A DNA stretch of 64,000 nt, taken from positions 1,054,001 through 1,118,000 of the forward strand of contig NZ_CP114777.1 in NCBI RefSeq assembly GCF_027359355.1, in the 5' to 3' direction. The position numbers and the translations under genes are program-made. Of the stretch, positions 1-64,000 are shown in pieces (position 1 is the stretch's first letter; the number at the start of each line of letters is the position of its first letter). The notes under the pieces were generated by a model. That model did not search any database. It was not told the origin of the DNA and was given only the letters and a program-made list of their open reading frames with translations. Source of the stretch: Prochlorococcus marinus str. MIT 1214. GTDB taxonomy: Bacteria; Cyanobacteriota; Cyanobacteriia; PCC-6307; Cyanobiaceae.

Positions 1-1062
1 GTTTTTCGGTGTTTTTATCCATGCATAAGGGGCATTGATTGCTCCATAAACTTCAAATCCCGCAGAAGTCAAATTTGCTTTAATTATTTGGGCATTATCC
101 ATATAAAAACTTACTAATTTTTTGATTTGTATTTTCCCTTCTTTGGAGTAAACAGCTTCCGCCCCTCTCTGAACAACATAACTTACGCCATTGAATTTAG
201 TGCTTTGTCGACGATTCCATAAAGACCACAAATCAACTTCTTCTCCGCCTGCTTTACCTTTTAAAGATTTGGGAATAACTGTAAAAGCACATCTTGTGCC
301 AGTGAAGCCGGCATTTTTTGAAAAAGATCGAAACTCAATTGCACAATCTCTAGATCCCTCAATTTCAAAAATCGAATGAGGGATCGAGTCATCTTTGATG
401 AAAGCTTCATAAGCAGCATCAAAAAGAATCAAAGAATTATTTTCTTTTGCATATTTCACCCAAGAAACTAATTGATCTCTAGTTGCTACTGCACCAGTGG
501 GATTATTAGGAAAGCACAGATAAATTAAATCAAATCTATCTTCTGGAATTGGCGCCTCAAATCCATTCTCTGAATTAATTGGAATATAACTTAAACCTTT
601 ATATTCCCCTGCAAAGTTAGATTCTCCTGTCCTACCTGTCATCACATTCGTGTCGACATATACAGGATATACAGGATCAGTTACAGCTATCTTATTTTCC
701 TTCCCAAGAATATCTAAAATATTACTGCTATCGCATTTGGAGCCATCTGAAACAAAGATTTCTTCCGCTGATATTTCACAACCACGAGAAACATAATCAT
801 TTTCAGCAATGCTTTCTCGCAGCCACTGATACCCCTGTTCTGGGCCATAGCCCCTAAAGCCATCTCGAGTTCCCATCTCCTCAATGGCCGCTTTCATGGC
901 TTCACGACAAGCTAAAGGCAGAGGTTCAGTAACATCACCAATTCCTAGGCGGATCAAATCAGCATTAGGATTCTTAGTGCTAAAATCTTTAATTCTTCTA
1001 GAAATTTCTGGAAAAAGATAGCCTGCTTTTAATTTCAGGTAATTAGCATTAACTTGTACCAC
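1..1062 (-). CDS. dapL: LL-diaminopimelate aminotransferase, C-terminus cut by window edge
   Basis: PLP-dependent aminotransferase that converts tetrahydrodipicolinate directly to LL-diaminopimelate for lysine and peptidoglycan synthesis. Reading the minus strand from a GTG at 1062 gives [20 protein letters not shown], which matches the start I know for cyanobacterial DapL. Further in are [35 protein letters not shown] and the PLP-lysine region [15 protein letters not shown]. The frame is still open at base 1, in the stretch [11 protein letters not shown], so about 50-60 residues of a roughly 410-residue enzyme are missing. The GTG start is chosen because no upstream start fits the family N-terminus. 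Confidence 0.95.
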
Positions 1063-1465
1063 TTGAAAATCGCCAACATTAAATTTAAGTTCAGGATAAT
1101 CCCTGAAACGCCTTCAAATCTTGAAACAAAGATGATTCCAGATTTAAAAACTAATTTTTTAACAGGGGCTAGAACTTAAAGCAATTAAATTAAATTAAAA
1201 GTGATCCTGTGTTAGTATTATTTTTGAGATCTATGAAAAGGGTTTAAGCCCCTAAGGTTCTCAATTAACGTCAGTTTTTCTTAAAGGGACACCTAGATTA
1301 AACGTTGGCAACTCCAGCGACTTCAACCGAATTATAATTAATTCCCACACCGAACAGTATTCAAAAATCTCTTTAAGTTTGTTAGGCGTTAAAAATTTCC
1401 AACAATTCTATTTGCAGTTTTTCTGCTAATCAATTTTTAATAGCTTAAAAAGCTCAAAATCTTAT
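1063..1465. other. Divergent intergenic region, dapL / rne (403 nt)
   Basis: No coding frame is convincing here. It must carry the promoters of the divergent dapL and rne genes. The rne side is AT-rich and long enough to hold an extended rne 5' leader; long, regulated rne leaders are known in cyanobacteria, but I cannot place a transcription start from sequence alone. Confidence 0.5.
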
Positions 1466-3370
1466 ATGCCCCAGCAAATTATTATTGCTGAGCATTTGCG
1501 GATTGCCGCTCTGCTCACGGATGAAAGAATAGATGAATTAATCGTAGCTCAAGGTAGCTACCAAATCGGAGATATTTTCTTAGGAACCGTTGAAAATGTT
1601 CTTCCAGGGATTGATGCTGCTTTTGTCAATATTGGAGAAAGTGAAAAAAATGGTTTTATTCATGTCAATGATTTAGGTCCCCTTAGATTAAAAAACACAA
1701 CTGCAGGAATAACAGAGTTACTCGAACCAAGGCAAAAGGTATTGGTTCAAGTAATGAAAGAGCCCACTGGGTCAAAAGGACCAAGATTAACTGGAAATAT
1801 AGCTCTTCCTGGTAGATATTTAGTACTCCAACCTTATGGACAAGGTGTAAATATTTCGAGAAGAATAAACAAAGAAAGTGAAAGAAATCGTCTTAGAGCA
1901 TTAGGAGTACTAGTCAAGCCCCCAAGTACTGGTCTTTTAATCAGAACAGAAGCAGAGGATATTTCTGAAGAATTTTTAATTGATGATCTTGAAAATCTTC
2001 TCAAACAATGGGAGCTTATTCAACAAGCATCTGAGAGTTGTAGTCCGCCAATTCTCTTAAATAGAGATGAAGACTTTATTCATAGAATTCTGAGAGATCA
2101 TACAGGTCAAAACGTTACTCAGATTGTTGTAGATAATACGGAAGCGATTGATCGTGTTAAAAGTTTTATTGGCAAAGATAGTAAAGAACTAGCAATAGAA
2201 TTACATTGCGATTCTAAAAATATCTTAGAAAAATATAGAGTCATATCTTCAATTAATGAAGCATTAAAGCCCAGAGTAGATCTTCCCTCTGGTGGATATA
2301 TAATAATAGAGCCAACAGAAGCATTGACAGTTATTGATGTCAACTCAGGCTCGTTTACACGATCTGCGAATTCCAGAGAAACAGTTTTATGGACTAATTG
2401 TGAAGCAGCTATTGAGATAGCAAGACAATTAAAATTAAGGAATATAGGTGGAGTAATCATCATTGATTTTATAGATATGGATACAAAAAGAGACCAACTT
2501 CAATTATTAGAACATTTCACATCTGCTATTAATGGAGACTCAGCGCGGCCACAAATAGCTTCACTTACAGAACTTGGACTTGTTGAGCTTACAAGAAAAA
2601 GACAAGGTCAAAATATATATGAATTATTTGGGAAAACTTCTCCCAACTCCCAAGTAGATGGTCGTATTCAAAACATTACTATTCAAGATATTAATTTAAC
2701 AAGCTCGCCAGAAGCTGGTGTCATAAATTCATCTTCAATCGCAGGTGAAGATTTACAATCTATACAAGAAAATAATACCAAAAAGAAGCGTATTAATAAA
2801 GGGAAAGAGATAGAAACAAACTTAATAAATGAAGATCATAAACAAGCAACTAATACTTTAATGCCTACATCCTCAGATATAATTAGAGACGATATTAGTT
2901 TAGACAATAATAAAAAGAAAGAGAATACTATCCTAAATATAAAGATGAATAGCAATGAAGAGCTAGTTTATAGTTTGATGGGTTTAGATCCTATCCTTCT
3001 TTTAGAACAGACCCCAATATCTGAAAACTATACTGTTAACATTATTAGACCTGGGGAAGAGACAGGAGTAGAAGAAAAAAATAACATACTTGAGAAAACT
3101 GAACAAAGCACATTTAATAATTCCAATGTCAAGCGTCAAAAAAATAATAAGGATCTTATTCGTCTCAAGACAGATAGCTCTAGTCAACAAAAATCAACTA
3201 ATTCTAAAGAAGAAGAGAAAATCAATATAGAGTTAGATCAACATACTAATGAATTAATTGGTGCTGATAATCTTTCAGTAAATGATAACAATGAATTAAT
3301 TTCCACGGAATCACAAGAGGTCAATGAGGATCCAAGACGAAAAAGAAGGAGATCTTCAGCTTCTTCTTAA
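1466..3370 (+). CDS. rne: Ribonuclease E/G family endoribonuclease (RNase E)
   Basis: Single-strand endoribonuclease that starts mRNA decay and processes rRNA. The N-terminal catalytic part (about residues 1-400) includes an S1 RNA-binding domain near residues 35-120. The two metal-binding aspartates are seen in [12 protein letters not shown] and IIIDFIDMD, followed by the family motif [15 protein letters not shown]. The usual Zn-link cysteine motif (CPxCxG type) that should come next is absent: the sequence continues KTSPNSQ with no cysteine. The remaining C-terminal part is low-complexity and Asn/Lys/Glu-rich. It ends in [11 protein letters not shown], like the arginine-rich tail that binds PNPase in other cyanobacteria. 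It is followed after 2 nt by rnhB, so the two are probably co-transcribed. Confidence 0.96.
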
Positions 3371-3372
3371 AC

Positions 3373-3966
3373 ATGAAAGATAAGAAATCACTGACTGCAG
3401 GAGTTGATGAGGTAGGGAAAGGTTGTTTATTTGGTCCTGTTTTCGCAGGAGCGGTAATATTAAGCAAAGCGCACGAAGAAAATCTCTTAAATCAAGGCTT
3501 ACAAGACAGTAAAAAATTAAGCCCCCGACAAAGACATAACTTGGTTCCTTTAATAAAAAAAAACTCATTAGCTTGGTCGATAGGTCAGGCCTCAGCAAGA
3601 GAAATTGACAGTATCGGTATTCGAGAGGCTACTGAAAAAGCGATGCTTAGAGCATTAGAAAAATTTCTATCCCCACCAGAATTAATTCTTGTGGATGGAA
3701 TGTTACCCATTCGCCTGTGGCCAGGGAAGCAAAAAACACAGATTCGAGGTGAAAGTCATTTCGCATCAATTGCGGCTGCCAGTGTTCTAGCTAAAGAAGC
3801 CCGAGATGAATTAATTAAACGACTAGCCCGCAAATACAGTCTTTATGGACTTGAAAAAAACAAAGGGTATGGAACTGAAATACATAGAAAAAACTTAATT
3901 AAAGAAGGTGCAACAAAACTCCACCGAAAAAGTTTTCTCTCCAAATTGAAAATAGATAGACATTAA
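3373..3966 (+). CDS. rnhB: Ribonuclease HII
   Basis: Removes ribonucleotides and RNA primers from RNA-DNA hybrids. The N-terminal active-site motif [19 protein letters not shown] carries the Asp-Glu pair, LVDGM the third acidic residue, and [14 protein letters not shown] is the family signature. The fourth acidic position, normally Asp in a GD motif before this signature, reads RGES, so Glu replaces Asp; this may be a lineage feature. Length of 197 residues is normal. The ATG lies 2 nt after the rne stop, indicating translational coupling. Confidence 0.95.
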
Positions 3967-3974
3967 TTTTGTAA

Positions 3975-4487
3975 CTAATTTTCTTTACACCAATTATTAA
4001 AGTCAACAATTAACTGCTTCTCTACCCTAGCCTTTATTCCTAACAAAATTCCATTTAATATTGTTTGCCCAGTTGACTCGAGCATTTTGGGAGGAATTAA
4101 TCTCAATAGCTGAGGTTGACTGACTGTCACACCTAAAAGCGCTTCACCTCCAAGGCCTGATGGTTTTGCTTCCAGAATTGCATCTAAAGTTAAATCGAAA
4201 TCATCAACTAATCCCAAGCCATCCAAGTGACTTTCGGTAACAAACATTCTGATTTTCCTATCAGTATTTTCTACACCTATTGATACGACTGGATTTATTT
4301 GCAGTTGAAAAACCTGAAAACTTGTGACTTCGTATCTAAAGCTACCTGGCCCCAAAGGAGTCAATTTCTTAGGATCAAGCATTGCTCCTACAACTCTTTC
4401 CTGTTGTAAGAGATAATCAGGTAGTTGCTCCTCATTATCTTGAACAACTAGATCAATTTTTTGTCGTGCTTTAAAGGCAAGAGACAT
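3975..4487 (-). CDS. DUF1997 family protein
   Basis: Conserved cyanobacterial and plastid protein family of unknown function. The start chosen is the ATG at 4487 (MSLAFKARQKIDLVV), giving 170 residues. An in-frame ATG 21 codons upstream would overlap pheA on the other strand and adds a non-conserved stretch. The body contains ALLGVTVSQPQLLRLIPPKMLE near the C-terminus, typical of the family, and no membrane segment. It is convergent with rnhB (8 nt gap) and divergent from pheA, with 56 nt between the starts. The family name is recalled from sequence resemblance. Confidence 0.75.
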   Translation of the reverse strand: MSLAFKARQKIDLVVQDNEEQLPDYLLQQERVVGAMLDPKKLTPLGPGSFRYEVTSFQVFQLQINPVVSIGVENTDRKIRMFVTESHLDGLGLVDDFDLTLDAILEAKPSGLGGEALLGVTVSQPQLLRLIPPKMLESTGQTILNGILLGIKARVEKQLIVDFNNWCKEN

Positions 4488-4543
4488 TATCAAAAACTTG
4501 TTCAGCTTGATCTTATCGGCATTTACCCCATTTTTTTTATCTA

Positions 4544-5374
4544 ATGTCAACTCGAGTGGCCTACCTTGGACCTAAAGGAACATACGCAGAGAAGGCAGCA
4601 AAAGCGCTAGCAGCCTTAGAAAGGCTTGAATCCCCACAGTTCTCGCCATACAAAGGCTTAAGGTCTGTGGTTGATAATCTTGCAAACAATCTTTGTGAAG
4701 CAGCCGTAGTACCAATTGAAAATTCAGTAGAAGGTGGCGTTACAACAACATTAGATTCTCTATGGAGACATGAAAATCTATTTATTCACAGAGCACTAGT
4801 ACTTCCTATCAAGCACTCCTTAATGAGCAGCGGATCAATATCAACTATTTCAGAGGTACTTTCCCATCCTCAGGCAATTGCTCAATGCAGCCAGTGGTTA
4901 AACGACAATATTCCAAATGCAGTTCATCTACCAACCAATTCCACGGCAGAGGCGATAAGAATGGTTAAAGGTAGCTCATTTAGAGCCGCGATAGGATCCA
5001 AAGATGCAAATGAAGAACTAAATGTTCTGGCTTATCCAATTAATGATATCGAAGGTAATTGCACTAGGTTCGTTCTTCTGAGTAAGAAGAACATAAAAGT
5101 AGATGGCAACAAAGCAAGTATGGCTTTTTCTCTTAAGTCAAATAGTCCAGGTGCATTACTAAAGGCGTTGAATTGTATCGCAAATCTTGGCCTGAATATG
5201 AGTAGAATTGAATCTCGTCCCTCTAAAAGAGAATTAGGCGAGTATGTTTTTTTCATAGATCTTGATTTAAATCATTCTAATAAAAAAGACTTTGGGAGAA
5301 TTACTGAGGAGTTATCTCCACTTTGCAATCAAATAATTAATTTTGGATGTTATTTCGGATCAGAAGGTGAGTAA
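4544..5374 (+). CDS. pheA: Prephenate dehydratase
   Basis: Converts prephenate to phenylpyruvate in phenylalanine synthesis. The N-terminus VAYLGPKGTYAEKAA, the substrate motif PIENSVEGGVTTTLDSL, and NSTAEAIRMV with the later TRFVLLS segment are typical of the catalytic domain (residues 1-180). An ACT regulatory domain follows (about residues 190-270: SPGALLKALNCIANLGLNMSRIESRPSK), so feedback control by phenylalanine is expected. It is monofunctional, lacking a chorismate mutase domain, as usual in cyanobacteria. Confidence 0.95.
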   Translation: MSTRVAYLGPKGTYAEKAAKALAALERLESPQFSPYKGLRSVVDNLANNLCEAAVVPIENSVEGGVTTTLDSLWRHENLFIHRALVLPIKHSLMSSGSISTISEVLSHPQAIAQCSQWLNDNIPNAVHLPTNSTAEAIRMVKGSSFRAAIGSKDANEELNVLAYPINDIEGNCTRFVLLSKKNIKVDGNKASMAFSLKSNSPGALLKALNCIANLGLNMSRIESRPSKRELGEYVFFIDLDLNHSNKKDFGRITEELSPLCNQIINFGCYFGSEGE

Positions 5375-5375
5375 T

Positions 5376-6308
5376 TTATCCTCTTGATTTGAACACTCCA
5401 AATTTCATCAAACCTGTTGAAAAAGCCCATCTCATCATCAGTATCGTTGGAATTTCTCTAAATGCTTTCAGGATTGATCTGAGCCCTAATTTTAATATGG
5501 ATGAAGGTCTTCTAAAACCTTCATATATAGATTCATTCCAAGATTGAATTGTGTATTTTGTCCAATTAGAAGACTCAACAGAACATCCACAATAAGGACT
5601 ATTTAATAAATTGTTTTTAAATCCTTCAATACTTGAAAATTCAGGGTGGGTCCATTGAATTAATAATTGATTCATAATGAACTTTTCAAATGAATTTAAA
5701 GGATGCTTTTTTGAATCTCTTTGATTCCAATCTGCAATTGCCAAAACACCCCCCGGCCTAAGAACCCTGAGCATCTCATCTGCAAAGGTTTGCTTATCAA
5801 GCATGTGAGGACCAGCTTCAACGCTCCAAACGCCGTCAAAGCTACCTTTGTCAAACTTTAAGTCAAGTGCATTCATTACCTCAAAACGACAAAAATCCTT
5901 ATTATCTGTTAATTCATTTGCTCTTTTAATTTGTTCTTGACTTATGGAAATACCAATAACATCAAATCCATAGTGGTTAGATAATATTCTTGAACTTCCG
6001 CCAATTCCACATCCTACATCTAAAACCCTTGAGCCTTTTGGTAATTTATGCAAACCGCTCCAACGAACTAATTCATGAACAAAATCAACCTTAGCTTTCC
6101 TAAAGTCTTTTTTTATTCTTCGTTTTTCGTAAAAGCCAAGATGAATATGTTCGCCCCAGAGATTTTCTAATAATCGATCATTAGTCCATGAATCATATGA
6201 CGATGCAACACTGCTAACAGAATCATATCTACGACTTTTCTTGAGCCATTGAGTACTTAAGGTGAGTAGCAAAAAAGCACTAAATAAAAAAATTAATATC
6301 CATTGCAT
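5376..6308 (-). CDS. MPBQ/MSBQ methyltransferase (sll0418-type)
   Basis: SAM-dependent methyltransferase expected to methylate 2-methyl-6-phytyl/solanesyl-benzoquinone in tocopherol and plastoquinone synthesis. An N-terminal membrane segment (residues 3-22) is followed by YDSWTNDRLLENLWGEHIHLGFY and the SAM motif VLDVGCGIGGSSRIL. Then come WSVEAGPHM, RPGGVLAIADWNQRD, and the C-terminal REIPTILMMRWAF segment. These match, in order and wording, the Synechocystis Sll0418 enzyme as I remember it. It ends 1 nt past the convergent pheA stop. The precise substrate is inferred from that match. Confidence 0.85.
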   Translation of the reverse strand: MQWILIFLFSAFLLLTLSTQWLKKSRRYDSVSSVASSYDSWTNDRLLENLWGEHIHLGFYEKRRIKKDFRKAKVDFVHELVRWSGLHKLPKGSRVLDVGCGIGGSSRILSNHYGFDVIGISISQEQIKRANELTDNKDFCRFEVMNALDLKFDKGSFDGVWSVEAGPHMLDKQTFADEMLRVLRPGGVLAIADWNQRDSKKHPLNSFEKFIMNQLLIQWTHPEFSSIEGFKNNLLNSPYCGCSVESSNWTKYTIQSWNESIYEGFRRPSSILKLGLRSILKAFREIPTILMMRWAFSTGLMKFGVFKSRG

Positions 6309-6310
6309 GA

Positions 6311-6973
6311 TTAATTATTGGCTTGATCAGCATTTGAAAAAGTATCTTTTAAAGCAGTTCTTGCAGCAAGTTGTCTTCTTGTGTGATCAAGAAGTTCGTA
6401 TTCTCTCTCTAAACGTTGCGCGGTATTTGTTAATTCTAATAAATTTTGCTGTTCACTCGCTACTGGGCCTCCAAGATGAGCAGCTATCCAAAAAGACAAT
6501 TCTCTGGGGATATCAGGCAAAGAATCAGGGAGTTCCTTCTCAGATTCAGTTAATTTCGAAGTCAGCGAAACTACATCCCTGAGAGCAATAGCAACGGAGT
6601 CCTTTAGTTCTATTAGTTTTTTTTGATCTGATATTTTATCATCATCAACCCAACTAACTAAAGCGTTAATAAAAGGAGTTTCGCTAATAATTTCTAGAAT
6701 TCTAAATCTTTGCTGTCCAATAGTAACAATATTGCTTCTACCATCTTGTGAGGTTTGATGCTTGATGATCTCAGCACAACAACCAACATCTGCCATTTTT
6801 TTTGCTATTGGATCCCATCTAACAACTCCAAAACGGCTATCGGATTTCAATACAGACTGAAGCATCACCCTGTAACGCGTCTCAAAAATATGAAGTGGCA
6901 AGTACTCCTGAGGAAAAAGCACAACCTCAGGCAATGGGAAAAGTGGTAACTCCCTAACTGAAAGTTCGCTCAA
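6311..6973 (-). CDS. LON-substrate-binding-domain protein
   Basis: Stand-alone N-terminal Lon domain without the ATPase or protease parts. The opening RELPLFPLPEVVLFPQEYLPLHIFETRYR is the domain hallmark, and a helical C-terminal half follows. Such proteins are conserved in cyanobacteria and plants; their role (substrate adaptor or protein quality control) is not established. It is only 2 nt from the downstream methyltransferase gene and lies downstream of the str operon on the same strand. Confidence 0.85.
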   Translation of the reverse strand: MSELSVRELPLFPLPEVVLFPQEYLPLHIFETRYRVMLQSVLKSDSRFGVVRWDPIAKKMADVGCCAEIIKHQTSQDGRSNIVTIGQQRFRILEIISETPFINALVSWVDDDKISDQKKLIELKDSVAIALRDVVSLTSKLTESEKELPDSLPDIPRELSFWIAAHLGGPVASEQQNLLELTNTAQRLEREYELLDHTRRQLAARTALKDTFSNADQANN

Positions 6974-7033
6974 ATGGGTTTTCCTAATTAAATCTATCCT
7001 AGGTAATCAATCTCTGGTTTGAGAGAAAAAGCT

Positions 7034-7354
7034 CTAGAGCTTAACTTCTATATCAACTCCACTAGGAAGATCTAACTTCATTAAAGCATCTATAGTCTTT
7101 GCTGAAGGGCTGTAAATATCGATAATTCGTCTATGTGTTCTTGTTTCAAAATGCTCTCTTGAATCTTTATCAACATGAGGCGAACGAAGAACACAATAAA
7201 TTTTTCTCTTTGTTGGAAGAGGAATAGGCCCTATTGCTGAAGCTGCTGTAGTGTCTGCAGTCTCAATAATCTTCTCGCAAGACAAATCAAGCATTCTCCT
7301 ATCAAAAGCCTTTAGGCGTATGCGTATTTTTTGCTGTGCAATTGCAGTTGACAT
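7034..7354 (-). CDS. rpsJ: Small-subunit ribosomal protein S10 (uS10)
   Basis: 106 residues; [42 protein letters not shown] and the C-terminal [13 protein letters not shown] are diagnostic. In cyanobacteria rpsJ sits at the end of the str operon after tuf rather than heading the S10 operon, as seen here. Also a Nus-factor homologue (NusE) in antitermination by family knowledge. Confidence 0.98.
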
Positions 7355-7435
7355 AATGGTATTACCAAAAGGTAATTAGGTTTTCTAGGTTCTTTTAAAA
7401 ATGAACCAATTAGCTCATTTGTTTATTTAATTTAA

Positions 7436-7466
7436 AGGATGACCTGAATAAATTACAAGTCATCCT
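7436..7466 (-). terminator. Hairpin downstream of tuf
   Basis: An 8-bp perfect stem (AGGATGAC / GTCATCCT) with a 15-nt loop lies just after the tuf stop. On the minus strand it is followed by an AT-rich tract. It may act as a partial terminator between tuf and rpsJ. Confidence 0.5.
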
Positions 7467-7474
7467 CTTAATCA

Positions 7475-8674
7475 TTACTCAATAATTTTGGAAACTACTC
7501 CAGCTCCAATGGTACGTCCACCCTCGCGAATTGCGAATCTCATTCCTTGCTCAATAGCAACAGGAGCTATTAATTCTCCAGTCATTTTTATTCTGTCACC
7601 GGGCATAACCATTTCAACGTTACTGCCATCATCAGATGTGAATGCAGTAATTTGACCTGTTACATCAGTAGTACGAATGTAAAACTGAGGACGATATCCA
7701 GCAAAGAAAGGGGTATGACGACCACCCTCTTCTTTTTTCAATACATAAACCTCACCTTCAAATTTAGTGTGAGGAGTAATAGATCCTTTTTTAACAAGAA
7801 CCATTCCTCTTTCAATATCTTCCTTCTGGATACCTCGTAATAGAAGTCCAACGTTGTCTCCAGCCATACCTTCATCAAGAAGTTTTCTAAACATCTCGAC
7901 ACCGGTAACAGTTGTAAGTCTTGTATCTCTAATTCCTACAATTTCGACCTCCTCTCCGACTGTTACTTTTCCTCTTTCAATTCGTCCAGTAGCAACTGTT
8001 CCACGACCAGTAATTGAGAACACGTCTTCTACAGCCATTAAGAAAGGCTTATCAATTTCACGTTCTGGTTCTGGAATGGAAGAATCAACAGCAGTCATCA
8101 ATTCATCTATTTTTGTCTCCCAATCTGCTTCTCCTTCAATAGCTTTTAATCCTGAAACTTGAACAACAGGGATGTCATCGCCAGGGAAGTCATAACTTGT
8201 GAGAAGTTCACGTATCTCCATTTCTACAAGTTCGATCATTTCTTCATCATCGACCATGTCACATTTGTTTAGTGCAACAACCAATGCAGGTACACCAACC
8301 TGCTTGGCCAAAAGAATATGCTCTTTTGTTTGTGCCATTGCTCCATCTGTAGCTGCTACAACAAGAATTGCACCATCCATCTGAGCAGCACCTGTGATCA
8401 TGTTTTTTACATAATCAGCGTGACCTGGGCAATCAACATGAGCATAATGCCTACCATCAGTTTCATATTCAACGTGAGCAGTGTTGATTGTGATCCCGCG
8501 TTCACGCTCTTCTGGAGCTCCATCAATTTCAGCGTAATCTTGCGCTTCGGCTTGACCTTTTTTGGCTAAAACCTTTGTGATTGCAGCAGTAAGTGTTGTT
8601 TTGCCATGGTCAACGTGGCCAATAGTACCTATGTTGACGTGAGGTTTGTTCCTCTCAAACTTCTCGCGAGCCAT
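7475..8674 (-). CDS. tuf: Elongation factor Tu
   Basis: GTPase delivering aminoacyl-tRNA to the ribosome. The P-loop GHVDHGKT (residues 19-26), DCPGH and NKCDM nucleotide motifs are intact. Domains 2 and 3 end with [15 protein letters not shown]. The 399-residue length is standard. It lies 41 nt downstream of fusA in the str operon and is expected to be among the most highly expressed genes here. Confidence 0.99.
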
Positions 8675-8715
8675 TTTTTTTAAAGAATCGGGGGTTGGTT
8701 AGTAAATTTTAGAGA

Positions 8716-10791
8716 TCAGGAATTGCCCTGATTCTTGGAGATAATTGCTTCAGCAACATTACGAGGGACTTCCTCGTAGGTGCTGAACTCCATTGAGAAA
8801 ATACCCCGACCTTGAGTCATTGATCGGAGTTGAGTGGCATAGCCAAACATTTCGGCTAATGGCACTTTTGCCTGGACTTTGGATTGTCCATCATCGATGG
8901 ATTGACCTTCAACCTGACCTCGTCTAGAGGACAGATCTCCAATTATAGAGCCTAGGAAGTCCTCAGGCACTTCTACCTCAACTTTCATCATAGGTTCTAG
9001 AAGGACAGGATTGCACTTCTTGATTCCATCTTTGAAAGCCATTGAGCCAGCAATTTTGAAAGCCATCTCTGATGAGTCAACATCATGATAAGAGCCATCA
9101 ACCAATGTAACTTTTACATCAATTAAAGGATAGCCAGCAATCACACCAGACTCACACGTTTCTTTCATTCCTGATTCAGCAGGTTTTATATATTCTTTTG
9201 GAACAGAACCACCTACGATTTTATTTACGAACTCGAAACCAGTCCCTGGATCACCTGGCTCAACTTCAATAACAACATGACCATACTGCCCTTTACCTCC
9301 TGTTTGTCTTGCAAATTTTCCTTCACCTGAGGAGCTGGCTCTAATTGTTTCTCTATAAGAAACTTGAGGTGCTCCAATATTTGCCTCTACCTTAAATTCT
9401 CTCAACATACGATCCACCAAAATCTCTAGGTGAAGTTCACCCATTCCTGCAATGACAGTTTGATTTGTCTCTTGATCGGTACTGACTCTGAACGTTGGAT
9501 CCTCCTCAGAGAGAGATGTCAGCGCTTTCCCTAGCTTTTCCATATCACTCTTTGTCTTGGGTTCTACCGCAACTGAAATAACTGGCTCAGGGATATAAAG
9601 AGTTTCGAGAACAATTGCCTCTTCGGAAGCACATAAAGTATCTCCAGTTGTTGTATTTTTCAGACCAAGCACAGCCCCAAGATCCCCAGCTCTTAATTCA
9701 TCGACTTCCTCACGATCATCAGCTTTTAAAATGATCAACCTAGATATTCTCTCTTTTGCATCCTTAGTTGAGTTAAGAACATAACTTCCTTTTTCAAGGA
9801 CACCGGAATACATACGAACAAAAGTCAATTTGCCATATGGATCAGCCATTACCTTGAATGCAAGCGCGCTAAATGGAGCGCTATCATCGGAAGGTCTAAC
9901 AGCTTCTTTCCCATTAGGAAGCAAACCCTGTATAGGAGGGACATCAACAGGTGCAGGGAGATAATTAACTACTGCATCCAGCAATAATTGAACCCCTTTA
10001 TTTTTAAAAGCTGAACCACATAACATTGGAACCAAACCATGCTTAAGAACACCTTCCCTAATTCCAGTTTTGAGTTGTTCAATTGTTAACTCACCATTTT
10101 CTAGAAAAGCTTCAAGCAATTCTTCCTCAGTTTCTGCTATTGACTCCATTAATTTGGCTCGCCAGTCAGAGACTAAATCAACCATATCTGATGGAACATC
10201 AGTCTGCTCAATATCTTTGCCAAGATCATCTTTATAGATATATGCCTTATTTTCTACTAGATCAATGATGCCCTTCAAGTCATTTTCGGCTCCAATAGGT
10301 AACTGAATTGGAACTGCATTAGCTTTTAATCTATCTTTAATTTGGCCATGTACTTTAAGGAAATCTGCTCCAGTTCTATCCATTTTATTGACAAATACCA
10401 TTCTTGGGACTGAATACCTATCGGCTTGACGCCAAACTGTTTCAGATTGAGGCTGTACTCCACCCACCGCGCAAAAGACAGCTATTACACCGTCAAGAAC
10501 CCTCATCGAGCGCTCAACTTCAATAGTGAAGTCAACGTGTCCAGGGGTATCAATGATATTTATACGGTGATCGTCCCATGTAGTCGAAATTGCCGCAGCT
10601 GTAATGGTAATTCCTCTTTCTCTTTCTTGGGCCATCCAATCGGTGACTGCGGCACCATCATGGACCTCTCCCATTTTGTGAACAACACCTGAATAGAAAA
10701 GAATTCTTTCAGTACAAGTGGTTTTACCAGCATCAATATGTGCAGCAATCCCGATATTTCTAATTCGTTCTAAAGGAAAGGCGCGTGCCAC
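8716..10791 (-). CDS. fusA: Elongation factor G
   Basis: Translocation GTPase of 691 residues. The G domain has [18 protein letters not shown] and [10 protein letters not shown]. Domain IV includes [16 protein letters not shown], and domain V ends near LRSMTQGRG(I)[12 protein letters not shown]. It sits in canonical str order after rpsL and rpsG. Confidence 0.99.
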
Positions 10792-10896
10792 AGAAAATAC
10801 TCCGACTAAAGGGCTTTAAAATGCGCATGGACTCTACAACTAAGCATGCTAAAAAAGAAATATTTTGAGAATTTAAATAGAAAAATTTGACCTAAA

Positions 10897-11367
10897 TCAA
10901 TAGCGATAATGAGCAAAAGCTTTATTTGCTTCGGCCATCTTATGGGTCTCTTCCCTCTTCCTCACTGCATTTCCAGCTTCATTAGCTGCATCCATAAGCT
11001 CCCCAGCAAGTTTTTGAGCCATGCTTCTTCCATTTCTTGATCTTGAGAAATTTACCAACCACCTGAGTGCCATTGCTGTCCCTCTTTCTTGACGGACTTC
11101 CATTGGAACCTGATATGTAGCTCCACCAACTCTTCTAGCTCTAACTTCAACAAGAGGTGTGACATTTTTCACTGCTGTTTCAAATAATTCAATGGGGTCT
11201 GAACCAGTTCGTTCGTTAATCAACCCAAAGGCATCGGAAAGAATTTTTTGAGCTGTTGATTTCTTCCCGTGCTTCATCAATCGATGGACCATCATACTTG
11301 CCAATCGATTATTGAACTGAGGATCAGGGAGAACAGGTCTTTTTTCAGCTGCGTTTCTTCTTGACAT
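10897..11367 (-). CDS. rpsG: Small-subunit ribosomal protein S7 (uS7)
   Basis: 156 residues, starting [18 protein letters not shown], with [17 protein letters not shown] and ALRWLV as the S7 core. It binds the 3' major domain of 16S rRNA. It lies 45 nt after rpsL and about 100 nt before fusA in the str operon. Confidence 0.99.
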
Positions 11368-11412
11368 GAAATAAAAATGTATGGGGGAAATTCAATAAAT
11401 CAAAATAATTTT

Positions 11413-11787
11413 TTATTCTTTAGGAGATTTAGCTCCATATTTTGATCTTGACTGTCTACGGTCTTTAACGCCAGCAGTATCAAGAGTTCCTCTGACTATG
11501 TGATATCTAACTCCTGGTAGATCTTTAACTCTGCCACCTCTGAGCAAAACGACAGAGTGTTCCTGAAGATTGTGACCAATACCACCAATGTAAGCAGTTA
11601 CCTCAAAACCTGAGGTTAATCTGACACGAGCTACTTTCCTAAGAGCCGAGTTAGGTTTTTTGGGAGTTGAGGTATAAACCCTTGTACATACTCCTCGCCT
11701 TTCTGGACAACCTCGCAAAGCAGGAGATTTTGTCTTTGTTTTAAGAGTCTTTCGCTCTGTTCTTATCAACTGTTGAATGGTTGGCAT
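11413..11787 (-). CDS. rpsL: Small-subunit ribosomal protein S12 (uS12)
   Basis: Decoding-centre protein of 124 residues. The start at 11787 ([16 protein letters not shown]) is the universal S12 N-terminus; the 13 extra upstream in-frame codons are not conserved. The streptomycin-region motifs [17 protein letters not shown] and [17 protein letters not shown] are intact wild-type sequence. It is the first gene of the str operon. Confidence 0.98.
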
Positions 11788-12064
11788 TAATTTAATATTT
11801 GGTCTAGGTTCGACCAGATTCAACAATTCTTCAGATTACTTGGTCAACCACCCAAATTCATAGTTTTTTTCAATTAATATTTTATTTTTATTCAGGTTTA
11901 AGCATAAGTACAAAATATTTTCAAGAAAGTATTGAATAAAAAACTTCTTAGTAGACAAAGATGTTTAAGATGTAACCCTAGGATCTATCAAATTATTCTA
12001 ATCAGCTTTTTCAAGCTTACCGATAGCACTTTTGTAAGAAAAGAAAAAATAGTAAGTTAAAAAC

Positions 12065-15000
12065 ATGCACCAACGAACATCAAGATCAAATTGGCCCTAT
12101 TGCGATAGCACCTATCCTGATGCCTTTTCTGGGGAAAAAGATTCTTGTGGTGTTGGCTTCATAGCTAGCGTTGAAGGCAAACAAAATCATTGGGTCTTAT
12201 CTCAGGCAGTCCGTGGTCTCAGCTGTATGGAGCACAGAGGTGGTTGCGGCGGAGATGGCGACTCGGGTGATGGTGCAGGGATTTTATGTGAAATTCCATG
12301 GTCATATTTAAAGCAAGTTTGGGCCACGGCTAAACAATGCGATCCCCAACGATCAGGGATAGGTATGATTTTCATGCCTAAAGATCCAAATAATAGAGAA
12401 ATAGCGAAGAAGATATGTGAGAGGGAAGCTGAGTCTTTAGGGTTAACTTCCAAAGGGTGGAGAGATGTTCCTGTTCATGAAGAAGTTTTAGGCAAACTTG
12501 CAAGAGAAAATGAACCATTTATTACACAATGGATAGTTGATATTGAGGATAAAGAAATTAATCTTGAGGCTTTACTTTTTAGATTAAAACAAAGGATTTC
12601 AAATAGAGCTAATATAGAATTAAAGGGAGATAAATTAGGACTCTATATATGCTCTTTAAGTAGCAAAACAATTGTATATAAAGGGATGGTCAGATCAGAA
12701 ATATTGGCGCCTTTTTATAAAGATTTAAAGGATGATAGATTCGAAGTTTCATATGCTGTATACCATAGAAGATTTAGTACAAACACTTTACCAAAATGGC
12801 CATTGGCGCAACCCATGAGACTTTTAGGTCATAATGGAGAAATAAATACCTTGCTTGGAAATATAAATTGGGCAAAAGCATCAGAAACAGATATAAGTTC
12901 AGTATGGAAAGAAAATGCAAATGATCTAAAACCAATTGTAAATAATGTATTTAGTGATTCAGCTAATCTAGATTTAAATCTTGAATTATTAGTTCGAAGT
13001 GGACGACCAATAACTGATAGTTTATTAACACTTATCCCTGAAGCTTTCAGAGACCAACCTGAATTAATAGATAAACCTGAAATAACTGCTTTTTATGAAT
13101 ACGCAGCAGGAACTCAGGAGCCATGGGATGGGCCAGCATTAATAGTCTTTACTGATGGAAGAAATGTAGGGGCCACACTTGATAGAAATGGTTTAAGACC
13201 AGCTCGCTATTGCATCACCAAAAATGGATATGTTGTAATGGGATCTGAAACAGGTGTTGTTGAATTAGATGAACATCAAATCCAAGAAAAAGGTCGGCTT
13301 GGTCCAGGACAAATGCTAGCAGTAGACTTAGAAAAAAAGAGGATTTTACGTAACTGGGATGTCAAAGAAGAGTCAGCAAACAGATATCCATACTTAGACT
13401 GGTTAAAAGCAAATCGAATCAATCTTAACAACCAAAATTGGGAAGTAAATCATAAATTCGATAAACAAGAGTTACTGCAGCAACAAATTGCATTTGGATT
13501 TAGTGCAGAAGATTTTGATTACATAATTAATAGCATGGCAGCAAATGCAAAAGAACCAACTTATTGCATGGGAGATGATATTCCACTAGCCATACTTTCT
13601 AATAAATCACATATTCTTTATGACTATTTCAAGCAAAGATTTGCACAAGTTACTAATCCACCCATTGATCCTCTTAGAGAAAAACTTGTTACTAGCTTAG
13701 AAATGCATCTTGGAGTTAGGAAAGCACCACTAAGTCCTAAAGCAGAATCCGCAAGACTAATTCATATTAAATCACCAATAATTAATGAAAAAGAATTAAA
13801 TTCAATAAAAAAATTAGGGCTTAATTACAAGGAAATATCCATATTAATTCCTATTAATAATGATAAACTAAACTTAGAAAAAGGTCTGAAAAATCTATGC
13901 CAAGAAGCAGAAGATAGTGTCATTAATGGTGGAGAAATACTCATCCTCTCAGATAGAAATGTTAATAGAGAGAATTCCTACATTCCCCCTCTTCTTGCTG
14001 TCGGAGCAGTACATCATCACTTGCTTAGAAAGGGGCTGAGGCTAAAAACCTCGATAATCATAGATACAGCTCAATGCTGGAGTACTCATCACATAGCCTG
14101 TCTGATTGGATTTGGGGCAAGTGCAATTTGTCCTTGGCTGACTTGGGAAACTACACGCCATTGGTGGCAATTACCTAAAACTCAAAAACTTATTTCCGAT
14201 GGGAAGTTGTCTAATTTATCTATAGAAATTGCTCAAGAAAATGTTAAGAAAGCAATGGAAGATGGATTAAGAAAAATACTTTCAAAAATAGGAATCTCTG
14301 TCCTAGCAAGTTATCACGGAGCACAAATCTTTGAAGCCATCGGTATCGGTGCAGACTTAATTGATTTAGCTTTCAAGGGAACTACCAGTCGTATAGCAGG
14401 ACTAACGCTGAGTGAATTATCAATCGAGACAATTTCATTTCATAAAAAAGCTTTCCCAGAACTAGAGCAAAAAAAACTTGATTTTAATGGATTTGTTCAA
14501 TATCGAAATAGTGGAGAATTTCATTTAAATAATCCAGAAATGTCAAAAATTCTTCATGCTGCAGTGAAAGCTGGACCTGGATATGACCACTTCAAAACTT
14601 ATCAACAACTTCTAGAAAATCGTCCCGCTACTACCCTCAGAGATCTCATTACATTTAAGACAGCTAGTCAGCCTTTACCTCTTGATCAAATAGAGAGTGT
14701 TGAGAGTATTTGTCAAAGATTTTGCACCGGTGGAATGAGTTTAGGTGCCCTATCTAGGGAAGCGCATGAAGTTCTTGCAATAGCAATGAATAGAATTGGA
14801 GGAAAAAGTAATAGTGGTGAAGGAGGGGAAGATCCTGCGAGATTCAATGTCCTCCAGGATGTTGATGAAAATAATCAATCAAAAACATTACCCAATCTAA
14901 AAGGACTGAAAAATGGAGATACCGCATGTTCTGCAATTAAACAAATTGCGTCTGGCCGATTTGGTGTAACTCCTGAATATCTAACTAGCGGAAAACAATT

Positions 15001-16654
15001 AGAAATCAAAGTAGCTCAAGGTGCAAAGCCTGGAGAAGGTGGCCAATTACCTGGACCAAAGGTTGATGAATATATAGCCAAGCTGCGTAATAGCAAACCA
15101 GGAGTATCTCTTATTTCTCCTCCTCCTCATCATGATATCTATTCCATAGAAGATCTTGCCCAACTTATTCATGACTTACATCAAATAAATCCAACTGCAA
15201 AAGTCAGTGTGAAATTAGTTGCTGAAATAGGGATTGGCACAATTGCAGGCGGAGTAGCAAAAGCCAATGCTGATGTCATCCAAATTTCAGGACATGATGG
15301 TGGTACAGGTGCATCTCCACTTAGTTCAATTAAACATGCTGGTTTGCCATGGGAACTTGGATTAACGGAAGTTCATCGCTCTTTATTAGAAAATGGTCTT
15401 CGCGAAAGGGTTTTATTAAGAGCAGATGGAGGTTTAAAGACAGGATGGGATGTCCTGATTGCAGCTTTACTTGGAGCAGAAGAATATGGTTTTGGAACAA
15501 TCGCAATGATTGCCGAAGGTTGCATAATGGCGAGGATTTGCCATACAAATAAATGTCCAGTGGGTGTAGCAACTCAACAAGAAGGCTTAAGAAAAAGATT
15601 CCCTGGATTACCAGAACATGTTGTTAACTTTTTTATCTTCGTAGCTGAGGAAGTCAGACAATTGATGAGTCAAGTTGGAGTAGCAAAAGTCGAGGATCTT
15701 ATTGGAAGAACAGAGCTATTAATTCCTAGGAATCTAGACTTAACAAAAACAAAACGAGTGGACCTATCTAGCCTGCTCAAACCATTAGAAAACTCAACCG
15801 ATCGTTCATGGTTAAACCATGAAATTCAAGCTCACAGCAATGGAGAAGTTCTTGAGAATTCTCTACTCAAAGATGAAAAAATTTGCAATACAATTCAAAC
15901 TCAGGGAAACATCACTAAAGAAATTTCAATTGTCAATACAGACAGAAGTGTTTGTGCGCGAATCTCTGGAGAAATAGCCAAAAAATACGGAAATAAAGGT
16001 TTTAATGGGAATTTAAATTTGATATTTAAAGGTTCAGCTGGGCAAAGTTTTGGTGCGTTTATTTTAAGAGGAATGAATATTTCTTTAATAGGAGAGGCTA
16101 ATGATTATGTAGGCAAAGGTATTAACGGAGGTTCCATTACCATTGTTCCAGAAATCATCAATAACACATCTAACACTCAAGTTATAATTGGCAACACGTG
16201 TCTATATGGAGCAACTGGTGGAAAATTATTCGCACTTGGAATAGCAGGTGAGCGTTTTGGAGTTCGCAATAGCGGTGCTCATGCTGTTATTGAAGGAGCA
16301 GGAGACCATTGTTGCGAATATATGACTGGAGGAGTAGTTGTTGTGCTCGGAAAAACTGGAAGAAATATTGGAGCAGGAATGACTGGAGGCATAGCATTTA
16401 TTCTTGATCAAAAAAATGAACTTGACTTAAGAATGAATAAAGAAATTGTTGAAGTTCATCATCTAACTTCAACTAATCAAGAAAAATTCTTAAAAGAACT
16501 CATTATTGAATATCATCAGAAAACTAAAAGTCCTAAGGCAAACAAGATTCTCTCAGGTTGGTCTTCTTGGAAAAATTTATTTAAAATAATAGTTCCTCCA
16601 AGCGAAAAAAATAAATTAGGTATTGAGGAAGCTCTTGAAAAAGCAACAATATAG
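12065..16654 (+). CDS. glsF: Ferredoxin-dependent glutamate synthase (Fd-GOGAT)
   Basis: Makes two glutamates from glutamine and 2-oxoglutarate with reduced ferredoxin. The N-terminal class-II amidotransferase domain becomes active after propeptide cleavage at Cys28 (EKDSCGVGFIA). Next come the central domain, then the FMN/TIM-barrel domain with GGKSNSGEGGEDPARF and the 3Fe-4S motif CIMARICHTNKC (C-x5-C-x4-C). The C-terminal beta-helix has repeated G-x-x-G-x-x-x-G turns such as GATGGKLFALGIAGERFGVRNSG. At 1529 residues it matches the ferredoxin type; no separate small NADPH subunit is nearby. Confidence 0.97.
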   Translation: MHQRTSRSNWPYCDSTYPDAFSGEKDSCGVGFIASVEGKQNHWVLSQAVRGLSCMEHRGGCGGDGDSGDGAGILCEIPWSYLKQVWATAKQCDPQRSGIGMIFMPKDPNNREIAKKICEREAESLGLTSKGWRDVPVHEEVLGKLARENEPFITQWIVDIEDKEINLEALLFRLKQRISNRANIELKGDKLGLYICSLSSKTIVYKGMVRSEILAPFYKDLKDDRFEVSYAVYHRRFSTNTLPKWPLAQPMRLLGHNGEINTLLGNINWAKASETDISSVWKENANDLKPIVNNVFSDSANLDLNLELLVRSGRPITDSLLTLIPEAFRDQPELIDKPEITAFYEYAAGTQEPWDGPALIVFTDGRNVGATLDRNGLRPARYCITKNGYVVMGSETGVVELDEHQIQEKGRLGPGQMLAVDLEKKRILRNWDVKEESANRYPYLDWLKANRINLNNQNWEVNHKFDKQELLQQQIAFGFSAEDFDYIINSMAANAKEPTYCMGDDIPLAILSNKSHILYDYFKQRFAQVTNPPIDPLREKLVTSLEMHLGVRKAPLSPKAESARLIHIKSPIINEKELNSIKKLGLNYKEISILIPINNDKLNLEKGLKNLCQEAEDSVINGGEILILSDRNVNRENSYIPPLLAVGAVHHHLLRKGLRLKTSIIIDTAQCWSTHHIACLIGFGASAICPWLTWETTRHWWQLPKTQKLISDGKLSNLSIEIAQENVKKAMEDGLRKILSKIGISVLASYHGAQIFEAIGIGADLIDLAFKGTTSRIAGLTLSELSIETISFHKKAFPELEQKKLDFNGFVQYRNSGEFHLNNPEMSKILHAAVKAGPGYDHFKTYQQLLENRPATTLRDLITFKTASQPLPLDQIESVESICQRFCTGGMSLGALSREAHEVLAIAMNRIGGKSNSGEGGEDPARFNVLQDVDENNQSKTLPNLKGLKNGDTACSAIKQIASGRFGVTPEYLTSGKQLEIKVAQGAKPGEGGQLPGPKVDEYIAKLRNSKPGVSLISPPPHHDIYSIEDLAQLIHDLHQINPTAKVSVKLVAEIGIGTIAGGVAKANADVIQISGHDGGTGASPLSSIKHAGLPWELGLTEVHRSLLENGLRERVLLRADGGLKTGWDVLIAALLGAEEYGFGTIAMIAEGCIMARICHTNKCPVGVATQQEGLRKRFPGLPEHVVNFFIFVAEEVRQLMSQVGVAKVEDLIGRTELLIPRNLDLTKTKRVDLSSLLKPLENSTDRSWLNHEIQAHSNGEVLENSLLKDEKICNTIQTQGNITKEISIVNTDRSVCARISGEIAKKYGNKGFNGNLNLIFKGSAGQSFGAFILRGMNISLIGEANDYVGKGINGGSITIVPEIINNTSNTQVIIGNTCLYGATGGKLFALGIAGERFGVRNSGAHAVIEGAGDHCCEYMTGGVVVVLGKTGRNIGAGMTGGIAFILDQKNELDLRMNKEIVEVHHLTSTNQEKFLKELIIEYHQKTKSPKANKILSGWSSWKNLFKIIVPPSEKNKLGIEEALEKATI

Positions 16655-16663
16655 ACAGAGAGA

Positions 16664-16990
16664 ATGCCTATATTTATTAAGACAGAAAAATTCAAGAAGG
16701 AAACTTTAGAATTATCAAATAGTGAAAGAAAAAACTTCTTGTTAATGCATAAAGAATGGGTGAAAAAGATTAGTCAATTAGGCCATTACATCCATAGCGG
16801 ATATTTAATAAATGAAAAAAAAATTCCAGGCGGTGGAGGTTTATTAATTCTTGAAGCAAAGGATTACTTAACAGCAAAAAAGATCATAGAAAATGATCCC
16901 ATGATTAAAAATAATTTAGTTATCTGGGATCTTCAAGAATGGATATCAGTTGATGGAAGTCAACCAAAGTTTTCAAATCACCTTGGATGA
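16664..16990 (+). CDS. YCII-domain protein
   Basis: Small soluble protein (108 residues) with the YCII pattern: [21 protein letters not shown], then [26 protein letters not shown]. The 9-nt gap from the Fd-GOGAT stop suggests co-transcription. The biochemical role of the family is mostly unknown. Its 3' end overlaps the convergent lipA gene by 13 nt. Confidence 0.75.
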
Positions 16991-17847
16991 GACATCATTA
17001 ATTTTTTAACTTCTCCTGCGTGATAACTACTTCTAGTTAATGGTGAACTGATGACCTGCAAAAATCCTAATTTATTTTCTCCCTCAATACGGTAACTATC
17101 AAATTGAGAAGGAGATACAAATCTATTAACAGGTAAATGTTTTGGGCCTGGTGATAAATATTGGCCAATAGTTACGATATCAACTTTATTTAGATGCAGA
17201 TCAGAAAGAACACTCAAAATCTCTTCATCTGTTTCCCCTAATCCAGCCATTAAGCCAGATTTCGTATACACTCTTGGCCAACCTTCACGAACTCTTTTTA
17301 ATAATTCCAAAGACCTTTCATATATTCCTTGAGGTCTGACTCTTGGATATAGCCTTGGAACAGTCTCGATATTGTGATTTAGTACATTTGGAGCGGCATC
17401 CAAAATAACTTTTAAAGCATCCCAATTACCGCAAAGATCTGGAATTAAAACTTCAATAGAGGTAAACGGGGATCTGCTTTGAACAGCCTTAATACATTTC
17501 AAAAATTGACTAGCGCCACCATCTTCTAAGTCATCACGATTGACGGAAGTTATAACGACATGAGTCAAGCGCATCCTGAAAACAGCTTCACCTAAACGAT
17601 CAGGTTCTGATGGGTCTAAAAGCCTTTTCGAATTATCAAATGAAATATCGCAATAAGGGCATTTCCGAGTGCATGCAGGTCCCATTATTAAAAAAGTAGC
17701 AGTTCCTCCTGCAAAACATTCTCCAATATTTGGACAACTTGCTTCCTGACAAACTGTATTGAGTTTTAAATCAACTAATAGATCAGCAACATTGCCAATC
17801 CTCTCTTGCTGTGGTGCCTTAACACGTAACCAGTCTGGTTTAAGCAA
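16978..17847 (-). CDS. lipA: Lipoyl synthase
   Basis: Radical-SAM enzyme inserting two sulfurs into octanoyl-lipoyl domains. Both clusters can be seen: the auxiliary Cys33-x4-Cys38-x5-Cys44 and the radical-SAM CTRKCPYC (Cys59, Cys63, Cys66). The C-terminal serine ligand is in [12 protein letters not shown]. At 289 residues the length is usual for the compact cyanobacterial form. Confidence 0.97.
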
Positions 17848-17983
17848 AGCTCTTTTAATAACAAACTAACTTTAGAAAGAATTTACAGATTGACTTGATT
17901 TTTTAACTTCTTCTCAATTTGATAACTAAAAATAAGATTAAAACTAAATATTCGATTTTCTGGTTCGTAGTAATCAAAAACAA

Positions 17984-19765
17984 TTAATTAGAGAAATAGC
18001 CTCTTGGAGTCAAAAATCTATTGTTTTTAAGAACACTCTGACTATTACCAATGACCAAAATAGTAAGCATATCGACCTGATCAAATGGCAAGGTTGCGAG
18101 TGTATGAATTTCAATACTTTCATCTGGCCTCCCAAGCTCTCTAGCGATAGCAACAGGTGTGCACGGTTTCCGAAATTCGAGTAGCAAATCAACTGTCTTT
18201 TTTAGCTGCCAATTACGTTTTTTTGATTTTGGATTAAATATTGCAATAACAAAGTCACCTATCGCTGCACTTTTAATTCTCCTCTCAATTTGATCCCACG
18301 GAGTCAAAAGATCACTTAAGGAGATAGAACAAAAATCATGCATAAAAGGAGCTCCTAGCCTTGCGGCAGCCATCTGAAAAGAGCTAATGCCTGGATGCAC
18401 TTGAAATAAAGGCCTTGAATCAATCTTTTCATGTAGCCAAAGTTCAAGAGCCAACCCTGCCATTCCATAAATTCCACTGTCGCCAGATGAAATAAGCGCA
18501 ACTTTTACCCCCTCTTTTGCAAGATCAAGAGCGTATTGACATCGATCTTTTTCAAAAGTTAATTCAGAATCAATACGAACCTGTTCAGGACGGCGAATTG
18601 AATCCAAATAATTTAAGTAAGGGGTATAACCGATCCAAGCAGAGCATCTAGTTAAAGCTCGACGAGAGTCAGAGGTAAGCATTTCCAAGTCTCCAGGGCC
18701 ACTGCCAATTAAATGCAATTCTCCTTTATGAGGTGCAAAGGGAATTGATAACTCGACCAATGCAATTGTTACGGCACCACACTCATCCTCATTGGAATAA
18801 TAGATTTTTTTTTCTTGTATTAATCTTCCAGACTGACCTCCTAACAAAATTGCCGCAGCTTCAGCGACTGAGGCAGTTCCCATTTCCTTCAAAACTACAT
18901 TTGAAGGAGTTGGCACGTTGACTTGTGAAAGTTCAGGGGCACTAAAAAAATAAATTGGCCATTCGTTTTTTTTTGACAAATTCAATAATCCTATTTCATC
19001 ATTTTTTTTATCAATCGTTGCTAAACAAGAGATTGAAAGAAGTGATAAGCCATTTTGATTCAAAGACTTATCAATTGCTCTTTGAATGACAATTTCATCT
19101 GTATTTCTCTCACAGCCAATTCCAATGATTATTGTCGGTGGATGCCATGAACATATATTGGAATTTTCTTGACCTATATATAAGTTGATATTTTCAAAAG
19201 AGATTGGATCGTTTTTCGCTAAAAAAGAACAATTGGCACAACCTTTTAATTGTTGCCATAGTTTTGAACCTTGTGATTGAAAAACTATATTTTTTTGCTC
19301 TTTAGACTGTCTAATCATTAATTTTCGCCAATCGACATCTGAACCACCTCTCTCCCAACCCCATCCTTCACCAAAACAATCCAAAGGAATTCTTCTTTCA
19401 GTAAATGAATCTGAGGTGCAAATTACTTCTGCCTCTAAAGCAGCTGCCAACTCATTAGCAAATGCGTCTCCTCCTTGCTTATGGCCTCCTAAAAGAGTAA
19501 GAACATTTTTAGCTTTTGAATCCATTACCAGTATTGCTGGATCATTATGTTTAGATCTAACAAAAGGAGATATGAGCCTTACTACAGCTCCGATTGAACC
19601 TAAAAAAATTAATTTATTATTGTTATTCCAATGATCTTTTAAAAACTCAATTGGTGAGGATTCAACTAAACCTTCAATTTTTTTTTCTAAAAAAAGAGTT
19701 GAACCATTAGATATAAAGATTTGATCTACATGATTGCTTGCTTGCAATCTCTCAAGCAAAGGCAA
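17984..19765 (-). CDS. cobJ: CbiG-CobJ fusion, cobalamin biosynthesis (precorrin-3B C17-methyltransferase)
   Basis: Two parts. Residues 1 to about 345 are a CbiG-like module with GSIGAVVRLISPFVRSKHNDPAILVMD, LLGGHKQGGDAFANELA and IIGIGCERNTDEI. Residues about 350-593 are the SAM methyltransferase CobJ/CbiH, with LIGSGPGDLEMLTSDSRRAL, LISSGDSGIYGMAG and HPGISSFQMAAARLGAPFMHDFCSISLSD. It catalyses ring contraction and C17 methylation in corrin synthesis. The given start is a TTG at 19765. The frame upstream encodes KRIAFGFSLSALPLLERL, which resembles the first beta strand of the CbiG N-terminal domain, but there is no ATG, GTG or TTG before a TAG. The true start is therefore uncertain. Confidence 0.9.
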   Translation of the reverse strand: MPLLERLQASNHVDQIFISNGSTLFLEKKIEGLVESSPIEFLKDHWNNNNKLIFLGSIGAVVRLISPFVRSKHNDPAILVMDSKAKNVLTLLGGHKQGGDAFANELAAALEAEVICTSDSFTERRIPLDCFGEGWGWERGGSDVDWRKLMIRQSKEQKNIVFQSQGSKLWQQLKGCANCSFLAKNDPISFENINLYIGQENSNICSWHPPTIIIGIGCERNTDEIVIQRAIDKSLNQNGLSLLSISCLATIDKKNDEIGLLNLSKKNEWPIYFFSAPELSQVNVPTPSNVVLKEMGTASVAEAAAILLGGQSGRLIQEKKIYYSNEDECGAVTIALVELSIPFAPHKGELHLIGSGPGDLEMLTSDSRRALTRCSAWIGYTPYLNYLDSIRRPEQVRIDSELTFEKDRCQYALDLAKEGVKVALISSGDSGIYGMAGLALELWLHEKIDSRPLFQVHPGISSFQMAAARLGAPFMHDFCSISLSDLLTPWDQIERRIKSAAIGDFVIAIFNPKSKKRNWQLKKTVDLLLEFRKPCTPVAIARELGRPDESIEIHTLATLPFDQVDMLTILVIGNSQSVLKNNRFLTPRGYFSN

Positions 19766-20399
19766 AGCGCTTAAAGAAAATCCAAATGCAATCCTTTTGG
19801 GAGTTTTTATTAATGTTTTTTCCAGAACGAGAAATAAAATAAATTGTTTATTTATCTACACAAGTTAGCCTCTAAAAGAAAGCTTTAGTAAAAATCAAAA
19901 ATCAAAAACCGTGAAATAGTCTTTAAATAAATTTCTTGAAATCAATAAAAAGCTGTTATCAAGAAATCCAATAGTATTTTTACCTAGCCATTATAGGCTA
20001 ATTCAACTTTTCAAAGGCAAGAAAGCATTATCTAAGTGATGTGTTCACGAATTAATGTCTATAAAAAGTAAAGCCTCTAGACCTAAATAACTTTTTTCCC
20101 TTTGCTCTACTAAACGCAAAGATTTACTAATTAAGAAAAACCATGGATTCAATGACCACTTAAGAATAAAAGTGTAGAACATTTGTTACATGCTTCCGTA
20201 GTAACTGACTGTCTACTTTATGCTTATGACATAACCCTTATATAGGTTTTCAAGTAACTTCAAAGGTAGGTCTTGAATTCCTAAAATCTTTCAACAAGTA
20301 ATCCCACCTCATAAGTAGAATTACTTATTGAAGATTTCACCCTAGTCTTTCCAGATTAGGCCCCCCAAACCTCGATCACATTCCTGAAGGAATCACTCG
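19766..20399. promoter_or_regulatory. psaA upstream region (634 nt)
   Basis: No gene is convincing. The psaAB promoter should lie here. Visible elements: an imperfect repeat ACATTTGTTACAT at 20179-20191, resembling but not exactly matching the HLR1 site of the RpaB regulator; an inverted repeat TTATG-n7-CATAA at 20218-20234; and an AT-rich TATATAGG just after. The psaA start at 20400 has a GAAGGA ribosome-binding site about 8 nt upstream. Confidence 0.45.
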
Positions 20400-22706
20400 A
20401 TGACCATTAGCCCACCAGAAAGAGAACAAAAAAAAGAACCAGTTCTCGATAAACCTATCGAAACTGATGCAATCCCTGTAGATTTTTCCAAGCTTGATAA
20501 GCCTGGTTTTTGGTCAAAATCCCTTGCTAAAGGGCCAAAGACTACTACATGGATATGGAATCTTCATGCTGACGCGCATGATTTTGATACCCATGTTGGA
20601 GATCTCCAAGAAACCAGTAGAAAAGTATTTTCTGCTCACTTTGGACATCTAGCAGTCATCTTTATTTGGATGAGTGCAGCTTTTTTCCATGGAGCTCGCT
20701 TTTCTAATTATTCTGGCTGGCTCTCTGATCCAACTCATGTCAAGCCAGGAGCACAAGTGGTTTGGCCAATAGTTGGTCAAGAGATGCTTAATGCAGATTT
20801 AGGCGGTAATTATCACGGCATTCAGATCACTTCTGGAATTTTTCAGATGTGGAGAGGCTGGGGTATTACTAATGAAACCGAGCTCATGGCTTTAGCTATT
20901 GGTGCTCTTCTCATGGCAGCAATAATGCTGCATGGTGGTATTTATCACTATCACAAAGCCGCTCCCAAGCTTGATTGGTTCAGGAATCTTGAGTCAATGC
21001 TCAATCACCACATAGCTGGTCTAGTGGGATTGGGTTCTATTGCTTGGGCTGGACATTGCATTCACATAGGCGCACCAACTGCGGCTTTGATGGACGCAAT
21101 TGATGCTGGAAAGCCTCTAATTATTGATGGCATTCCAATTGCTTCAGTTGCGGACATGCCTCTGCCCCATGAGCTTTGTAATCCTGCTATTGCTAGTCAA
21201 ATATTCCCTGGCCTCGCTGGAAGAACAGTTGAAAATTTCTTTACGACTAATTGGTGGGCGTTTAGTGATTTCTTAACTTTCAAAGGTGGTCTAAATCCAG
21301 TTACTGGTAGCTTATGGATGACAGATATTTCTCATCATCATTTAGCTTTTGGAGTACTAGCTGTATTTGGTGGTCATCTTTATAGAACAATGTTTGGCAT
21401 TGGCCATAATCTCAAAGAAATACTAGATAATCATGCAGGAGATCCAATTCTTTTCCCTGCTCCCAATGGTCATAAGGGAATTTATGAGTTTTTAGCTAAT
21501 AGTTGGCATGCTCAGCTTGGTTTAAACCTTGCAATGATTGGCTCCTTGAGCATCATTATTTCCCATCACATGTATGCGATGCCACCATATCCATACTTGT
21601 CTATTGATTACCCAACTGTTCTAGGTCTATTTACACATCATATGTGGATAGGTGGATTATTCATTGTTGGTGCAGCAGCTCATGCTGGTATCGCAATGAT
21701 TAGAGACTATGACCCAGCTGTTCATATTGATAATGTTCTAGACAGAATCTTGAAAGCACGAGATGCATTAATTAGTCATTTAAATTGGGCTTGCATGTTC
21801 TTAGGTTTCCATAGTTTTGGTCTTTATATTCATAACGATGTAATGCGTGCGTTAGGAAGACCTGCAGATATGTTCAGTGATACAGGGATCCAACTTCAAC
21901 CTGTTTTTGCTCAATGGATTCAAAATATTCATCATTCAGCTGCTGGCTCTACAACTCTTGCTGGTGCAAATGTAAACCTTCAAAGTGGCTTAGTTAGCGA
22001 AGTCTTTAATGGTTCTGTAAGTCAAGTTGGGGGGAAAATTGGAATCGCGCCTATACCTTTAGGAACTGCTGATTTCATGATTCACCATATCCATGCTTTT
22101 ACTATCCACGTAACCCTTCTAATCCTCCTAAAGGGAGTTTTATTCGCAAGGAGTTCCAGACTAATTCCTGATAAGGCGAACCTTGGCTTTAGATTCCCTT
22201 GTGATGGACCAGGAAGAGGAGGTACATGCCAAGTTTCATCTTGGGATCATGTTTTCCTTGGCTTGTTCTGGATGTATAACGGCTTATCAGTAGTTATCTT
22301 CCACTTCTCATGGAAAATGCAAAGTGATGTATGGGGACTTACAGGAGGAAACTTTGCTCAAAGCTCCATAACTATCAATGGATGGCTTAGAGATTTCCTC
22401 TGGGCTCAGTCATCGCAAGTCCTTACAAGTTATGGCCAACCCATAAGTATGTACGGTTTGATGTTCTTAGGAGCACATTTCGTTTGGGCATTTAGTCTTA
22501 TGTTCCTATTCAGTGGCCGTGGTTACTGGCAAGAATTATTTGAGTCAATTATTTGGGCTCACAATAAACTTAAGTTGGCACCAACTATTCAACCAAGAGC
22601 TCTATCTATCACTCAAGGTCGTGCAGTAGGAGCAGCTCATTTCCTTCTAGGAGGAATTGCTACCACTTGGGCCTTCTTCCACGCTCGCTTAATCGGTCTC
22701 GGCTGA
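20400..22706 (+). CDS. psaA: Photosystem I P700 chlorophyll a apoprotein A1
   Basis: 768-residue PSI core subunit with eleven expected membrane helices. It carries half of P700, A0, A1 and the Fx cluster ligands in [18 protein letters not shown]. Multiple HH and H-x3-H motifs are chlorophyll ligands. It begins [14 protein letters not shown] and lies 21 nt before psaB, in the universal psaAB operon. Confidence 0.99.
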
Positions 22707-22727
22707 CCCTCTCTGATCTTTTATAAA

Positions 22728-24956
22728 ATGGCAACTAAATTTCCATCTTTTAGTCAGGGTCTTGCTCAAGACCCTACAACCAGAAGAATCTGGTACGGCA
22801 TAGCTACCGCTCATGATTTCGAAAGTCATGACGGTATGACAGAGGAACAGTTATATCAAAAACTCTTCTCTACTCATTTTGGTCACTTAGCCATCATTGG
22901 TCTTTGGGTGGCAGGAAATCTTTTCCACATTGCTTGGCAAGGAAACTTTGAGCAATGGGTTCTAGATCCAACTCATACTCGTCCAATTGCTCATGCAATT
23001 TGGGATCCTCATTTTGGACAAGGTCTTACTGATGCTCTGACTCAGGCAGGAGCAACTTCTCCAGTCAATATTGCTTACTCAGGCTTATATCACTGGTGGT
23101 ACACAATTGGCATGAGAACTAATGAGCAGCTTTTCCAGGGTGCAATCTTTATAAACATCCTTGTCTGCTGGTTATTGTTTGCTGGATGGCTTCATCTTCA
23201 GCCTAAATACAGACCTTCATTAGCATGGTTTAAAAATGCAGAATCTCAGTTAAACCATCACTTAGCTGTTCTTTTTGGATTCAGCAGTATTGCTTGGACT
23301 GGTCACTTAATTCATGTAGCTATCCCTGAATCAAGAGGAATACATGTTGGCTGGGATAACTGGTTAACTGTTATGCCTCATCCAGAAGGTCTAACTCCAT
23401 TTTTCTCAGGGAATTGGGGAGCTTATGCTCAAAACCCTGATTCACTTGATGCGGTTTTTGGAACTACTCAAGGAGCTGGTACAGCGATATTTACATTCTT
23501 AGGTGGACTTCACCCTCAAAGTGAATCACTTTGGCTAACAGATATTGCTCACCATCATTTGGCTATAGGAGTGGTATTTATAATTGCAGGCCATATGTAT
23601 AGGACTAACTTTGGTATTGGCCATAGCCTTAAAGAAATTGTTGAAGCCCACAATACAAGTCACCCAAAAGATCCACATAAGGGTTATTTCGGTATAAAGC
23701 ACAATGGACTATTCGAGACAGTCAACAATTCACTCCATTTTCAACTTGGACTTGCACTCGCTTCTTTAGGTGTAGCTTGTAGTTTGGTCGCCCAGCATAT
23801 GGGTGCTCTTCCTTCATACGCATTTATAGCAAGGGATTACACAACTCAGTCAGCTCTATATACCCATCATCAATACATAGCAATGTTCTTGATGGTTGGT
23901 GCGTTCTCTCACGGAGCAATTTTCTTTGTCAGAGATTATGATCCAGAGCTTAATAAAGACAATGTTCTAGCAAGAATCCTTAGTACCAAAGAAGCTTTAA
24001 TTAGCCACTTAAGTTGGGTAACAATGCTTCTAGGCTTCCATACTCTTGGAATTTATGTTCACAACGATGTAGTTGTAGCCTTTGGTACTCCTGAAAAGCA
24101 GATTCTTATAGAACCAGTATTTGCACAGTTCGCACAGGCTGCTAGTGGAAAAATGATGTATGGATTTAATGCTTTGCTAGCAAATGCATCAAGTTCTGCA
24201 TCTATAGCTGCTAATTCCATGCCAGGTAATCACTACTGGATGGACATGATTAATAGACCAGATGCTCTAACCAATTTCTTACCTATTGGACCTGCAGATT
24301 TCTTAGTTCACCATGCGATTGCACTAGGACTACATACAACTGCTTTGATTCTTATAAAGGGTGCTCTTGATGCTAGAGGAACAAAACTAATTCCAGATAA
24401 AAAGGATTTAGGATTTGCTTTCCCATGTGATGGACCAGGTCGTGGAGGTACTTGTGATAGTTCTTCTTGGGACGCTACTTATTTAGCGATGTTCTGGGCC
24501 TTAAATACTATTGCTTGGATTACCTTCTATTGGCATTGGAAACATCTAGCAATTTGGATGGGTAATACCGCTCAATTCAATGAATCTGGTACCTATTTAA
24601 TGGGTTGGTTTAGAGATTATCTATGGCTAAATAGTTCTCAGCTAATCAATGGATATAACCCATTTGGTGTAAATGCTTTATCTCCATGGGCTTGGATGTT
24701 CTTATTTGGTCATCTCATTTGGGCGACTGGATTTATGTTCCTCATCTCTTGGAGAGGGTATTGGCAAGAACTTATCGAAACTCTTGTTTGGGCTCATCAA
24801 AGAACACCAATAGCTAATTTAGTTGGTTGGAGAGATAAGCCTGTTGCATTATCCATTGTCCAAGCACGATTAGTTGGTTTAACCCATTTCACAGTTGGAA
24901 ACTTTGTAACCTTTGGTGCATTTGTTATCGCATCTACTTCGGGTAAGTTCGGATAA
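22728..24956 (+). CDS. psaB: Photosystem I P700 chlorophyll a apoprotein A2
   Basis: 742-residue partner of PsaA. The Fx-binding loop [18 protein letters not shown] is intact, and the start [24 protein letters not shown] is the conserved N-terminus. It is followed by a strong terminator hairpin. Confidence 0.99.
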
Positions 24957-24978
24957 ATCTTTAACTAGCTTCCAGTCA

Positions 24979-25014
24979 AAAGAACACTGTCTTTACAAGC
25001 AGTGTTCTTTTTTT
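24979..25014 (+). terminator. Intrinsic terminator of psaAB
   Basis: A perfect 11-bp stem (AAAGAACACTG / CAGTGTTCTTT) with a 10-nt loop, running straight into a T tract, lies 22 nt after the psaB stop. Confidence 0.92.
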
Positions 25015-25167
25015 ATGGGTACTAAGATTTATGAGATTGTGTATTGATATTTATAAGCAAAATAGATCCATTTAATATCAAGAAATTAGGAGTAGAAAGC
25101 AAAATAAATGAATCTCAGTTCACGCTTTTGCAAAAGATGAGCCAATTGAAGTAAATATTTTAGAGAA

Positions 25168-25199
25168 TTAAAAAGCCCCTAAGATAAGGGGCTTTTTAA
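25168..25199 (-). terminator. Intrinsic terminator of psaI-psaL (bidirectional shape)
   Basis: A perfect 13-bp stem with core AAAAAGCCCCT / AGGGGCTTTTT and a 6-nt loop, with A and T tracts on both sides, lies 22 nt after the psaL stop. It could also catch read-through from psaAB. Confidence 0.9.
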
Positions 25200-25221
25200 A
25201 ATAAGTTCTTCTAGAAAAGTT

Positions 25222-25749
25222 TTAAGCTCCAAGTAAATGATATTCCTTAATCAAAGGTAAAACAGTATCTAGATGCAAAGTACCAATTAACAACCAAGCA
25301 AACACAACACCTCCTGTGCCTCCTAACCAAAAACCATTTGTAAAATCACTCCATCCTGCTCTTGTAAATAAATCAGAAGGAGGATTTGCTACTGTTGCAT
25401 CAGGAGGTTGGACATTAGGCGACTTACCAGCAGCGTTGTAAAGAATAAAAAGAGCAGTCAATATTTGAATAGCTCCCACTCCGCCAAGCAAGCCTGCCGT
25501 TAAGGCAAAATCCGTATTCCTAAGAGGCCCTGTCATAGAAAAAGGACCAAACAGTAAATAACCAAAAATTGCTCCTGTTTCTAGACCTCTGAAGTTTGGC
25601 GATAAGCCCTCTCTATAGACAGGAAGATTATTTATAACCATCTTGGTAAACCAACCACTATTCACTGGGGTTTGAAGATTGCCAACAGTTGGGTCTGAGA
25701 CTGTTTTTACAGCCCACCTTTGCATAAGTGTTTCTTGAGATTTAGTCAT
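25222..25749 (-). CDS. psaL: Photosystem I subunit XI (PsaL)
   Basis: Membrane subunit needed for PSI trimerization. The segments [31 protein letters not shown] and [16 protein letters not shown] are diagnostic. There are about three hydrophobic segments over 175 residues. It follows psaI on the same strand. Confidence 0.96.
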
Positions 25750-25786
25750 GAGCTAAAAGAATTGGTAGAAAATTAAATTTTTGAAA

Positions 25787-25903
25787 TTACTCAGTAGCGG
25801 TTATGTACCTACCAATTAAAACAATGAAAACGGCTGGACCCATTATTCCAACTAATGGAATCAGAATAGCGGGAAGCAAACTTGAAGCTAGTTCACTAGT
25901 CAT
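25787..25903 (-). CDS. psaI: Photosystem I subunit VIII (PsaI)
   Basis: A 38-residue single-span protein, MTSELASSLLPALLIPLVG and then IMGPAVFIVLIGRYITATE, found by reading the minus strand just upstream of psaL. One membrane helix with the proline-interrupted N-terminal part is typical of PsaI, the PsaL partner. The gap to psaL is 37 nt. Confidence 0.93.
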   Translation of the reverse strand: MTSELASSLLPAILIPLVGIMGPAVFIVLIGRYITATE

Positions 25904-26036
25904 TACTTATTTCAATAAATCCACCTTTATTTTATAGAATTATGATCTAATCAAACCAAATACAACCCATTGATGACATAAAAGTTCAATCCGTATATCT
26001 TCTTTAAAGATGCACTCCTAAACAAATTTTCTCATC

Positions 26037-26519
26037 ATGAATCAAGTTTTTGCTGGTGGTTTAGCTCTAATTATTGCTTTAATCCTTTGGAGTTCAAAAA
26101 AACAATCCAAGGCATCAGTTTTTTTCAAATCTCAAAAGGATTCCTTTGCAAAGGCTGAGGTATCATCATCAGAATTGATAATCGATAAGAGTTTACAAAA
26201 TCAAAAATCCAAAAAACTGAATAACAAAAACTCCAAGTCTTTTTCACAGACAAATTCACTTAATTCAATAGAAACTAAGAAAAGATTAACTAAATTAATC
26301 TCTAGCAACCCTACTGATCGTCTATTAGCTATTAAAATCGCCAGTCAATGGGAGAATAATAAAGCAGTACCTTTTTTAAGAAGAGGGTTGAAGGATTCTG
26401 ACAGTAGAGTTGTTATTGCTTCTGCTGCTGGAATTGCATCTTACAAAGGTAAATTTTTTGATTTACATAAAAAACCTCAAGCTTCTCGTCCCCCTCGAAA
26501 TGTATCTCTAATGCGATAG
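26037..26519 (+). CDS. Membrane-anchored protein with HEAT-like C-terminus
   Basis: 160 residues. An N-terminal membrane helix (residues 2-18, VFAGGLALIIALILW) is followed by a Ser/Lys-rich linker. A helical pair, RLLAIKIASQWENNKAVPFLRRGLKDSDSRVVIASAAGIASY (given here as its span, about residues 100-143), looks like one HEAT repeat. Function not recognised. Its last 43 nt overlap the convergent glycosyltransferase gene. Confidence 0.7.
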   Translation: MNQVFAGGLALIIALILWSSKKQSKASVFFKSQKDSFAKAEVSSSELIIDKSLQNQKSKKLNNKNSKSFSQTNSLNSIETKKRLTKLISSNPTDRLLAIKIASQWENNKAVPFLRRGLKDSDSRVVIASAAGIASYKGKFFDLHKKPQASRPPRNVSLMR

Positions 26520-27439
26520 ATAGGTCTATTTTGACTTTCATGATAAGTGCGGATTTGCAACTCTCCAAGCAATCCAAATCCAAATAGTTGAACTCCCGTC
26601 ACTGCAAGAAGTAAAGCAAAAATAAGTAAAGGTCTATTACCTATATCTTCTCCTAAAAGTTTGATTGTTAATAGATAAAAGCTTGTTATGAAGCTCCCAA
26701 TAATTGCGAGAATTCCACCAAAACCAAAAACATACATAGGTCTCGTTAAAAATCTATTCATAAACCAAACAGTCAACAAGTCCATCAAGACTCTAAAAGT
26801 TCTATCTATTCCATACTTACTAGATCCAAATTGACGGGCTCTATGATTTACTTTAACTTCAGTAATTCTTGCTCCTTCAATATTTGCAAGAACAGGTAAG
26901 AATCTATGCAATTCTCCATATAATCTCATATCTGTCAATACTTCTTTCCTATAAGCCTTTAAAGAACACCCATAATCATTCAGTCGTACACCAGTAACCT
27001 TCCCAATTAATCGGTTAGCAATTCTTGATGGAAGCTTTCTACTTATCGCAGCATCTTGCCGTCGATATCTCCACCCACTTACAAGATCAAATCCATCCCT
27101 AATCTTATTAACTAATAACGGAATATCTGCAGGATCATTTTGCAAATCACCATCAAGTGTGACAACTATCTCTCCAGAGGAAATATCAAATCCTGCTGCC
27201 ATTGCAGCGGTCTGTCCATAGTTTTTTCGAAGAAGAACTCCAACTAATTCTGGTATCTCAAAGCTTAGTTTTCTAATTACCTCTGCGCTGTTATCTGATG
27301 AACCATCATTAACTAAAACTACTTCAAAAGTTTCCTTCATTGGCTGTAAAACCTCTAATAACTGCTTTACCAAAAAAGGAAGACTTTCTTCTTCGTTATA
27401 GATAGGTACAACTATTGATAGTGCAACATTAGAATTCAT
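26477..27439 (-). CDS. Family-2 glycosyltransferase with two C-terminal membrane helices
   Basis: DPM1/GtrB/ArnC-like transferase that probably moves a sugar from a nucleotide donor to a polyprenyl phosphate. GT-A motifs: IVVPIYNEEESLPFLV, VLVNDGSSDNSAEV, and LDGDLQNDP with the metal-binding DxD-type site. Two hydrophobic segments near residues 235-260 and 270-295 anchor it. Acceptor and sugar cannot be read from the sequence. Confidence 0.9.
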   Translation of the reverse strand: MNSNVALSIVVPIYNEEESLPFLVKQLLEVLQPMKETFEVVLVNDGSSDNSAEVIRKLSFEIPELVGVLLRKNYGQTAAMAAGFDISSGEIVVTLDGDLQNDPADIPLLVNKIRDGFDLVSGWRYRRQDAAISRKLPSRIANRLIGKVTGVRLNDYGCSLKAYRKEVLTDMRLYGELHRFLPVLANIEGARITEVKVNHRARQFGSSKYGIDRTFRVLMDLLTVWFMNRFLTRPMYVFGFGGILAIIGSFITSFYLLTIKLLGEDIGNRPLLIFALLLAVTGVQLFGFGLLGELQIRTYHESQNRPIYRIRDTFRGGREA

Positions 27440-27472
27440 TCAAAACTCCTAATAAGGGTCAATTAATCTTCT

Positions 27473-28225
27473 TTAGAGTTTTTCACTCTGATAACAAGAG
27501 ATCACTCGTCCAGCAGATCTAAATTTAGATCTGTAAAAAGAAGAAATTTTTCCAAGGTTCGGTTGAAATAAACCATCAATCTCTATTCCATTATGCCCAT
27601 CAGTTACCCCAGAACTATGGATATAAAAACCATTCTCAATATGCAATCCAACGTGGGTACATTTTTCTGACGATCCAAAGAAAAGTAAATCGCCAGGTTT
27701 TAATTCTTCGCCTAAGGCTTCTATATCCAATGCAATATTTTTACAGAATCTTTCCTGCTGATAAGCATCTCTTGGTATCCAAATGCCTGAACTTGCAAAA
27801 GCAGATTGAACCAAACCAGAGCAATCAAAATTTGGACCTACAGTTCCACCCCACAAATATTCATTACTCATTTTTCTCGCAGCCCTAGTCCAAGATAATA
27901 TCTCCGGAATCCTAGAAATAATTTTCTCTTCAGTAAAAAATTTAGGTTCCCATGATTCTATTTTTGAAGCTTGATGAATTAATTCAGAAAATCTAAACCA
28001 ACAAATATAGCCATCTTCCAAAAGACGCACTTTAACTCTATGGATAATTTGCTTGTTTTTTAAATTGGATTTTAAACAATCAATCAATTGAAAAGTCCTA
28101 CCAATACTTGCTTGCGTAACTAATTCATCACTATTTTCACTTTTAAATCCATCAATATTTGTTCGCAGTTTCCATAAACTTCCCAAAACAAATGAAGTAT
28201 TATTTAGCAAAACCTCTAAGGTCAT
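27473..28225 (-). CDS. NlpC/P60 family cysteine peptidase
   Basis: Predicted cell-wall endopeptidase. Start at 28225 (MTLEVLLNNTSF), 250 residues; an upstream in-frame ATG would overlap the divergent hydrolase gene. The N-terminal half (to about residue 95) looks like SH3-type targeting domains. The C-terminal NlpC/P60 domain has catalytic Cys135 in GPNFDCSGLVQSAF and His191 in THVGLHIENGFYIH. There is no clear signal peptide. It is divergently placed 21 nt from a beta-lactamase-like gene, which suggests a shared cell-wall theme. Confidence 0.88.
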   Translation of the reverse strand: MTLEVLLNNTSFVLGSLWKLRTNIDGFKSENSDELVTQASIGRTFQLIDCLKSNLKNKQIIHRVKVRLLEDGYICWFRFSELIHQASKIESWEPKFFTEEKIISRIPEILSWTRAARKMSNEYLWGGTVGPNFDCSGLVQSAFASSGIWIPRDAYQQERFCKNIALDIEALGEELKPGDLLFFGSSEKCTHVGLHIENGFYIHSSGVTDGHNGIEIDGLFQPNLGKISSFYRSKFRSAGRVISCYQSEKL

Positions 28226-28246
28226 ATTGAATTCTTCTCGAGCGCT

Positions 28247-29140
28247 ATGGCGTTCTACCGACAAGACCCTGAGATGGCATATTGCCTGAAAGGTCTCCTC
28301 GACAGGTTTGAAAAAGAAGGTCGTCCAAACCTTCAACAGAATATTGCAATAACATGCATACGTTATGACAATCAGAGTCCATCGGCATCTAGTGGATATG
28401 GAACAGGGTGGAATTCAAACAGAAATTTTTATCCTGCAAGCGTAGTAAAAATAGTTTATGCATTGGCGACTCAGGTATGGCTAAAGCAAGACTTAATTGT
28501 TGACTCAAAAGAACTTAGAAGAGCTTTATATGAAATGATCGCAAACTCCAATAATGACGCCACAAGTTATATTTTAGATCTTTTAACAGGCACAACAAGT
28601 GGTCCATCTCTTAATGAGTCAAACTATCAAGCATGGAAAACCCAAAGGCAATTAATTAACCACTGGCTAAATGATCTGAAATGGCCTGAAATAAAAAATT
28701 GGAACTGCAGTCAAAAGACTTGGAATGAAGGCCCTTTTGGAAGGGAGAAGGATTTTTATGGAAAAAAAAATGAGAATCGAAACAGGATGACAACCGATGG
28801 GAGTGCCAGAATCTTTGAATCATTAATGACTCTTGAAATACTCCCAAAAGTCACAAGCGAACGTTTAATAAAAGTTTTTCAACGCTCACTCGATCCAGTT
28901 GCTCGCAAGCAAAATATAGAGAATCAAGTAGATGGTTTTTTGGGAGCAGGCCTTCCTTTGGCTTCTAAACTTTGGAGCAAAGCTGGTCTAATGAGTGAAG
29001 TTCGCCATGATGTCGCATGGTGGGAATCGCCTAATAAGAATCCTATGCTTGCAGTAGTTTTTACAACTGGCAAAGAATTAGTCAAAGATCAATTTTTACT
29101 TCCTGCGATTAGCAGTGAGTTGAACAAATTAGCTATTTAG
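28247..29140 (+). CDS. Beta-lactamase class A-like serine hydrolase
   Basis: Serine hydrolase of the penicillin-binding fold. It shows S65-V-V-K68 (FYPASVVKIVYAL), an SNN triad at 101-103 in the SDN position, and KAG in the KTG position (SKAGLMSEVRHD). It has no obvious signal peptide. Such proteins in cyanobacteria are more likely peptidoglycan or peptide hydrolases than antibiotic-resistance enzymes; the substrate is unknown. Confidence 0.82.
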   Translation: MAFYRQDPEMAYCLKGLLDRFEKEGRPNLQQNIAITCIRYDNQSPSASSGYGTGWNSNRNFYPASVVKIVYALATQVWLKQDLIVDSKELRRALYEMIANSNNDATSYILDLLTGTTSGPSLNESNYQAWKTQRQLINHWLNDLKWPEIKNWNCSQKTWNEGPFGREKDFYGKKNENRNRMTTDGSARIFESLMTLEILPKVTSERLIKVFQRSLDPVARKQNIENQVDGFLGAGLPLASKLWSKAGLMSEVRHDVAWWESPNKNPMLAVVFTTGKELVKDQFLLPAISSELNKLAI

Positions 29141-29267
29141 CAATCAGTAAAATTCCAGCAAATAAAATAGATCCCAAAAGAAATCCAACAGCCAAAAGGA
29201 CGGCTATTATTGGTGTATTTAAGTAAACAGATATAGTTGCGAGTTGATTACCCTTTGCTTCAGACAC
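29133..29267 (-). CDS. Small single-span membrane protein (44 aa)
   Basis: GTG-initiated minus-strand frame encoding VSEAKGNQLATISVYLNTP and then one hydrophobic helix, IIAVLLAVGFLLGSILFAGI, ending AK. The composition looks like a genuine small membrane protein rather than random translation. Its last 8 nt overlap the convergent serine hydrolase gene. No function recognised. Confidence 0.5.
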   Translation of the reverse strand: MSEAKGNQLATISVYLNTPIIAVLLAVGFLLGSILFAGILLIAK

Positions 29268-29391
29268 CTTTAAAACTCGTAAAAATCACTTTGATTAAAG
29301 CATCTAACTACGCCAAAAAACAAAAAAAGTTTCACTGATAAAACAATTTTTAAAAATCCAAAGAATTATTTATTGTTATCAAAAAAATAAT

Positions 29392-29946
29392 TCAAATAAA
29401 ATTTGATTTTGGTTGCTTATTTCCTAAATTTTTAATATCTTTTTTAGATTGACTTTCTTTTTTTAAACTTTCTTGTTTGTCAATATTTTGATTGATTATT
29501 TTCTGATCTGCTTTTATTAAATCATCATCTAATAAATTTGTTTTATCTAAGTCTTTTATCTCAAGATTCTGTTGTATTTTTGAATCCGTAGTACTTAGAT
29601 CCTGCAATTTGATTATATTTACAGGTTTATTTTCATTAACTTTTACAATATCGTTAATTCCGAAGTTATGAAATAAATTAAAATCAAATCCACCTTTTGA
29701 AATAGATAATGAGGTAAATACAAGAATTGAAGATAAAATAATAATAAGAAAAATACTAGATAATAAAGTATTTATTGGAGACCAAAATAATGTTACTTTA
29801 GCAGCTTCATTCGTTTGTTTAAATGTATCAGCAGAGGGACTTAAATCTAAGAAAATATCTTGATTAATCCAACCTTTATTAGCTTTCCTATAGGGAGACT
29901 CACTTTTAGTGAAGTCAACAACCTCCTTGATTCTTTCTTTAAGCAC
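29392..29946 (-). CDS. Hypothetical single-span membrane protein
   Basis: 184 residues. A polar N-terminus (KANKGWINQDIFLDLSPSADTFK) precedes one strong membrane helix at about residues 57-80 (LLSSIFLIIILSSILVFTSL). A Lys/Asp/Gln-rich low-complexity tail follows. I do not recognise a family. It is the next gene downstream of the Lys/Ala-repeat gene on the same strand (about 90 nt gap). Confidence 0.6.
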   Translation of the reverse strand: MLKERIKEVVDFTKSESPYRKANKGWINQDIFLDLSPSADTFKQTNEAAKVTLFWSPINTLLSSIFLIIILSSILVFTSLSISKGGFDFNLFHNFGINDIVKVNENKPVNIIKLQDLSTTDSKIQQNLEIKDLDKTNLLDDDLIKADQKIINQNIDKQESLKKESQSKKDIKNLGNKQPKSNFI

Positions 29947-30037
29947 AGCTTAGATTTATCTAAAACTACAAGAACGGAAACATAGCAGAAAGACAGAATA
30001 AAAAAGTTGCTTTCGCATAGATATTCGTGAAATTGAA

Positions 30038-30919
30038 TTACCCAGCAATAAATACCATCGCAGAAACAAGAATAGCCGAAGCCAAAATCCCTATAGAAGC
30101 TATTGAAACGATCTTCCCAGTGTTTAAGGAGACTGATACCGTTAACAATTCAGTTTTCGAGTCTCGTTTCTGTTGTGAATCAATTTGAGTTCGAGAATTA
30201 ACTTTCTTGCTGGCTAGAGCTTTCTTATCCGCTAAAGCTTTCTTCTCTGCTAAAGCTTTCTTATCCGCAGCAGCTTTCTTATCCGCTAAGGCTTTCTTAT
30301 CCGCAGCAGCTTTCTTATCCGCAGCAGCTTTCTTATCCGCAGCAGCTTTCTTATCCGCAGCAGCTTTCTTATCCGCAGCAGCTTTCTTATCCGCAGCAGC
30401 TTTCTTATCCGCAGCAGCTTTCTTATCCGCTAAGGCTTTCTTCTCTGCTAAGGCTTTCTTCTCTGCTAAGGCTTTCTTCTCTGCTAAGGCTTTCTTCTCT
30501 GCTAAGGCTTTCTTATCCGCAGCAGCTTTCTTATCCGCTAAGGCTTTCTTATCCGCCAAGGCTTTCTTATCCGCAGCAGCTTTCTTATCCGCTAAGGCTT
30601 TCTTCTCTGCTAAGGCTTTCTTATCCGCAGCAGCTTTCTTATCCGCTAAGGCTTTCTTATCCGCCAAGGCTTTCTTATCCGCAGCAGCTTTCTTATCCGC
30701 TAAGGCTTTCTTATCCGCCAAGGCTTTCTTATCCGCAGCAGCTTTTTTAGCCGCAGCAGCTTTCTTCTCTGCTAAGGCTTTCTTATCTGCAGCAGCTTTT
30801 TTAGCCGCAGCAGCTTTCTTCTCTGCTAAGGCTTTCTTATCTGCAGCAGCTTTTTTAGCCGCAGCAGCTTTCTTCTCTGCTAAGGCTTTCTTATCTGCTT
30901 GAGCTGTTTTCGCTTGCAC
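30038..30919 (-). CDS. Lys/Ala hexapeptide-repeat protein with C-terminal membrane anchor
   Basis: 293 residues from a GTG start. Residues 8-239 are about 39 tandem hexapeptides of the form A-(D/E/A)-K-K-A-(A/L). Residues 240-270 are a polar linker (SRTQIDSQQKRDSKTEL). Residues about 268-293 form one hydrophobic helix ending at the C-terminus, so a tail anchor is likely. The repeat part is strongly basic and helix-forming, like histone-H1-type or AlgP/HctB-type Lys-Ala repeats. Nucleic-acid or surface-polyanion binding is possible but not shown. An open frame on the opposite strand is a by-product of the repeat. Confidence 0.7.
   Translation of the reverse strand: MQAKTAQADKKALAEKKAAAAKKAAADKKALAEKKAAAAKKAAADKKALAEKKAAAAKKAAADKKALADKKALADKKAAADKKALADKKALADKKAAADKKALAEKKALADKKAAADKKALADKKALADKKAAADKKALAEKKALAEKKALAEKKALAEKKALADKKAAADKKAAADKKAAADKKAAADKKAAADKKAAADKKAAADKKALADKKAAADKKALAEKKALADKKALASKKVNSRTQIDSQQKRDSKTELLTVSVSLNTGKIVSIASIGILASAILVSAMVFIAG
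30203..30898. repeat. 18-bp coding tandem repeat (about 39 units)
   Basis: Units built on GCTTTCTTATCCGCAGCA (plus strand) with a few variants (GCTAAG for GCAGCA, TCT for ATC). Some stretches are seven or more identical units in a row, for example near 30296-30430. The unit length is a multiple of three, so copy-number change keeps the frame. Confidence 0.95.
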
Positions 30920-31544
30920 TTGAAATCCAAAAATTTGCCTTATTCAAGCACCCAGATCACGATGATTTTAAAAATCTTGGCTAGTTGAAATGAAGTAATA
31001 ACATAGATTTTCTTTCCCTTGTAATATAAAGCTCTTGTGAAATTAATGATAAGGTTTTGCGATCCAGATCCATTCCTCCTTAAAAATCCTTAGTCTTGGT
31101 TGATATCAAAAAGATAGAGGCAACAAAATTGAATCTCTCAAGCTATTTGCGTTCTAGCAACACTTCCTCTAAGGAGAGCAGGGTTTCAATAATTGATTTC
31201 TAAACCTATAAAATAATTATTCTTATGATCCTTTAAAAAAGTAAGCTTATAACTCTTTTCTGAACTTATATAAACTCGCCAAAACCTAATCAAAAGGTAA
31301 GATCTTTAATTCATAAAAAAAAGAATGGAGGAGAAGTGATTGTGACGGCTAAAGCAATTAAATCCCCCTCTATAGAAAAATATTAATTAAGTGAAAGTAT
31401 TATCTAAGGCTCATCAAAGAGAATAAAGACAAAAACTAAATAAAAAAGATAAAAGTTTTGGCAAAACAATTCTTTTTATAAGCAAGACTTGTTAAATCAA
31501 ATACAAAGCTGATATATTTTAATCAATATATCAGCTTTGTTAAT
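30920..31544. other. Intergenic region before first TPR gene (625 nt)
   Basis: No credible gene. From about 31257 to 31390 the sequence resembles a decayed version of the island repeat flanks. TTCTGAACTTATATAAACTC resembles the flank at 43309, AAGAATGGAGG sits in the place of the tRNA-like core, and CAGAAAAATATTAATTA-like sequence appears near 31372, as at 38562. The region ends with the perfect hairpin at 31503-31540. Confidence 0.4.
31503..31540. promoter_or_regulatory. Perfect 16-bp hairpin abutting a TTG start
   Basis: The left arm ACAAAGCTGATATATT and right arm AATATATCAGCTTTGT are perfectly complementary around a 6-nt loop. It ends 4 nt before the TTG start of the next gene, covering its ribosome-binding position. 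It could be a translational block, or an operator for a dimeric protein. It is not followed by a T tract, so a terminator is less likely. Confidence 0.7.
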
Positions 31545-33500
31545 TTGGAAACGAATATAAACACAGCTAGATCCCTTTTTAAAGAAAATAAGTATCAAGA
31601 GACAATTAATACTTGTAATCAAATACTAATTACTGATAAGAATTCAATTGAAGCTATCAAATTAATCGCAAAGTCATTTGTATCAATAAAAAGAATAGAA
31701 GATGCTCGTTTGTATTTAAATAAAGCCCTAGATATAAAACCTAATGATTATGAAGTAATTAAAGAACTAGGCAATACATATCAAGCTGAAGGCGATATTA
31801 ATAATGCTAAAAACTATTATAAAAAGGCTATAAGTATTAATAGTTCATATGCTCCAGCATTGACAAATCTTGGAGGCATTGAGCTGAATGCAGGTAATAA
31901 AAAAGAAGCATTATCTTTATTAATCAAAGCTACAGAATCAGATCCTAAATTAGCTCCTGCTTGGGTGAACCTTGCTAATGGATATCTTCAACTACAAAGA
32001 ATGCAAGAGTCAAAAATTGCTTGCTGCAAATCAATAGAGATCAATCCAAATCTCTTCAACTCTCATTTCTTTCTTGCGAACATACTGATTTGGGAGAAAA
32101 AACTTTTAGAAGCTGAGTTATCGCTATGCAAAGCCATTGAACTCAAACCCGATTTCTTCGAAGCTCATCTAAACCTTGGTGCAATTTTAAAAGATCTAGG
32201 AAAGCTAAAAGAAGCTGAATTATCGACCCGTAAAGCTATTCAATTGAATCCTAATAATGCCCAAGCATATTCCAATCTTGGAGGCATATTAAAAGATCTT
32301 GGCAATCTAGATGAAGCTGAATTATCGACCCGTAAAGCTATTCAATTAAGTCCTTGTAATGCCCAGTCATATTCAAATCTAGGAGACATATTAAAAGATC
32401 TTGGTAATCTAAATGAAGCCGAATTATCGACCCGTAAAGCTATTCAATTGAATCCTAGTTATACCGAAGCTTATTATAATCTTGGAGGCATATTAGGAGA
32501 ACTTGGAAAACTAAAAGAGGCTGAATTATTGACTCGCAAAGCTATTGAAATGAATCCTAATTATGCCGAAGCTTATTATAATCTTGGAGGTATATTAGTC
32601 GAACTTGGAAATAAAAAAGAGGCATCTATATTATACCGAAAATCAATCGAACTCAAACCTAATTTTGCTGATGCTTATAATAATCTAGCAACCATATTAA
32701 TAGATATTGGTGATTTAGAGGAAGTTGCTATACTATACCGTAAATCAATTAAACTTAAACCTAATTCCGCTTCATCGCATAGAGGTTTAAGTATCTATTT
32801 CTATCTAATCGGAAATCATGATTTAGCTTTAACTAGTATCTTAAAGGCCTATTCAATTGAACCAAAAGATTTAAGCAATAAAGTGTTATTAAATATCTTC
32901 AAAGGTCAAAGCATAATCAAAGAAAAAAGCCTAAATCAGAATTATAATGAAAGCGATCTAGAAGAAAAAGATTTAGATTTAAATCCATTAATTCTAAATC
33001 GACCAGTAGAAAAAGAACTTATAGATACTTTATACAATATCAAGGCTCAAGATCAGGCACTAAAACAAGCACCAACCTATGGGAATGCTATAGGTTCAAA
33101 CTATGAATTGTTTGATAGAGATGAATCAATGATAAAAAATATCAAAGACGACTTAACAAGTATTGCAATGAATTCTGTTAGATCTGATATTTTAATAGAG
33201 GCTTCTTTCTTTACAATATTTCGTTCAGGAGGTGGATTGATAAGTCATACTCATCTTAACAAACTGGATAGGTTGAATGGTTTAAATCTAGCAAGTAAAA
33301 AATTTTCTCTAGTGTATTATTTATCCGTAGGTGATCAAAAATGTGAAGAACCTGGAATTCTAAAACTTGAAGAACCTAATCAAGATATTCTTCCTACTAA
33401 TGGTTTGATAATTATCTTTCCCGCAGGAAGAAAACACTCTGTTTTTTATAAAGGTAAAAAAGATAGGATCATTATTGGTGTAAATTTTTATAAAATATAA
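31545..33500 (+). CDS. TPR protein with C-terminal 2OG-Fe(II)-oxygenase-like domain
   Basis: 651 residues from a TTG start. About eleven TPR units of 34 residues span residues 1-440 (repeated LGNLxEAELSTRKAIQLNPxxAxAYxNLGxILKDLG). The C-terminal 170 residues match the putative 2OG-Fe(II) oxygenase family (TIGR02466-like). His568 and His570 in SHTHLN, EEPGILKLEEP, His631 in GRKHSV and Arg641 before the terminal IIGVNFY are candidate iron and 2-oxoglutarate ligands. The classical HxD is HxH here. It may hydroxylate a protein bound by the TPR part (inference). No signal peptide. It lacks the N-terminal leader shared by the other three TPR proteins nearby. Confidence 0.82.
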   Translation: METNINTARSLFKENKYQETINTCNQILITDKNSIEAIKLIAKSFVSIKRIEDARLYLNKALDIKPNDYEVIKELGNTYQAEGDINNAKNYYKKAISINSSYAPALTNLGGIELNAGNKKEALSLLIKATESDPKLAPAWVNLANGYLQLQRMQESKIACCKSIEINPNLFNSHFFLANILIWEKKLLEAELSLCKAIELKPDFFEAHLNLGAILKDLGKLKEAELSTRKAIQLNPNNAQAYSNLGGILKDLGNLDEAELSTRKAIQLSPCNAQSYSNLGDILKDLGNLNEAELSTRKAIQLNPSYTEAYYNLGGILGELGKLKEAELLTRKAIEMNPNYAEAYYNLGGILVELGNKKEASILYRKSIELKPNFADAYNNLATILIDIGDLEEVAILYRKSIKLKPNSASSHRGLSIYFYLIGNHDLALTSILKAYSIEPKDLSNKVLLNIFKGQSIIKEKSLNQNYNESDLEEKDLDLNPLILNRPVEKELIDTLYNIKAQDQALKQAPTYGNAIGSNYELFDRDESMIKNIKDDLTSIAMNSVRSDILIEASFFTIFRSGGGLISHTHLNKLDRLNGLNLASKKFSLVYYLSVGDQKCEEPGILKLEEPNQDILPTNGLIIIFPAGRKHSVFYKGKKDRIIIGVNFYKI

Positions 33501-34387
33501 AACATAATGAAAGATAAATCTCAGTTTTATAGATCGCTTTCTCTAACTTAACTTTCAACTAGCGAAACAAGTGTGAGTTAAAATGAAACACATTGAACTA
33601 CTCAATCATTTATTTGATTAGGTTTTAACAATTTAGAACTTTTTTCTTCTCACTACTAAAATCAATAAATCTATCTATTAGATTAACGTTCCAGAAGATA
33701 AACCAAACTTATAGAACTAGGGAAGATTTGAAGAAAAATATCCCATTATCTACAGACAAATATATCAATTATGGTTTTAATAAACTAAATAATGAGCTGA
33801 TACTAGATTTTTCCGACCCGATTGTTTTATACATACTCAATAGCCAATCCAGCAAGTGAAATTATTTTCCTTACACAGGAGTGAAAGTCAATGGATTGGC
33901 AGTAAGGATTGATTCTTTTCTCCAGTGATATAAACTCTCACGACCTGAATAAGAATATAGTGGGATTAATTTAGTGATGCAACAAAAGAAACTGCCGCGG
34001 AGGGGGATGAGCTAATTAACCCAAAATCACCTATACCCGCCTCACAAGAAGCCACAACAAGCAGGTACATATTAATCAAGAGAATTGGCTCCCTTCTTTA
34101 AAGTAATTGTATATTAGGGACGCAGGTGAATAGATAAGCATCTCAACTCATTAAAACTTTAAAGAGTCGCAATAGAAGTGCTTGAACAAACCTTTGAATA
34201 TCGCTTAAAAGACATAAGCAAGTTGGATAACGTCAATCAAGTGATTTATTCATTCAGAAATAGTTCTATTTATCAAGCAAGCAATCTTTCATCGAACTCT
34301 ATAAATTAAATTAAAATAATCTTAGGAAGAGTCATAACAAAGGTATATTGAAAATACTCTTATTCAAGTTATACATTCTTAAAGATA
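33501..34387. other. Gene-free island stretch (887 nt)
   Basis: No credible gene. Around 33970-34020 the sequence TTAGTGATGCAAC...GAAACTGCCGCGGAGG... resembles the block that follows the tRNA-like copies at 38468 and 41369 (TTAGTGGCGAACCATAAA...ACGGCAGCGGAAGG), so a decayed third copy of that block lies here. An inverted repeat CCAATCCA / TGGATTGG is seen at about 33844-33899. The last 30 nt resemble the leader upstream of the other TPR genes. Confidence 0.45.
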
Positions 34388-35584
34388 ATGGTATCAAATA
34401 ATAAAGAGCAAGGGAAAAAGAAAATCCCTGAAGCCCAAACATTTCCTGTTCCATATACTTTAGATAAAAAAAAAGAAAATATTGGTATAAATACTAATAA
34501 TCTTTCTACTCCTTCTAAGCCTTCTAAGCCTTCTAAGCCTTCTAAGCCTTCTAAAGAAGAATTAATTAATCAAGCATTTAAGTTTCATAGTCAAGGAAAC
34601 TTTTCGGAAGCAGTCAAACTTTATCAATATTTAATCAATCAAGGTATTAATGATCAAAGAGTTTTTTCTAATTATGGAATCATATTAAAAAATCTAGGCA
34701 AATTAAAAGAAGCAGAATTATCCTTTCGCCATGCAATTAAAATTAACCCTGATTTTGCAGAGGCTCATTATAATCTCGGAAACATATTGAGAAATTCAGG
34801 GAAACTAAAAGAAGCAGCAAAATCCATTCTTACAGCGATTAAAATTAAACCTTCTTCGAATTCATACTTTGCTTATGCAAGTTGTCTTTATGAACTGAAA
34901 GAGTTGAATTCTTGCATCGAAAGTCTTTATAAATCTAAAGAATTAGTAAAGCAAAAGTCGGATTCACAAATAATAAAAGCGTCAATTATCGTAGCTGAAT
35001 CAGCAAAAAGCTTATCATTTAATTCCACTAATAAAATAAAAGAAAAAAAGCTTTTCGACAAAAGATTTGATAGGTTAATAATAAATAGAACAGTAGAAGA
35101 TGAACTTGTATCTTACCTGTATACAATGAAAACAAAAGGACTTGATGACAGCGGAGATAGTAGATATGGACCAGGTTTATGCACGGATTTTAAATTATTT
35201 GAGGACACCTCTCCTGTTATATCAAAGTTATCAAATGATTTGGAAGAGATTTGTAAAAAAGCGCTAGGAGTAAATAACATATTTTCTTGTGATTCATTTT
35301 TCAATCTTTTTGTCTCAGGCTCAGGGCAGCCACCACATTGGCACCTGAGTCAAGCAGATGAAAACTTTAATTTAGCTTCTAAAAAATATAGTCTCGTCTA
35401 TTATCTAGATATCGGTGATCAAGATTGTGAAGAACCAGGCATCTTAAAATTACATGACCCTGACGAAGAAATCTTACCTAAAAAAGGCATGATTATTATA
35501 ATAGGTGCTCAAAGATATCACTCAGTTTCATATCATGGAAACAAAAAAAGACTAATGGTAGGGGTTAATTTTTATGGCTTATAA
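34388..35584 (+). CDS. TPR protein with C-terminal 2OG-Fe(II)-oxygenase-like domain, leader-bearing
   Basis: 398 residues. The N-terminal leader MVSNNKEQGKKK...TFPVPYTL is shared with two other TPR proteins in the island. It is followed by a four- to five-fold Ser-Lys-Pro tripeptide tract (residues about 44-58, 9-bp DNA repeats) and about three TPR units (residues 60-180). The C-terminal domain parallels that of the 31545 gene: His317 and His319 in PPHWHL, EEPGILKLHDP, His378 in QRYHSV, Arg388, ending MVGVNFYGL. Predicted iron/2-oxoglutarate oxygenase-like; substrate unknown. Confidence 0.82.
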   Translation: MVSNNKEQGKKKIPEAQTFPVPYTLDKKKENIGINTNNLSTPSKPSKPSKPSKPSKEELINQAFKFHSQGNFSEAVKLYQYLINQGINDQRVFSNYGIILKNLGKLKEAELSFRHAIKINPDFAEAHYNLGNILRNSGKLKEAAKSILTAIKIKPSSNSYFAYASCLYELKELNSCIESLYKSKELVKQKSDSQIIKASIIVAESAKSLSFNSTNKIKEKKLFDKRFDRLIINRTVEDELVSYLYTMKTKGLDDSGDSRYGPGLCTDFKLFEDTSPVISKLSNDLEEICKKALGVNNIFSCDSFFNLFVSGSGQPPHWHLSQADENFNLASKKYSLVYYLDIGDQDCEEPGILKLHDPDEEILPKKGMIIIIGAQRYHSVSYHGNKKRLMVGVNFYGL

Positions 35585-36094
35585 AAAAACTTAATTTATG
35601 AATATTTAAAGAAAAGCTAAGAACTGTTTACCAGAAGATAAAGAAAAAATAACTACAAAACTGACAAAAATTTTAAGAGCATCATACCAAAACTATCAGA
35701 GAGATGTATCAGCTTAGCTTTCTAAAAGCGAATCAATAATTAGCTTAAAGAAGAGAAAAATTAATTGAGATCAAAAGGAATATCCATAAATGTTTCACGC
35801 ATAAATGCTGACATACCTCAACTAATTGAGGAGTATTCAGAGATGAATTAGCCAAATTGACAACTATAAATCCCCTATGCAGTAAAAGGCTAAGCACCAC
35901 ACAAAAATAAAATATGATTCATCAAGACAAACTTTTTAAAATTTAGAAGTTTTTACCAAAACCCAAAATAGAGAGGAATAACTGAGATCTTGCATCCTCA
36001 TAGAGATTTTTCTTCCCTCGACTAATACCCTTACATAAGGCACGTTTGCTATGGCATACTTACGGATAAACTTATATAGAAATTTATATCTGAT
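35585..36094. other. Gene-free island stretch (510 nt)
   Basis: AT-rich sequence with no convincing frame, tRNA or strong hairpin. AAAATAGAGAGGAATAACTGAG near 35966 is weakly like the tRNA-Ser 3'-end core, too degraded to call. Confidence 0.4.
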
Positions 36095-37090
36095 ATGGAC
36101 AATAATTGGGATATTTTACTTTCTGAATTTCGTAGACTTGGTGGAATAGCAGATAATATATGTCAAAAGGAAGGGGAATATGGGAGAGGTATCTTTTCTG
36201 TTAATCCAATTCTGAGAGCGAGAATTTTTACTCCATCAAAATTACTGATCAAAAAAGATGATATTTATTTAGAAGATAATAAATTAAGAATTAAAAAAGA
36301 TAAGGACTATAATCAAGAAATTAGAAATTTTTTTAATTTTTACCAAGATAACTTTTCATGGGGTTCCGGCGGAAAAGAAACAACAGAATTGTTTGAGAAA
36401 GGATTAAGTTTATTTAACTCAAATTTAAAAACATTAATTAAAAAATATACTTTAATTAATTTAGAAGAAAGGCACAAAGGCATATGGGATAATGTTATTA
36501 AAAATCAATTCTTGAATGCTAGAGCAGTTAATTTTAAAAATAGTTTAGTTATAGCTCCTATCTGGGACCTTGTAAATCATAAAGTAAGATCAATGCCTTT
36601 TATTATTACTGAAGAAGGAATAAGTACTCCAAATTATCCTGCAACAAATAGTGAGATAAGATATTCATATAATAATATTAGTCCTATAAAACGTTTTTTT
36701 TCTTATGGTTTTTTTTCTGAAGAAAGCATAGTATTTTCAATCCCATTTTCAATTAATATTGAGAATATTGGTATTCATATTTCATGTAAAGGAATGGGTC
36801 TTAGTAATGATTCTATGAAAATAGAAAGATCTGGTGATAACATTATTTTAGAGGGTTTACCTATCGCTGATGTTAATCATCCGAGATTGCCATATAATTA
36901 TTTTGATGAGATTATTAGGAGAATCGATCATATGAATATTCCACAAGATTTTTTATTGAAAATATTCGAATTAAATATTTCAATAAGAAATCAAATTATA
37001 TATGAATCTCAGTTAATAAACAACGAAGTCTCAAAGGAACTGACTAAAGTTATGAATTATGAAATCAATCTAATCTCATCTCATAATTAA
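36095..37090 (+). CDS. SET-domain protein (Rubisco-LSMT-like lysine methyltransferase fold)
   Basis: 331 residues. GEYGRGIFSVNPI (residues 27-39) is the first SET motif. NARAVNFKNSLVIAPIWDLVNH (about 141-162) corresponds to the SR...lvPl-D-lNH motif, with the Asn-His pair at 161-162. EIRYSYNN (187-194) followed by FFSYGFFSEE (201-210) matches the closing motif of LSMT/SETD3-type domains. It may methylate a protein lysine or histidine (inference). The 3' end overlaps the convergent TPR gene by 26 nt. Base composition is very AT-rich compared with core genes, consistent with island origin. Confidence 0.72.
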   Translation: MDNNWDILLSEFRRLGGIADNICQKEGEYGRGIFSVNPILRARIFTPSKLLIKKDDIYLEDNKLRIKKDKDYNQEIRNFFNFYQDNFSWGSGGKETTELFEKGLSLFNSNLKTLIKKYTLINLEERHKGIWDNVIKNQFLNARAVNFKNSLVIAPIWDLVNHKVRSMPFIITEEGISTPNYPATNSEIRYSYNNISPIKRFFSYGFFSEESIVFSIPFSINIENIGIHISCKGMGLSNDSMKIERSGDNIILEGLPIADVNHPRLPYNYFDEIIRRIDHMNIPQDFLLKIFELNISIRNQIIYESQLINNEVSKELTKVMNYEINLISSHN

Positions 37091-37952
37091 AACTATATGA
37101 ACCGGAAATTGACCATGACCTTAAAGACATAATTTTTTCTGAACATAATCTTGCTTCTTGTAATTTGCCAAGATCCCTCAATATATTTCCAAGACTGATA
37201 TGAGTATCTACGTAATCAGGTTTAATTTTAATTGCTTTGCGAGTAGATAGTTCTGCTTCTTGTAAGTTACCAAGAGCTTTCAATATTTTTCCTAGATTAT
37301 AATATCCCTCTGCGAAATCAGGTTTAAGTTCAATTGCTTTACGGTATAACAATTCTGCTTCTTTTGATTTTCCAATATCATTCAATATGATTCCCAGATT
37401 GGAATACGCCTTTGCGTAATTAGGATTGAGTTCAATTGCTTTACGTTGTGATAATTCTGCTTCTTGTAAGTTGCCAAGAGTTTTCAAGATATTTCCCAGA
37501 TTGTAATGCGCAATCGCGATATCAGGTTTGAGTTCAATTGCTTTGCGAGTAGATAATTCTGCTTCTTTTAATTTGCCAAGATCATTCAAGATGTTCCCCA
37601 GATTGCAATGCGCAATCGCGAAATCAGGTTTAAGTTCAATTGCTTTGCGAGTCAACAATTCTGCTTCTTTTAATTTGCCAAAGCTTTTTAATATGCCTCC
37701 ATAATTAGAAAAAACTCTGTAATCACTAAACCCTTGATCAATAAAATATTGATACTGTTTGGCTGCTTCTGAAATGTTTCCTTGAGAATGAAACCTAAAT
37801 GCTTGATTAATTATTTGTTCTTTAGAAGGTTTAGAAGGAGTATTTGTAGTAATAGTGATGTTTTCTTTGCTTTCTCCTAAAGAAAATGGAACTGAGAATG
37901 TTTTTACTTCAGTCACTTTCTTTTTTCCTTGCTCTTTATCACTAGATCCCAT
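37065..37952 (-). CDS. TPR protein, leader-bearing
   Basis: 295 residues. The leader MGSSDKEQGKKKVTEVKTFSVPF and TPSKPSKEQIINQAFRFHSQ precede about six TPR units of the form LGNLQEAELSxRKAIELxPDxAxAHYNLGxIL. A short non-TPR tail (SLRSWSISGSYSFNYEMRLD) replaces the catalytic domain found in its paralogues, so it may be a truncated relative. About 50 nt upstream of the ATG are nearly identical to the leader before the gene at 41546. Confidence 0.85.
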   Translation of the reverse strand: MGSSDKEQGKKKVTEVKTFSVPFSLGESKENITITTNTPSKPSKEQIINQAFRFHSQGNISEAAKQYQYFIDQGFSDYRVFSNYGGILKSFGKLKEAELLTRKAIELKPDFAIAHCNLGNILNDLGKLKEAELSTRKAIELKPDIAIAHYNLGNILKTLGNLQEAELSQRKAIELNPNYAKAYSNLGIILNDIGKSKEAELLYRKAIELKPDFAEGYYNLGKILKALGNLQEAELSTRKAIKIKPDYVDTHISLGNILRDLGKLQEARLCSEKIMSLRSWSISGSYSFNYEMRLD

Positions 37953-38570
37953 TATCTTCTACGAACTTATGATTTTATTAATTCTACTACTCATTATATT
38001 GCCATTTAATATCAGTATCGGCATTTAGAAAACTAGAACTGATTCATTACTTGAATCGTATTTGGATGTTTCTCTTCAGATCTTGCCAAATTTTTTCTAT
38101 TTGTTTATTATCTTCTGTTAATGAGTTTTTAGAGTGAGGATTAAAAGTAAGTCTGTCTTTAAAATCACTTCAATATAAGGCATAGTAAATTTCATCTAAA
38201 TTTTTAGCTATTACTTTAGATATTTTAATTATTGAAAAGTTAGGACATTCTCTGTAAGTCCTATTTATTCTCCATGAATATTTGTTTGTTAGGTAACATA
38301 ACACAAATATGATTACATTTATATGGAACTTTCCCCAACAACATTACCAACAACACACAGTGAATTAGTATGAACCCACCTGATTCCAATTGAACCACTC
38401 TATTCAGTCATATCAGTGGTTATGGGGGATTATGAACCTTTCTGAATCCGTCTGAATCCAATGAAAAACGTAGAGGGAGTCCGTTAGTGGCGAACCATAA
38501 ATAACGGCAGCGGAAGGAAATTAACTAAGCACCTGAGAAATAACTATATTCCCCCGCACGCAGAAAAATA
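37953..38570. other. Island spacer with tRNA-like repeat and shared flanks (618 nt)
   Basis: Contains the TPR-gene leader (37953-38005). The block at 38347-38467 is matched at 39557-39678, both starting CCAACAACACAC. A degenerate tRNA-Ser 3' end follows at 38468, then a block at 38480-38578 matched at 41382-41495. No gene is convincing. Confidence 0.6.
38468..38479 (+). repeat. tRNA-Ser 3'-end-like repeat, copy 1 (one mismatch)
   Basis: ACGTAGAGGGAG versus ACGGAGAGGGAG at the 3' end of the tRNA-Ser gene (plus-strand reading), in the same orientation. It is followed by TCCGTTAGTGGCGAACC, shared with the copy at 41369. Confidence 0.7.
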
Positions 38571-39425
38571 TTAATTAGCAATCAAATTTGATAAGTCAGG
38601 ATAATGCGAACTATCTTTAACTTCAGGTAAATCTATTCTAATGTTCTGATCTTTTCTGATAGCCAGTATATTAACAGAATGTACCTTATCAAATAAATTA
38701 TTTTCATTTTTAAAGAAGTTATTTTTATTGTAAAGAGGAATAATATGCCAGAATATTCTATAGTCTAAAGACCATATTAATTCAATTAATTCTTTTGATT
38801 TCTCAATGTAATTCGCATCATTCTCTACGTACAAAAAGGGTTTTGTTCTCTTTATTAAGTCAAAACCACCTTTAAGAACATTCACTTCCATTCCTTCAGC
38901 GTCTGTTTTTAAAAGTTTTAATCTTTGCAAATTTGCAAACCTATTATCTAAAGTATCAACCTTTGCTTGATGAACATTTGAAGACTTTTCTTTAGTAAGA
39001 CTAATTCCTGCAAAATTAGATTCCTCAGTAAAATCAAAATTAGGATAATAAAAATCCTCGCCCTTTTTATCCGATAAAGCAGAGTTAAAGCAAAAACAAT
39101 TCGTTATTGAGTTGATAGAGATATTTGCACAAAGATTTTGAAAAACTACATTTTGGGGTTCAAATGCAAATACTACTCCTTCATTAACAGTTTTTGCTAA
39201 AGCAAGTGTATGACTTCCAATATTTGATCCAACTTCAATTACGACATCACTAGAGGTCAAAATCTGTTTACATAAATCTATTTCTCCTTGCGACCATTCC
39301 CCATATTCTTTGATACTTTTACCGATATACATATCATTTTTGTTATAAACCATCCAACCATATCTCATTTTGATTAGATCGTTGAAACCTCCAAGATTTA
39401 TAAATTCTTTTTTAGAAATATCCAT
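38571..39425 (-). CDS. FkbM-family SAM methyltransferase
   Basis: 284 residues. SAM motif I VVIEVGSNIGSHTLALA, motif II VFAFEPQNVVFQNL, and the FkbM signature LLKTDAEGMEVNVLKGG. The family O-methylates sugars and other small acceptors; the acceptor is unknown here. The stop codon lies inside the repeat block that follows the tRNA-like copy 1. The gene thus fills the whole unit between tRNA-like copies 1 and 2. Confidence 0.88.
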   Translation of the reverse strand: MDISKKEFINLGGFNDLIKMRYGWMVYNKNDMYIGKSIKEYGEWSQGEIDLCKQILTSSDVVIEVGSNIGSHTLALAKTVNEGVVFAFEPQNVVFQNLCANISINSITNCFCFNSALSDKKGEDFYYPNFDFTEESNFAGISLTKEKSSNVHQAKVDTLDNRFANLQRLKLLKTDAEGMEVNVLKGGFDLIKRTKPFLYVENDANYIEKSKELIELIWSLDYRIFWHIIPLYNKNNFFKNENNLFDKVHSVNILAIRKDQNIRIDLPEVKDSSHYPDLSNLIAN

Positions 39426-39678
39426 AAATCCTTAAAAGTATTCCTTAACAACTTCTGAATACTACAAGCAACAACAACTCCTTATTTTAATTTAATATTT
39501 TTAGAAATAAATTGCATATAAATCAAAACGATATTACCTAATTCCAGAAAATTTTCCCAACAACACACGAGTGAATTAGTCTCAATCCACCTTAATCCAA
39601 TTGAACTACTCTATTCATTCATATCCAGTAGTTTTAGAGGATTATGAACTCTTCTGGATCCTTCTGGATCTAATAAAG

Positions 39679-39691
39679 AACGGAGAGGGAG
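39679..39691 (+). repeat. tRNA-Ser 3'-end-like repeat, copy 2
   Basis: AACGGAGAGGGAG is an exact match to the tRNA-Ser 3' terminus with its discriminator position, same orientation. It is preceded by two 10-bp-phased TCTGGATC units. Confidence 0.8.
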
Positions 39692-39923
39692 AAACTTTGA
39701 GGGACACCAAGAGAAATGTGGTGAAGTAGCATGACGCAAGTTGTTGAAATTATGGTGCTAATTCACCCAACACAACTAAAATGTTATTTAAGGAGCACAA
39801 TTACTGTCTAAAATATACTTTCAAAATGAAAAGGGGGACTCAAGTTCGCTGAAGCAGCAGGGTCCCTTTCTTAATGCCGTAAAACAGGTATTTTCTCTCA
39901 TGTTTCAATAATTTTGTTTGATT

Positions 39924-40057
39924 AGAACTGGGTTGGAGTTCTAGCACTTGTCTTCCCGTAGGTCAGGGAAGTGGTTAGTTTAAGGGAATCGGATTGTTCA
40001 CACGGATAAACAAGTGCTGAACTTAAAGGGGACGACCAAAATCTCGTCCCCTTCTTT
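39924..40057 (+). ncRNA. Candidate structured small RNA with terminator
   Basis: Four nested or sequential helices in 134 nt. AGAACT/AGTTCT (39924-39929 with 39937-39942). A long-range 9-bp helix AGCACTTGT (39943-39951) with ACAAGTGCT (40010-40018), enclosing CTTCCC/GGGAAG (39952-39957 with 39966-39971). Then a 10-bp terminator stem AAGGGGACGA/TCGTCCCCTT (40026-40053) followed by CTTTAA. No open frame explains it. I do not match it to a named cyanobacterial RNA. Confidence 0.5.
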
Positions 40058-40060
40058 AAT
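40012..40060. terminator. Terminator-like hairpin, repeat copy A
   Basis: Shared sequence AAGTGCTGAACTTAAAGGGG leads into a 10-bp stem with loop CCAAAATC, then CTTCTTTAATG. Copy B is at 40529-40577. It lies just past the stop of the small minus-strand gene pair, so it may terminate in both directions. Confidence 0.7.
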
Positions 40061-40068
40061 GGAAGAAA

Positions 40069-40239
40069 TTAAGGTTTCCAATACTCATCCCATTCATCCT
40101 GAAGTTCTGTCTGCGATAAAGAGTTGTAGAAACCTCTCCACTTCTTTTCTGAATTTGCGTCAGTTGCACTCAATGAAAGCATTAGATCTATTGCTTCCTC
40201 TTGCGTGAAGGATTTTCCCTTGTCTGATTTAAATATCAC
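40069..40239 (-). CDS. Small acidic protein (56 aa), GTG start
   Basis: Minus-strand frame VIFKSDKGKSFTQEEAIDLM continuing to QTELQDEWDEYWKP. The GTG directly follows the TAA of the upstream small gene, with no spacer, implying translational coupling. The charge pattern and amphipathic segments look like a real soluble protein. Function not recognised. Confidence 0.55.
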   Translation of the reverse strand: MIFKSDKGKSFTQEEAIDLMLSLSATDANSEKKWRGFYNSLSQTELQDEWDEYWKP

Positions 40240-40467
40240 TTACGAAGCAATCTCTTCCCAAGGATCACGTGAAGATAATTCCTTAAATGGTATCAATTTA
40301 AAATCACCTCTTCTGATACCACGACAGATTAATCCATTTGGATGTTCCCTCTTAAATATTTCAACTGCATCTTGTTTTCGTTCTGATGGAATAGTGACTT
40401 TATAAATCACCTCACCTGAATCACGAATCTTGTAAACAAAGTTCCAATCATATTCTTTGATATCCAT
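40240..40467 (-). CDS. Small hypothetical protein (75 aa)
   Basis: MDIKEYDWNFVYKIRDSGEV, then IYKVTIPSERKQDAVEIFKREHP..LICRGIRRGDFKLIPF. A compact alpha/beta pattern of about 75 residues. The ATG at 40467 is preferred to a TTG two codons upstream. It forms a two-gene unit with the 56-aa gene, bracketed by the two copies of the terminator-like repeat. No family recognised. Confidence 0.65.
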   Translation of the reverse strand: MDIKEYDWNFVYKIRDSGEVIYKVTIPSERKQDAVEIFKREHPNGLICRGIRRGDFKLIPFKELSSRDPWEEIAS

Positions 40468-40528
40468 TTGCAATTAACTACTTACTCATTATTGTTTTAA
40501 CTCACTTTGGTCTGATGAACCATTACAT

Positions 40529-40577
40529 AAGTGCTGAACTTAAAGGGGGCGACCAAAATCTCGCCCCCTTGTTTAAT
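40529..40577. terminator. Terminator-like hairpin, repeat copy B
   Basis: Same AAGTGCTGAACTTAAAGGGG lead-in as copy A. The stem AAGGGGGCGA/TCGCCCCCTT differs from copy A by a paired A-T to G-C change, so the pairing is kept. Loop CCAAAATC is identical, followed by GTTTAATG. Confidence 0.7.
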
Positions 40578-40591
40578 GCAAAACAATTATC

Positions 40592-40682
40592 TTGACCAAC
40601 TTGCATATATTAGTAGATTTGTACTATTCTAGTCCCTATCACCAAAAGCAAGGGAACCACGAAGTGAGCATCGTGTTTTTTG
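40592..40682 (+). ncRNA. Candidate short RNA with sigma70-like promoter and terminator
   Basis: A promoter-like TTGACC (40592-40597), 16 nt, then TAGATT (40614-40619) would start RNA near 40626. The transcript would hold TCCCT/AGGGA and then a CACGA/TCGTG hairpin (40658-40675) running into six T residues ending near 40681. Expected length is about 56 nt. It could instead be an attenuated leader of the DUF1651 gene at 40720. Confidence 0.4.
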
Positions 40683-40719
40683 TCTCTTCTTTTAAATATC
40701 ACCATCAGACATCAGTTAT

Positions 40720-41001
40720 ATGAATCAACCAATCAGAGAAGCATTGCCAACACCAACAGGATGGTTAGTTGCACCAACGAGAGAATTTTGTTTGTTCTTT
40801 ATTCGTGATCCGAAGTCGGTCATGGTTGCCCCAACTGTTTACACACAACTGTGGTATTGCCTTGAAGATGGCACTCCAACCAAATTGAAAAACACAAGAA
40901 GACTTGATTACGAATGTGCTGTAGAAACTTGGCATGAACTCTTATCTCAAGATTGGGAGTTAGTGGAGCATCAGCTCAATGCCTGTGTTGAAGCTGCTTA
41001 A
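40720..41001 (+). CDS. DUF1651 protein
   Basis: 93 residues matching the DUF1651 pattern recalled from marine picocyanobacteria: GWLVAPTREFCLFFIRDPKS, then LEDGTPTKLKNTRRLDYECAVETWHELLSQDW. The family is small, of unknown function, and spread across accessory regions of Prochlorococcus and Synechococcus. Confidence 0.75.
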   Translation: MNQPIREALPTPTGWLVAPTREFCLFFIRDPKSVMVAPTVYTQLWYCLEDGTPTKLKNTRRLDYECAVETWHELLSQDWELVEHQLNACVEAA

Positions 41002-41142
41002 TCAAGCACTGATATCACCCAACATTTCACAAAAAAATGAACCTTATGCAACAGCATGGGTGCATCTAAATCAATCAATTTCGTTATATCTAGTCCTCTT
41101 AAGGGGTTTGGGTATCTATGGAGCATCCTGAACCAAATTAAG

Positions 41143-41162
41143 AACGGAGAGGGAGGTATTCG
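41143..41162 (+). repeat. tRNA-Ser 3'-end-like repeat, copy 3
   Basis: AACGGAGAGGGAGGTATTCG matches the tRNA-Ser 3' end over 20 nt with one mismatch (T for G). The following roughly 90 nt are nearly identical to those after the copy at 43346. Confidence 0.88.
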
Positions 41163-41175
41163 TAGTAGGCGAACA

Positions 41176-41300
41176 TGGCAAGCGGTGGCAACCGATGGCA
41201 GAACTTTTTTGAAGAAGCCAAATCTCCTCACAACACTCCTCACAACAAACTTTTTAACACCGTGGCAATCGCTGGCAATCAGTGGCAATCAGTGGCAGAA
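41176..41300 (+). repeat. 10-bp-phased TGGCA repeats
   Basis: TGGCA begins at 41176, 41186 and 41196, then at 41263, 41273, 41283 and 41293, each set with an exact 10-bp step and each ending GGCAGAACTTTT. The same pattern recurs at 43379, 43389, 43399 and at 44569, 44579, 44589. One step is one helical turn, as expected for a protein-binding array. Confidence 0.85.
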
Positions 41301-41368
41301 CTTTTCTAGTGGTATCAGTAGATCTCAGCGGTTTTGGCAGTTATTGGCAACACCTGAATACAAAAGAA

Positions 41369-41381
41369 AACGGAGAGGGAG
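41369..41381 (+). repeat. tRNA-Ser 3'-end-like repeat, copy 4
   Basis: AACGGAGAGGGAG is an exact match to the tRNA 3' terminus. The roughly 110 nt before it (from 41261) are nearly identical to the sequence directly before the real tRNA gene (44567-44665). Confidence 0.88.
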
Positions 41382-41545
41382 TCCGTTAGTGGCGAACCAT
41401 AAAGAACGGCAGCGGAAGGGAATGAACTAATAAAGGGAGAAATACCTTTATTTACCCCCACATTTCCCCCCACGCAGGAAAAAGATTAATTAAGAGCCAT
41501 TAATTGAGTAGTAGAATTACTAAAACCATAAGTTGGTAGAGGATT

Positions 41546-43186
41546 TTGGTATCAATTGATAAAGATCAAGGAAAAAAGAAATTGACTGAAGTAAAAACAT
41601 TCTCAGTTCCATTTGCTCTAGAAGAAATCAAAGAAAATATCACTATTAATACTCATGCTACTTCTAAATCTTCTAAAGAAAAAATAATAAATAAAGCAAT
41701 TCAGTTTCATCTAAAAGGAAATATTAAAGAAGCAACAAAATATTATCAGTATTGTATAAATCAAGGTTTTAATGATCACAGAGTTTTTTCTAATTATGGA
41801 AGCATCTTGAAAGATCTTGGACACTTAAAAGAAGCAGAAACATCAACTCGCAAAGCTATTGAACTTAAACCTGATTACGCAGACGCATATTCCAATCTAG
41901 GAATCATATTAAAAAATCTTGGCAACTTACAAGAAGCAGAAATATCAACTCGCAAAGCTATTGAACTTAAACCTGATTACGCAGACGCATATTCTAATCT
42001 AGGAATCATATTAAAAAATCTTGGCAACTTACAAGAAGCAGAAATATCAACTAGCAAAGCTATTGAACTTAAACCTGACTTCGCAATAGCATATACCAAT
42101 CTGGGAAACATATTTTTAGATCTTGGACAATTACAAGAATCAGAAAAGTCCTATCGCAAAGCAATTGAACTTAAACCTGATTACGCAGATGCATATTCCA
42201 ATCTTTCCTATTTAGAGCTTTTAAAAAGTGATTACAAGTTTGGGCTAGAAAATTATGAGTTTAGATTTAAAAAAGAAAAACCTTCGTCACTTCACGGCAA
42301 TTCAAACCTGAAACGAATTACGAATAAAACATTACAAAAAGGAGAGAAAATCTTAGTCGTTAGTGAACAAGGCTTAGGCGATACTTTTCAATATATGAGA
42401 TACATTCCATATCTAAGAAATAAAGGTTTTGAGATTTCTTTTTGTACTCTAGAAAAACTACATTCATTAATCCAAGTATCAAATATTGAATCAAATCCAT
42501 TAAGTCCACAGGAGATTAATAGTGTGACTACAGGTCAATGGATCCCACTTTTATCATTGCCTAGAATTCTAAAAGTAAGTCCAAAGAATCCAATAGTTAC
42601 TAAACCATATATTCATTCAAAAAAAGAATTAAATAAGAAATGGAAAACAATATTCGCTCAAGAGAAAAGACCAATTATTGGTATTAATTGGCAAGGAGCT
42701 CCAGATACAGAAAAGACTTATCAAGGAAGATCAATTCCCTTAGAAACTTTTTCAATAATCTCTGATAAGCATGAGATAAGACTGCTTTCTTTACAAAAAG
42801 GGTTCGGTTCAGAACAATTAGATAATTGTTCATTTAAAAATAATTTTGTTAATTGCCAACCACAAATCGATTCCACTTGGGATTTTCTTGAAAATGCTGC
42901 CATCATTGAAAATTGTGATTTGATTATTACTTGTGATACTTCAGTTGCTCATTTAGCTGGAGGAATGGGAAAAAAAGTTTGGTTGCTATTAAGAGATATA
43001 CCCTTTTGGACTTGGGGACTGGAAGGCTCAAGTACATTCTGGTATCCGTCCATGAGGTTATTCCGACAAAAAGAACGACATAATTGGCAAGAGGTTATGG
43101 AGAGAGTATCAAGCGCTATTACAGAGGAGTTCAACCCTTCAAAATCTTCCCCCCACGCAGCACCCGAAAAAGAAAGATATACCTGA
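41546..43186 (+). CDS. TPR protein fused to a GT9-like glycosyltransferase domain
   Basis: 546 residues. The TTG start aligns with the ATG of its paralogues. Leader MVSIDKDQGKKKLTEVKTFSVPF; about five TPR units over residues 50-230, two of them near-identical at DNA level. The C-terminal domain (about 255-520) resembles heptosyltransferase-type GT-B enzymes: ILVVSEQGLGDTFQYMRYIP, IIGINWQGAPDTEKTYQGRS, and CDLIITCDTSVAHLAGGMGK with WLLLRDIPFWTWG. Probably modifies a surface glycan or protein (inference). It fills the unit between tRNA-like copies 4 and 5. Confidence 0.87.
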   Translation: MVSIDKDQGKKKLTEVKTFSVPFALEEIKENITINTHATSKSSKEKIINKAIQFHLKGNIKEATKYYQYCINQGFNDHRVFSNYGSILKDLGHLKEAETSTRKAIELKPDYADAYSNLGIILKNLGNLQEAEISTRKAIELKPDYADAYSNLGIILKNLGNLQEAEISTSKAIELKPDFAIAYTNLGNIFLDLGQLQESEKSYRKAIELKPDYADAYSNLSYLELLKSDYKFGLENYEFRFKKEKPSSLHGNSNLKRITNKTLQKGEKILVVSEQGLGDTFQYMRYIPYLRNKGFEISFCTLEKLHSLIQVSNIESNPLSPQEINSVTTGQWIPLLSLPRILKVSPKNPIVTKPYIHSKKELNKKWKTIFAQEKRPIIGINWQGAPDTEKTYQGRSIPLETFSIISDKHEIRLLSLQKGFGSEQLDNCSFKNNFVNCQPQIDSTWDFLENAAIIENCDLIITCDTSVAHLAGGMGKKVWLLLRDIPFWTWGLEGSSTFWYPSMRLFRQKERHNWQEVMERVSSAITEEFNPSKSSPHAAPEKERYT

Positions 43187-43345
43187 GATCTCCCTTCCCT
43201 TCAGTAATTTCCATTCCCCCCACACAGAACTCGGAATCTGTGGCACACTACGAACAGGTGCGAACTCTTTATTCTTCTAATCCCTTACTGCTACTGAGTT
43301 ATTTCTGTTTTCTGAACTTATACGAACACGCCCGAATCAATTAAG

Positions 43346-43365
43346 AACGGAGAGGGAGGTATTCG
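43346..43365 (+). repeat. tRNA-Ser 3'-end-like repeat, copy 5
   Basis: Same 20 nt as copy 3 (AACGGAGAGGGAGGTATTCG), one mismatch to the tRNA gene. About 110 nt of this copy and its downstream flank match copy 3 with a single difference. Confidence 0.88.
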
Positions 43366-43428
43366 TAGTAGGCGAACATGGCAAGCGGTGGCAACCGATG
43401 GCAGAACTTTTTTGAAGAATCCAAATCT

Positions 43429-43462
43429 CCTCACAACACTCCTCACAACAAACTTTTCAAAA
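43429..43462 (+). repeat. 34-nt direct repeat, left copy (right copy 44532-44565)
   Basis: The 34 nt starting CCTCACAACACTCCTCAC and ending CTTTTCAAAA are identical at 43429-43462 and 44532-44565, bracketing the FkbM gene at 43544. A single, uninterrupted version of the first 29 nt is at 41226-41254. Confidence 0.9.
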
Positions 43463-43543
43463 ATTCAAGGCTCAAATGAAATTTTTTAGTACTAGAAGAA
43501 CTAGATGGTGTAGTCTGAGATTTATTGAAATTGAAAATCTGAA

Positions 43544-44449
43544 GTGAGCATGATAAGTAGGGAAGTAGGTCTATTAGAAATAATTCGTTTAGTTCAATTA
43601 ATCAATAATAAAACAACGGCAAAAACAATTTCCGAGGTCACGGGAATCCAAGAAAATATACTAGATAATTATTATCGAGTACTAAAGCAAGACTCCTACA
43701 AAACGTTTGAACCGAATAAGTTAGATTTAATTATGGATACTTTGGCTATTTCTAGGAAGTTAAACATTGTACAAATTGGAGCCAATGATGGGAAAAGTGT
43801 CGATCCTGTATATAAACAAAATCTAAGACATGGTAAAAAGCTTTTATTAATTGAGCCTCAAAAGCATTACCGAGAAGCATTATTAAAAAACTATTCTACT
43901 TTCAAAGGTGAATTACATATCGAGCATGTGGCGATAGGGAACCAGGGTGAAAATCTAGAATTTCATATTTTAAAGCAAGATTATTGGGAAGAGTATGAGA
44001 AAAAGGTTGGGAAACCACCGAATGGAGTGTTTTCTTTGATCAAGAGTCAAGTAGCTCAAAGAGTGGCATCTAGATTAGGTATCAATTATTCAGATATCGA
44101 TAAATATATGACGACACTAAAAGTTGATATCGTACCTCTACAAAAACTCTTAAAAAAATATAATTTTGAAGAAATTGACGTACTTCAAATTGATGCTGAA
44201 GGATATGATTTTCAAATCATTAATTCACTTGAAGATATTAAACCTAAAATCATTCACTTTGAATCTTTCAACTTAACTCCAGAGGAGTGGATAGGTTTTA
44301 CAAGTTTTTGTGAAGAAAAAGGTTATGGCTTTATTCAAGGGATTCAAGATACTCTGGCTATATATGGCTCAAATACAAAACATCAAATATACAAATTAGG
44401 CGAGGAAAATAAATTTAGATTTCCAATGAAAATTAAAAAAAATATTTAA
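43544..44449 (+). CDS. FkbM-family SAM methyltransferase
   Basis: 301 residues (ATG at 43550 is an alternative to the GTG at 43544). SAM motif NIVQIGANDGKSVDPVY (about residues 76-92), KLLLIEPQKHYREALL, and FkbM signature VLQIDAEGYDFQIINSL. It is only distantly similar to the FkbM protein at 38571. The N-terminal 70 residues are helical and not part of the usual domain. Acceptor unknown. Bracketed by 34-nt direct repeats. Confidence 0.88.
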   Translation: MSMISREVGLLEIIRLVQLINNKTTAKTISEVTGIQENILDNYYRVLKQDSYKTFEPNKLDLIMDTLAISRKLNIVQIGANDGKSVDPVYKQNLRHGKKLLLIEPQKHYREALLKNYSTFKGELHIEHVAIGNQGENLEFHILKQDYWEEYEKKVGKPPNGVFSLIKSQVAQRVASRLGINYSDIDKYMTTLKVDIVPLQKLLKKYNFEEIDVLQIDAEGYDFQIINSLEDIKPKIIHFESFNLTPEEWIGFTSFCEEKGYGFIQGIQDTLAIYGSNTKHQIYKLGEENKFRFPMKIKKNI

Positions 44450-44667
44450 AGCATAAAAAACCTTCCTCACAACAAAATCTCTCAGATCTATTTGTACAAC
44501 TGGAATCTCTCCTCACAACAACTTTTAATCCCCTCACAACACTCCTCACAACAAACTTTTCAAAACTGTGGCAATCGCTGGCAATCAGTGGCAGAACTTT
44601 TTCTAGTGTTATCAGTAGATCTCAGCGATTTTGGCAGTTATTGGCAACACCTGAATACAAAAGAAAA
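44450..44667. other. Spacer at the tRNA 3' side
   Basis: Several CCTCACAACA-type repeats (44464, 44512, 44532), three phased TGGCA sites, then TGAATACAAAAGAA leading into the tRNA 3' end. No gene. Confidence 0.7.
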
Positions 44668-44756
44668 CGGAGAGGGAGGGATTCGAACCCTCGACAGAAG
44701 TTACCTCCTGTAACTCCTTAGCAGGGAGCCGCTTTCAACCACTCAGCCACCTCTCC
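44668..44756 (-). tRNA. trnS-GCU: tRNA-Ser (anticodon GCU)
   Basis: The minus strand folds as a class-II tRNA. Acceptor stem GGAGAGG/CCTCTCC, discriminator G, D arm with GAGTGGTTGAAAGC. Anticodon stem GCTCC/GGAGT around loop CTGCTAA (anticodon GCT), a long variable arm, and T arm GAGGGTTCGAATCCCTC. The 3' CCA is not encoded. It marks the right border of the island; its 3' end (44666-44685 on plus) is the parent of the five tRNA-like repeats. Confidence 0.97.
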
Positions 44757-44816
44757 ATTGAAAGTACCTTATCAAGTCAAAGCTCAAAAGCATGGAATTG
44801 TGATCCTCTACAAATT

Positions 44817-46016
44817 TTAAGTGACAACTCTAGGAAGTCGATTTCTGAAACTGCAAAGAACTTCCCATGGAATAGATCCAGAGAACTCACACCAATTCTG
44901 AGGTGAAATGCACACTTCACCATCAGTTCCAAGAAGCGTTAACACTTGACCTGTTCTAATATCTGGTTTATCTGTTATGTCAAAAACCATTTGATCCATA
45001 GCAATTGCACCTACTTGAGGCACTAAAACACCATCTATTGAGGCTGATATTTTCCCAGAAAGATTTCGACTTACACCGTCTGCATAGCCAATAGCAACTA
45101 CTGCAAGCTTGCTTTTTCTTTGAGTTTTAAAAAAATGTCCGTACCCAACTCCTGTCCCTTTTGCAACCTCCCTAACCAAAGTAACTCGAGCCTTAACTTT
45201 CAAAGCTGGATGAAATTTTAAATCAGAATCAAAATCATTAACAGGAAAATAACCATACAAGCTCAGTCCTACTCGAACCATATCAAAATGAAGACGACTA
45301 TCTGAAAGTGTTCCCGCAGAATTGGCTAGGTGTCTGCATAAAAGCTTATTTCTTGCCCCCAAATCCTTTAAAACTTTTTCAAATCTTGTTAATTGAATCT
45401 GTGTAAAACCAAGTTGAGCATTATTTTCAAGATCTTCATCAGCAATTGCCAAATGACTATATATGCCTTTTAAGGATATATTTTTTAAAAAATCAATTCT
45501 AGAAATCAATTCTTTTACCTCATTGCAATTGCAGCCAAGTCTCGTCATACCAGTGTCAACTTTTAAGTGAATAATATATTTTTTATTCTTATTTTCGGCT
45601 ATGTTATTGCAAATTATCGCCTCACGAATTCCACTAATCGTAGGGATAAGATCCCAGAAGAAGGCAGAGTAAAGCTCTTCTGCATTAATTAGATTCCCAA
45701 GAATTAATATCTGACACTTCAAGCCCGAATTTCTTAATTGTATTCCCTCTTCTAAAGTTGCTACTCCAAGGCTATCAGCGCCTCCAATCAAAGCAGCCTT
45801 TGCAACAGTCTCTGCACCATGTCCATATCCATCAGCTTTTACAACTGCCATTAGCAAACAATTTTCGCCAATAAAATTTTTCAAGACTCTTGCATTATTT
45901 TCAATAGCTTTCGGATCGACCTCAACCCATGCACGACTACGCGGATCGGGGTTCATCACATTTTCGGTTGTCCCAACAAAAGTGAAAGATCTTTCACTTC
46001 TCTTAATCTTTGACAT
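44817..46016 (-). CDS. alr: Alanine racemase
   Basis: PLP enzyme making D-alanine for peptidoglycan. The PLP-lysine motif is VVKADGYGHGA and the catalytic tyrosine region is GVGYGHFFKT; AIDYADGV-type sequence appears as AIGYADGVSR. At 399 residues it carries about 20 extra N-terminal residues; an ATG at 45956 (MNPDPRSRAWVEVDP) is a plausible alternative start. Confidence 0.95.
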   Translation of the reverse strand: MSKIKRSERSFTFVGTTENVMNPDPRSRAWVEVDPKAIENNARVLKNFIGENCLLMAVVKADGYGHGAETVAKAALIGGADSLGVATLEEGIQLRNSGLKCQILILGNLINAEELYSAFFWDLIPTISGIREAIICNNIAENKNKKYIIHLKVDTGMTRLGCNCNEVKELISRIDFLKNISLKGIYSHLAIADEDLENNAQLGFTQIQLTRFEKVLKDLGARNKLLCRHLANSAGTLSDSRLHFDMVRVGLSLYGYFPVNDFDSDLKFHPALKVKARVTLVREVAKGTGVGYGHFFKTQRKSKLAVVAIGYADGVSRNLSGKISASIDGVLVPQVGAIAMDQMVFDITDKPDIRTGQVLTLLGTDGEVCISPQNWCEFSGSIPWEVLCSFRNRLPRVVT

Positions 46017-46098
46017 ACGCTGCTGGCAATGAATGTAATAAGGAAAACTGCATTAAGGCTGTAATAGCACTAGCATGCCGCTTAAATAGCTAACTTGC

Positions 46099-46605
46099 AT
46101 GGGTCAAGTTCTTGTTTTGAATGCGTCCTATGAGCCATTGAACATCACTTCATGGCGTCGTGCGACTGTTTTAATGCTCAAAGGCAAGGCTGAAAGTCTT
46201 GAAGAGGATCCTGCTCACAATATTAGACAAGATGTCAAAGCTCCTACTGTGATTCGATTAAGACAATTCATTAGAGTTCCATATCGTGATATACCCCTTT
46301 CAAGAAAAAACATATTTCAAAGAGATAATAATTGTTGTCAATATTGTGGTCAAAAAAATAAAAAACTTTCAATTGATCATGTTTTACCCAGGAGTAGAGG
46401 TGGGGCCGATAATTGGGAGAATGTGATTACTGCATGCCTTCAATGCAACGTAATGAAAGGGAATAGAACTCCCGAAGAAGCAAAGATGCCATTAAAAACA
46501 AAGCCTTATAAGCCCTTAAATAACATGAGTTTTGAAACAACAAAACAAATTCATTCTGGTCGTCATAAAGAATGGAGTAAATATGTAATTGGGTGGGTAG
46601 CTTAA
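46099..46605 (+). CDS. HNH endonuclease family protein
   Basis: 168 residues. The HNH core CCQYCGQKNKKLSIDHVLPRSRGG (described by its span, about residues 80-103) continues NWENVITACLQCNVMKGNRTPEEA. It includes two CxxC zinc pairs and the catalytic DH. The N-terminal VLNASYEPLNITSWRRAT is typical of a cyanobacterial chromosomal HNH family whose role is unclear. It is divergent from alr. Confidence 0.92.
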   Translation: MGQVLVLNASYEPLNITSWRRATVLMLKGKAESLEEDPAHNIRQDVKAPTVIRLRQFIRVPYRDIPLSRKNIFQRDNNCCQYCGQKNKKLSIDHVLPRSRGGADNWENVITACLQCNVMKGNRTPEEAKMPLKTKPYKPLNNMSFETTKQIHSGRHKEWSKYVIGWVA

Positions 46606-46612
46606 GTTTCTT

Positions 46613-47710
46613 TTAATCTTCAGATTGATTACTAATTTCTTCCATTTGTCTTTTTTGTTCTTCGGCAATACATGCACCAATAACATCTTCCAATTGACCT
46701 GCCAGAACTTGTTCAAGGGGAAAATTAATTCCTAATCTATGATCAGTGGTTCGATTGTCTTTGTAGTTATAAGTCCGTATCTTTTCACTTCTATCACCTG
46801 TACCAACCTGAGATAATCTCGCGGATCTCTCCTTAGCATTAGCTTCTGCTATTTCTAATTCTAATAATTTAGCTCTTAAAATCTCCATTGCTCTTTCTCT
46901 ATTTTGTAATTGAGAACGTTCCTGCGTACAAAAAACTCTTATACCTGAGGGCTTATGAAATAAATCAATCGCTGTTTCTACTTTGTTTACATTTTGCCCA
47001 CCAGCACCGCCCGATCTTGCCGTACTAATTTCTAAGTCAGTAGGTTCTATTTTTACTTCAACTGGATCTGCTTCTGGCATTACAGCAACAGTTGCAGTAG
47101 AAGTATGCACTCGTCCTTGAGATTCAGTTGAAGGAACTCTTTGAACTCTATGAACACCTGCTTCAAATTTTAATTGGCTATAAACAGAGTCTCCTTTGAC
47201 TGAGATAATCATTTCACGAAAACCACCCATATCAGCTTCTGTTGAACTTATGGGTTGTACGTTCCAACCTAGTTTTTGCCCATACCTCTCATACATTCTG
47301 GCTAAATCACCAGCCCATAAACAAGCTTCATTTCCTCCTGCACCAGCTCTTATTTCAAGCATCACACTTCTTTCATCTCTTGGATCTTTGGGTAAAAGAG
47401 CCAAAGTTAGCCTTTGAATTAGTTCATTTTTTGAAATTTCTAGATTTTGAAGTTCTTCTCTAGCCAAAAGTTCCATCTCTTTATCATCTCTACTTTCTTT
47501 GACTAAACCTTTAGCTTCTAGACACTCTTTTTCAATTAATTGGAGTTTGCCATAATCATTAACCAATGGCTCTAAACGAGATCTTTCTCGAGCAATTTTC
47601 TCTAACTGTTTAGGATCTGAGGCAACATCTGGATCAGCTAGTTGCAACTCTAAGTTTTGAAAACTACTTTTAGCTGTTTCTAATCGTTTTATTAGGGTTG
47701 AAGAATCCAT
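46613..47710 (-). CDS. prfA: Peptide chain release factor 1
   Basis: 365 residues. The hydrolysis motif GGQ is in [16 protein letters not shown]; the codon-recognition region is of the RF1 type. It recognises UAA and UAG. It is the last gene of the long minus-strand ribosomal run, 35 nt after rpmE. Confidence 0.97.
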
Positions 47711-47745
47711 TCTTTTTATTCCCTAAAAATCTAGATCAACAGCTA

Positions 47746-48006
47746 TCAACTTTCTTTTTTTTCATTTATTGATTTATCTTTTTCATCGCTTGAGTCAGAT
47801 GATGCCATCCCATATTTCCTCATAAATCTATCCACTCTTCCTTCGGTATCTAAAATCTTCTGAGTACCTGTAAAGAAAGGATGATTTCCACTCCAAACAT
47901 CAACCTGAATTTCAGGCTGAGTAGAACCTGTTGTCATTACTACTTCTCCATTGCAAATAACTTTTGCTTCTGGATACCAAGTTGGATGTATATCTGATTT
48001 AGGCAT
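47746..48006 (-). CDS. rpmE: Large-subunit ribosomal protein L31 (bL31)
   Basis: 86 residues from the ATG at 48006 (MPKSDIHPTWYPEAKVICNG); the 44 longer in-frame codons run back into rpsI and are not L31. It has the core VWSGNHPFFTGTQKILDTEGRVDRF. Only one cysteine is present, so it is the zinc-free C-minus type. The acidic C-terminal tail is variable. Confidence 0.95.
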   Translation of the reverse strand: MPKSDIHPTWYPEAKVICNGEVVMTTGSTQPEIQVDVWSGNHPFFTGTQKILDTEGRVDRFMRKYGMASSDSSDEKDKSINEKKES

Positions 48007-48043
48007 GATAAAAAAATGGAAAGATTTGAAGGGAAAAATACAA

Positions 48044-48451
48044 TTATCTCTTTGAGAATTGTGGAGCTTTACGAGCCTTTTTGAGACCATATTTGCGCCT
48101 CTCTTTTGCTCTAGGATCGCGACTAAGGTGACCCTCAACTTTTAGAGGCTTACGATTATCAAGAGATAGCTCACATAAAGCTCTAGCAGCTCCTTGCTTT
48201 ATGGCATCAGACTGCCCTGTCAAACCACCACCATATACATTGACTAGAACATCATATGATTCACTCAATCCTAAAGTTTTTAAAGGAGCTCTAACAGCAG
48301 ATATATAAGCAGGATTAAAATTCAGATAATGATCACCAGGGCGACCATTAATAATTAATTCTCCTTTACCAGGGGTTAATCTTACTCTTGCTACTGATGT
48401 TTTTCGTCTACCAGTTCCCCAGTAAACTACTTTGTTTGTGGAACTAGTCAT
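48044..48451 (-). CDS. rpsI: Small-subunit ribosomal protein S9 (uS9)
   Basis: 135 residues; [20 protein letters not shown] and the C-terminal [17 protein letters not shown] (contacts P-site tRNA) are diagnostic. Its ATG overlaps the rplM stop by 4 nt, so the pair is translationally coupled. Confidence 0.98.
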
Positions 48452-48900
48452 TGCGAAACAGATGCAGAATTTAAATTTAAAACTCTAGGTTCTTGAGCTG
48501 AATGAGGATGCTCAGAACCTTTATAAACTTTGAGTTTAGTAAATAATTGCCTGCCTAACCTTGTGTGAGGCAACATTCCTTTAATTGCCTTTTCAACGAT
48601 TCTCTCTGGAATTCTAGATTGAAGAGCCTTAAAAGTTTCAACTTTCATTCCGCCAGGACGACCAGAATGTCTACGATACAGTTTTTGATCAGATTTTTTT
48701 CCGGTTACTTTGATCTTTTCCGCATTTACGACAATGACAAAATCACCAGTATCTAGGTGAGGAGTGAAATTTGGCTTTGTCTTACCTCTAAGAACACTAG
48801 CAACTTCAGTCGCTAATCGACCGAGTGTCTGATTCTCTGCATCCACCAGAAACCACTGGCGATCTATAGAATCCTGAGATGGAACGGCAGTCTTGTTCAT
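48448..48900 (-). CDS. rplM: Large-subunit ribosomal protein L13 (uL13)
   Basis: 150 residues from the ATG at 48900 ([20 protein letters not shown]); an upstream in-frame start adds 22 unconserved residues. Core [21 protein letters not shown] and [18 protein letters not shown] are typical. Forms the L13-S9 pair. Confidence 0.97.
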
Positions 48901-49087
48901 TTTTCCTGAACACCCATAACACTGAATAAGCATTATCGTGATAATGCTGTTTAAGGAAGTTATCAAGTCAAAAAATTGATCTGATTCTTCAGAGAAATGA
49001 TTCTACACTTCGATGGCTGAAAACTGGTCTTTTTGTTCGCATAAAATTTAAATTACTGATTTAACTAAATTCCCAATTTTTGATTTG

Positions 49088-49930
49088 TTAAAATTTTATA
49101 TTTTTTGCATCTTTTGAAGACTCAAATATTGGAAGAGAAAAACCAGGAAAAGTGTCAAAACTTTTCTCTTTTGTGAAGATTTTTTCCTCATAACCAACTC
49201 TTATCAAACAAAGGCCATGAGGAGGAGCAGCCTCTTTAACCTCAGAGCGCAAACCCTGTCTCCATCTATTTCTAAATTCTTCCAAAGACAGTCGTTTTTC
49301 TCCAACAGCAACTAATTGGCCCATCAAAAGCCTCACCATTCCATACAAAAAGCCACTAGCCTGTATTTCAACTTTGACTATATCCCCATGACGACAAATA
49401 GAAACATCCTGAACTGTAGTGAATGAATTACTCCTATTACTTCCAGCTTTTTGAAAAGCTGAAAAATCATGCAAGCCTAATAAATCATTCAGAGCATCCC
49501 TCATTACATTGACATCTAATCTAAATCTATATTTATGCCAACTTATATTTTGCAGAAAAATATTTGGATAGGAACCATTAAAAATTGAATATCTATATCT
49601 TCTATATTTCGCCGAATAGCATGCATGCCAATTGCTGCTAACCTTTACTGCTTCAAGAACTTTAATTGATTCTGGAAGCCTTCCATTCAGCGCTGATGCC
49701 CATTTGTGAACAGGAATTGGGGCTGAGCAATCAAAATGTGCAACTTGTCCAGACGCATGAACTCCTGCATCAGTTCTACCTGCCGCTATGACCTTGACTG
49801 GTCTAATGGGATCAAGTTCTGCAATTTTTTCTTCTAAAGTGCCTTGAACAGTTTTTGAATCTTTTTGATTTTGCCAACCTCTAAAATCTGAACCGTCGTA
49901 CTGAATAACAATTGCTGTTCTATTAGTCAA
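49088..49930 (-). CDS. truA: tRNA pseudouridine(38-40) synthase
   Basis: 280 residues. The catalytic aspartate sits in [19 protein letters not shown]-terminal [14 protein letters not shown] and C-terminal [18 protein letters not shown] are family motifs. The position between rplQ and rplM is usual in cyanobacteria. Confidence 0.97.
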
Positions 49931-49995
49931 ATTTAAAAATAAAATTTTTTATAAAAATAGAAAATATTGATTGTCGTTTGTGCAGCATTGATAGC

Positions 49996-50346
49996 CTATA
50001 CAAGCTCAACGATGGCCATTTCTGAATTATCACCACGTCTTGGAGTAGTTCTCACGATCCTTGTATAGCCCCCTTGACGATCTCCATAACGCTCTTGGGC
50101 CTTTTCAAAAAGCGCATGAACCAACTGCTTATCGTATACATATCCGATAGCTCTTCTTCTTGAAGAGAGGCTACCATCTTTAGCCAAAGTAATCATTCGC
50201 TCCGTCTCATCTCTCACAGCTTTTGCTCTTGCTTTGGTAGTTGTAACTCTACCTTCACGAATTAATTGAGTGGTTAATCCTCTTAAAAGTGCCTTCCTTT
50301 GATCAGCAGGGCGACTCAATTGTGGGATTCGACGTTGATGACGCAT
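49996..50346 (-). CDS. rplQ: Large-subunit ribosomal protein L17 (bL17)
   Basis: 116 residues, [20 protein letters not shown] and [18 protein letters not shown] identify it. It follows rpoA by 39 nt, the usual end of the alpha operon. Confidence 0.98.
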
Positions 50347-50385
50347 TGGATTAGCTTTGAAATGTAGTAGTAAGAAAACTGAAAA

Positions 50386-51324
50386 TCATGCAGAAGTTCT
50401 ACTTTGAGGAATAGAAATTCCAATTCTCTCTAGAGCTTCAATAACTTCATCCGCTGATTTAGAACCGAAGTTCTTAATTTCCAACAAATCCTCATAACTA
50501 AAACCCATCAAGTCTGAAACAGAGTTCACTTGGGCACGTTTTAGGCAGTTATAAGCTCTTACGGATAAGTTTAACTCCTCGAGGGGGATTTGAGCCTCTG
50601 CTGCAGGCTCTGGCTCTTCAGGGATCTCTTCTACCATTGAAACAGTGGCAAGAGGCTGAAAAAGTTCGATTAATTGATTTGCAGCTTCCGCCAATGCATC
50701 GTCTGGAGTAGTGGATCCATCAGTGACCAACTCCATTTTCAATCTTTCTCTGGTAGATCCCCCCTCAGCGACTGCAGTTTCATCAATCGTAAAATTAACT
50801 CTGTTTATAGGCATAAACACAGCATCTATTTGCAGCAAATCAATTGCGCTTGTCTCTTCGTTTCGTCTATCGACTGGTCGATAGCCAACACCTCTTTCTA
50901 CATGTAGCTCTAGTTCTAAGTTGTGACCCTCCTGAACTGTTGCGATTGGCCGATCACCATCAACGACTTGAACTTGAGAAGAGAACTGAATATCCTTCGC
51001 TTTTACTTCAGCTGGACCAGTAACAACAATTCTTCCTATCTCAAGATCCTGACTATGACTGTCAACTGAAATCTGTTTGCAATTTAGAAGAATGTCTAAA
51101 ACGTCCTCTCTTACACCAGGGATTGTTGCATATTCATGATTAACACCTGCGATCCTAACAGCAGTAACTGCGCTGCCCTCGAGCCCGCCCATTAATACTC
51201 TGCGTAAAGAATTACCCAAAGTTGTTGCTTGACCTCTTTCAAGAGGTCCAATCAGGAAAACGCCTGTTTGGGAACGATCACTAGCAACTTGATGGTCGAT
51301 CCTGTCAATCTGGTATTGCAACAC
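50386..51324 (-). CDS. rpoA: RNA polymerase alpha subunit
   Basis: 312 residues. N-terminal dimerization domain with [23 protein letters not shown]; an acidic linker ([20 protein letters not shown]). The C-terminal domain, with [20 protein letters not shown] and [19 protein letters not shown], contacts UP elements and activators. Confidence 0.99.
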
Positions 51325-51373
51325 GGTCTAATGCGATGTGGAAAAAAGAAAATTTCACTTAAGTGAATAGATT

Positions 51374-51766
51374 TTAAACGCGTCTGCGTTTAGGCCTCCT
51401 ACAACCGTTATGAGGGAGAGGAGTTACATCTCTGATCAAAGTAATTTCAAGACCAGCTACTTGCAACGCCCTTATTGCGGTTTCACGACCTGACCCTGGT
51501 CCTCTTACAAGAACTTCTATTTGACGCATTCCTTGTTCAAGAGCACGTCGGGCAGCTACTTCAGCAGCGGTTTGAGCCGCGAAAGGAGTACCTTTTCGAG
51601 CTCCTTTGAATCCACTTGCTCCTGCAGATGACCAGGAAATAACTTCACCAGAAGTATCAGTGATTGAAACAATGGTGTTATTGAAGGTACTTTGAATATG
51701 CACAACTCCATTAGGAACGTTGCGCTTTGACTTCTTAGAACCGGATTTCTTTGAGGTTGTAGCCAT
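51374..51766 (-). CDS. rpsK: Small-subunit ribosomal protein S11 (uS11)
   Basis: 130 residues; [38 protein letters not shown] and the C-terminal [12 protein letters not shown] are diagnostic. Lies between rpsM and rpoA. Confidence 0.99.
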
Positions 51767-51831
51767 TAGGCTGTGCCTTATTTAAAAAAAGATTTAGTAA
51801 ATTACCAAATGGTAAGAGGAGTCTTAAGAAA

Positions 51832-52197
51832 TTATTTCTTTCTTCCTGCAACGGTTTTTCTCGCTCCTCTTCGAGTACGAGCGTTGGTTCTGGTTCGTTG
51901 TCCACGAACAGGAAGACTCATTCTATGCCTTCTTCCACGAACACATCCGATATCCTGAAGACGTTTCAGAGCCATTCCTTCCTGACGTCTCAAGTCTCCT
52001 TCAAGAGTGAATTCTTCAGTAACAGCTCTGAGCTTCTGAACATCACTGTCAACTAAATCCTTTACACGAATATCAGGGTTAACGCCCGATTTTTCGAGGA
52101 TTATCTGGGCTCTGGTTAAGCCAATGCCATAGATGTATGTAAGGGCAACTTCTACCCGCTTTTCGCGAGGTATATCGATGCCTGAGATCCGTGCCAC
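51832..52197 (-). CDS. rpsM: Small-subunit ribosomal protein S13 (uS13)
   Basis: 121 residues; [32 protein letters not shown] and the basic tail [19 protein letters not shown] identify it. First large gene of the alpha operon after rpmJ. Confidence 0.99.
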
Positions 52198-52311
52198 TTA
52201 GGGATAAAATCGAAGAGGATAATGAAATCATCATAATTTAATGATGACCTTGTTGTAAGAAGTCAACAAAAGGAAATTAATCCTTCAAGACTTCTTAATA
52301 AAGTCGGGGGA

Positions 52312-52428
52312 TTAGCCCTGACGCTGTTTATTTCGAGGCCTTTTCTTGTTGATCACATAGATCCGGCCTCTGCGCCTAACGATCTGATCGTCAGGACTAA
52401 TTTTTTTGACTGAAGATCTAACCTTCAT
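52312..52428 (-). CDS. rpmJ: Large-subunit ribosomal protein L36 (bL36)
   Basis: 38 residues found by direct reading of the minus strand: [20 protein letters not shown], then [18 protein letters not shown]. The usual zinc-binding Cys/His residues are absent, so this is the zinc-free form. It lies between adk and rpsM. Confidence 0.96.
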
Positions 52429-52472
52429 TTGGCAAGACTCTCCTATTTCCAAACTATAACTTTACTACATCG

Positions 52473-53021
52473 TCAGCCTAAAGCTTTCTCAATACATGAA
52501 AACACAACATCTATGTCAGCGTTACCTTCTATCTCCTCCAGTATTCCTTGCTTCGCATACAAATCAATCAGGGGGGCTGTTTTTTCTCTATAAATTTTGA
52601 GTCTATTAATTATTACTTGTTCATTATCATCCTGTCTTCCTCTTTCTAAAAGCCTTTTAATTAAATAATCATCGGCAATTTTTATTAAGATAACCCCTTC
52701 TAATGGTTGATTAATTTTTTCTAAAAGACTTTTTAGAGAATTAGCTTGATTAACATTTCTAGGGAACCCATCAAGTAACCACCCTTCATTAATATTTATC
52801 AATCTTCCTTCAACAATTGAAAGAACTAATTCATCACTTACTAATTCTCCTTTATTCATTACTTCCGCAGCTTTAAGACCTAGAGAAGATCCAGAAGAGA
52901 CCTCATCTCTGAGTAAATCCCCAGTCGAAAGATGATCTAATCGGTACTTTCTACAAAAAAGATTTGCTTGCGTCCCTTTACCAGCTCCAGGGGGGCCAAG
53001 GAATAGTAATTTCTTTTTCAT
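52473..53021 (-). CDS. adk: Adenylate kinase
   Basis: 182 residues. P-loop FLGPPGAGKGTQANLF, NMP-binding DHLSTGDLLRDEV, WLLDGFPRNVNQA, and a short-lid RGRQDD segment. The length fits the cyanobacterial short form. It sits after secY as in many bacterial spc operons. Confidence 0.98.
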   Translation of the reverse strand: MKKKLLFLGPPGAGKGTQANLFCRKYRLDHLSTGDLLRDEVSSGSSLGLKAAEVMNKGELVSDELVLSIVEGRLININEGWLLDGFPRNVNQANSLKSLLEKINQPLEGVILIKIADDYLIKRLLERGRQDDNEQVIINRLKIYREKTAPLIDLYAKQGILEEIEGNADIDVVFSCIEKALG

Positions 53022-53046
53022 TTAAATAAAAAACATTCTAAAGATA

Positions 53047-54366
53047 TTATTGACGCACCAATCCTTCATATCTTTGAGAAATGACATAAGTCTGTATCTG
53101 CTTAGATGTATCAATTGCGACTCCTACCAAGATTAACAATGAAGTCGCACCAAGACCTTGGAAAGTTTGAACATTAGTTGCTCTCTCTACTGCAGCAGGA
53201 ACGATGGCAACTGAACCAAGAAATAAACCACCAAGTAAAGTGAGGCGGTTTTGAACTCCTGAAAGGTAATTGGAAGTTGAACCTCCAGGCCTTACGCCAG
53301 GAATTGCAACACCACCCTTTTTTAAATTTGAGGCAATATCTATGGGATTAATTGTTAAAGAAGCATAAAAATAAGCAAACCCCAAAATCAATGCAAAAAA
53401 GGTAATTGCATATGGCCATGGGTTTGATGAACCTGGATTAAGTGAACTCGCAGCCTTTATGAGTAATGGGTTTTGAGTGAAATTTGCAATTGTTATAGGG
53501 AGGAAAATTAATGCAGAAGCAAAGATTATTGGCATAACACCACCAGCATTTAACTTGAGAGGTAAATAACTTTGCCTACTTGGCAAAAGGGCTGTACCGC
53601 CCATTTGGCTTTTTGCACTTACTATGGGAATTCTCCTAGCACCTTCTTGAACAAAAATAATACCCACAATAGTAATTAAAAAAACCATCAAAAGAATGAT
53701 TATTCCCAGGACATCAGCTCTATCTCCTGTTTGGGCTTTTTCAATAGTAGAACTAAGTGCCTTAGGCAAAGTCGCAACAATATTCAAAAAAATAACTAAA
53801 GAAGCACCTTGGCCTATCCCTTTTTCAGTAATAATCTCACTAAGCCACATAACTATCATCGATCCAGTAACTAACGCAAGTGATGTTTGAATAACAAATT
53901 CAGTTTCGCCAAGACCTTCGACCGCATACTGTCTAAGAATTAAAGCAAAAACTGTGCTTTGAACCAATCCCCATCCCAAAGCTACGTATCTAGTGATTTG
54001 AGCAATCTTTCTTCTCCCTGCCTCTCCTTCGTTTTTCTGTAGATCTTCTAATTGCGGTAAAGAGGCAGTAAGCAATTGAATAATGATTGACGCATTAATA
54101 AATGGAAGAATACCTAGCGCAAAAACACCTAAAGTTGATATTCCGCCACCTGTAAAAATATCAAGAAATCCAATCAATTGGCCACCTTGATCAATAAAGG
54201 TTTTAAAAGCTTCTCTATCTATTCCAGGCATAGGAATATAAATTCCTAATCTCACAATTAGCAATAGGCTTAAGGTCGTAAAGACTCTTCCCCTAAGCTC
54301 CTCATTGCTAAACAATTGGGTGATTACTTCACCTGCGCTTGGGTTTCGACCACGACTTATTAACAT
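53047..54366 (-). CDS. secY: Protein translocase subunit SecY
   Basis: 439 residues, ten predicted membrane helices. N-terminal LRGRVFTTLSLLLIVRLGIYIPMPGID, plug-region GGGISTLGVFALGILPFINASIIIQLL, and the cytosolic loop RRIPIVSAKSQMGG are typical. Channel of the Sec system in plasma and thylakoid membranes. Confidence 0.98.
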   Translation of the reverse strand: MLISRGRNPSAGEVITQLFSNEELRGRVFTTLSLLLIVRLGIYIPMPGIDREAFKTFIDQGGQLIGFLDIFTGGGISTLGVFALGILPFINASIIIQLLTASLPQLEDLQKNEGEAGRRKIAQITRYVALGWGLVQSTVFALILRQYAVEGLGETEFVIQTSLALVTGSMIVMWLSEIITEKGIGQGASLVIFLNIVATLPKALSSTIEKAQTGDRADVLGIIILLMVFLITIVGIIFVQEGARRIPIVSAKSQMGGTALLPSRQSYLPLKLNAGGVMPIIFASALIFLPITIANFTQNPLLIKAASSLNPGSSNPWPYAITFFALILGFAYFYASLTINPIDIASNLKKGGVAIPGVRPGGSTSNYLSGVQNRLTLLGGLFLGSVAIVPAAVERATNVQTFQGLGATSLLILVGVAIDTSKQIQTYVISQRYEGLVRQ

Positions 54367-54425
54367 TTAATAAGGATAATTTATTGGAGGCTAGTGTATA
54401 AAATCAAATTTTTGAGATGTGGAAA

Positions 54426-54878
54426 TTAGTTATACATTTCACATGTGCCCCCGGCGGCTTCAATTTTCTTTTTAGCAGATGTTGTGAACGCAGAAGCTTG
54501 AACAGTCAATTTTATTTCCAACTTACCATTACCAAGAATTTTTAGAGGATTTTTTGGTTTAGTCAAAATCCCCTCCTTAACCAATAAATCGAGGTTAACA
54601 ACAGTCCCATCTTTTAATGCATTCAATCTGGAAACATTGAGGACAGTAAAATTTTTCTGATTAACTATTGGGAAATGCTTTAATTTTGGAACTCGCCTGT
54701 ACAATGGCATCTGACCACCCTCAAAACCTGGGCGAGTAGGTCTACCTGATCGAGATTTTTGCCCCCTCATCCCAAAACCGCAACTAGCTCCTTGGCCAGC
54801 AGCAATACCTCGACCTTTACGCATTTTTTTACGTCTAGATCCTTTATTTGATTGAAGAGATTCTAATTTAATAGTCAT
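54426..54878 (-). CDS. rplO: Large-subunit ribosomal protein L15 (uL15)
   Basis: 150 residues; [24 protein letters not shown] and [19 protein letters not shown] are diagnostic. Six nt after rpsE, before secY. Confidence 0.98.
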
Positions 54879-54883
54879 GATTT

Positions 54884-55510
54884 TTAAGAATAAATCTGCT
54901 CAAGTGAGATACCACGCTCTTTTGCTGTGGCTTTATGAGTTCTTAGCTCACTTAAAGCAACCATTGCAGCACGAGCATTGTTCAAAGGGGTCTTACTACC
55001 TAATCGCTTAGCAAGGACATTTTTAATTCCGGCCAATTCTAAAACAGTACGGATTGAACCGCCTGCAATTACGCCTGTTCCAGGTGCTGCCGGACGAATT
55101 AAAACACTGGCTGCTCCATCTCTTCCGTTAGAGAGAGTTGGGATCGAACTATTTCGAGTTAAAGGAACACGAACAAGATGTTTTTTGCCATCGGCAACTC
55201 CTTTACGAACTGCACCAATTACATCTCCAGCTTTTCCTACACCAACGCCAACTTGACCCTTTTCATTGCCAACTACCACTATTGCCCTAAAGCTCATTTT
55301 CTTTCCACCTTTGACTGTTTTGGAAACCCTTCGAATTTGGACAACTCGTTCTTGCCATTCAGAGTCTCTTTCTTGACCTCTTCTTTCTCTTCTCCCTCCA
55401 CGTTTTTCGCCACGGTTACGACGGTTTTCCTGCCTACCATCTGCAGCAGGAGGTGTGTCTGATGATCCAGAAGTTTTTTTATTGGGAGACTGGTTTTTAG
55501 AGTCTGTCAT
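54884..55510 (-). CDS. rpsE: Small-subunit ribosomal protein S5 (uS5)
   Basis: 208 residues. A charged, low-complexity N-terminal extension (to about residue 50, [17 protein letters not shown]) precedes the core [21 protein letters not shown] and [16 protein letters not shown]. The extension is common in cyanobacterial S5. Confidence 0.98.
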
Positions 55511-55524
55511 TATTAAAGCAGTGA

Positions 55525-55893
55525 TTAAAAATTCAAGCCTGCCACTCTGGCAGCTTCGGCTAGAGCTTTAACCCTGCCATGATAGATGTTCCCACCTCTG
55601 TCAAAGATAACTTGTTTGATGCCTTTTGATAAAGCTTTTTTTGCAACAAGCTCTCCTACTGCTGTTGAAGCATCGCAACTTCCAGCATTAACTTTTAAAG
55701 AAGCTTTCAAGTCTTTATCAAGGGTGGATGCAGCACATAAAGTGTTTTGAGCATCATCATCTATAATTTGAGCATAGATGTGGTTATTAGATCGAAAGAC
55801 AGCTAGTCTTGGTCGAGCTTCTGTTCCGCTTAAGTTTCTCCTCAAGCGTTTATGCCGTTTTTGGGTCTGTTGTTTTCTAGAAAGTTTTGACAT
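55525..55893 (-). CDS. rplR: Large-subunit ribosomal protein L18 (uL18)
   Basis: 122 residues; [25 protein letters not shown] and [20 protein letters not shown] identify this 5S rRNA-binding protein. Confidence 0.98.
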
Positions 55894-55926
55894 GGCTAAA
55901 AAATTTTAAAAGACGAATAAGCAAAA

Positions 55927-56466
55927 TTAAGCTTTGCCAGACTTACCAGCTTTTCTAATTATCTGTTCTCCCTCGTACTTGATCCCTTTACCTTTATAAG
56001 GTTCTGGGGGCCTTATTGCTCTTATTTTGGCAGCTTCATTGCCAACTAATTCTTTATCAGGTCCAGTTACAATCACATTTGTATTATTTTCAACTTTAAA
56101 AGTTATACCTTCTGGAGGAACAACCTCGACTGGATGACTATAACCTGCACTAACAACAAGAGTTTTACCTTTTACTTGGGCTCTTGATCCAACACCAACA
56201 ATCTCAAGTTTTTTCATAAAACCACTACTTACTCCTTCGACCATATTGGCAACAAGAGATCTACACAGCCCATGCATTTCTCTGGATTGTCGCTTTTCAT
56301 CGATTGGTTTAACAACAATGGTGTTGTCATTTTTACTTAGGCTTACTCCATCAGGAAGAGTCCGTTGCAGTTCCCCTTTGGGACCTTTTACAGTGATAGA
56401 AAGTCCTTCAAGTTTTACATCTACCTTATCGGGAAGGGAGATTGGTTTTTTGCCAGTACGAGACAT
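55927..56466 (-). CDS. rplF: Large-subunit ribosomal protein L6 (uL6)
   Basis: 179 residues; [47 protein letters not shown] and the C-terminal [25 protein letters not shown] are diagnostic. Confidence 0.98.
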
Positions 56467-56483
56467 AATAAATACTTAATCAA

Positions 56484-56885
56484 TCAACAGACGTAGCAGA
56501 GGACTTCTCCTCCAACACCTTGTTTGCGGGCATCACGATCACTCATAACTCCCTTAGAGGTGGAAATTATCGCAACCCCAAGGCCTCCTAAAACTTTTGG
56601 TAATCCTCGAGTATTTTTATAAATTCTCAATCCTGGTTTACTTACTCGCTGCATTGAACGAATAATGGGTGAGCGATGCTTACCAGTGTATTTCAATCCA
56701 AGAATGAGCTGCTTTCGAAAGCCTTCTCCTTCTTCATTGATTTCTGCAATAAATCCCTCACTCTGAAGAACCTTAGCGATACTAAGAGACATTCTTGAAG
56801 CAGGGACTTTGGTTTTTTCATGACGTTTTTCACTTGCATTTCTTATGCGAGTGAGCATGTCTGAAATTGGATCGTGGTTGGCCAT
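56484..56885 (-). CDS. rpsH: Small-subunit ribosomal protein S8 (uS8)
   Basis: 133 residues; [17 protein letters not shown] and [26 protein letters not shown] are the conserved ends. Central 16S rRNA binder and usual operon autoregulator (family knowledge). Confidence 0.98.
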
Positions 56886-56904
56886 AGTATTTAGCTAATC
56901 AAAC

Positions 56905-57444
56905 TCATTTTTTACGGAAGGGCATTCCCAATTCACTCAGAAGAGCCTTGCCTTGTTCATCAGAGGAAGCACTGGTCACGATTGTGATATCCATGCCTCG
57001 AATAGCGTCGACTTTGTCAAAAGTAATCTCAGGGAAGATAAGTTGCTCTTTGACTCCAATGGTGTAATTTCCTCGGCCATCAAAGCTTTTTGGACTGACA
57101 CCACGAAAATCTCTGATTCTCGGAAGTGCCAAGTTAATGAACCTTTCCAAGAATGCGTACATGCGATCACCTCGAAGTGTGACTACGCAACCTATAGGCA
57201 TTCCCTGTCTGATCTTAAAAGTAGCGATTGCTTTCTTAGCCCTTGTCACAAGGGCTTTTTGCCCAGAAATTGTTGCCATTTCAGCTAGAGAAGCTTCTAA
57301 AGCTTTTGAATTTGATGCAGCTTCACCAAGTCCTCTATTTAAGGTAACTTTCTGCACCTTAGGGACTTGATGAACATTTTTAAGACCAAGATCTTTTAAA
57401 AGCTTTGGTCTAATTGTCTCTCGATAGCGGGTTTTAAGTGACAT
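56905..57444 (-). CDS. rplE: Large-subunit ribosomal protein L5 (uL5)
   Basis: 179 residues; [37 protein letters not shown] and the C-terminal [20 protein letters not shown] identify it. There is no rpsN between rplE and rpsH, as usual in cyanobacteria. Confidence 0.98.
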
Positions 57445-57530
57445 GGCTGAGGGAAAAGTTAATTCTGGTCTTGGTCAGAATTCAATTGGGGAAAGAAAGT
57501 CTGCTTTAATTGAGACAAAGGAATAGTGAA

Positions 57531-57887
57531 TTAATCAATTAATTCCCCAGTCTTTTTTAATCGTCGTTTCTTTGATCCGTCTTTATCTACAAAAATTTCA
57601 ACCTTACTAGCAACTTTCTCTTTAGTTGAGTAGATCATCACATTTGAGGCATGCAAGGAAAATTCTTTGGTCTCTATTCGACCAGTTTCTCCTTCCTGAG
57701 AGGGTTTTACATGCTTTGTTCTTTGGTTAATTCCTTGGACTAAAACTCTATTTTCATAAGGAAGAGTTTTAAGGACTTCACCGGTTTTACCCTTGTCCTT
57801 TCCAGAAATAATCTGAACTGTGTCTCCTTTACGGATCTTCATTTTGATTCGATCAGCAGGAGCTTTGGATTTGTTAATTGCTGGCAT
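57531..57887 (-). CDS. rplX: Large-subunit ribosomal protein L24 (uL24)
   Basis: 118 residues; [24 protein letters not shown] is the KOW motif and [16 protein letters not shown] is conserved. Two nt after rplN. Confidence 0.98.
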
Positions 57888-57889
57888 GA

Positions 57890-58255
57890 CTAAATAACCT
57901 CCGGAGCTAAAGAAACAATTTTAGTGAAATTGCGCTCTCTTAATTCTCGTGCGACGGGACCAAACACCCTAGTGCCTCTTGGGTTTTGATCATCATTAAT
58001 AAGAACAGCAGCGTTGTCATCAAAGCGAATTGAATTTCCAGTCTCTCTACGCATTGTTGCTCTAGTTCGAACAACAACCGCTTTAACAACATCTGATTTT
58101 TTGACTCCCATATTTGGCATCGCATCTTTAACTGAAGCAACAATCACATCGCCTACATGGGCATACCGACGATTGGAGCCCAAGACCCTAATACATTGCA
58201 AACGCTTTGCACCACTGTTATCTGCAACGGTTAAGAATGTTTCTTGCTGAATCAT
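57890..58255 (-). CDS. rplN: Large-subunit ribosomal protein L14 (uL14)
   Basis: 121 residues; [26 protein letters not shown] and [29 protein letters not shown] are diagnostic. The ATG overlaps the rpsQ stop by 4 nt. Confidence 0.98.
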
Positions 58256-58518
58256 TTTGCAGCCTCCTTAGATTTCATACCCTTAACGAGAACATCTGTA
58301 ACCGTCCATCGTTTGTGAGCGCTCATTGGAGGAGACTCTTTAATCCGAACTCTGTCTCCCACTTTGCAATGGTTTTCTGCATCATGGGCTTTATATCTAG
58401 TCGTACGACTAATAATTTTTTGGTAAATTGGATGTGGAAATCTATTTTCCACAGCCACAACTACTGTTTTTTGCATTTTGTCACTGACAACAGTGCCGAC
58501 CATTTCCTTAAGTGCCAT
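58252..58518 (-). CDS. rpsQ: Small-subunit ribosomal protein S17 (uS17)
   Basis: 88 residues; [25 protein letters not shown] and [21 protein letters not shown] identify it. Confidence 0.98.
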
Positions 58519-58528
58519 AACTAAAAAA

Positions 58529-58741
58529 TCAAGATGATGTGTTGGAGCGGCTTCGCTCGTTAGAAACCGTTAAAAGTTGAGCCAATTCGGTTCGTGCTTC
58601 TTTGAAACGGTGAGTTTTCGCTAGCTGTCTAGTGGCTTGCTTAAAACGAAGATCAAAAAGCTCTTTACGAAGATTTTCGATCTTTTCTGATATCTCGGAA
58701 TCAGAGAGACTCCTTACATCGTTCGTAGTTGTTTTGCTCAT
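58529..58741 (-). CDS. rpmC: Large-subunit ribosomal protein L29 (uL29)
   Basis: 70 residues; two long helices with [33 protein letters not shown] (residues about 24-56). The ATG overlaps the rplP stop by 4 nt. Confidence 0.96.
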
Positions 58742-59223
58742 GATGCTGACTCCGAATCATCTGCTGTAACTGGCGTTTTCGCAGGTTTATAATTTCCCTT
58801 ATTGAGATCTTCCTCTAGGGAAATAAATTTTGTTTTTACTGGAAGCTTGTATTGAGCAAGACGCATTGCCTCTTTTGCAATTTCCTCTGTAATTTCATCG
58901 CCACCCATTTCAAACAAGATTCGACCAGGCTTGACTACTGCAACCCAAAATTCTGGGTTACCTTTACCAGAGCCCATTCTTGTTTCAGCAGGCCTCATCG
59001 TTACTGGCTTGTCGGGGAAAATCCGAATCCAAATCTGTCCCCCCCTTTTTACATAACGAGTCATAGCTCTTCGACTTGCCTCAATTTGCCTTGAGGTAAC
59101 CCATCCACAGTCTTGAGCTTGCAATGCAAACTGACCAAAAGAGATTTTGTTACCTCTAGTAGCAACACCGCGCATACGGCCTCTTTGTTGTTTACGAAAT
59201 TTGGTTCTTTTTGGACTAAGCAT
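58738..59223 (-). CDS. rplP: Large-subunit ribosomal protein L16 (uL16)
   Basis: 161 residues; [19 protein letters not shown] and [29 protein letters not shown] are diagnostic. A short acidic tail extends the usual length by about 20 residues. Confidence 0.98.
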
Positions 59224-59235
59224 GATTAAAACTCC

Positions 59236-59970
59236 TTATTTACCTTCATTGGAACGATCCTCGAATTGTTGAGGTCTTCGATTTCCCCTACTGCGTCGAG
59301 GTGAAGAACCAACAGGTAAGGGCTGTTCTTCTTTTGGAAGAACTTCGCCCTTGAAAACCCATACTTTGATTCCTAAAACGCCATAGGTTGTACTAGCTAC
59401 TTTGGTCGCGTAATCAATTTCTGCTCTCAAAGTGTGGAGAGGAACCCTCCCTTCACGTGTCCATTCTGAACGTGCGATTTCAGCGCCATTCAACCTTCCA
59501 CCAACTTGTATTTTCAGACCTAGAACACCAGCTCTTTGCGCTCTTTGAACAGCCATTCGAATTGTTCGTCTAAACGCAACACGCTTTTCAAGTTGCTGAG
59601 CAATATATTCTGCAAGAAGATAGGCATCTGCATCAACTTTTTCTACTTCAACTACATTTATTCGTACTTGTCTATTTCTATCACCGATTGTTTTTTGAAT
59701 ACCAGATCTGAGTTCTTCAATGCCACTTCCTTGCCTACCAACAATTACTCCTGGTCTAGCAGTTTTTAATTCAACCTCAAGCTGATCTGCTTTTCGAGCA
59801 ATTAATACATCACTTATGCCGGCTGCTCCATATTTTTTCTTGATGAAAGTACGTATCCGATCATCTTCTTGAAGTAATAAAGGATAAGTTTTAGTAGGTG
59901 CGTACCATTTAGAACGATGCTCTTGGGTGATACCAAGTCTAATTCCAGTGGGGTGAATTTTATGTCCCAT
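59236..59970 (-). CDS. rpsC: Small-subunit ribosomal protein S3 (uS3)
   Basis: 244 residues; [24 protein letters not shown], the KH domain [15 protein letters not shown], and [25 protein letters not shown]. The ATG overlaps the rplV stop by 1 nt (TGATG arrangement). Confidence 0.98.
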
Positions 59971-60350
59971 CAGTCTGAGTCCTCTGAATTTGTTTGTTGA
60001 TTAGCCGAAACAGCAATGCTGATGTGGCATGTCTGCTTTTTAATAGCAAATGCTCTGCCTTGAGCCCTAGGCCTATAGCGTTTCATTGGTGGCCCCATGT
60101 CAGCCGTAGCAGCAGTAATAACCAAAGAAGAAGGATCAAGTCCAAGGTTGTTTTCTGCATTAGCAACTGCTGAGCGCAAAACCTTCGTTATTGGCTCAGT
60201 TGATCGATAAGGCATAAACTCAAGCATGATTAATGCATCCCTGTAAGTTCTTCCTCTTATTTGATCAAGAACACGTCGTACTTTTGAAGCAGATCCGCGA
60301 ATGTAGCGCCCATGTGCCTGGGCTACCGATTTAGTTGATGAAGTAGTCAT
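59970..60350 (-). CDS. rplV: Large-subunit ribosomal protein L22 (uL22)
   Basis: 126 residues from the ATG at 60350 ([20 protein letters not shown]); upstream in-frame codons belong to rpsS. Core [26 protein letters not shown] and the exit-tunnel loop region [16 protein letters not shown]-like are present. Confidence 0.96.
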
Positions 60351-60354
60351 GTGA

Positions 60355-60630
60355 TTAGCGCGCTCCTTTTTTGTCTCTGATATGACCTTTGTAGGTTCGA
60401 GTTGGAGCAAACTCACCTAACTTATGTCCAACCATTTGCTCAGTGATGAAGACAGGTATATGGCTCTTTCCATTGTGAACAGCAATTGTATGGCCAATCA
60501 TCATTGGCAAAATTGTTGAGGCTCTGGACCATGTTTTGATGACAGTTTTATCGTCATTAGAGTTTTGCTTCTCAATTTTGCGAAGCAAACTGTCTGAAAT
60601 AAATGGCCCTTTTTTTAGTGAACGTCCCAT
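60355..60630 (-). CDS. rpsS: Small-subunit ribosomal protein S19 (uS19)
   Basis: 91 residues; [20 protein letters not shown] and [16 protein letters not shown] are diagnostic. Four nt before rplV. Confidence 0.98.
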
Positions 60631-60665
60631 AACGGTTTAAAAGAATTGGTAAAGAAAGATAGAAA

Positions 60666-61529
60666 TCATGAATCGCGACCTCCTCTACTACGTTTAGATA
60701 CCTTGCGTCGTTTTCGAAGGACATACTTATTACTGGGCTTATTCTTCTTCCTAGTTTTCAAACCAAGAGCAGCTTTACCCCAAGGGGTAACAGGGCCAGC
60801 GCGTCCAACTGGGGCCTTCCCCTCTCCTCCTCCATGAGGGTGATCACAGGGATTCATTACACTTCCTCTAACTTGAGGTCTTCTGCCAAGCCATCTTCTT
60901 CTTCCAGCTTTTCCAAGACTGGTATTTCTAATTTCAGAATTACCAACCTCTCCAAGTGTGGCGTAGCATTCTTTTCTAACTAATCGAACCTCAGTTGAAG
61001 GTAATTTCAATGCAACATAATCTCCTTCTTTAGCCATGACTTGGGCACTAGCTCCAGCCGTACGAACCATCTGTCCGCCTCGTCCTGGATACAATTCAAC
61101 ACAATGAACGCTCGAACCTAAAGGCATTGAAGAAAGTGGTAAAGCATTACCAGTTTCAATGGGTGCATCAGGGCCTGAAATAACTTCTTGCCCAACAGTT
61201 ATGTCCGCAGGTGCAAGTATGTATCTCTTTTCACCATCCGAATAAAAAAGTAAAGCAAGTCTTGCATTCCGATGTGGGTCGTAATGTATTGCCGCAACTT
61301 TGGCGGAAACACCGTGCTTATTTCGACGAAAATCAACAATCCTATATAACCTTTTGTGCCCTCCACCTCTATGACGGCAAGTGATTACTCCTCTGTTATT
61401 CCGCCCTTTCTTTCGATGTTTAGATACGACAAGTGAGCGCTCAGGTTTATTGGATGTAACTTCACTAAAATCAGTGACTACTCTTGTACGAGTACCAGGT
61501 GTGTAAGGTTTGAAACTTCTTATTGCCAT
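60666..61529 (-). CDS. rplB: Large-subunit ribosomal protein L2 (uL2)
   Basis: 287 residues; [43 protein letters not shown] and the catalytic-centre region [23 protein letters not shown] with its conserved histidine are intact. Confidence 0.99.
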
Positions 61530-61533
61530 TGTT

Positions 61534-61845
61534 TTAAGCCTCCTCTGATTCTGGGAACAACTGGATGGAATTGCCTTCAGCTAGTCGAACAACAGCTTTC
61601 TTCACTTGAGGTCTCTTTCCAGAAAACCTACCAACTCTCCTGCTTTTTCTTGGAGGATTCATAGTACTAATACCGAGTACCTTGACATCAAACATTTTTT
61701 CTACGGCAGCTTTTATGTCAGGCTTAGCTGCTCTTGGATCGACCTCAAAAGTGTACTGATTTAAATCCAAAGCTTTTGTAGCCTTCTCAGTTATCAAAGG
61801 ACGCTTAATCACATCAGTAAGTCGTTTATCAAAAAATTTAGTCAT
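61534..61845 (-). CDS. rplW: Large-subunit ribosomal protein L23 (uL23)
   Basis: 103 residues; [28 protein letters not shown] and [16 protein letters not shown] are typical. Overlaps the rplD stop by 8 nt. Confidence 0.97.
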
Positions 61846-62476
61846 TACTGTAGACCTCCTTAATGGTTGATAATGCGTCTTCGCCTATTACCAAAGAATT
61901 GGCATTGAGAAGATCAAACACATTTAATTGATCAGCAGAGATAAGCTTTGTTTTTTCTAAGTTTCTAATTGAGCGCTTTATAATTTCTGATGGCTTATTG
62001 AGAATAATCAGAATTTTCCCATCAGAATCGATTCCCAGTCGCTTGAGTAGAGCAACAATTTCGCTTGTTTTAGGAACTTCTAGCTTTGAACCGAAGTCTT
62101 TAATTATTTTTGCATCTGAAATCCTACTCATTAAAGCAGTACGAAGAGCTAGCCTTCGTTCTTTCCTATTCATTTCCAAGCTATATTTGCGAGGTTTGGG
62201 GCCAAATATAATTCCACCTCCTGGGCGAAGAGGAGTTCTAATTGAACCTTGCCTTGCTCTACCAGTACCTTTTTGCTTATAGGGTTTCCTCCCGCCTCCT
62301 CGAACCTCAGACCTAGTCAGAGTGCTTGCAGTTCCTTGTCGGCTATGAGCCTGTTGGCGCAAAACAGCACGATGTAATAAATCTGCTGCTGTAGATTCCT
62401 TGGCAGTTTTCAAATCAATTGATGATTCTCCAGCCTCTTTGCCTTGCCAATCAAGAACAGTACAGTTAGCCATCAT
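61838..62476 (-). CDS. rplD: Large-subunit ribosomal protein L4 (uL4)
   Basis: 212 residues; [24 protein letters not shown] is the L4 loop motif. Start overlaps the rplC stop by 4 nt (either of two adjacent ATGs, [10 protein letters not shown]). Confidence 0.97.
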
Positions 62477-63129
62477 TTACCTCCTTGCTGGGTAGAGACG
62501 CCAACTCTTTTGGCAGGTCTAATGTTTAAAAGAGATCCGGGCTTCCCTGGAACAGATCCTTTTACTACCAATAAATTGTGATTTGTATCTATCTTTAGAA
62601 TTTCAAGGCCTCTTGTAGTGACTTTTTTACCGCCCATACGACCAGCCATCCTTTTCCCTGGATAAACACGACCAGGAGTTGTTCCAGCCCCTGTCGAACC
62701 AGGCAATCGATGATTCTTTGAACCGTGACTCATAGGTCCTCGGCTAAAGCCATGTCGCTTTTGATAACCTGCGAATCCTCTACCCATAGTGTCGCCACTA
62801 ACATCAACTTTTTGACCTTTTTCGAAATCATCGACAGTGATTGCCGCTCCAAGTTTAAATTCACCAGAATTTTCTACTCGGTACTCTCGAAGATGACGCA
62901 AAAGGTCATTTCCTGATTTAGCAAGATGACCTTTTGAAGGCTTGTTAATAAGTTTTTCACGAATTAATTGAAAGCCTATCTGAACAGAGGCATAACCATC
63001 CGTATCAGAGGATTTCAATTGAGTGATTCGACAGGGACCCGCTTCGATCAAAGTGACTGGAACGGCTCTGCCTTGATCATCGAAGAGTTGGGACATCCCC
63101 AACTTCTTACCTAAGATTCCTAAAGACAT
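62473..63129 (-). CDS. rplC: Large-subunit ribosomal protein L3 (uL3)
   Basis: 218 residues; [20 protein letters not shown] and [25 protein letters not shown] are diagnostic. First gene of the S10-like cluster, since rpsJ is in the str operon. Confidence 0.98.
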
Positions 63130-63499
63130 GAGTTAAATAAACGCCAGCTAAAAGGTCAATCTATAAATAGAGAGACTTGGAATCTGAATTAAATCGCCTA
63201 TCTAGCCAAAAAAGTTGAAGTTAATTGAAGTTCAATTTATTTGGGAAAATGCTAGCGACAATCAGCTGGCTGAGACTTTTTCAAACTTTTCAAAAAGTTC
63301 AAACAGTATCTCGACAAAAGAAAATAAATTCTTCTGCACTGGCCAAAAAGACCAAACGCATACGCCTAGTCTGCTCAAGCGTCTAGAGGCCCGGCTAGCG
63401 GGCGGGCATAGAAAAGCTTTAGCAACTTAAAAGATTACACTATTAACACCCATTTTGTGTGATGCTTCACTTGAATAAGATAAAGAATTTGATTTAAGG
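63130..63499. promoter_or_regulatory. Divergent rplC / ndhN promoter region (370 nt)
   Basis: No gene is convincing. It must carry the start of the 17-kb ribosomal run and of ndhN. It holds an unusually GC-rich hairpin, GCCCG-GCTAG-CGGGC at 63389-63403. Function unknown; it may be part of an rplC leader. Confidence 0.45.
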
Positions 63500-63964
63500 A
63501 TGCCTTTATTACTCTCTGGTCAGAAATTTCGCACTGATCTTGAATCATTCGGCTGCCTTGCCATCCTTAGTCCATTAGAAGGTGGAGCAGAAACTCGTTT
63601 ACTTCGAAGACTTAGAGCTAGCGGCTATCAAACACAGATAACTTCCGCTAGAGGATTAGGAGATCCAGTTATCTTTCTTACCCAATTACATGGAATCAGA
63701 CCACCGCATTTGGGACATCAAAATGTTGGAAGGAATGGGGCCTTAGGTGAAGTTCAACAAGTTATTCCTCAATTAAATGAATTGTTAGTCGAAGATAGAA
63801 CCTTGGTTTTATGGTTATTAGAGGGGCAAGTCTTGTCCAAGTCAGAGCTGTTAGCAATAAATAATCTCTGTCAAAAGGAACCTCGAATCAAAATTGTTAT
63901 TGAGATGGGAGGAGCTCGAAGTATTAAATGGCAACCATTAAACGAATTCATAAATAGAAATTAG
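63500..63964 (+). CDS. ndhN: NAD(P)H-quinone oxidoreductase subunit N
   Basis: 154 residues; [49 protein letters not shown] and [13 protein letters not shown]-like C-terminus match NdhN, a hydrophilic subunit of the cyanobacterial NDH-1 complex used for cyclic electron flow and respiration. Confidence 0.94.
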
Positions 63965-64000
63965 ACAGTCATCAAGGTGATTACTCACAATTCGATTTGC

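Follow-up and report, generated by a model that had tools for sequence, protein, structure and literature searches.

The islands of Prochlorococcus vary in genes that, judging from the cargo, probably modify the cell surface, and the turnover of single genes in such streamlined genomes is the question on which the locus described here bears. The locus lies in a window of 64,000 nt from Prochlorococcus marinus str. MIT 1214 (NZ_CP114777.1, positions 1,054,001-1,118,000, forward strand; all coordinates below are window positions), in which a sequence-only reading had seen copies of a tRNA-Ser 3' end dividing an island into units of roughly one gene. What are these units, and how did they come to lie side by side? 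They offer a concrete, testable unit of exchange, namely a frame that has defined ends and a length of about 0.2 kb, occurs both gene-free and loaded, and has no tyrosine recombinase of its own. The results described below lead us to believe that the island is probably an accretion array of non-autonomous integrative elements, which were serially integrated in trans at the 3' end of tRNA-Ser(GCU).

Core copies and units in the window

The 13-bp sequence AACGGAGAGGGAG, here called the core, is the 3' end of tRNA-Ser(GCU), and five extra copies of it, all in one orientation, are located beside the gene (Table 1). Seven matches with up to 2 mismatches were detected in the window (the seventh, with 2 mismatches, is on the minus strand at 55392), compared with a mean of 0.80 and a maximum of 3 in shuffled sequences; none of 100 shuffles reached seven, which bears out the recurrence and shared orientation seen before. 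Scattering of the core over the whole genome had been named as evidence that would speak against the units, and it was not observed: six of the nine matches at up to 1 mismatch in the strain's own 1.93-Mb genome are inside the island, another, at 314235, resembles by similarity the end of tRNA-Ser(GGA), and two are found elsewhere.

Measured from core to core, the units are 1212, 1464, 226, 1977 and 1320 bp long, in agreement with the earlier estimates of about 1.2, 1.5, 0.2, 2.0 and 1.3 kb. The island as a whole is larger than the 38468-44756 first proposed, and it includes relic unit boundaries; its bounds could be set at about 31048-44666 because the unoccupied site is present in related genomes, such as those of loci L068 and L085, where the left flank directly adjoins the tRNA. 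In the window, the cores clearly decay with distance from the tRNA; this was not seen elsewhere, all four cores of locus L048 being perfect.

Table 1. Positions of the island, its anchor, cores, arms and cargo in the window
Feature	Position	Strand	Evidence or remark
Whole variable island, conserved left flank to tRNA-Ser(GCT)	31048..44666		missing in genomes with unoccupied site
Relic right arm, decayed unit boundary	31247..31288	+	arm HMM match, E=4.8e-4
Relic left arm, decayed unit boundary	33971..34084	+	arm HMM match, E=1.7e-4
Relic, 256-bp-type (H..c) unit	35960..36066	+	two arm HMM matches, E=1.8e-6 and 1.9e-4
Right arm of unit preceding core copy 1	38344..38466	+	10-bp phased repeats; 38344-38479 83% identical to 39554-39691
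Core copy 1 (one mismatch)	38467..38479	+	mismatch search
Unit 1 cargo, FkbM methyltransferase	38571..39425	-	PF05050, E=1.5e-13
Core copy 2	39679..39691	+	mismatch search
Unit 2, small ORFs	39692..41142		holds 77-aa ORF, DUF1651 gene and other small ORFs
Unit 2, 77-aa ORF	40240-40473	-	family not recognised
Unit 2, DUF1651 gene	40720-41001	+	PF07864, E=5.1e-27
Core copy 3	41143..41155	+	mismatch search
Unit 3, gene-free: two arms and one pair of 12-bp sites	41156..41368	+	same arms as unit 5
Core copy 4	41369..41381	+	mismatch search
Unit 4 cargo, 546-aa TPR protein	41546..43186	+	TPR families (Pfam)
Core copy 5	43346..43358	+	mismatch search
Unit 5, left 39-bp internal repeat	43424..43462	+	97.4% identical to 44527-44565
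Unit 5 cargo, FkbM methyltransferase	43544..44449	+	PF05050, E=1.2e-15
Unit 5, right 39-bp internal repeat	44527..44565	+	unit 3 carries single copy
Core at true tRNA 3' end	44666..44678	+	ARAGORN tRNA call and mismatch search
tRNA-Ser(GCT), anchor (attB-like) site	44667-44757	-	ARAGORN, Rfam

The cargo proposed from the sequence was confirmed in part. Two FkbM proteins and a TPR protein were identified, but the GT9 assignment of part of the unit 4 protein was not sustained (no Pfam match at E≤0.001). By eye only, the C-terminal part of this protein is glycosyltransferase-like. Unit 2 had been described as holding small genes and RNAs; small ORFs and the DUF1651 gene are present, and for RNAs, Rfam at gathering thresholds detected nothing other than tRNA-Ser in 28000-46000. 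The 77-aa ORF of unit 2 gave no match in Pfam, NCBIfam or PHROGs, and no conjugation or mobilization genes were detected among the 20 island proteins put through Pfam. The units carry from zero to several genes, so one gene per unit does not hold as a strict rule; the idea of exchangeable units is supported. The 0.2-kb unit 3 and the 1.3-kb FkbM unit 5 are alike in their arms, the left 122 bp being 98.4% and the right 162 bp 89.5% identical (cores included), and the pair of 12-bp sites in unit 3 starts at about 41226 and 41238 (+83/+95).

A frame common to many units

Many units share a frame that consists of a core, a left arm of ~85 bp, paired 12-bp sites, the cargo, paired sites again, a right arm of ~120 bp, and a core. 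Arm families were grouped by average-linkage clustering, and arms of less than 72% identity showed a period of 10 bp (z=7.6 for 22 right arms and 6.3 for 24 left arms), while the period of the internal sites is 12 (z=3.8-4.0). The internal motif, which was derived from gene-free units and then scored across units, was found near 27 of 44 left ends and 33 of 44 right ends, and over the first 200 bp its density was 7.6 per kb, versus 0.35 per kb in the flanks. Some ends do not fit this scheme: 10-bp repeats are not clear in H-type left arms, a terminator forms the h-type right ends, and the internal motif is missing from E/F-type left ends. In an arm-matching test of 8 hand-picked units with non-overlapping windows, 85 5-mers were shared versus 47.8 (0.0002), for 6-mers the value was no better than 0.006-0.04, and the match of the H..c unit was poor. 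With L059 and L086 dropped for chance matches inside genes, 8 of the 44 units measure 201-257 bp and are gene-free, none falls at 258-866 bp, and 36 are 867 bp or longer; 86 cores (at most 1 mismatch, 654 kb) point one way and none the opposite way.

We propose that each element consists of a short attP-like frame, which measures about 200-257 bp if it holds no genes and can optionally be loaded with one gene or a small number of them; TPR proteins, FkbM methyltransferases and further modifying enzymes make up most of the cargo among the examples checked. An arm-binding-type integrase, encoded elsewhere or brought in transiently, would join the circular frame to the tRNA core, and each insertion would rebuild the tRNA and push older units outward. 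The cargo may be flanked on both sides by the internal paired site, and its loss would then leave a gene-free frame. One could go further and envisage gene capture at two levels, in which a trans recombinase inserts attP-sized frames at the tRNA core, cargo genes enter and leave between the paired 12-bp internal sites, and the tRNA acts as an integron-like docking site without integron parts, but we regard this as rather unlikely.

An array of small cassettes in one orientation beside one anchor is also reminiscent of integrons, and the absence of an integrase has its counterpart in the CALINs, as these are described in part of PMC11389934; the units would then be folded single-strand sites recombined in trans by an integron integrase. 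However, the arms are direct 10-bp repeats, the core is a tRNA end, and two gene-free units, when folded, did no better than shuffles (z=-0.55 as DNA and -0.47 as RNA), which makes this reading extremely improbable. With no attC-type single-strand folds in these two units, assignment to integrons or CALINs was rejected.

Variation of the site and recurrence of units within the genus

Comparison across same-genus genomes, which had been suggested as a check, revealed that the site may be unoccupied or may hold one unit or several. It is unoccupied in 5 of 35 tRNA-containing loci (L051, L068, L077, L083 and L085); L076 carries a single 6.7-kb unit and L077, with the same left flank, carries none, and a lone 217-bp gene-free unit was found in the otherwise unoccupied site of L070. 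Many of the genomes are single-cell assemblies and possibly chimeric (the left part of L083 matches the window in reverse), but arrays are also present in the single-contig genomes G000, G086, G110, G146 and G161.

Breakpoints were strongly enriched at the repeats. Among same-strand BLAST matches of 24 array loci, 425 of 1324 alignment ends fell within 10 bp of a core versus 1.8% expected, and after de-duplication the value was 18.2% of 653 ends versus 1.7%. In 51 pairs with the same left arm, identity was 0.27-0.60 before the core, 0.96 in it and 0.81-0.96 after it; in 119 pairs with the same right arm, the corresponding values were 0.85-0.94, 0.97 and 0.21-0.52 (pairs were chosen for having one similar and one dissimilar arm). 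The proposal that tRNA-end repeats delimit exchangeable units is therefore supported at the cores, but about two thirds of the alignment ends are elsewhere, indicating that other recombination also reshapes the island.

These distant ends would also be expected if unequal homologous recombination between repeats had shuffled the units and the core marked only old insertion points, and the arms and TPR genes are repeats long enough for such exchange. Yet unlike arms meet at the 13-bp core, with ends within 10 bp at about 18 times the expected frequency, and 13 bp is too short for ordinary RecA-type exchange. Unoccupied sites, moreover, are filled exactly at the core, and we consider it very improbable that unequal exchange accounts for the array.

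The suggested search for shuffled units was answered by at least one whole unit that recurs in different surroundings. This unit of ~870 bp has no recombinase; its copies in L048, L052 and L056 share 95-96% identity, compared with 73-90% for the chromosomal flank. On either side, the copy in L056 has neighbours unlike those of the other two, and the L048 and L052 copies differ from each other in one neighbour. Eight whole-unit pairs between genomes were found; in two of the five for which the flank was measured, the unit was less similar than the flank.

Recombinases in and around the arrays

No tyrosine recombinase was detected in the fetched tRNA-Ser array loci with the PF00589 profile or phmmer, and for this reason the earlier statement that the enzyme acts in trans or has been lost still stands. 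PF00589 matches (E≤0.001) are present in 37 of 41 genus genomes, none of them beside a fetched tRNA-Ser array, and in single-contig genomes they are far from the array. The array genomes G086 and G130 each have a single match, in a 390-aa frame, and 33 of the 41 genomes have a PF00589 frame of 387-399 aa (the same gene being confirmed for L059 only). When 23 recombinases were compared by phmmer with the ORFs of L044-L086 and L148-L167, the sole match was the ~390-aa protein in L059, a non-array locus. The protein has a weak likeness to Xer-type recombinases (26.5 bits versus a cut-off of 220), and a sequence search of the PDB at E≤0.01 gave no relative. This common protein is a putative candidate for the helper recombinase.

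PF00239 matches were found in 20 of 41 genomes and near units in one, at L073, where a 185-aa XisF-like serine resolvase lies beside tRNA-Phe. The last good core is about 3 kb before the resolvase gene, but a 2-mismatch core is found about 0.24 kb before it, so not every kind of recombinase is absent from the arrays. Another PF00239 match, in G227, is some 50 kb from the array.

The units could instead be remnants of autonomous tycheposon-like or prophage elements that integrated serially with their own recombinase and then decayed to ends and useful cargo, with no trans movement now. In keeping with this, the boundaries far from the tRNA in the window are relics and the near ones intact, the internal repeats would permit a loss of cargo that leaves a gene-free frame, and elements bearing tyrosine recombinases do exist at tRNA-Pro in G110 and G214. 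Such a history is nevertheless unlikely: no founder with a tyrosine recombinase was detected in the fetched same-genus tRNA-Ser loci, the recombinase-less 0.87-kb unit retains its high identity in different surroundings, and the size gap of 257-867 bp and the recurrent frame are unlike random decay.

Other genera and viruses

Among the matches listed were 40 further loci from other genera (six of them shorter than 5 kb), of which 38 have tRNA-Ser (18 GCT and 20 GGA) with the same 13-bp end. Neither a second core at up to 1 mismatch nor a tyrosine recombinase was found in any of the 38, and therefore the tRNA sequence alone does not account for the arrays. No core clusters elsewhere in 400 genomes were among the matches listed. 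The exact 16-mer core occurs in 7 viral contigs, none with arms, the two arm patterns had no match in viral sequences, and blastn of 381 bases against phages gave none; the tRNA itself matches many phage records, which among the matches listed are mostly tRNA-Ser genes.

Relation to known systems

The elements probably work in a manner similar to the CIMEs and microCIMEs of Streptococcus salivarius. According to part of PMC7563491, CIMEs lie in tandem at one site, with att-type repeats and without a recombinase, and microCIMEs are gene-free and 130-220 bp long. The units described here are likewise tandem, with att-type repeats and no integrase detected in the fetched arrays; most have a core and an arm at both ends, as CIME-type bounds require, and the gene-free ones are 201-257 bp. 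In that account, the S. salivarius elements come in twos or threes and were detected solely where an ICE, a decayed ICE or an IME stands in tandem with them, in contrast to the up to five core-bounded units per locus, several arm families, recurrent phased frame and lack of a tyrosine recombinase at the site observed here. The likeness is one of architecture, and descent from ICEs or IMEs forms no part of the claim; a search of the tRNA-Ser loci of the genus, of those fetched across genera and of the 38 further ones revealed no integrase-bearing relative. Our results suggest that a cyanobacterium, too, has gene-free att-only elements of the sort earlier reported in Streptococcus, and no resident helper was detected at the site.

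The ssrA-specific islands of Dehalococcoides are similarly arranged in tandem downstream of an RNA gene and split by 20-bp copies of its 3' end, many of them without an integration module (15/31); 16/31 have a serine-recombinase module, and gene-free units are not mentioned in the relevant part of PMC3146451. In Methylopumilus, 20-bp tRNA-Lys end repeats of varying number precede islands of 330 bp-42 kb with 1-63 genes (PMC10872708, in part), and in Alteromonas gene cassettes are targeted to a tRNA (PMC4119200, in part). As in such additive flexible genomic islands, cassettes are added here at a tRNA and bounded by copies of its 3' end, but arm structure and a gene-free frame are not described in those parts of the two accounts.

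Tycheposons, as citing papers describe them, are likewise tRNA-anchored and cargo-carrying in Prochlorococcus, but the units lack the tyrosine recombinase that would place them in that class. By eye, the two recombinase-bearing tRNA-Pro elements of G110 and G214 have no phased GAAC arms. Repeated tRNA pieces in a Prochlorococcus island are also on record for the putative P-SS2 attachment region of MIT9313, with five pseudo-tRNA-Met and five copies of a 36-bp match; that region involves another tRNA and is ascribed, in the part of PMC2784084 that deals with it, to possible phage integration and old transposition.

The tRNA-end array in the window

Five copies of the 13-bp 3' end of tRNA-Ser(GCT), here called the core, were found left of the gene in the single 1.93-Mb contig of this genome, all in one orientation, as the sequence-only reading had claimed; their number is far above chance. 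The units, or DNA between neighbouring cores, share the stretches beside the cores (arms): one left arm is common to the units after 38467 and 41369 and another to those after 41143 and 43346; one right arm precedes 38467 and 39679, and another precedes 41369 and 44666. The 226-bp unit has the frame (core, arms and paired internal sites) of the 1320-bp FkbM unit minus the gene. A 39-bp direct repeat flanks that gene on both sides, whereas the 226-bp unit has it only once. In two fetched loci (L-numbers), L068 and L085, the counterpart of the left flank (to about 31000-31047) runs nearly straight into the tRNA, and the inserted region is therefore approximately 13.6 kb.

Left of 38344, an arm-HMM search detected only relic arms, with modest E-values; within the window, such relics far from the tRNA would agree with new units entering beside it. 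Unlike those of the window, which decay away from the tRNA, all four cores of L048 are perfect. Of the 238 arm-HMM matches, 102 had no adjoining good core; these were partly relic boundaries and partly internal repeats of units, and the conserved flank on the right-hand side of the tRNA had none of them. Besides ORFs that are small or of unknown kind, the window cargo comprises TPR proteins, two FkbM methyltransferases and DUF1651; PHROGs had no match for seven proteins, small or unknown, of which DUF1651 was one. Ten proteins sampled from the L047 and L048 islands and compared with Pfam included 2OG-Fe(II) oxygenases, a methyltransferase, TPR-sulfotransferase and TPR-oxygenase fusions and a TPR protein, and four had no family.

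Breakpoints at cores

In pairs with a common left arm, identity falls past the core on the other side, and right-arm pairs show the reverse. Because these pairs had been picked by arm similarity, we also counted BLAST ends (same-strand matches of at least 120 bp and at least 85%) among the 24 loci with at least two cores. Within 10 bp of a core lay 425 of 1324 internal ends (expected 1.8%) and, after de-duplication, 18.2% of 653 (expected 1.7%), an enrichment at the tRNA-end repeats, which the earlier suggestion to compare breakpoints between genomes had named as support. Whole units could be compared between genomes in eight pairs. Three represent one unit of ~870 bp with 95-96% identity (L048, L052, L056; flank 73-90%), one is at 94% with a flank that was not measurable, and four are at 77-89%, below the flank in both cases with a measured flank. 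The arm that precedes the ~870-bp unit is f-type in L048 and L052 but g-type in L056 (letters denote arm families), and the left arm that comes after the unit is different in each.

We consider serial, site-specific integration of recombinase-less mini-elements to be the best reading of the array; serial integration was one of two possibilities previously inferred. By the portions of the literature consulted, it would belong, as a variant, with cis-mobilizable elements (CIME/microCIME) and additive islands; those portions, covering tycheposons (the original paper excepted), Prochlorococcus islands and tRNA, additive islands, CIME accretion and microCIME, gave no account of this array.

Distribution

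The exact core is present in 36 of 41 genus genomes, with 0 in every one for the backward control. From the fetched loci, to which some genomes supply two contigs, 86 cores were kept at no more than one mismatch after removal of L059 and L086 (match inside a gene). Among 35 loci that include the tRNA, 20 have at least two cores and 5, L068 and L085 among them, are unoccupied. The 44 units fall into 8 of 201-257 bp, 25 of 867-3013 bp and 11 longer ones (maximum 7052 bp), with none of 258-866 bp. L070 carries a single 217-bp unit at an otherwise unoccupied site, and L076 and L077 share their left flank, but a 6.7-kb unit follows it in L076 and no unit in L077. When named genomes were searched with this lineage's core plus tRNA, 30 records matched, the majority Prochlorococcus single cells (e.g. 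AG-402-O21), besides a few from Synechococcus and one further cyanobacterial MAG.

For other genera, loci were picked for a match to the window arms or core, which 26 of 201 genomes gave. Two of these genomes, G093 (205 bp) and G135 (2.26 kb), have units of similar make at tRNA-Ser(GCT); G166 (239 bp) and G116 (3.9 kb) have them at tRNA-Ser(CGA), which ends in CGGAGAGGGTG. The distal core has at most one mismatch in all four; 38 other tRNA-Ser loci ending in the same 13 bp had no second core.

The frame

Arms show a 10-bp period (z 18.2 for 70 right ends, 10.0 for 49 left ends) that is kept at <72% identity (z 7.6, 22 right; z 6.3, 24 left); the right-arm pattern is roughly TGAAC-N5, three times, continuing into the core. 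Sites paired at 12-bp spacing mostly keep a distance of 83-99 bp to the left core and of 118-143 bp to the right one. Many filled units have such sites to either side of their cargo, and gene-free units mostly have one pair. Lambda attP is about 240 bp, and the gene-free frame is of about the same size. In eight hand-picked unit types, the left and right arms had more 5-mers in common than after permutation, an excess that was less clear for 6-mers; when two frames were folded, neither did better than its shuffled versions.

Recombinases

No tyrosine recombinase was found in the fetched array loci. The window had been read as lacking a recombinase; this held in a genome-wide check, which gave four tyrosine recombinases, all hundreds of kb away, one of them next to a tRNA-Thr/Tyr pair that is duplicated. 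By eye, recombinase-bearing tRNA-Pro elements of two relatives have ends unlike those of the units. The L073 contig, with a serine resolvase, is without tRNA-Ser. Of the 41 genomes of the genus, 33 have a tyrosine-recombinase frame of 387-399 aa, like that of L090.

Coordinates of features in the window and fetched loci
Locus	Position	Strand	Feature
Window	30038-30919	-	293-aa lysine/alanine-repeat protein, directly left of island; repeat region differs in length among related loci (281 aa in L048, 101 aa in L079)
Window	37294-37993, 41505-42204	opposite	Same TPR gene start, 80.6% identity over 700 bp; possible inversion site for homologous recombination
Window	40012-40071, 40529-40589		Repeated terminator-like element, copies 90% identical; right end of ~870-bp units in L048, L052, L056
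L087 (genome of the window, 1755000-1774000)	1226-9571		Element with 326-aa tyrosine recombinase between two tRNA-Thr/tRNA-Tyr pair copies
L073	10427-10984	flipped	XisF-like serine resolvase adjoining array end, between 2-mismatch Ser core (about 10189) and tRNA-Phe
L090	9064-10224	-	Tyrosine recombinase of about 390 aa, beside hemH-like gene (named by eye)
L083 (single-cell contig, left part)	2923-16713	reverse	Match to window 50186-63982; either inversion or assembly chimera
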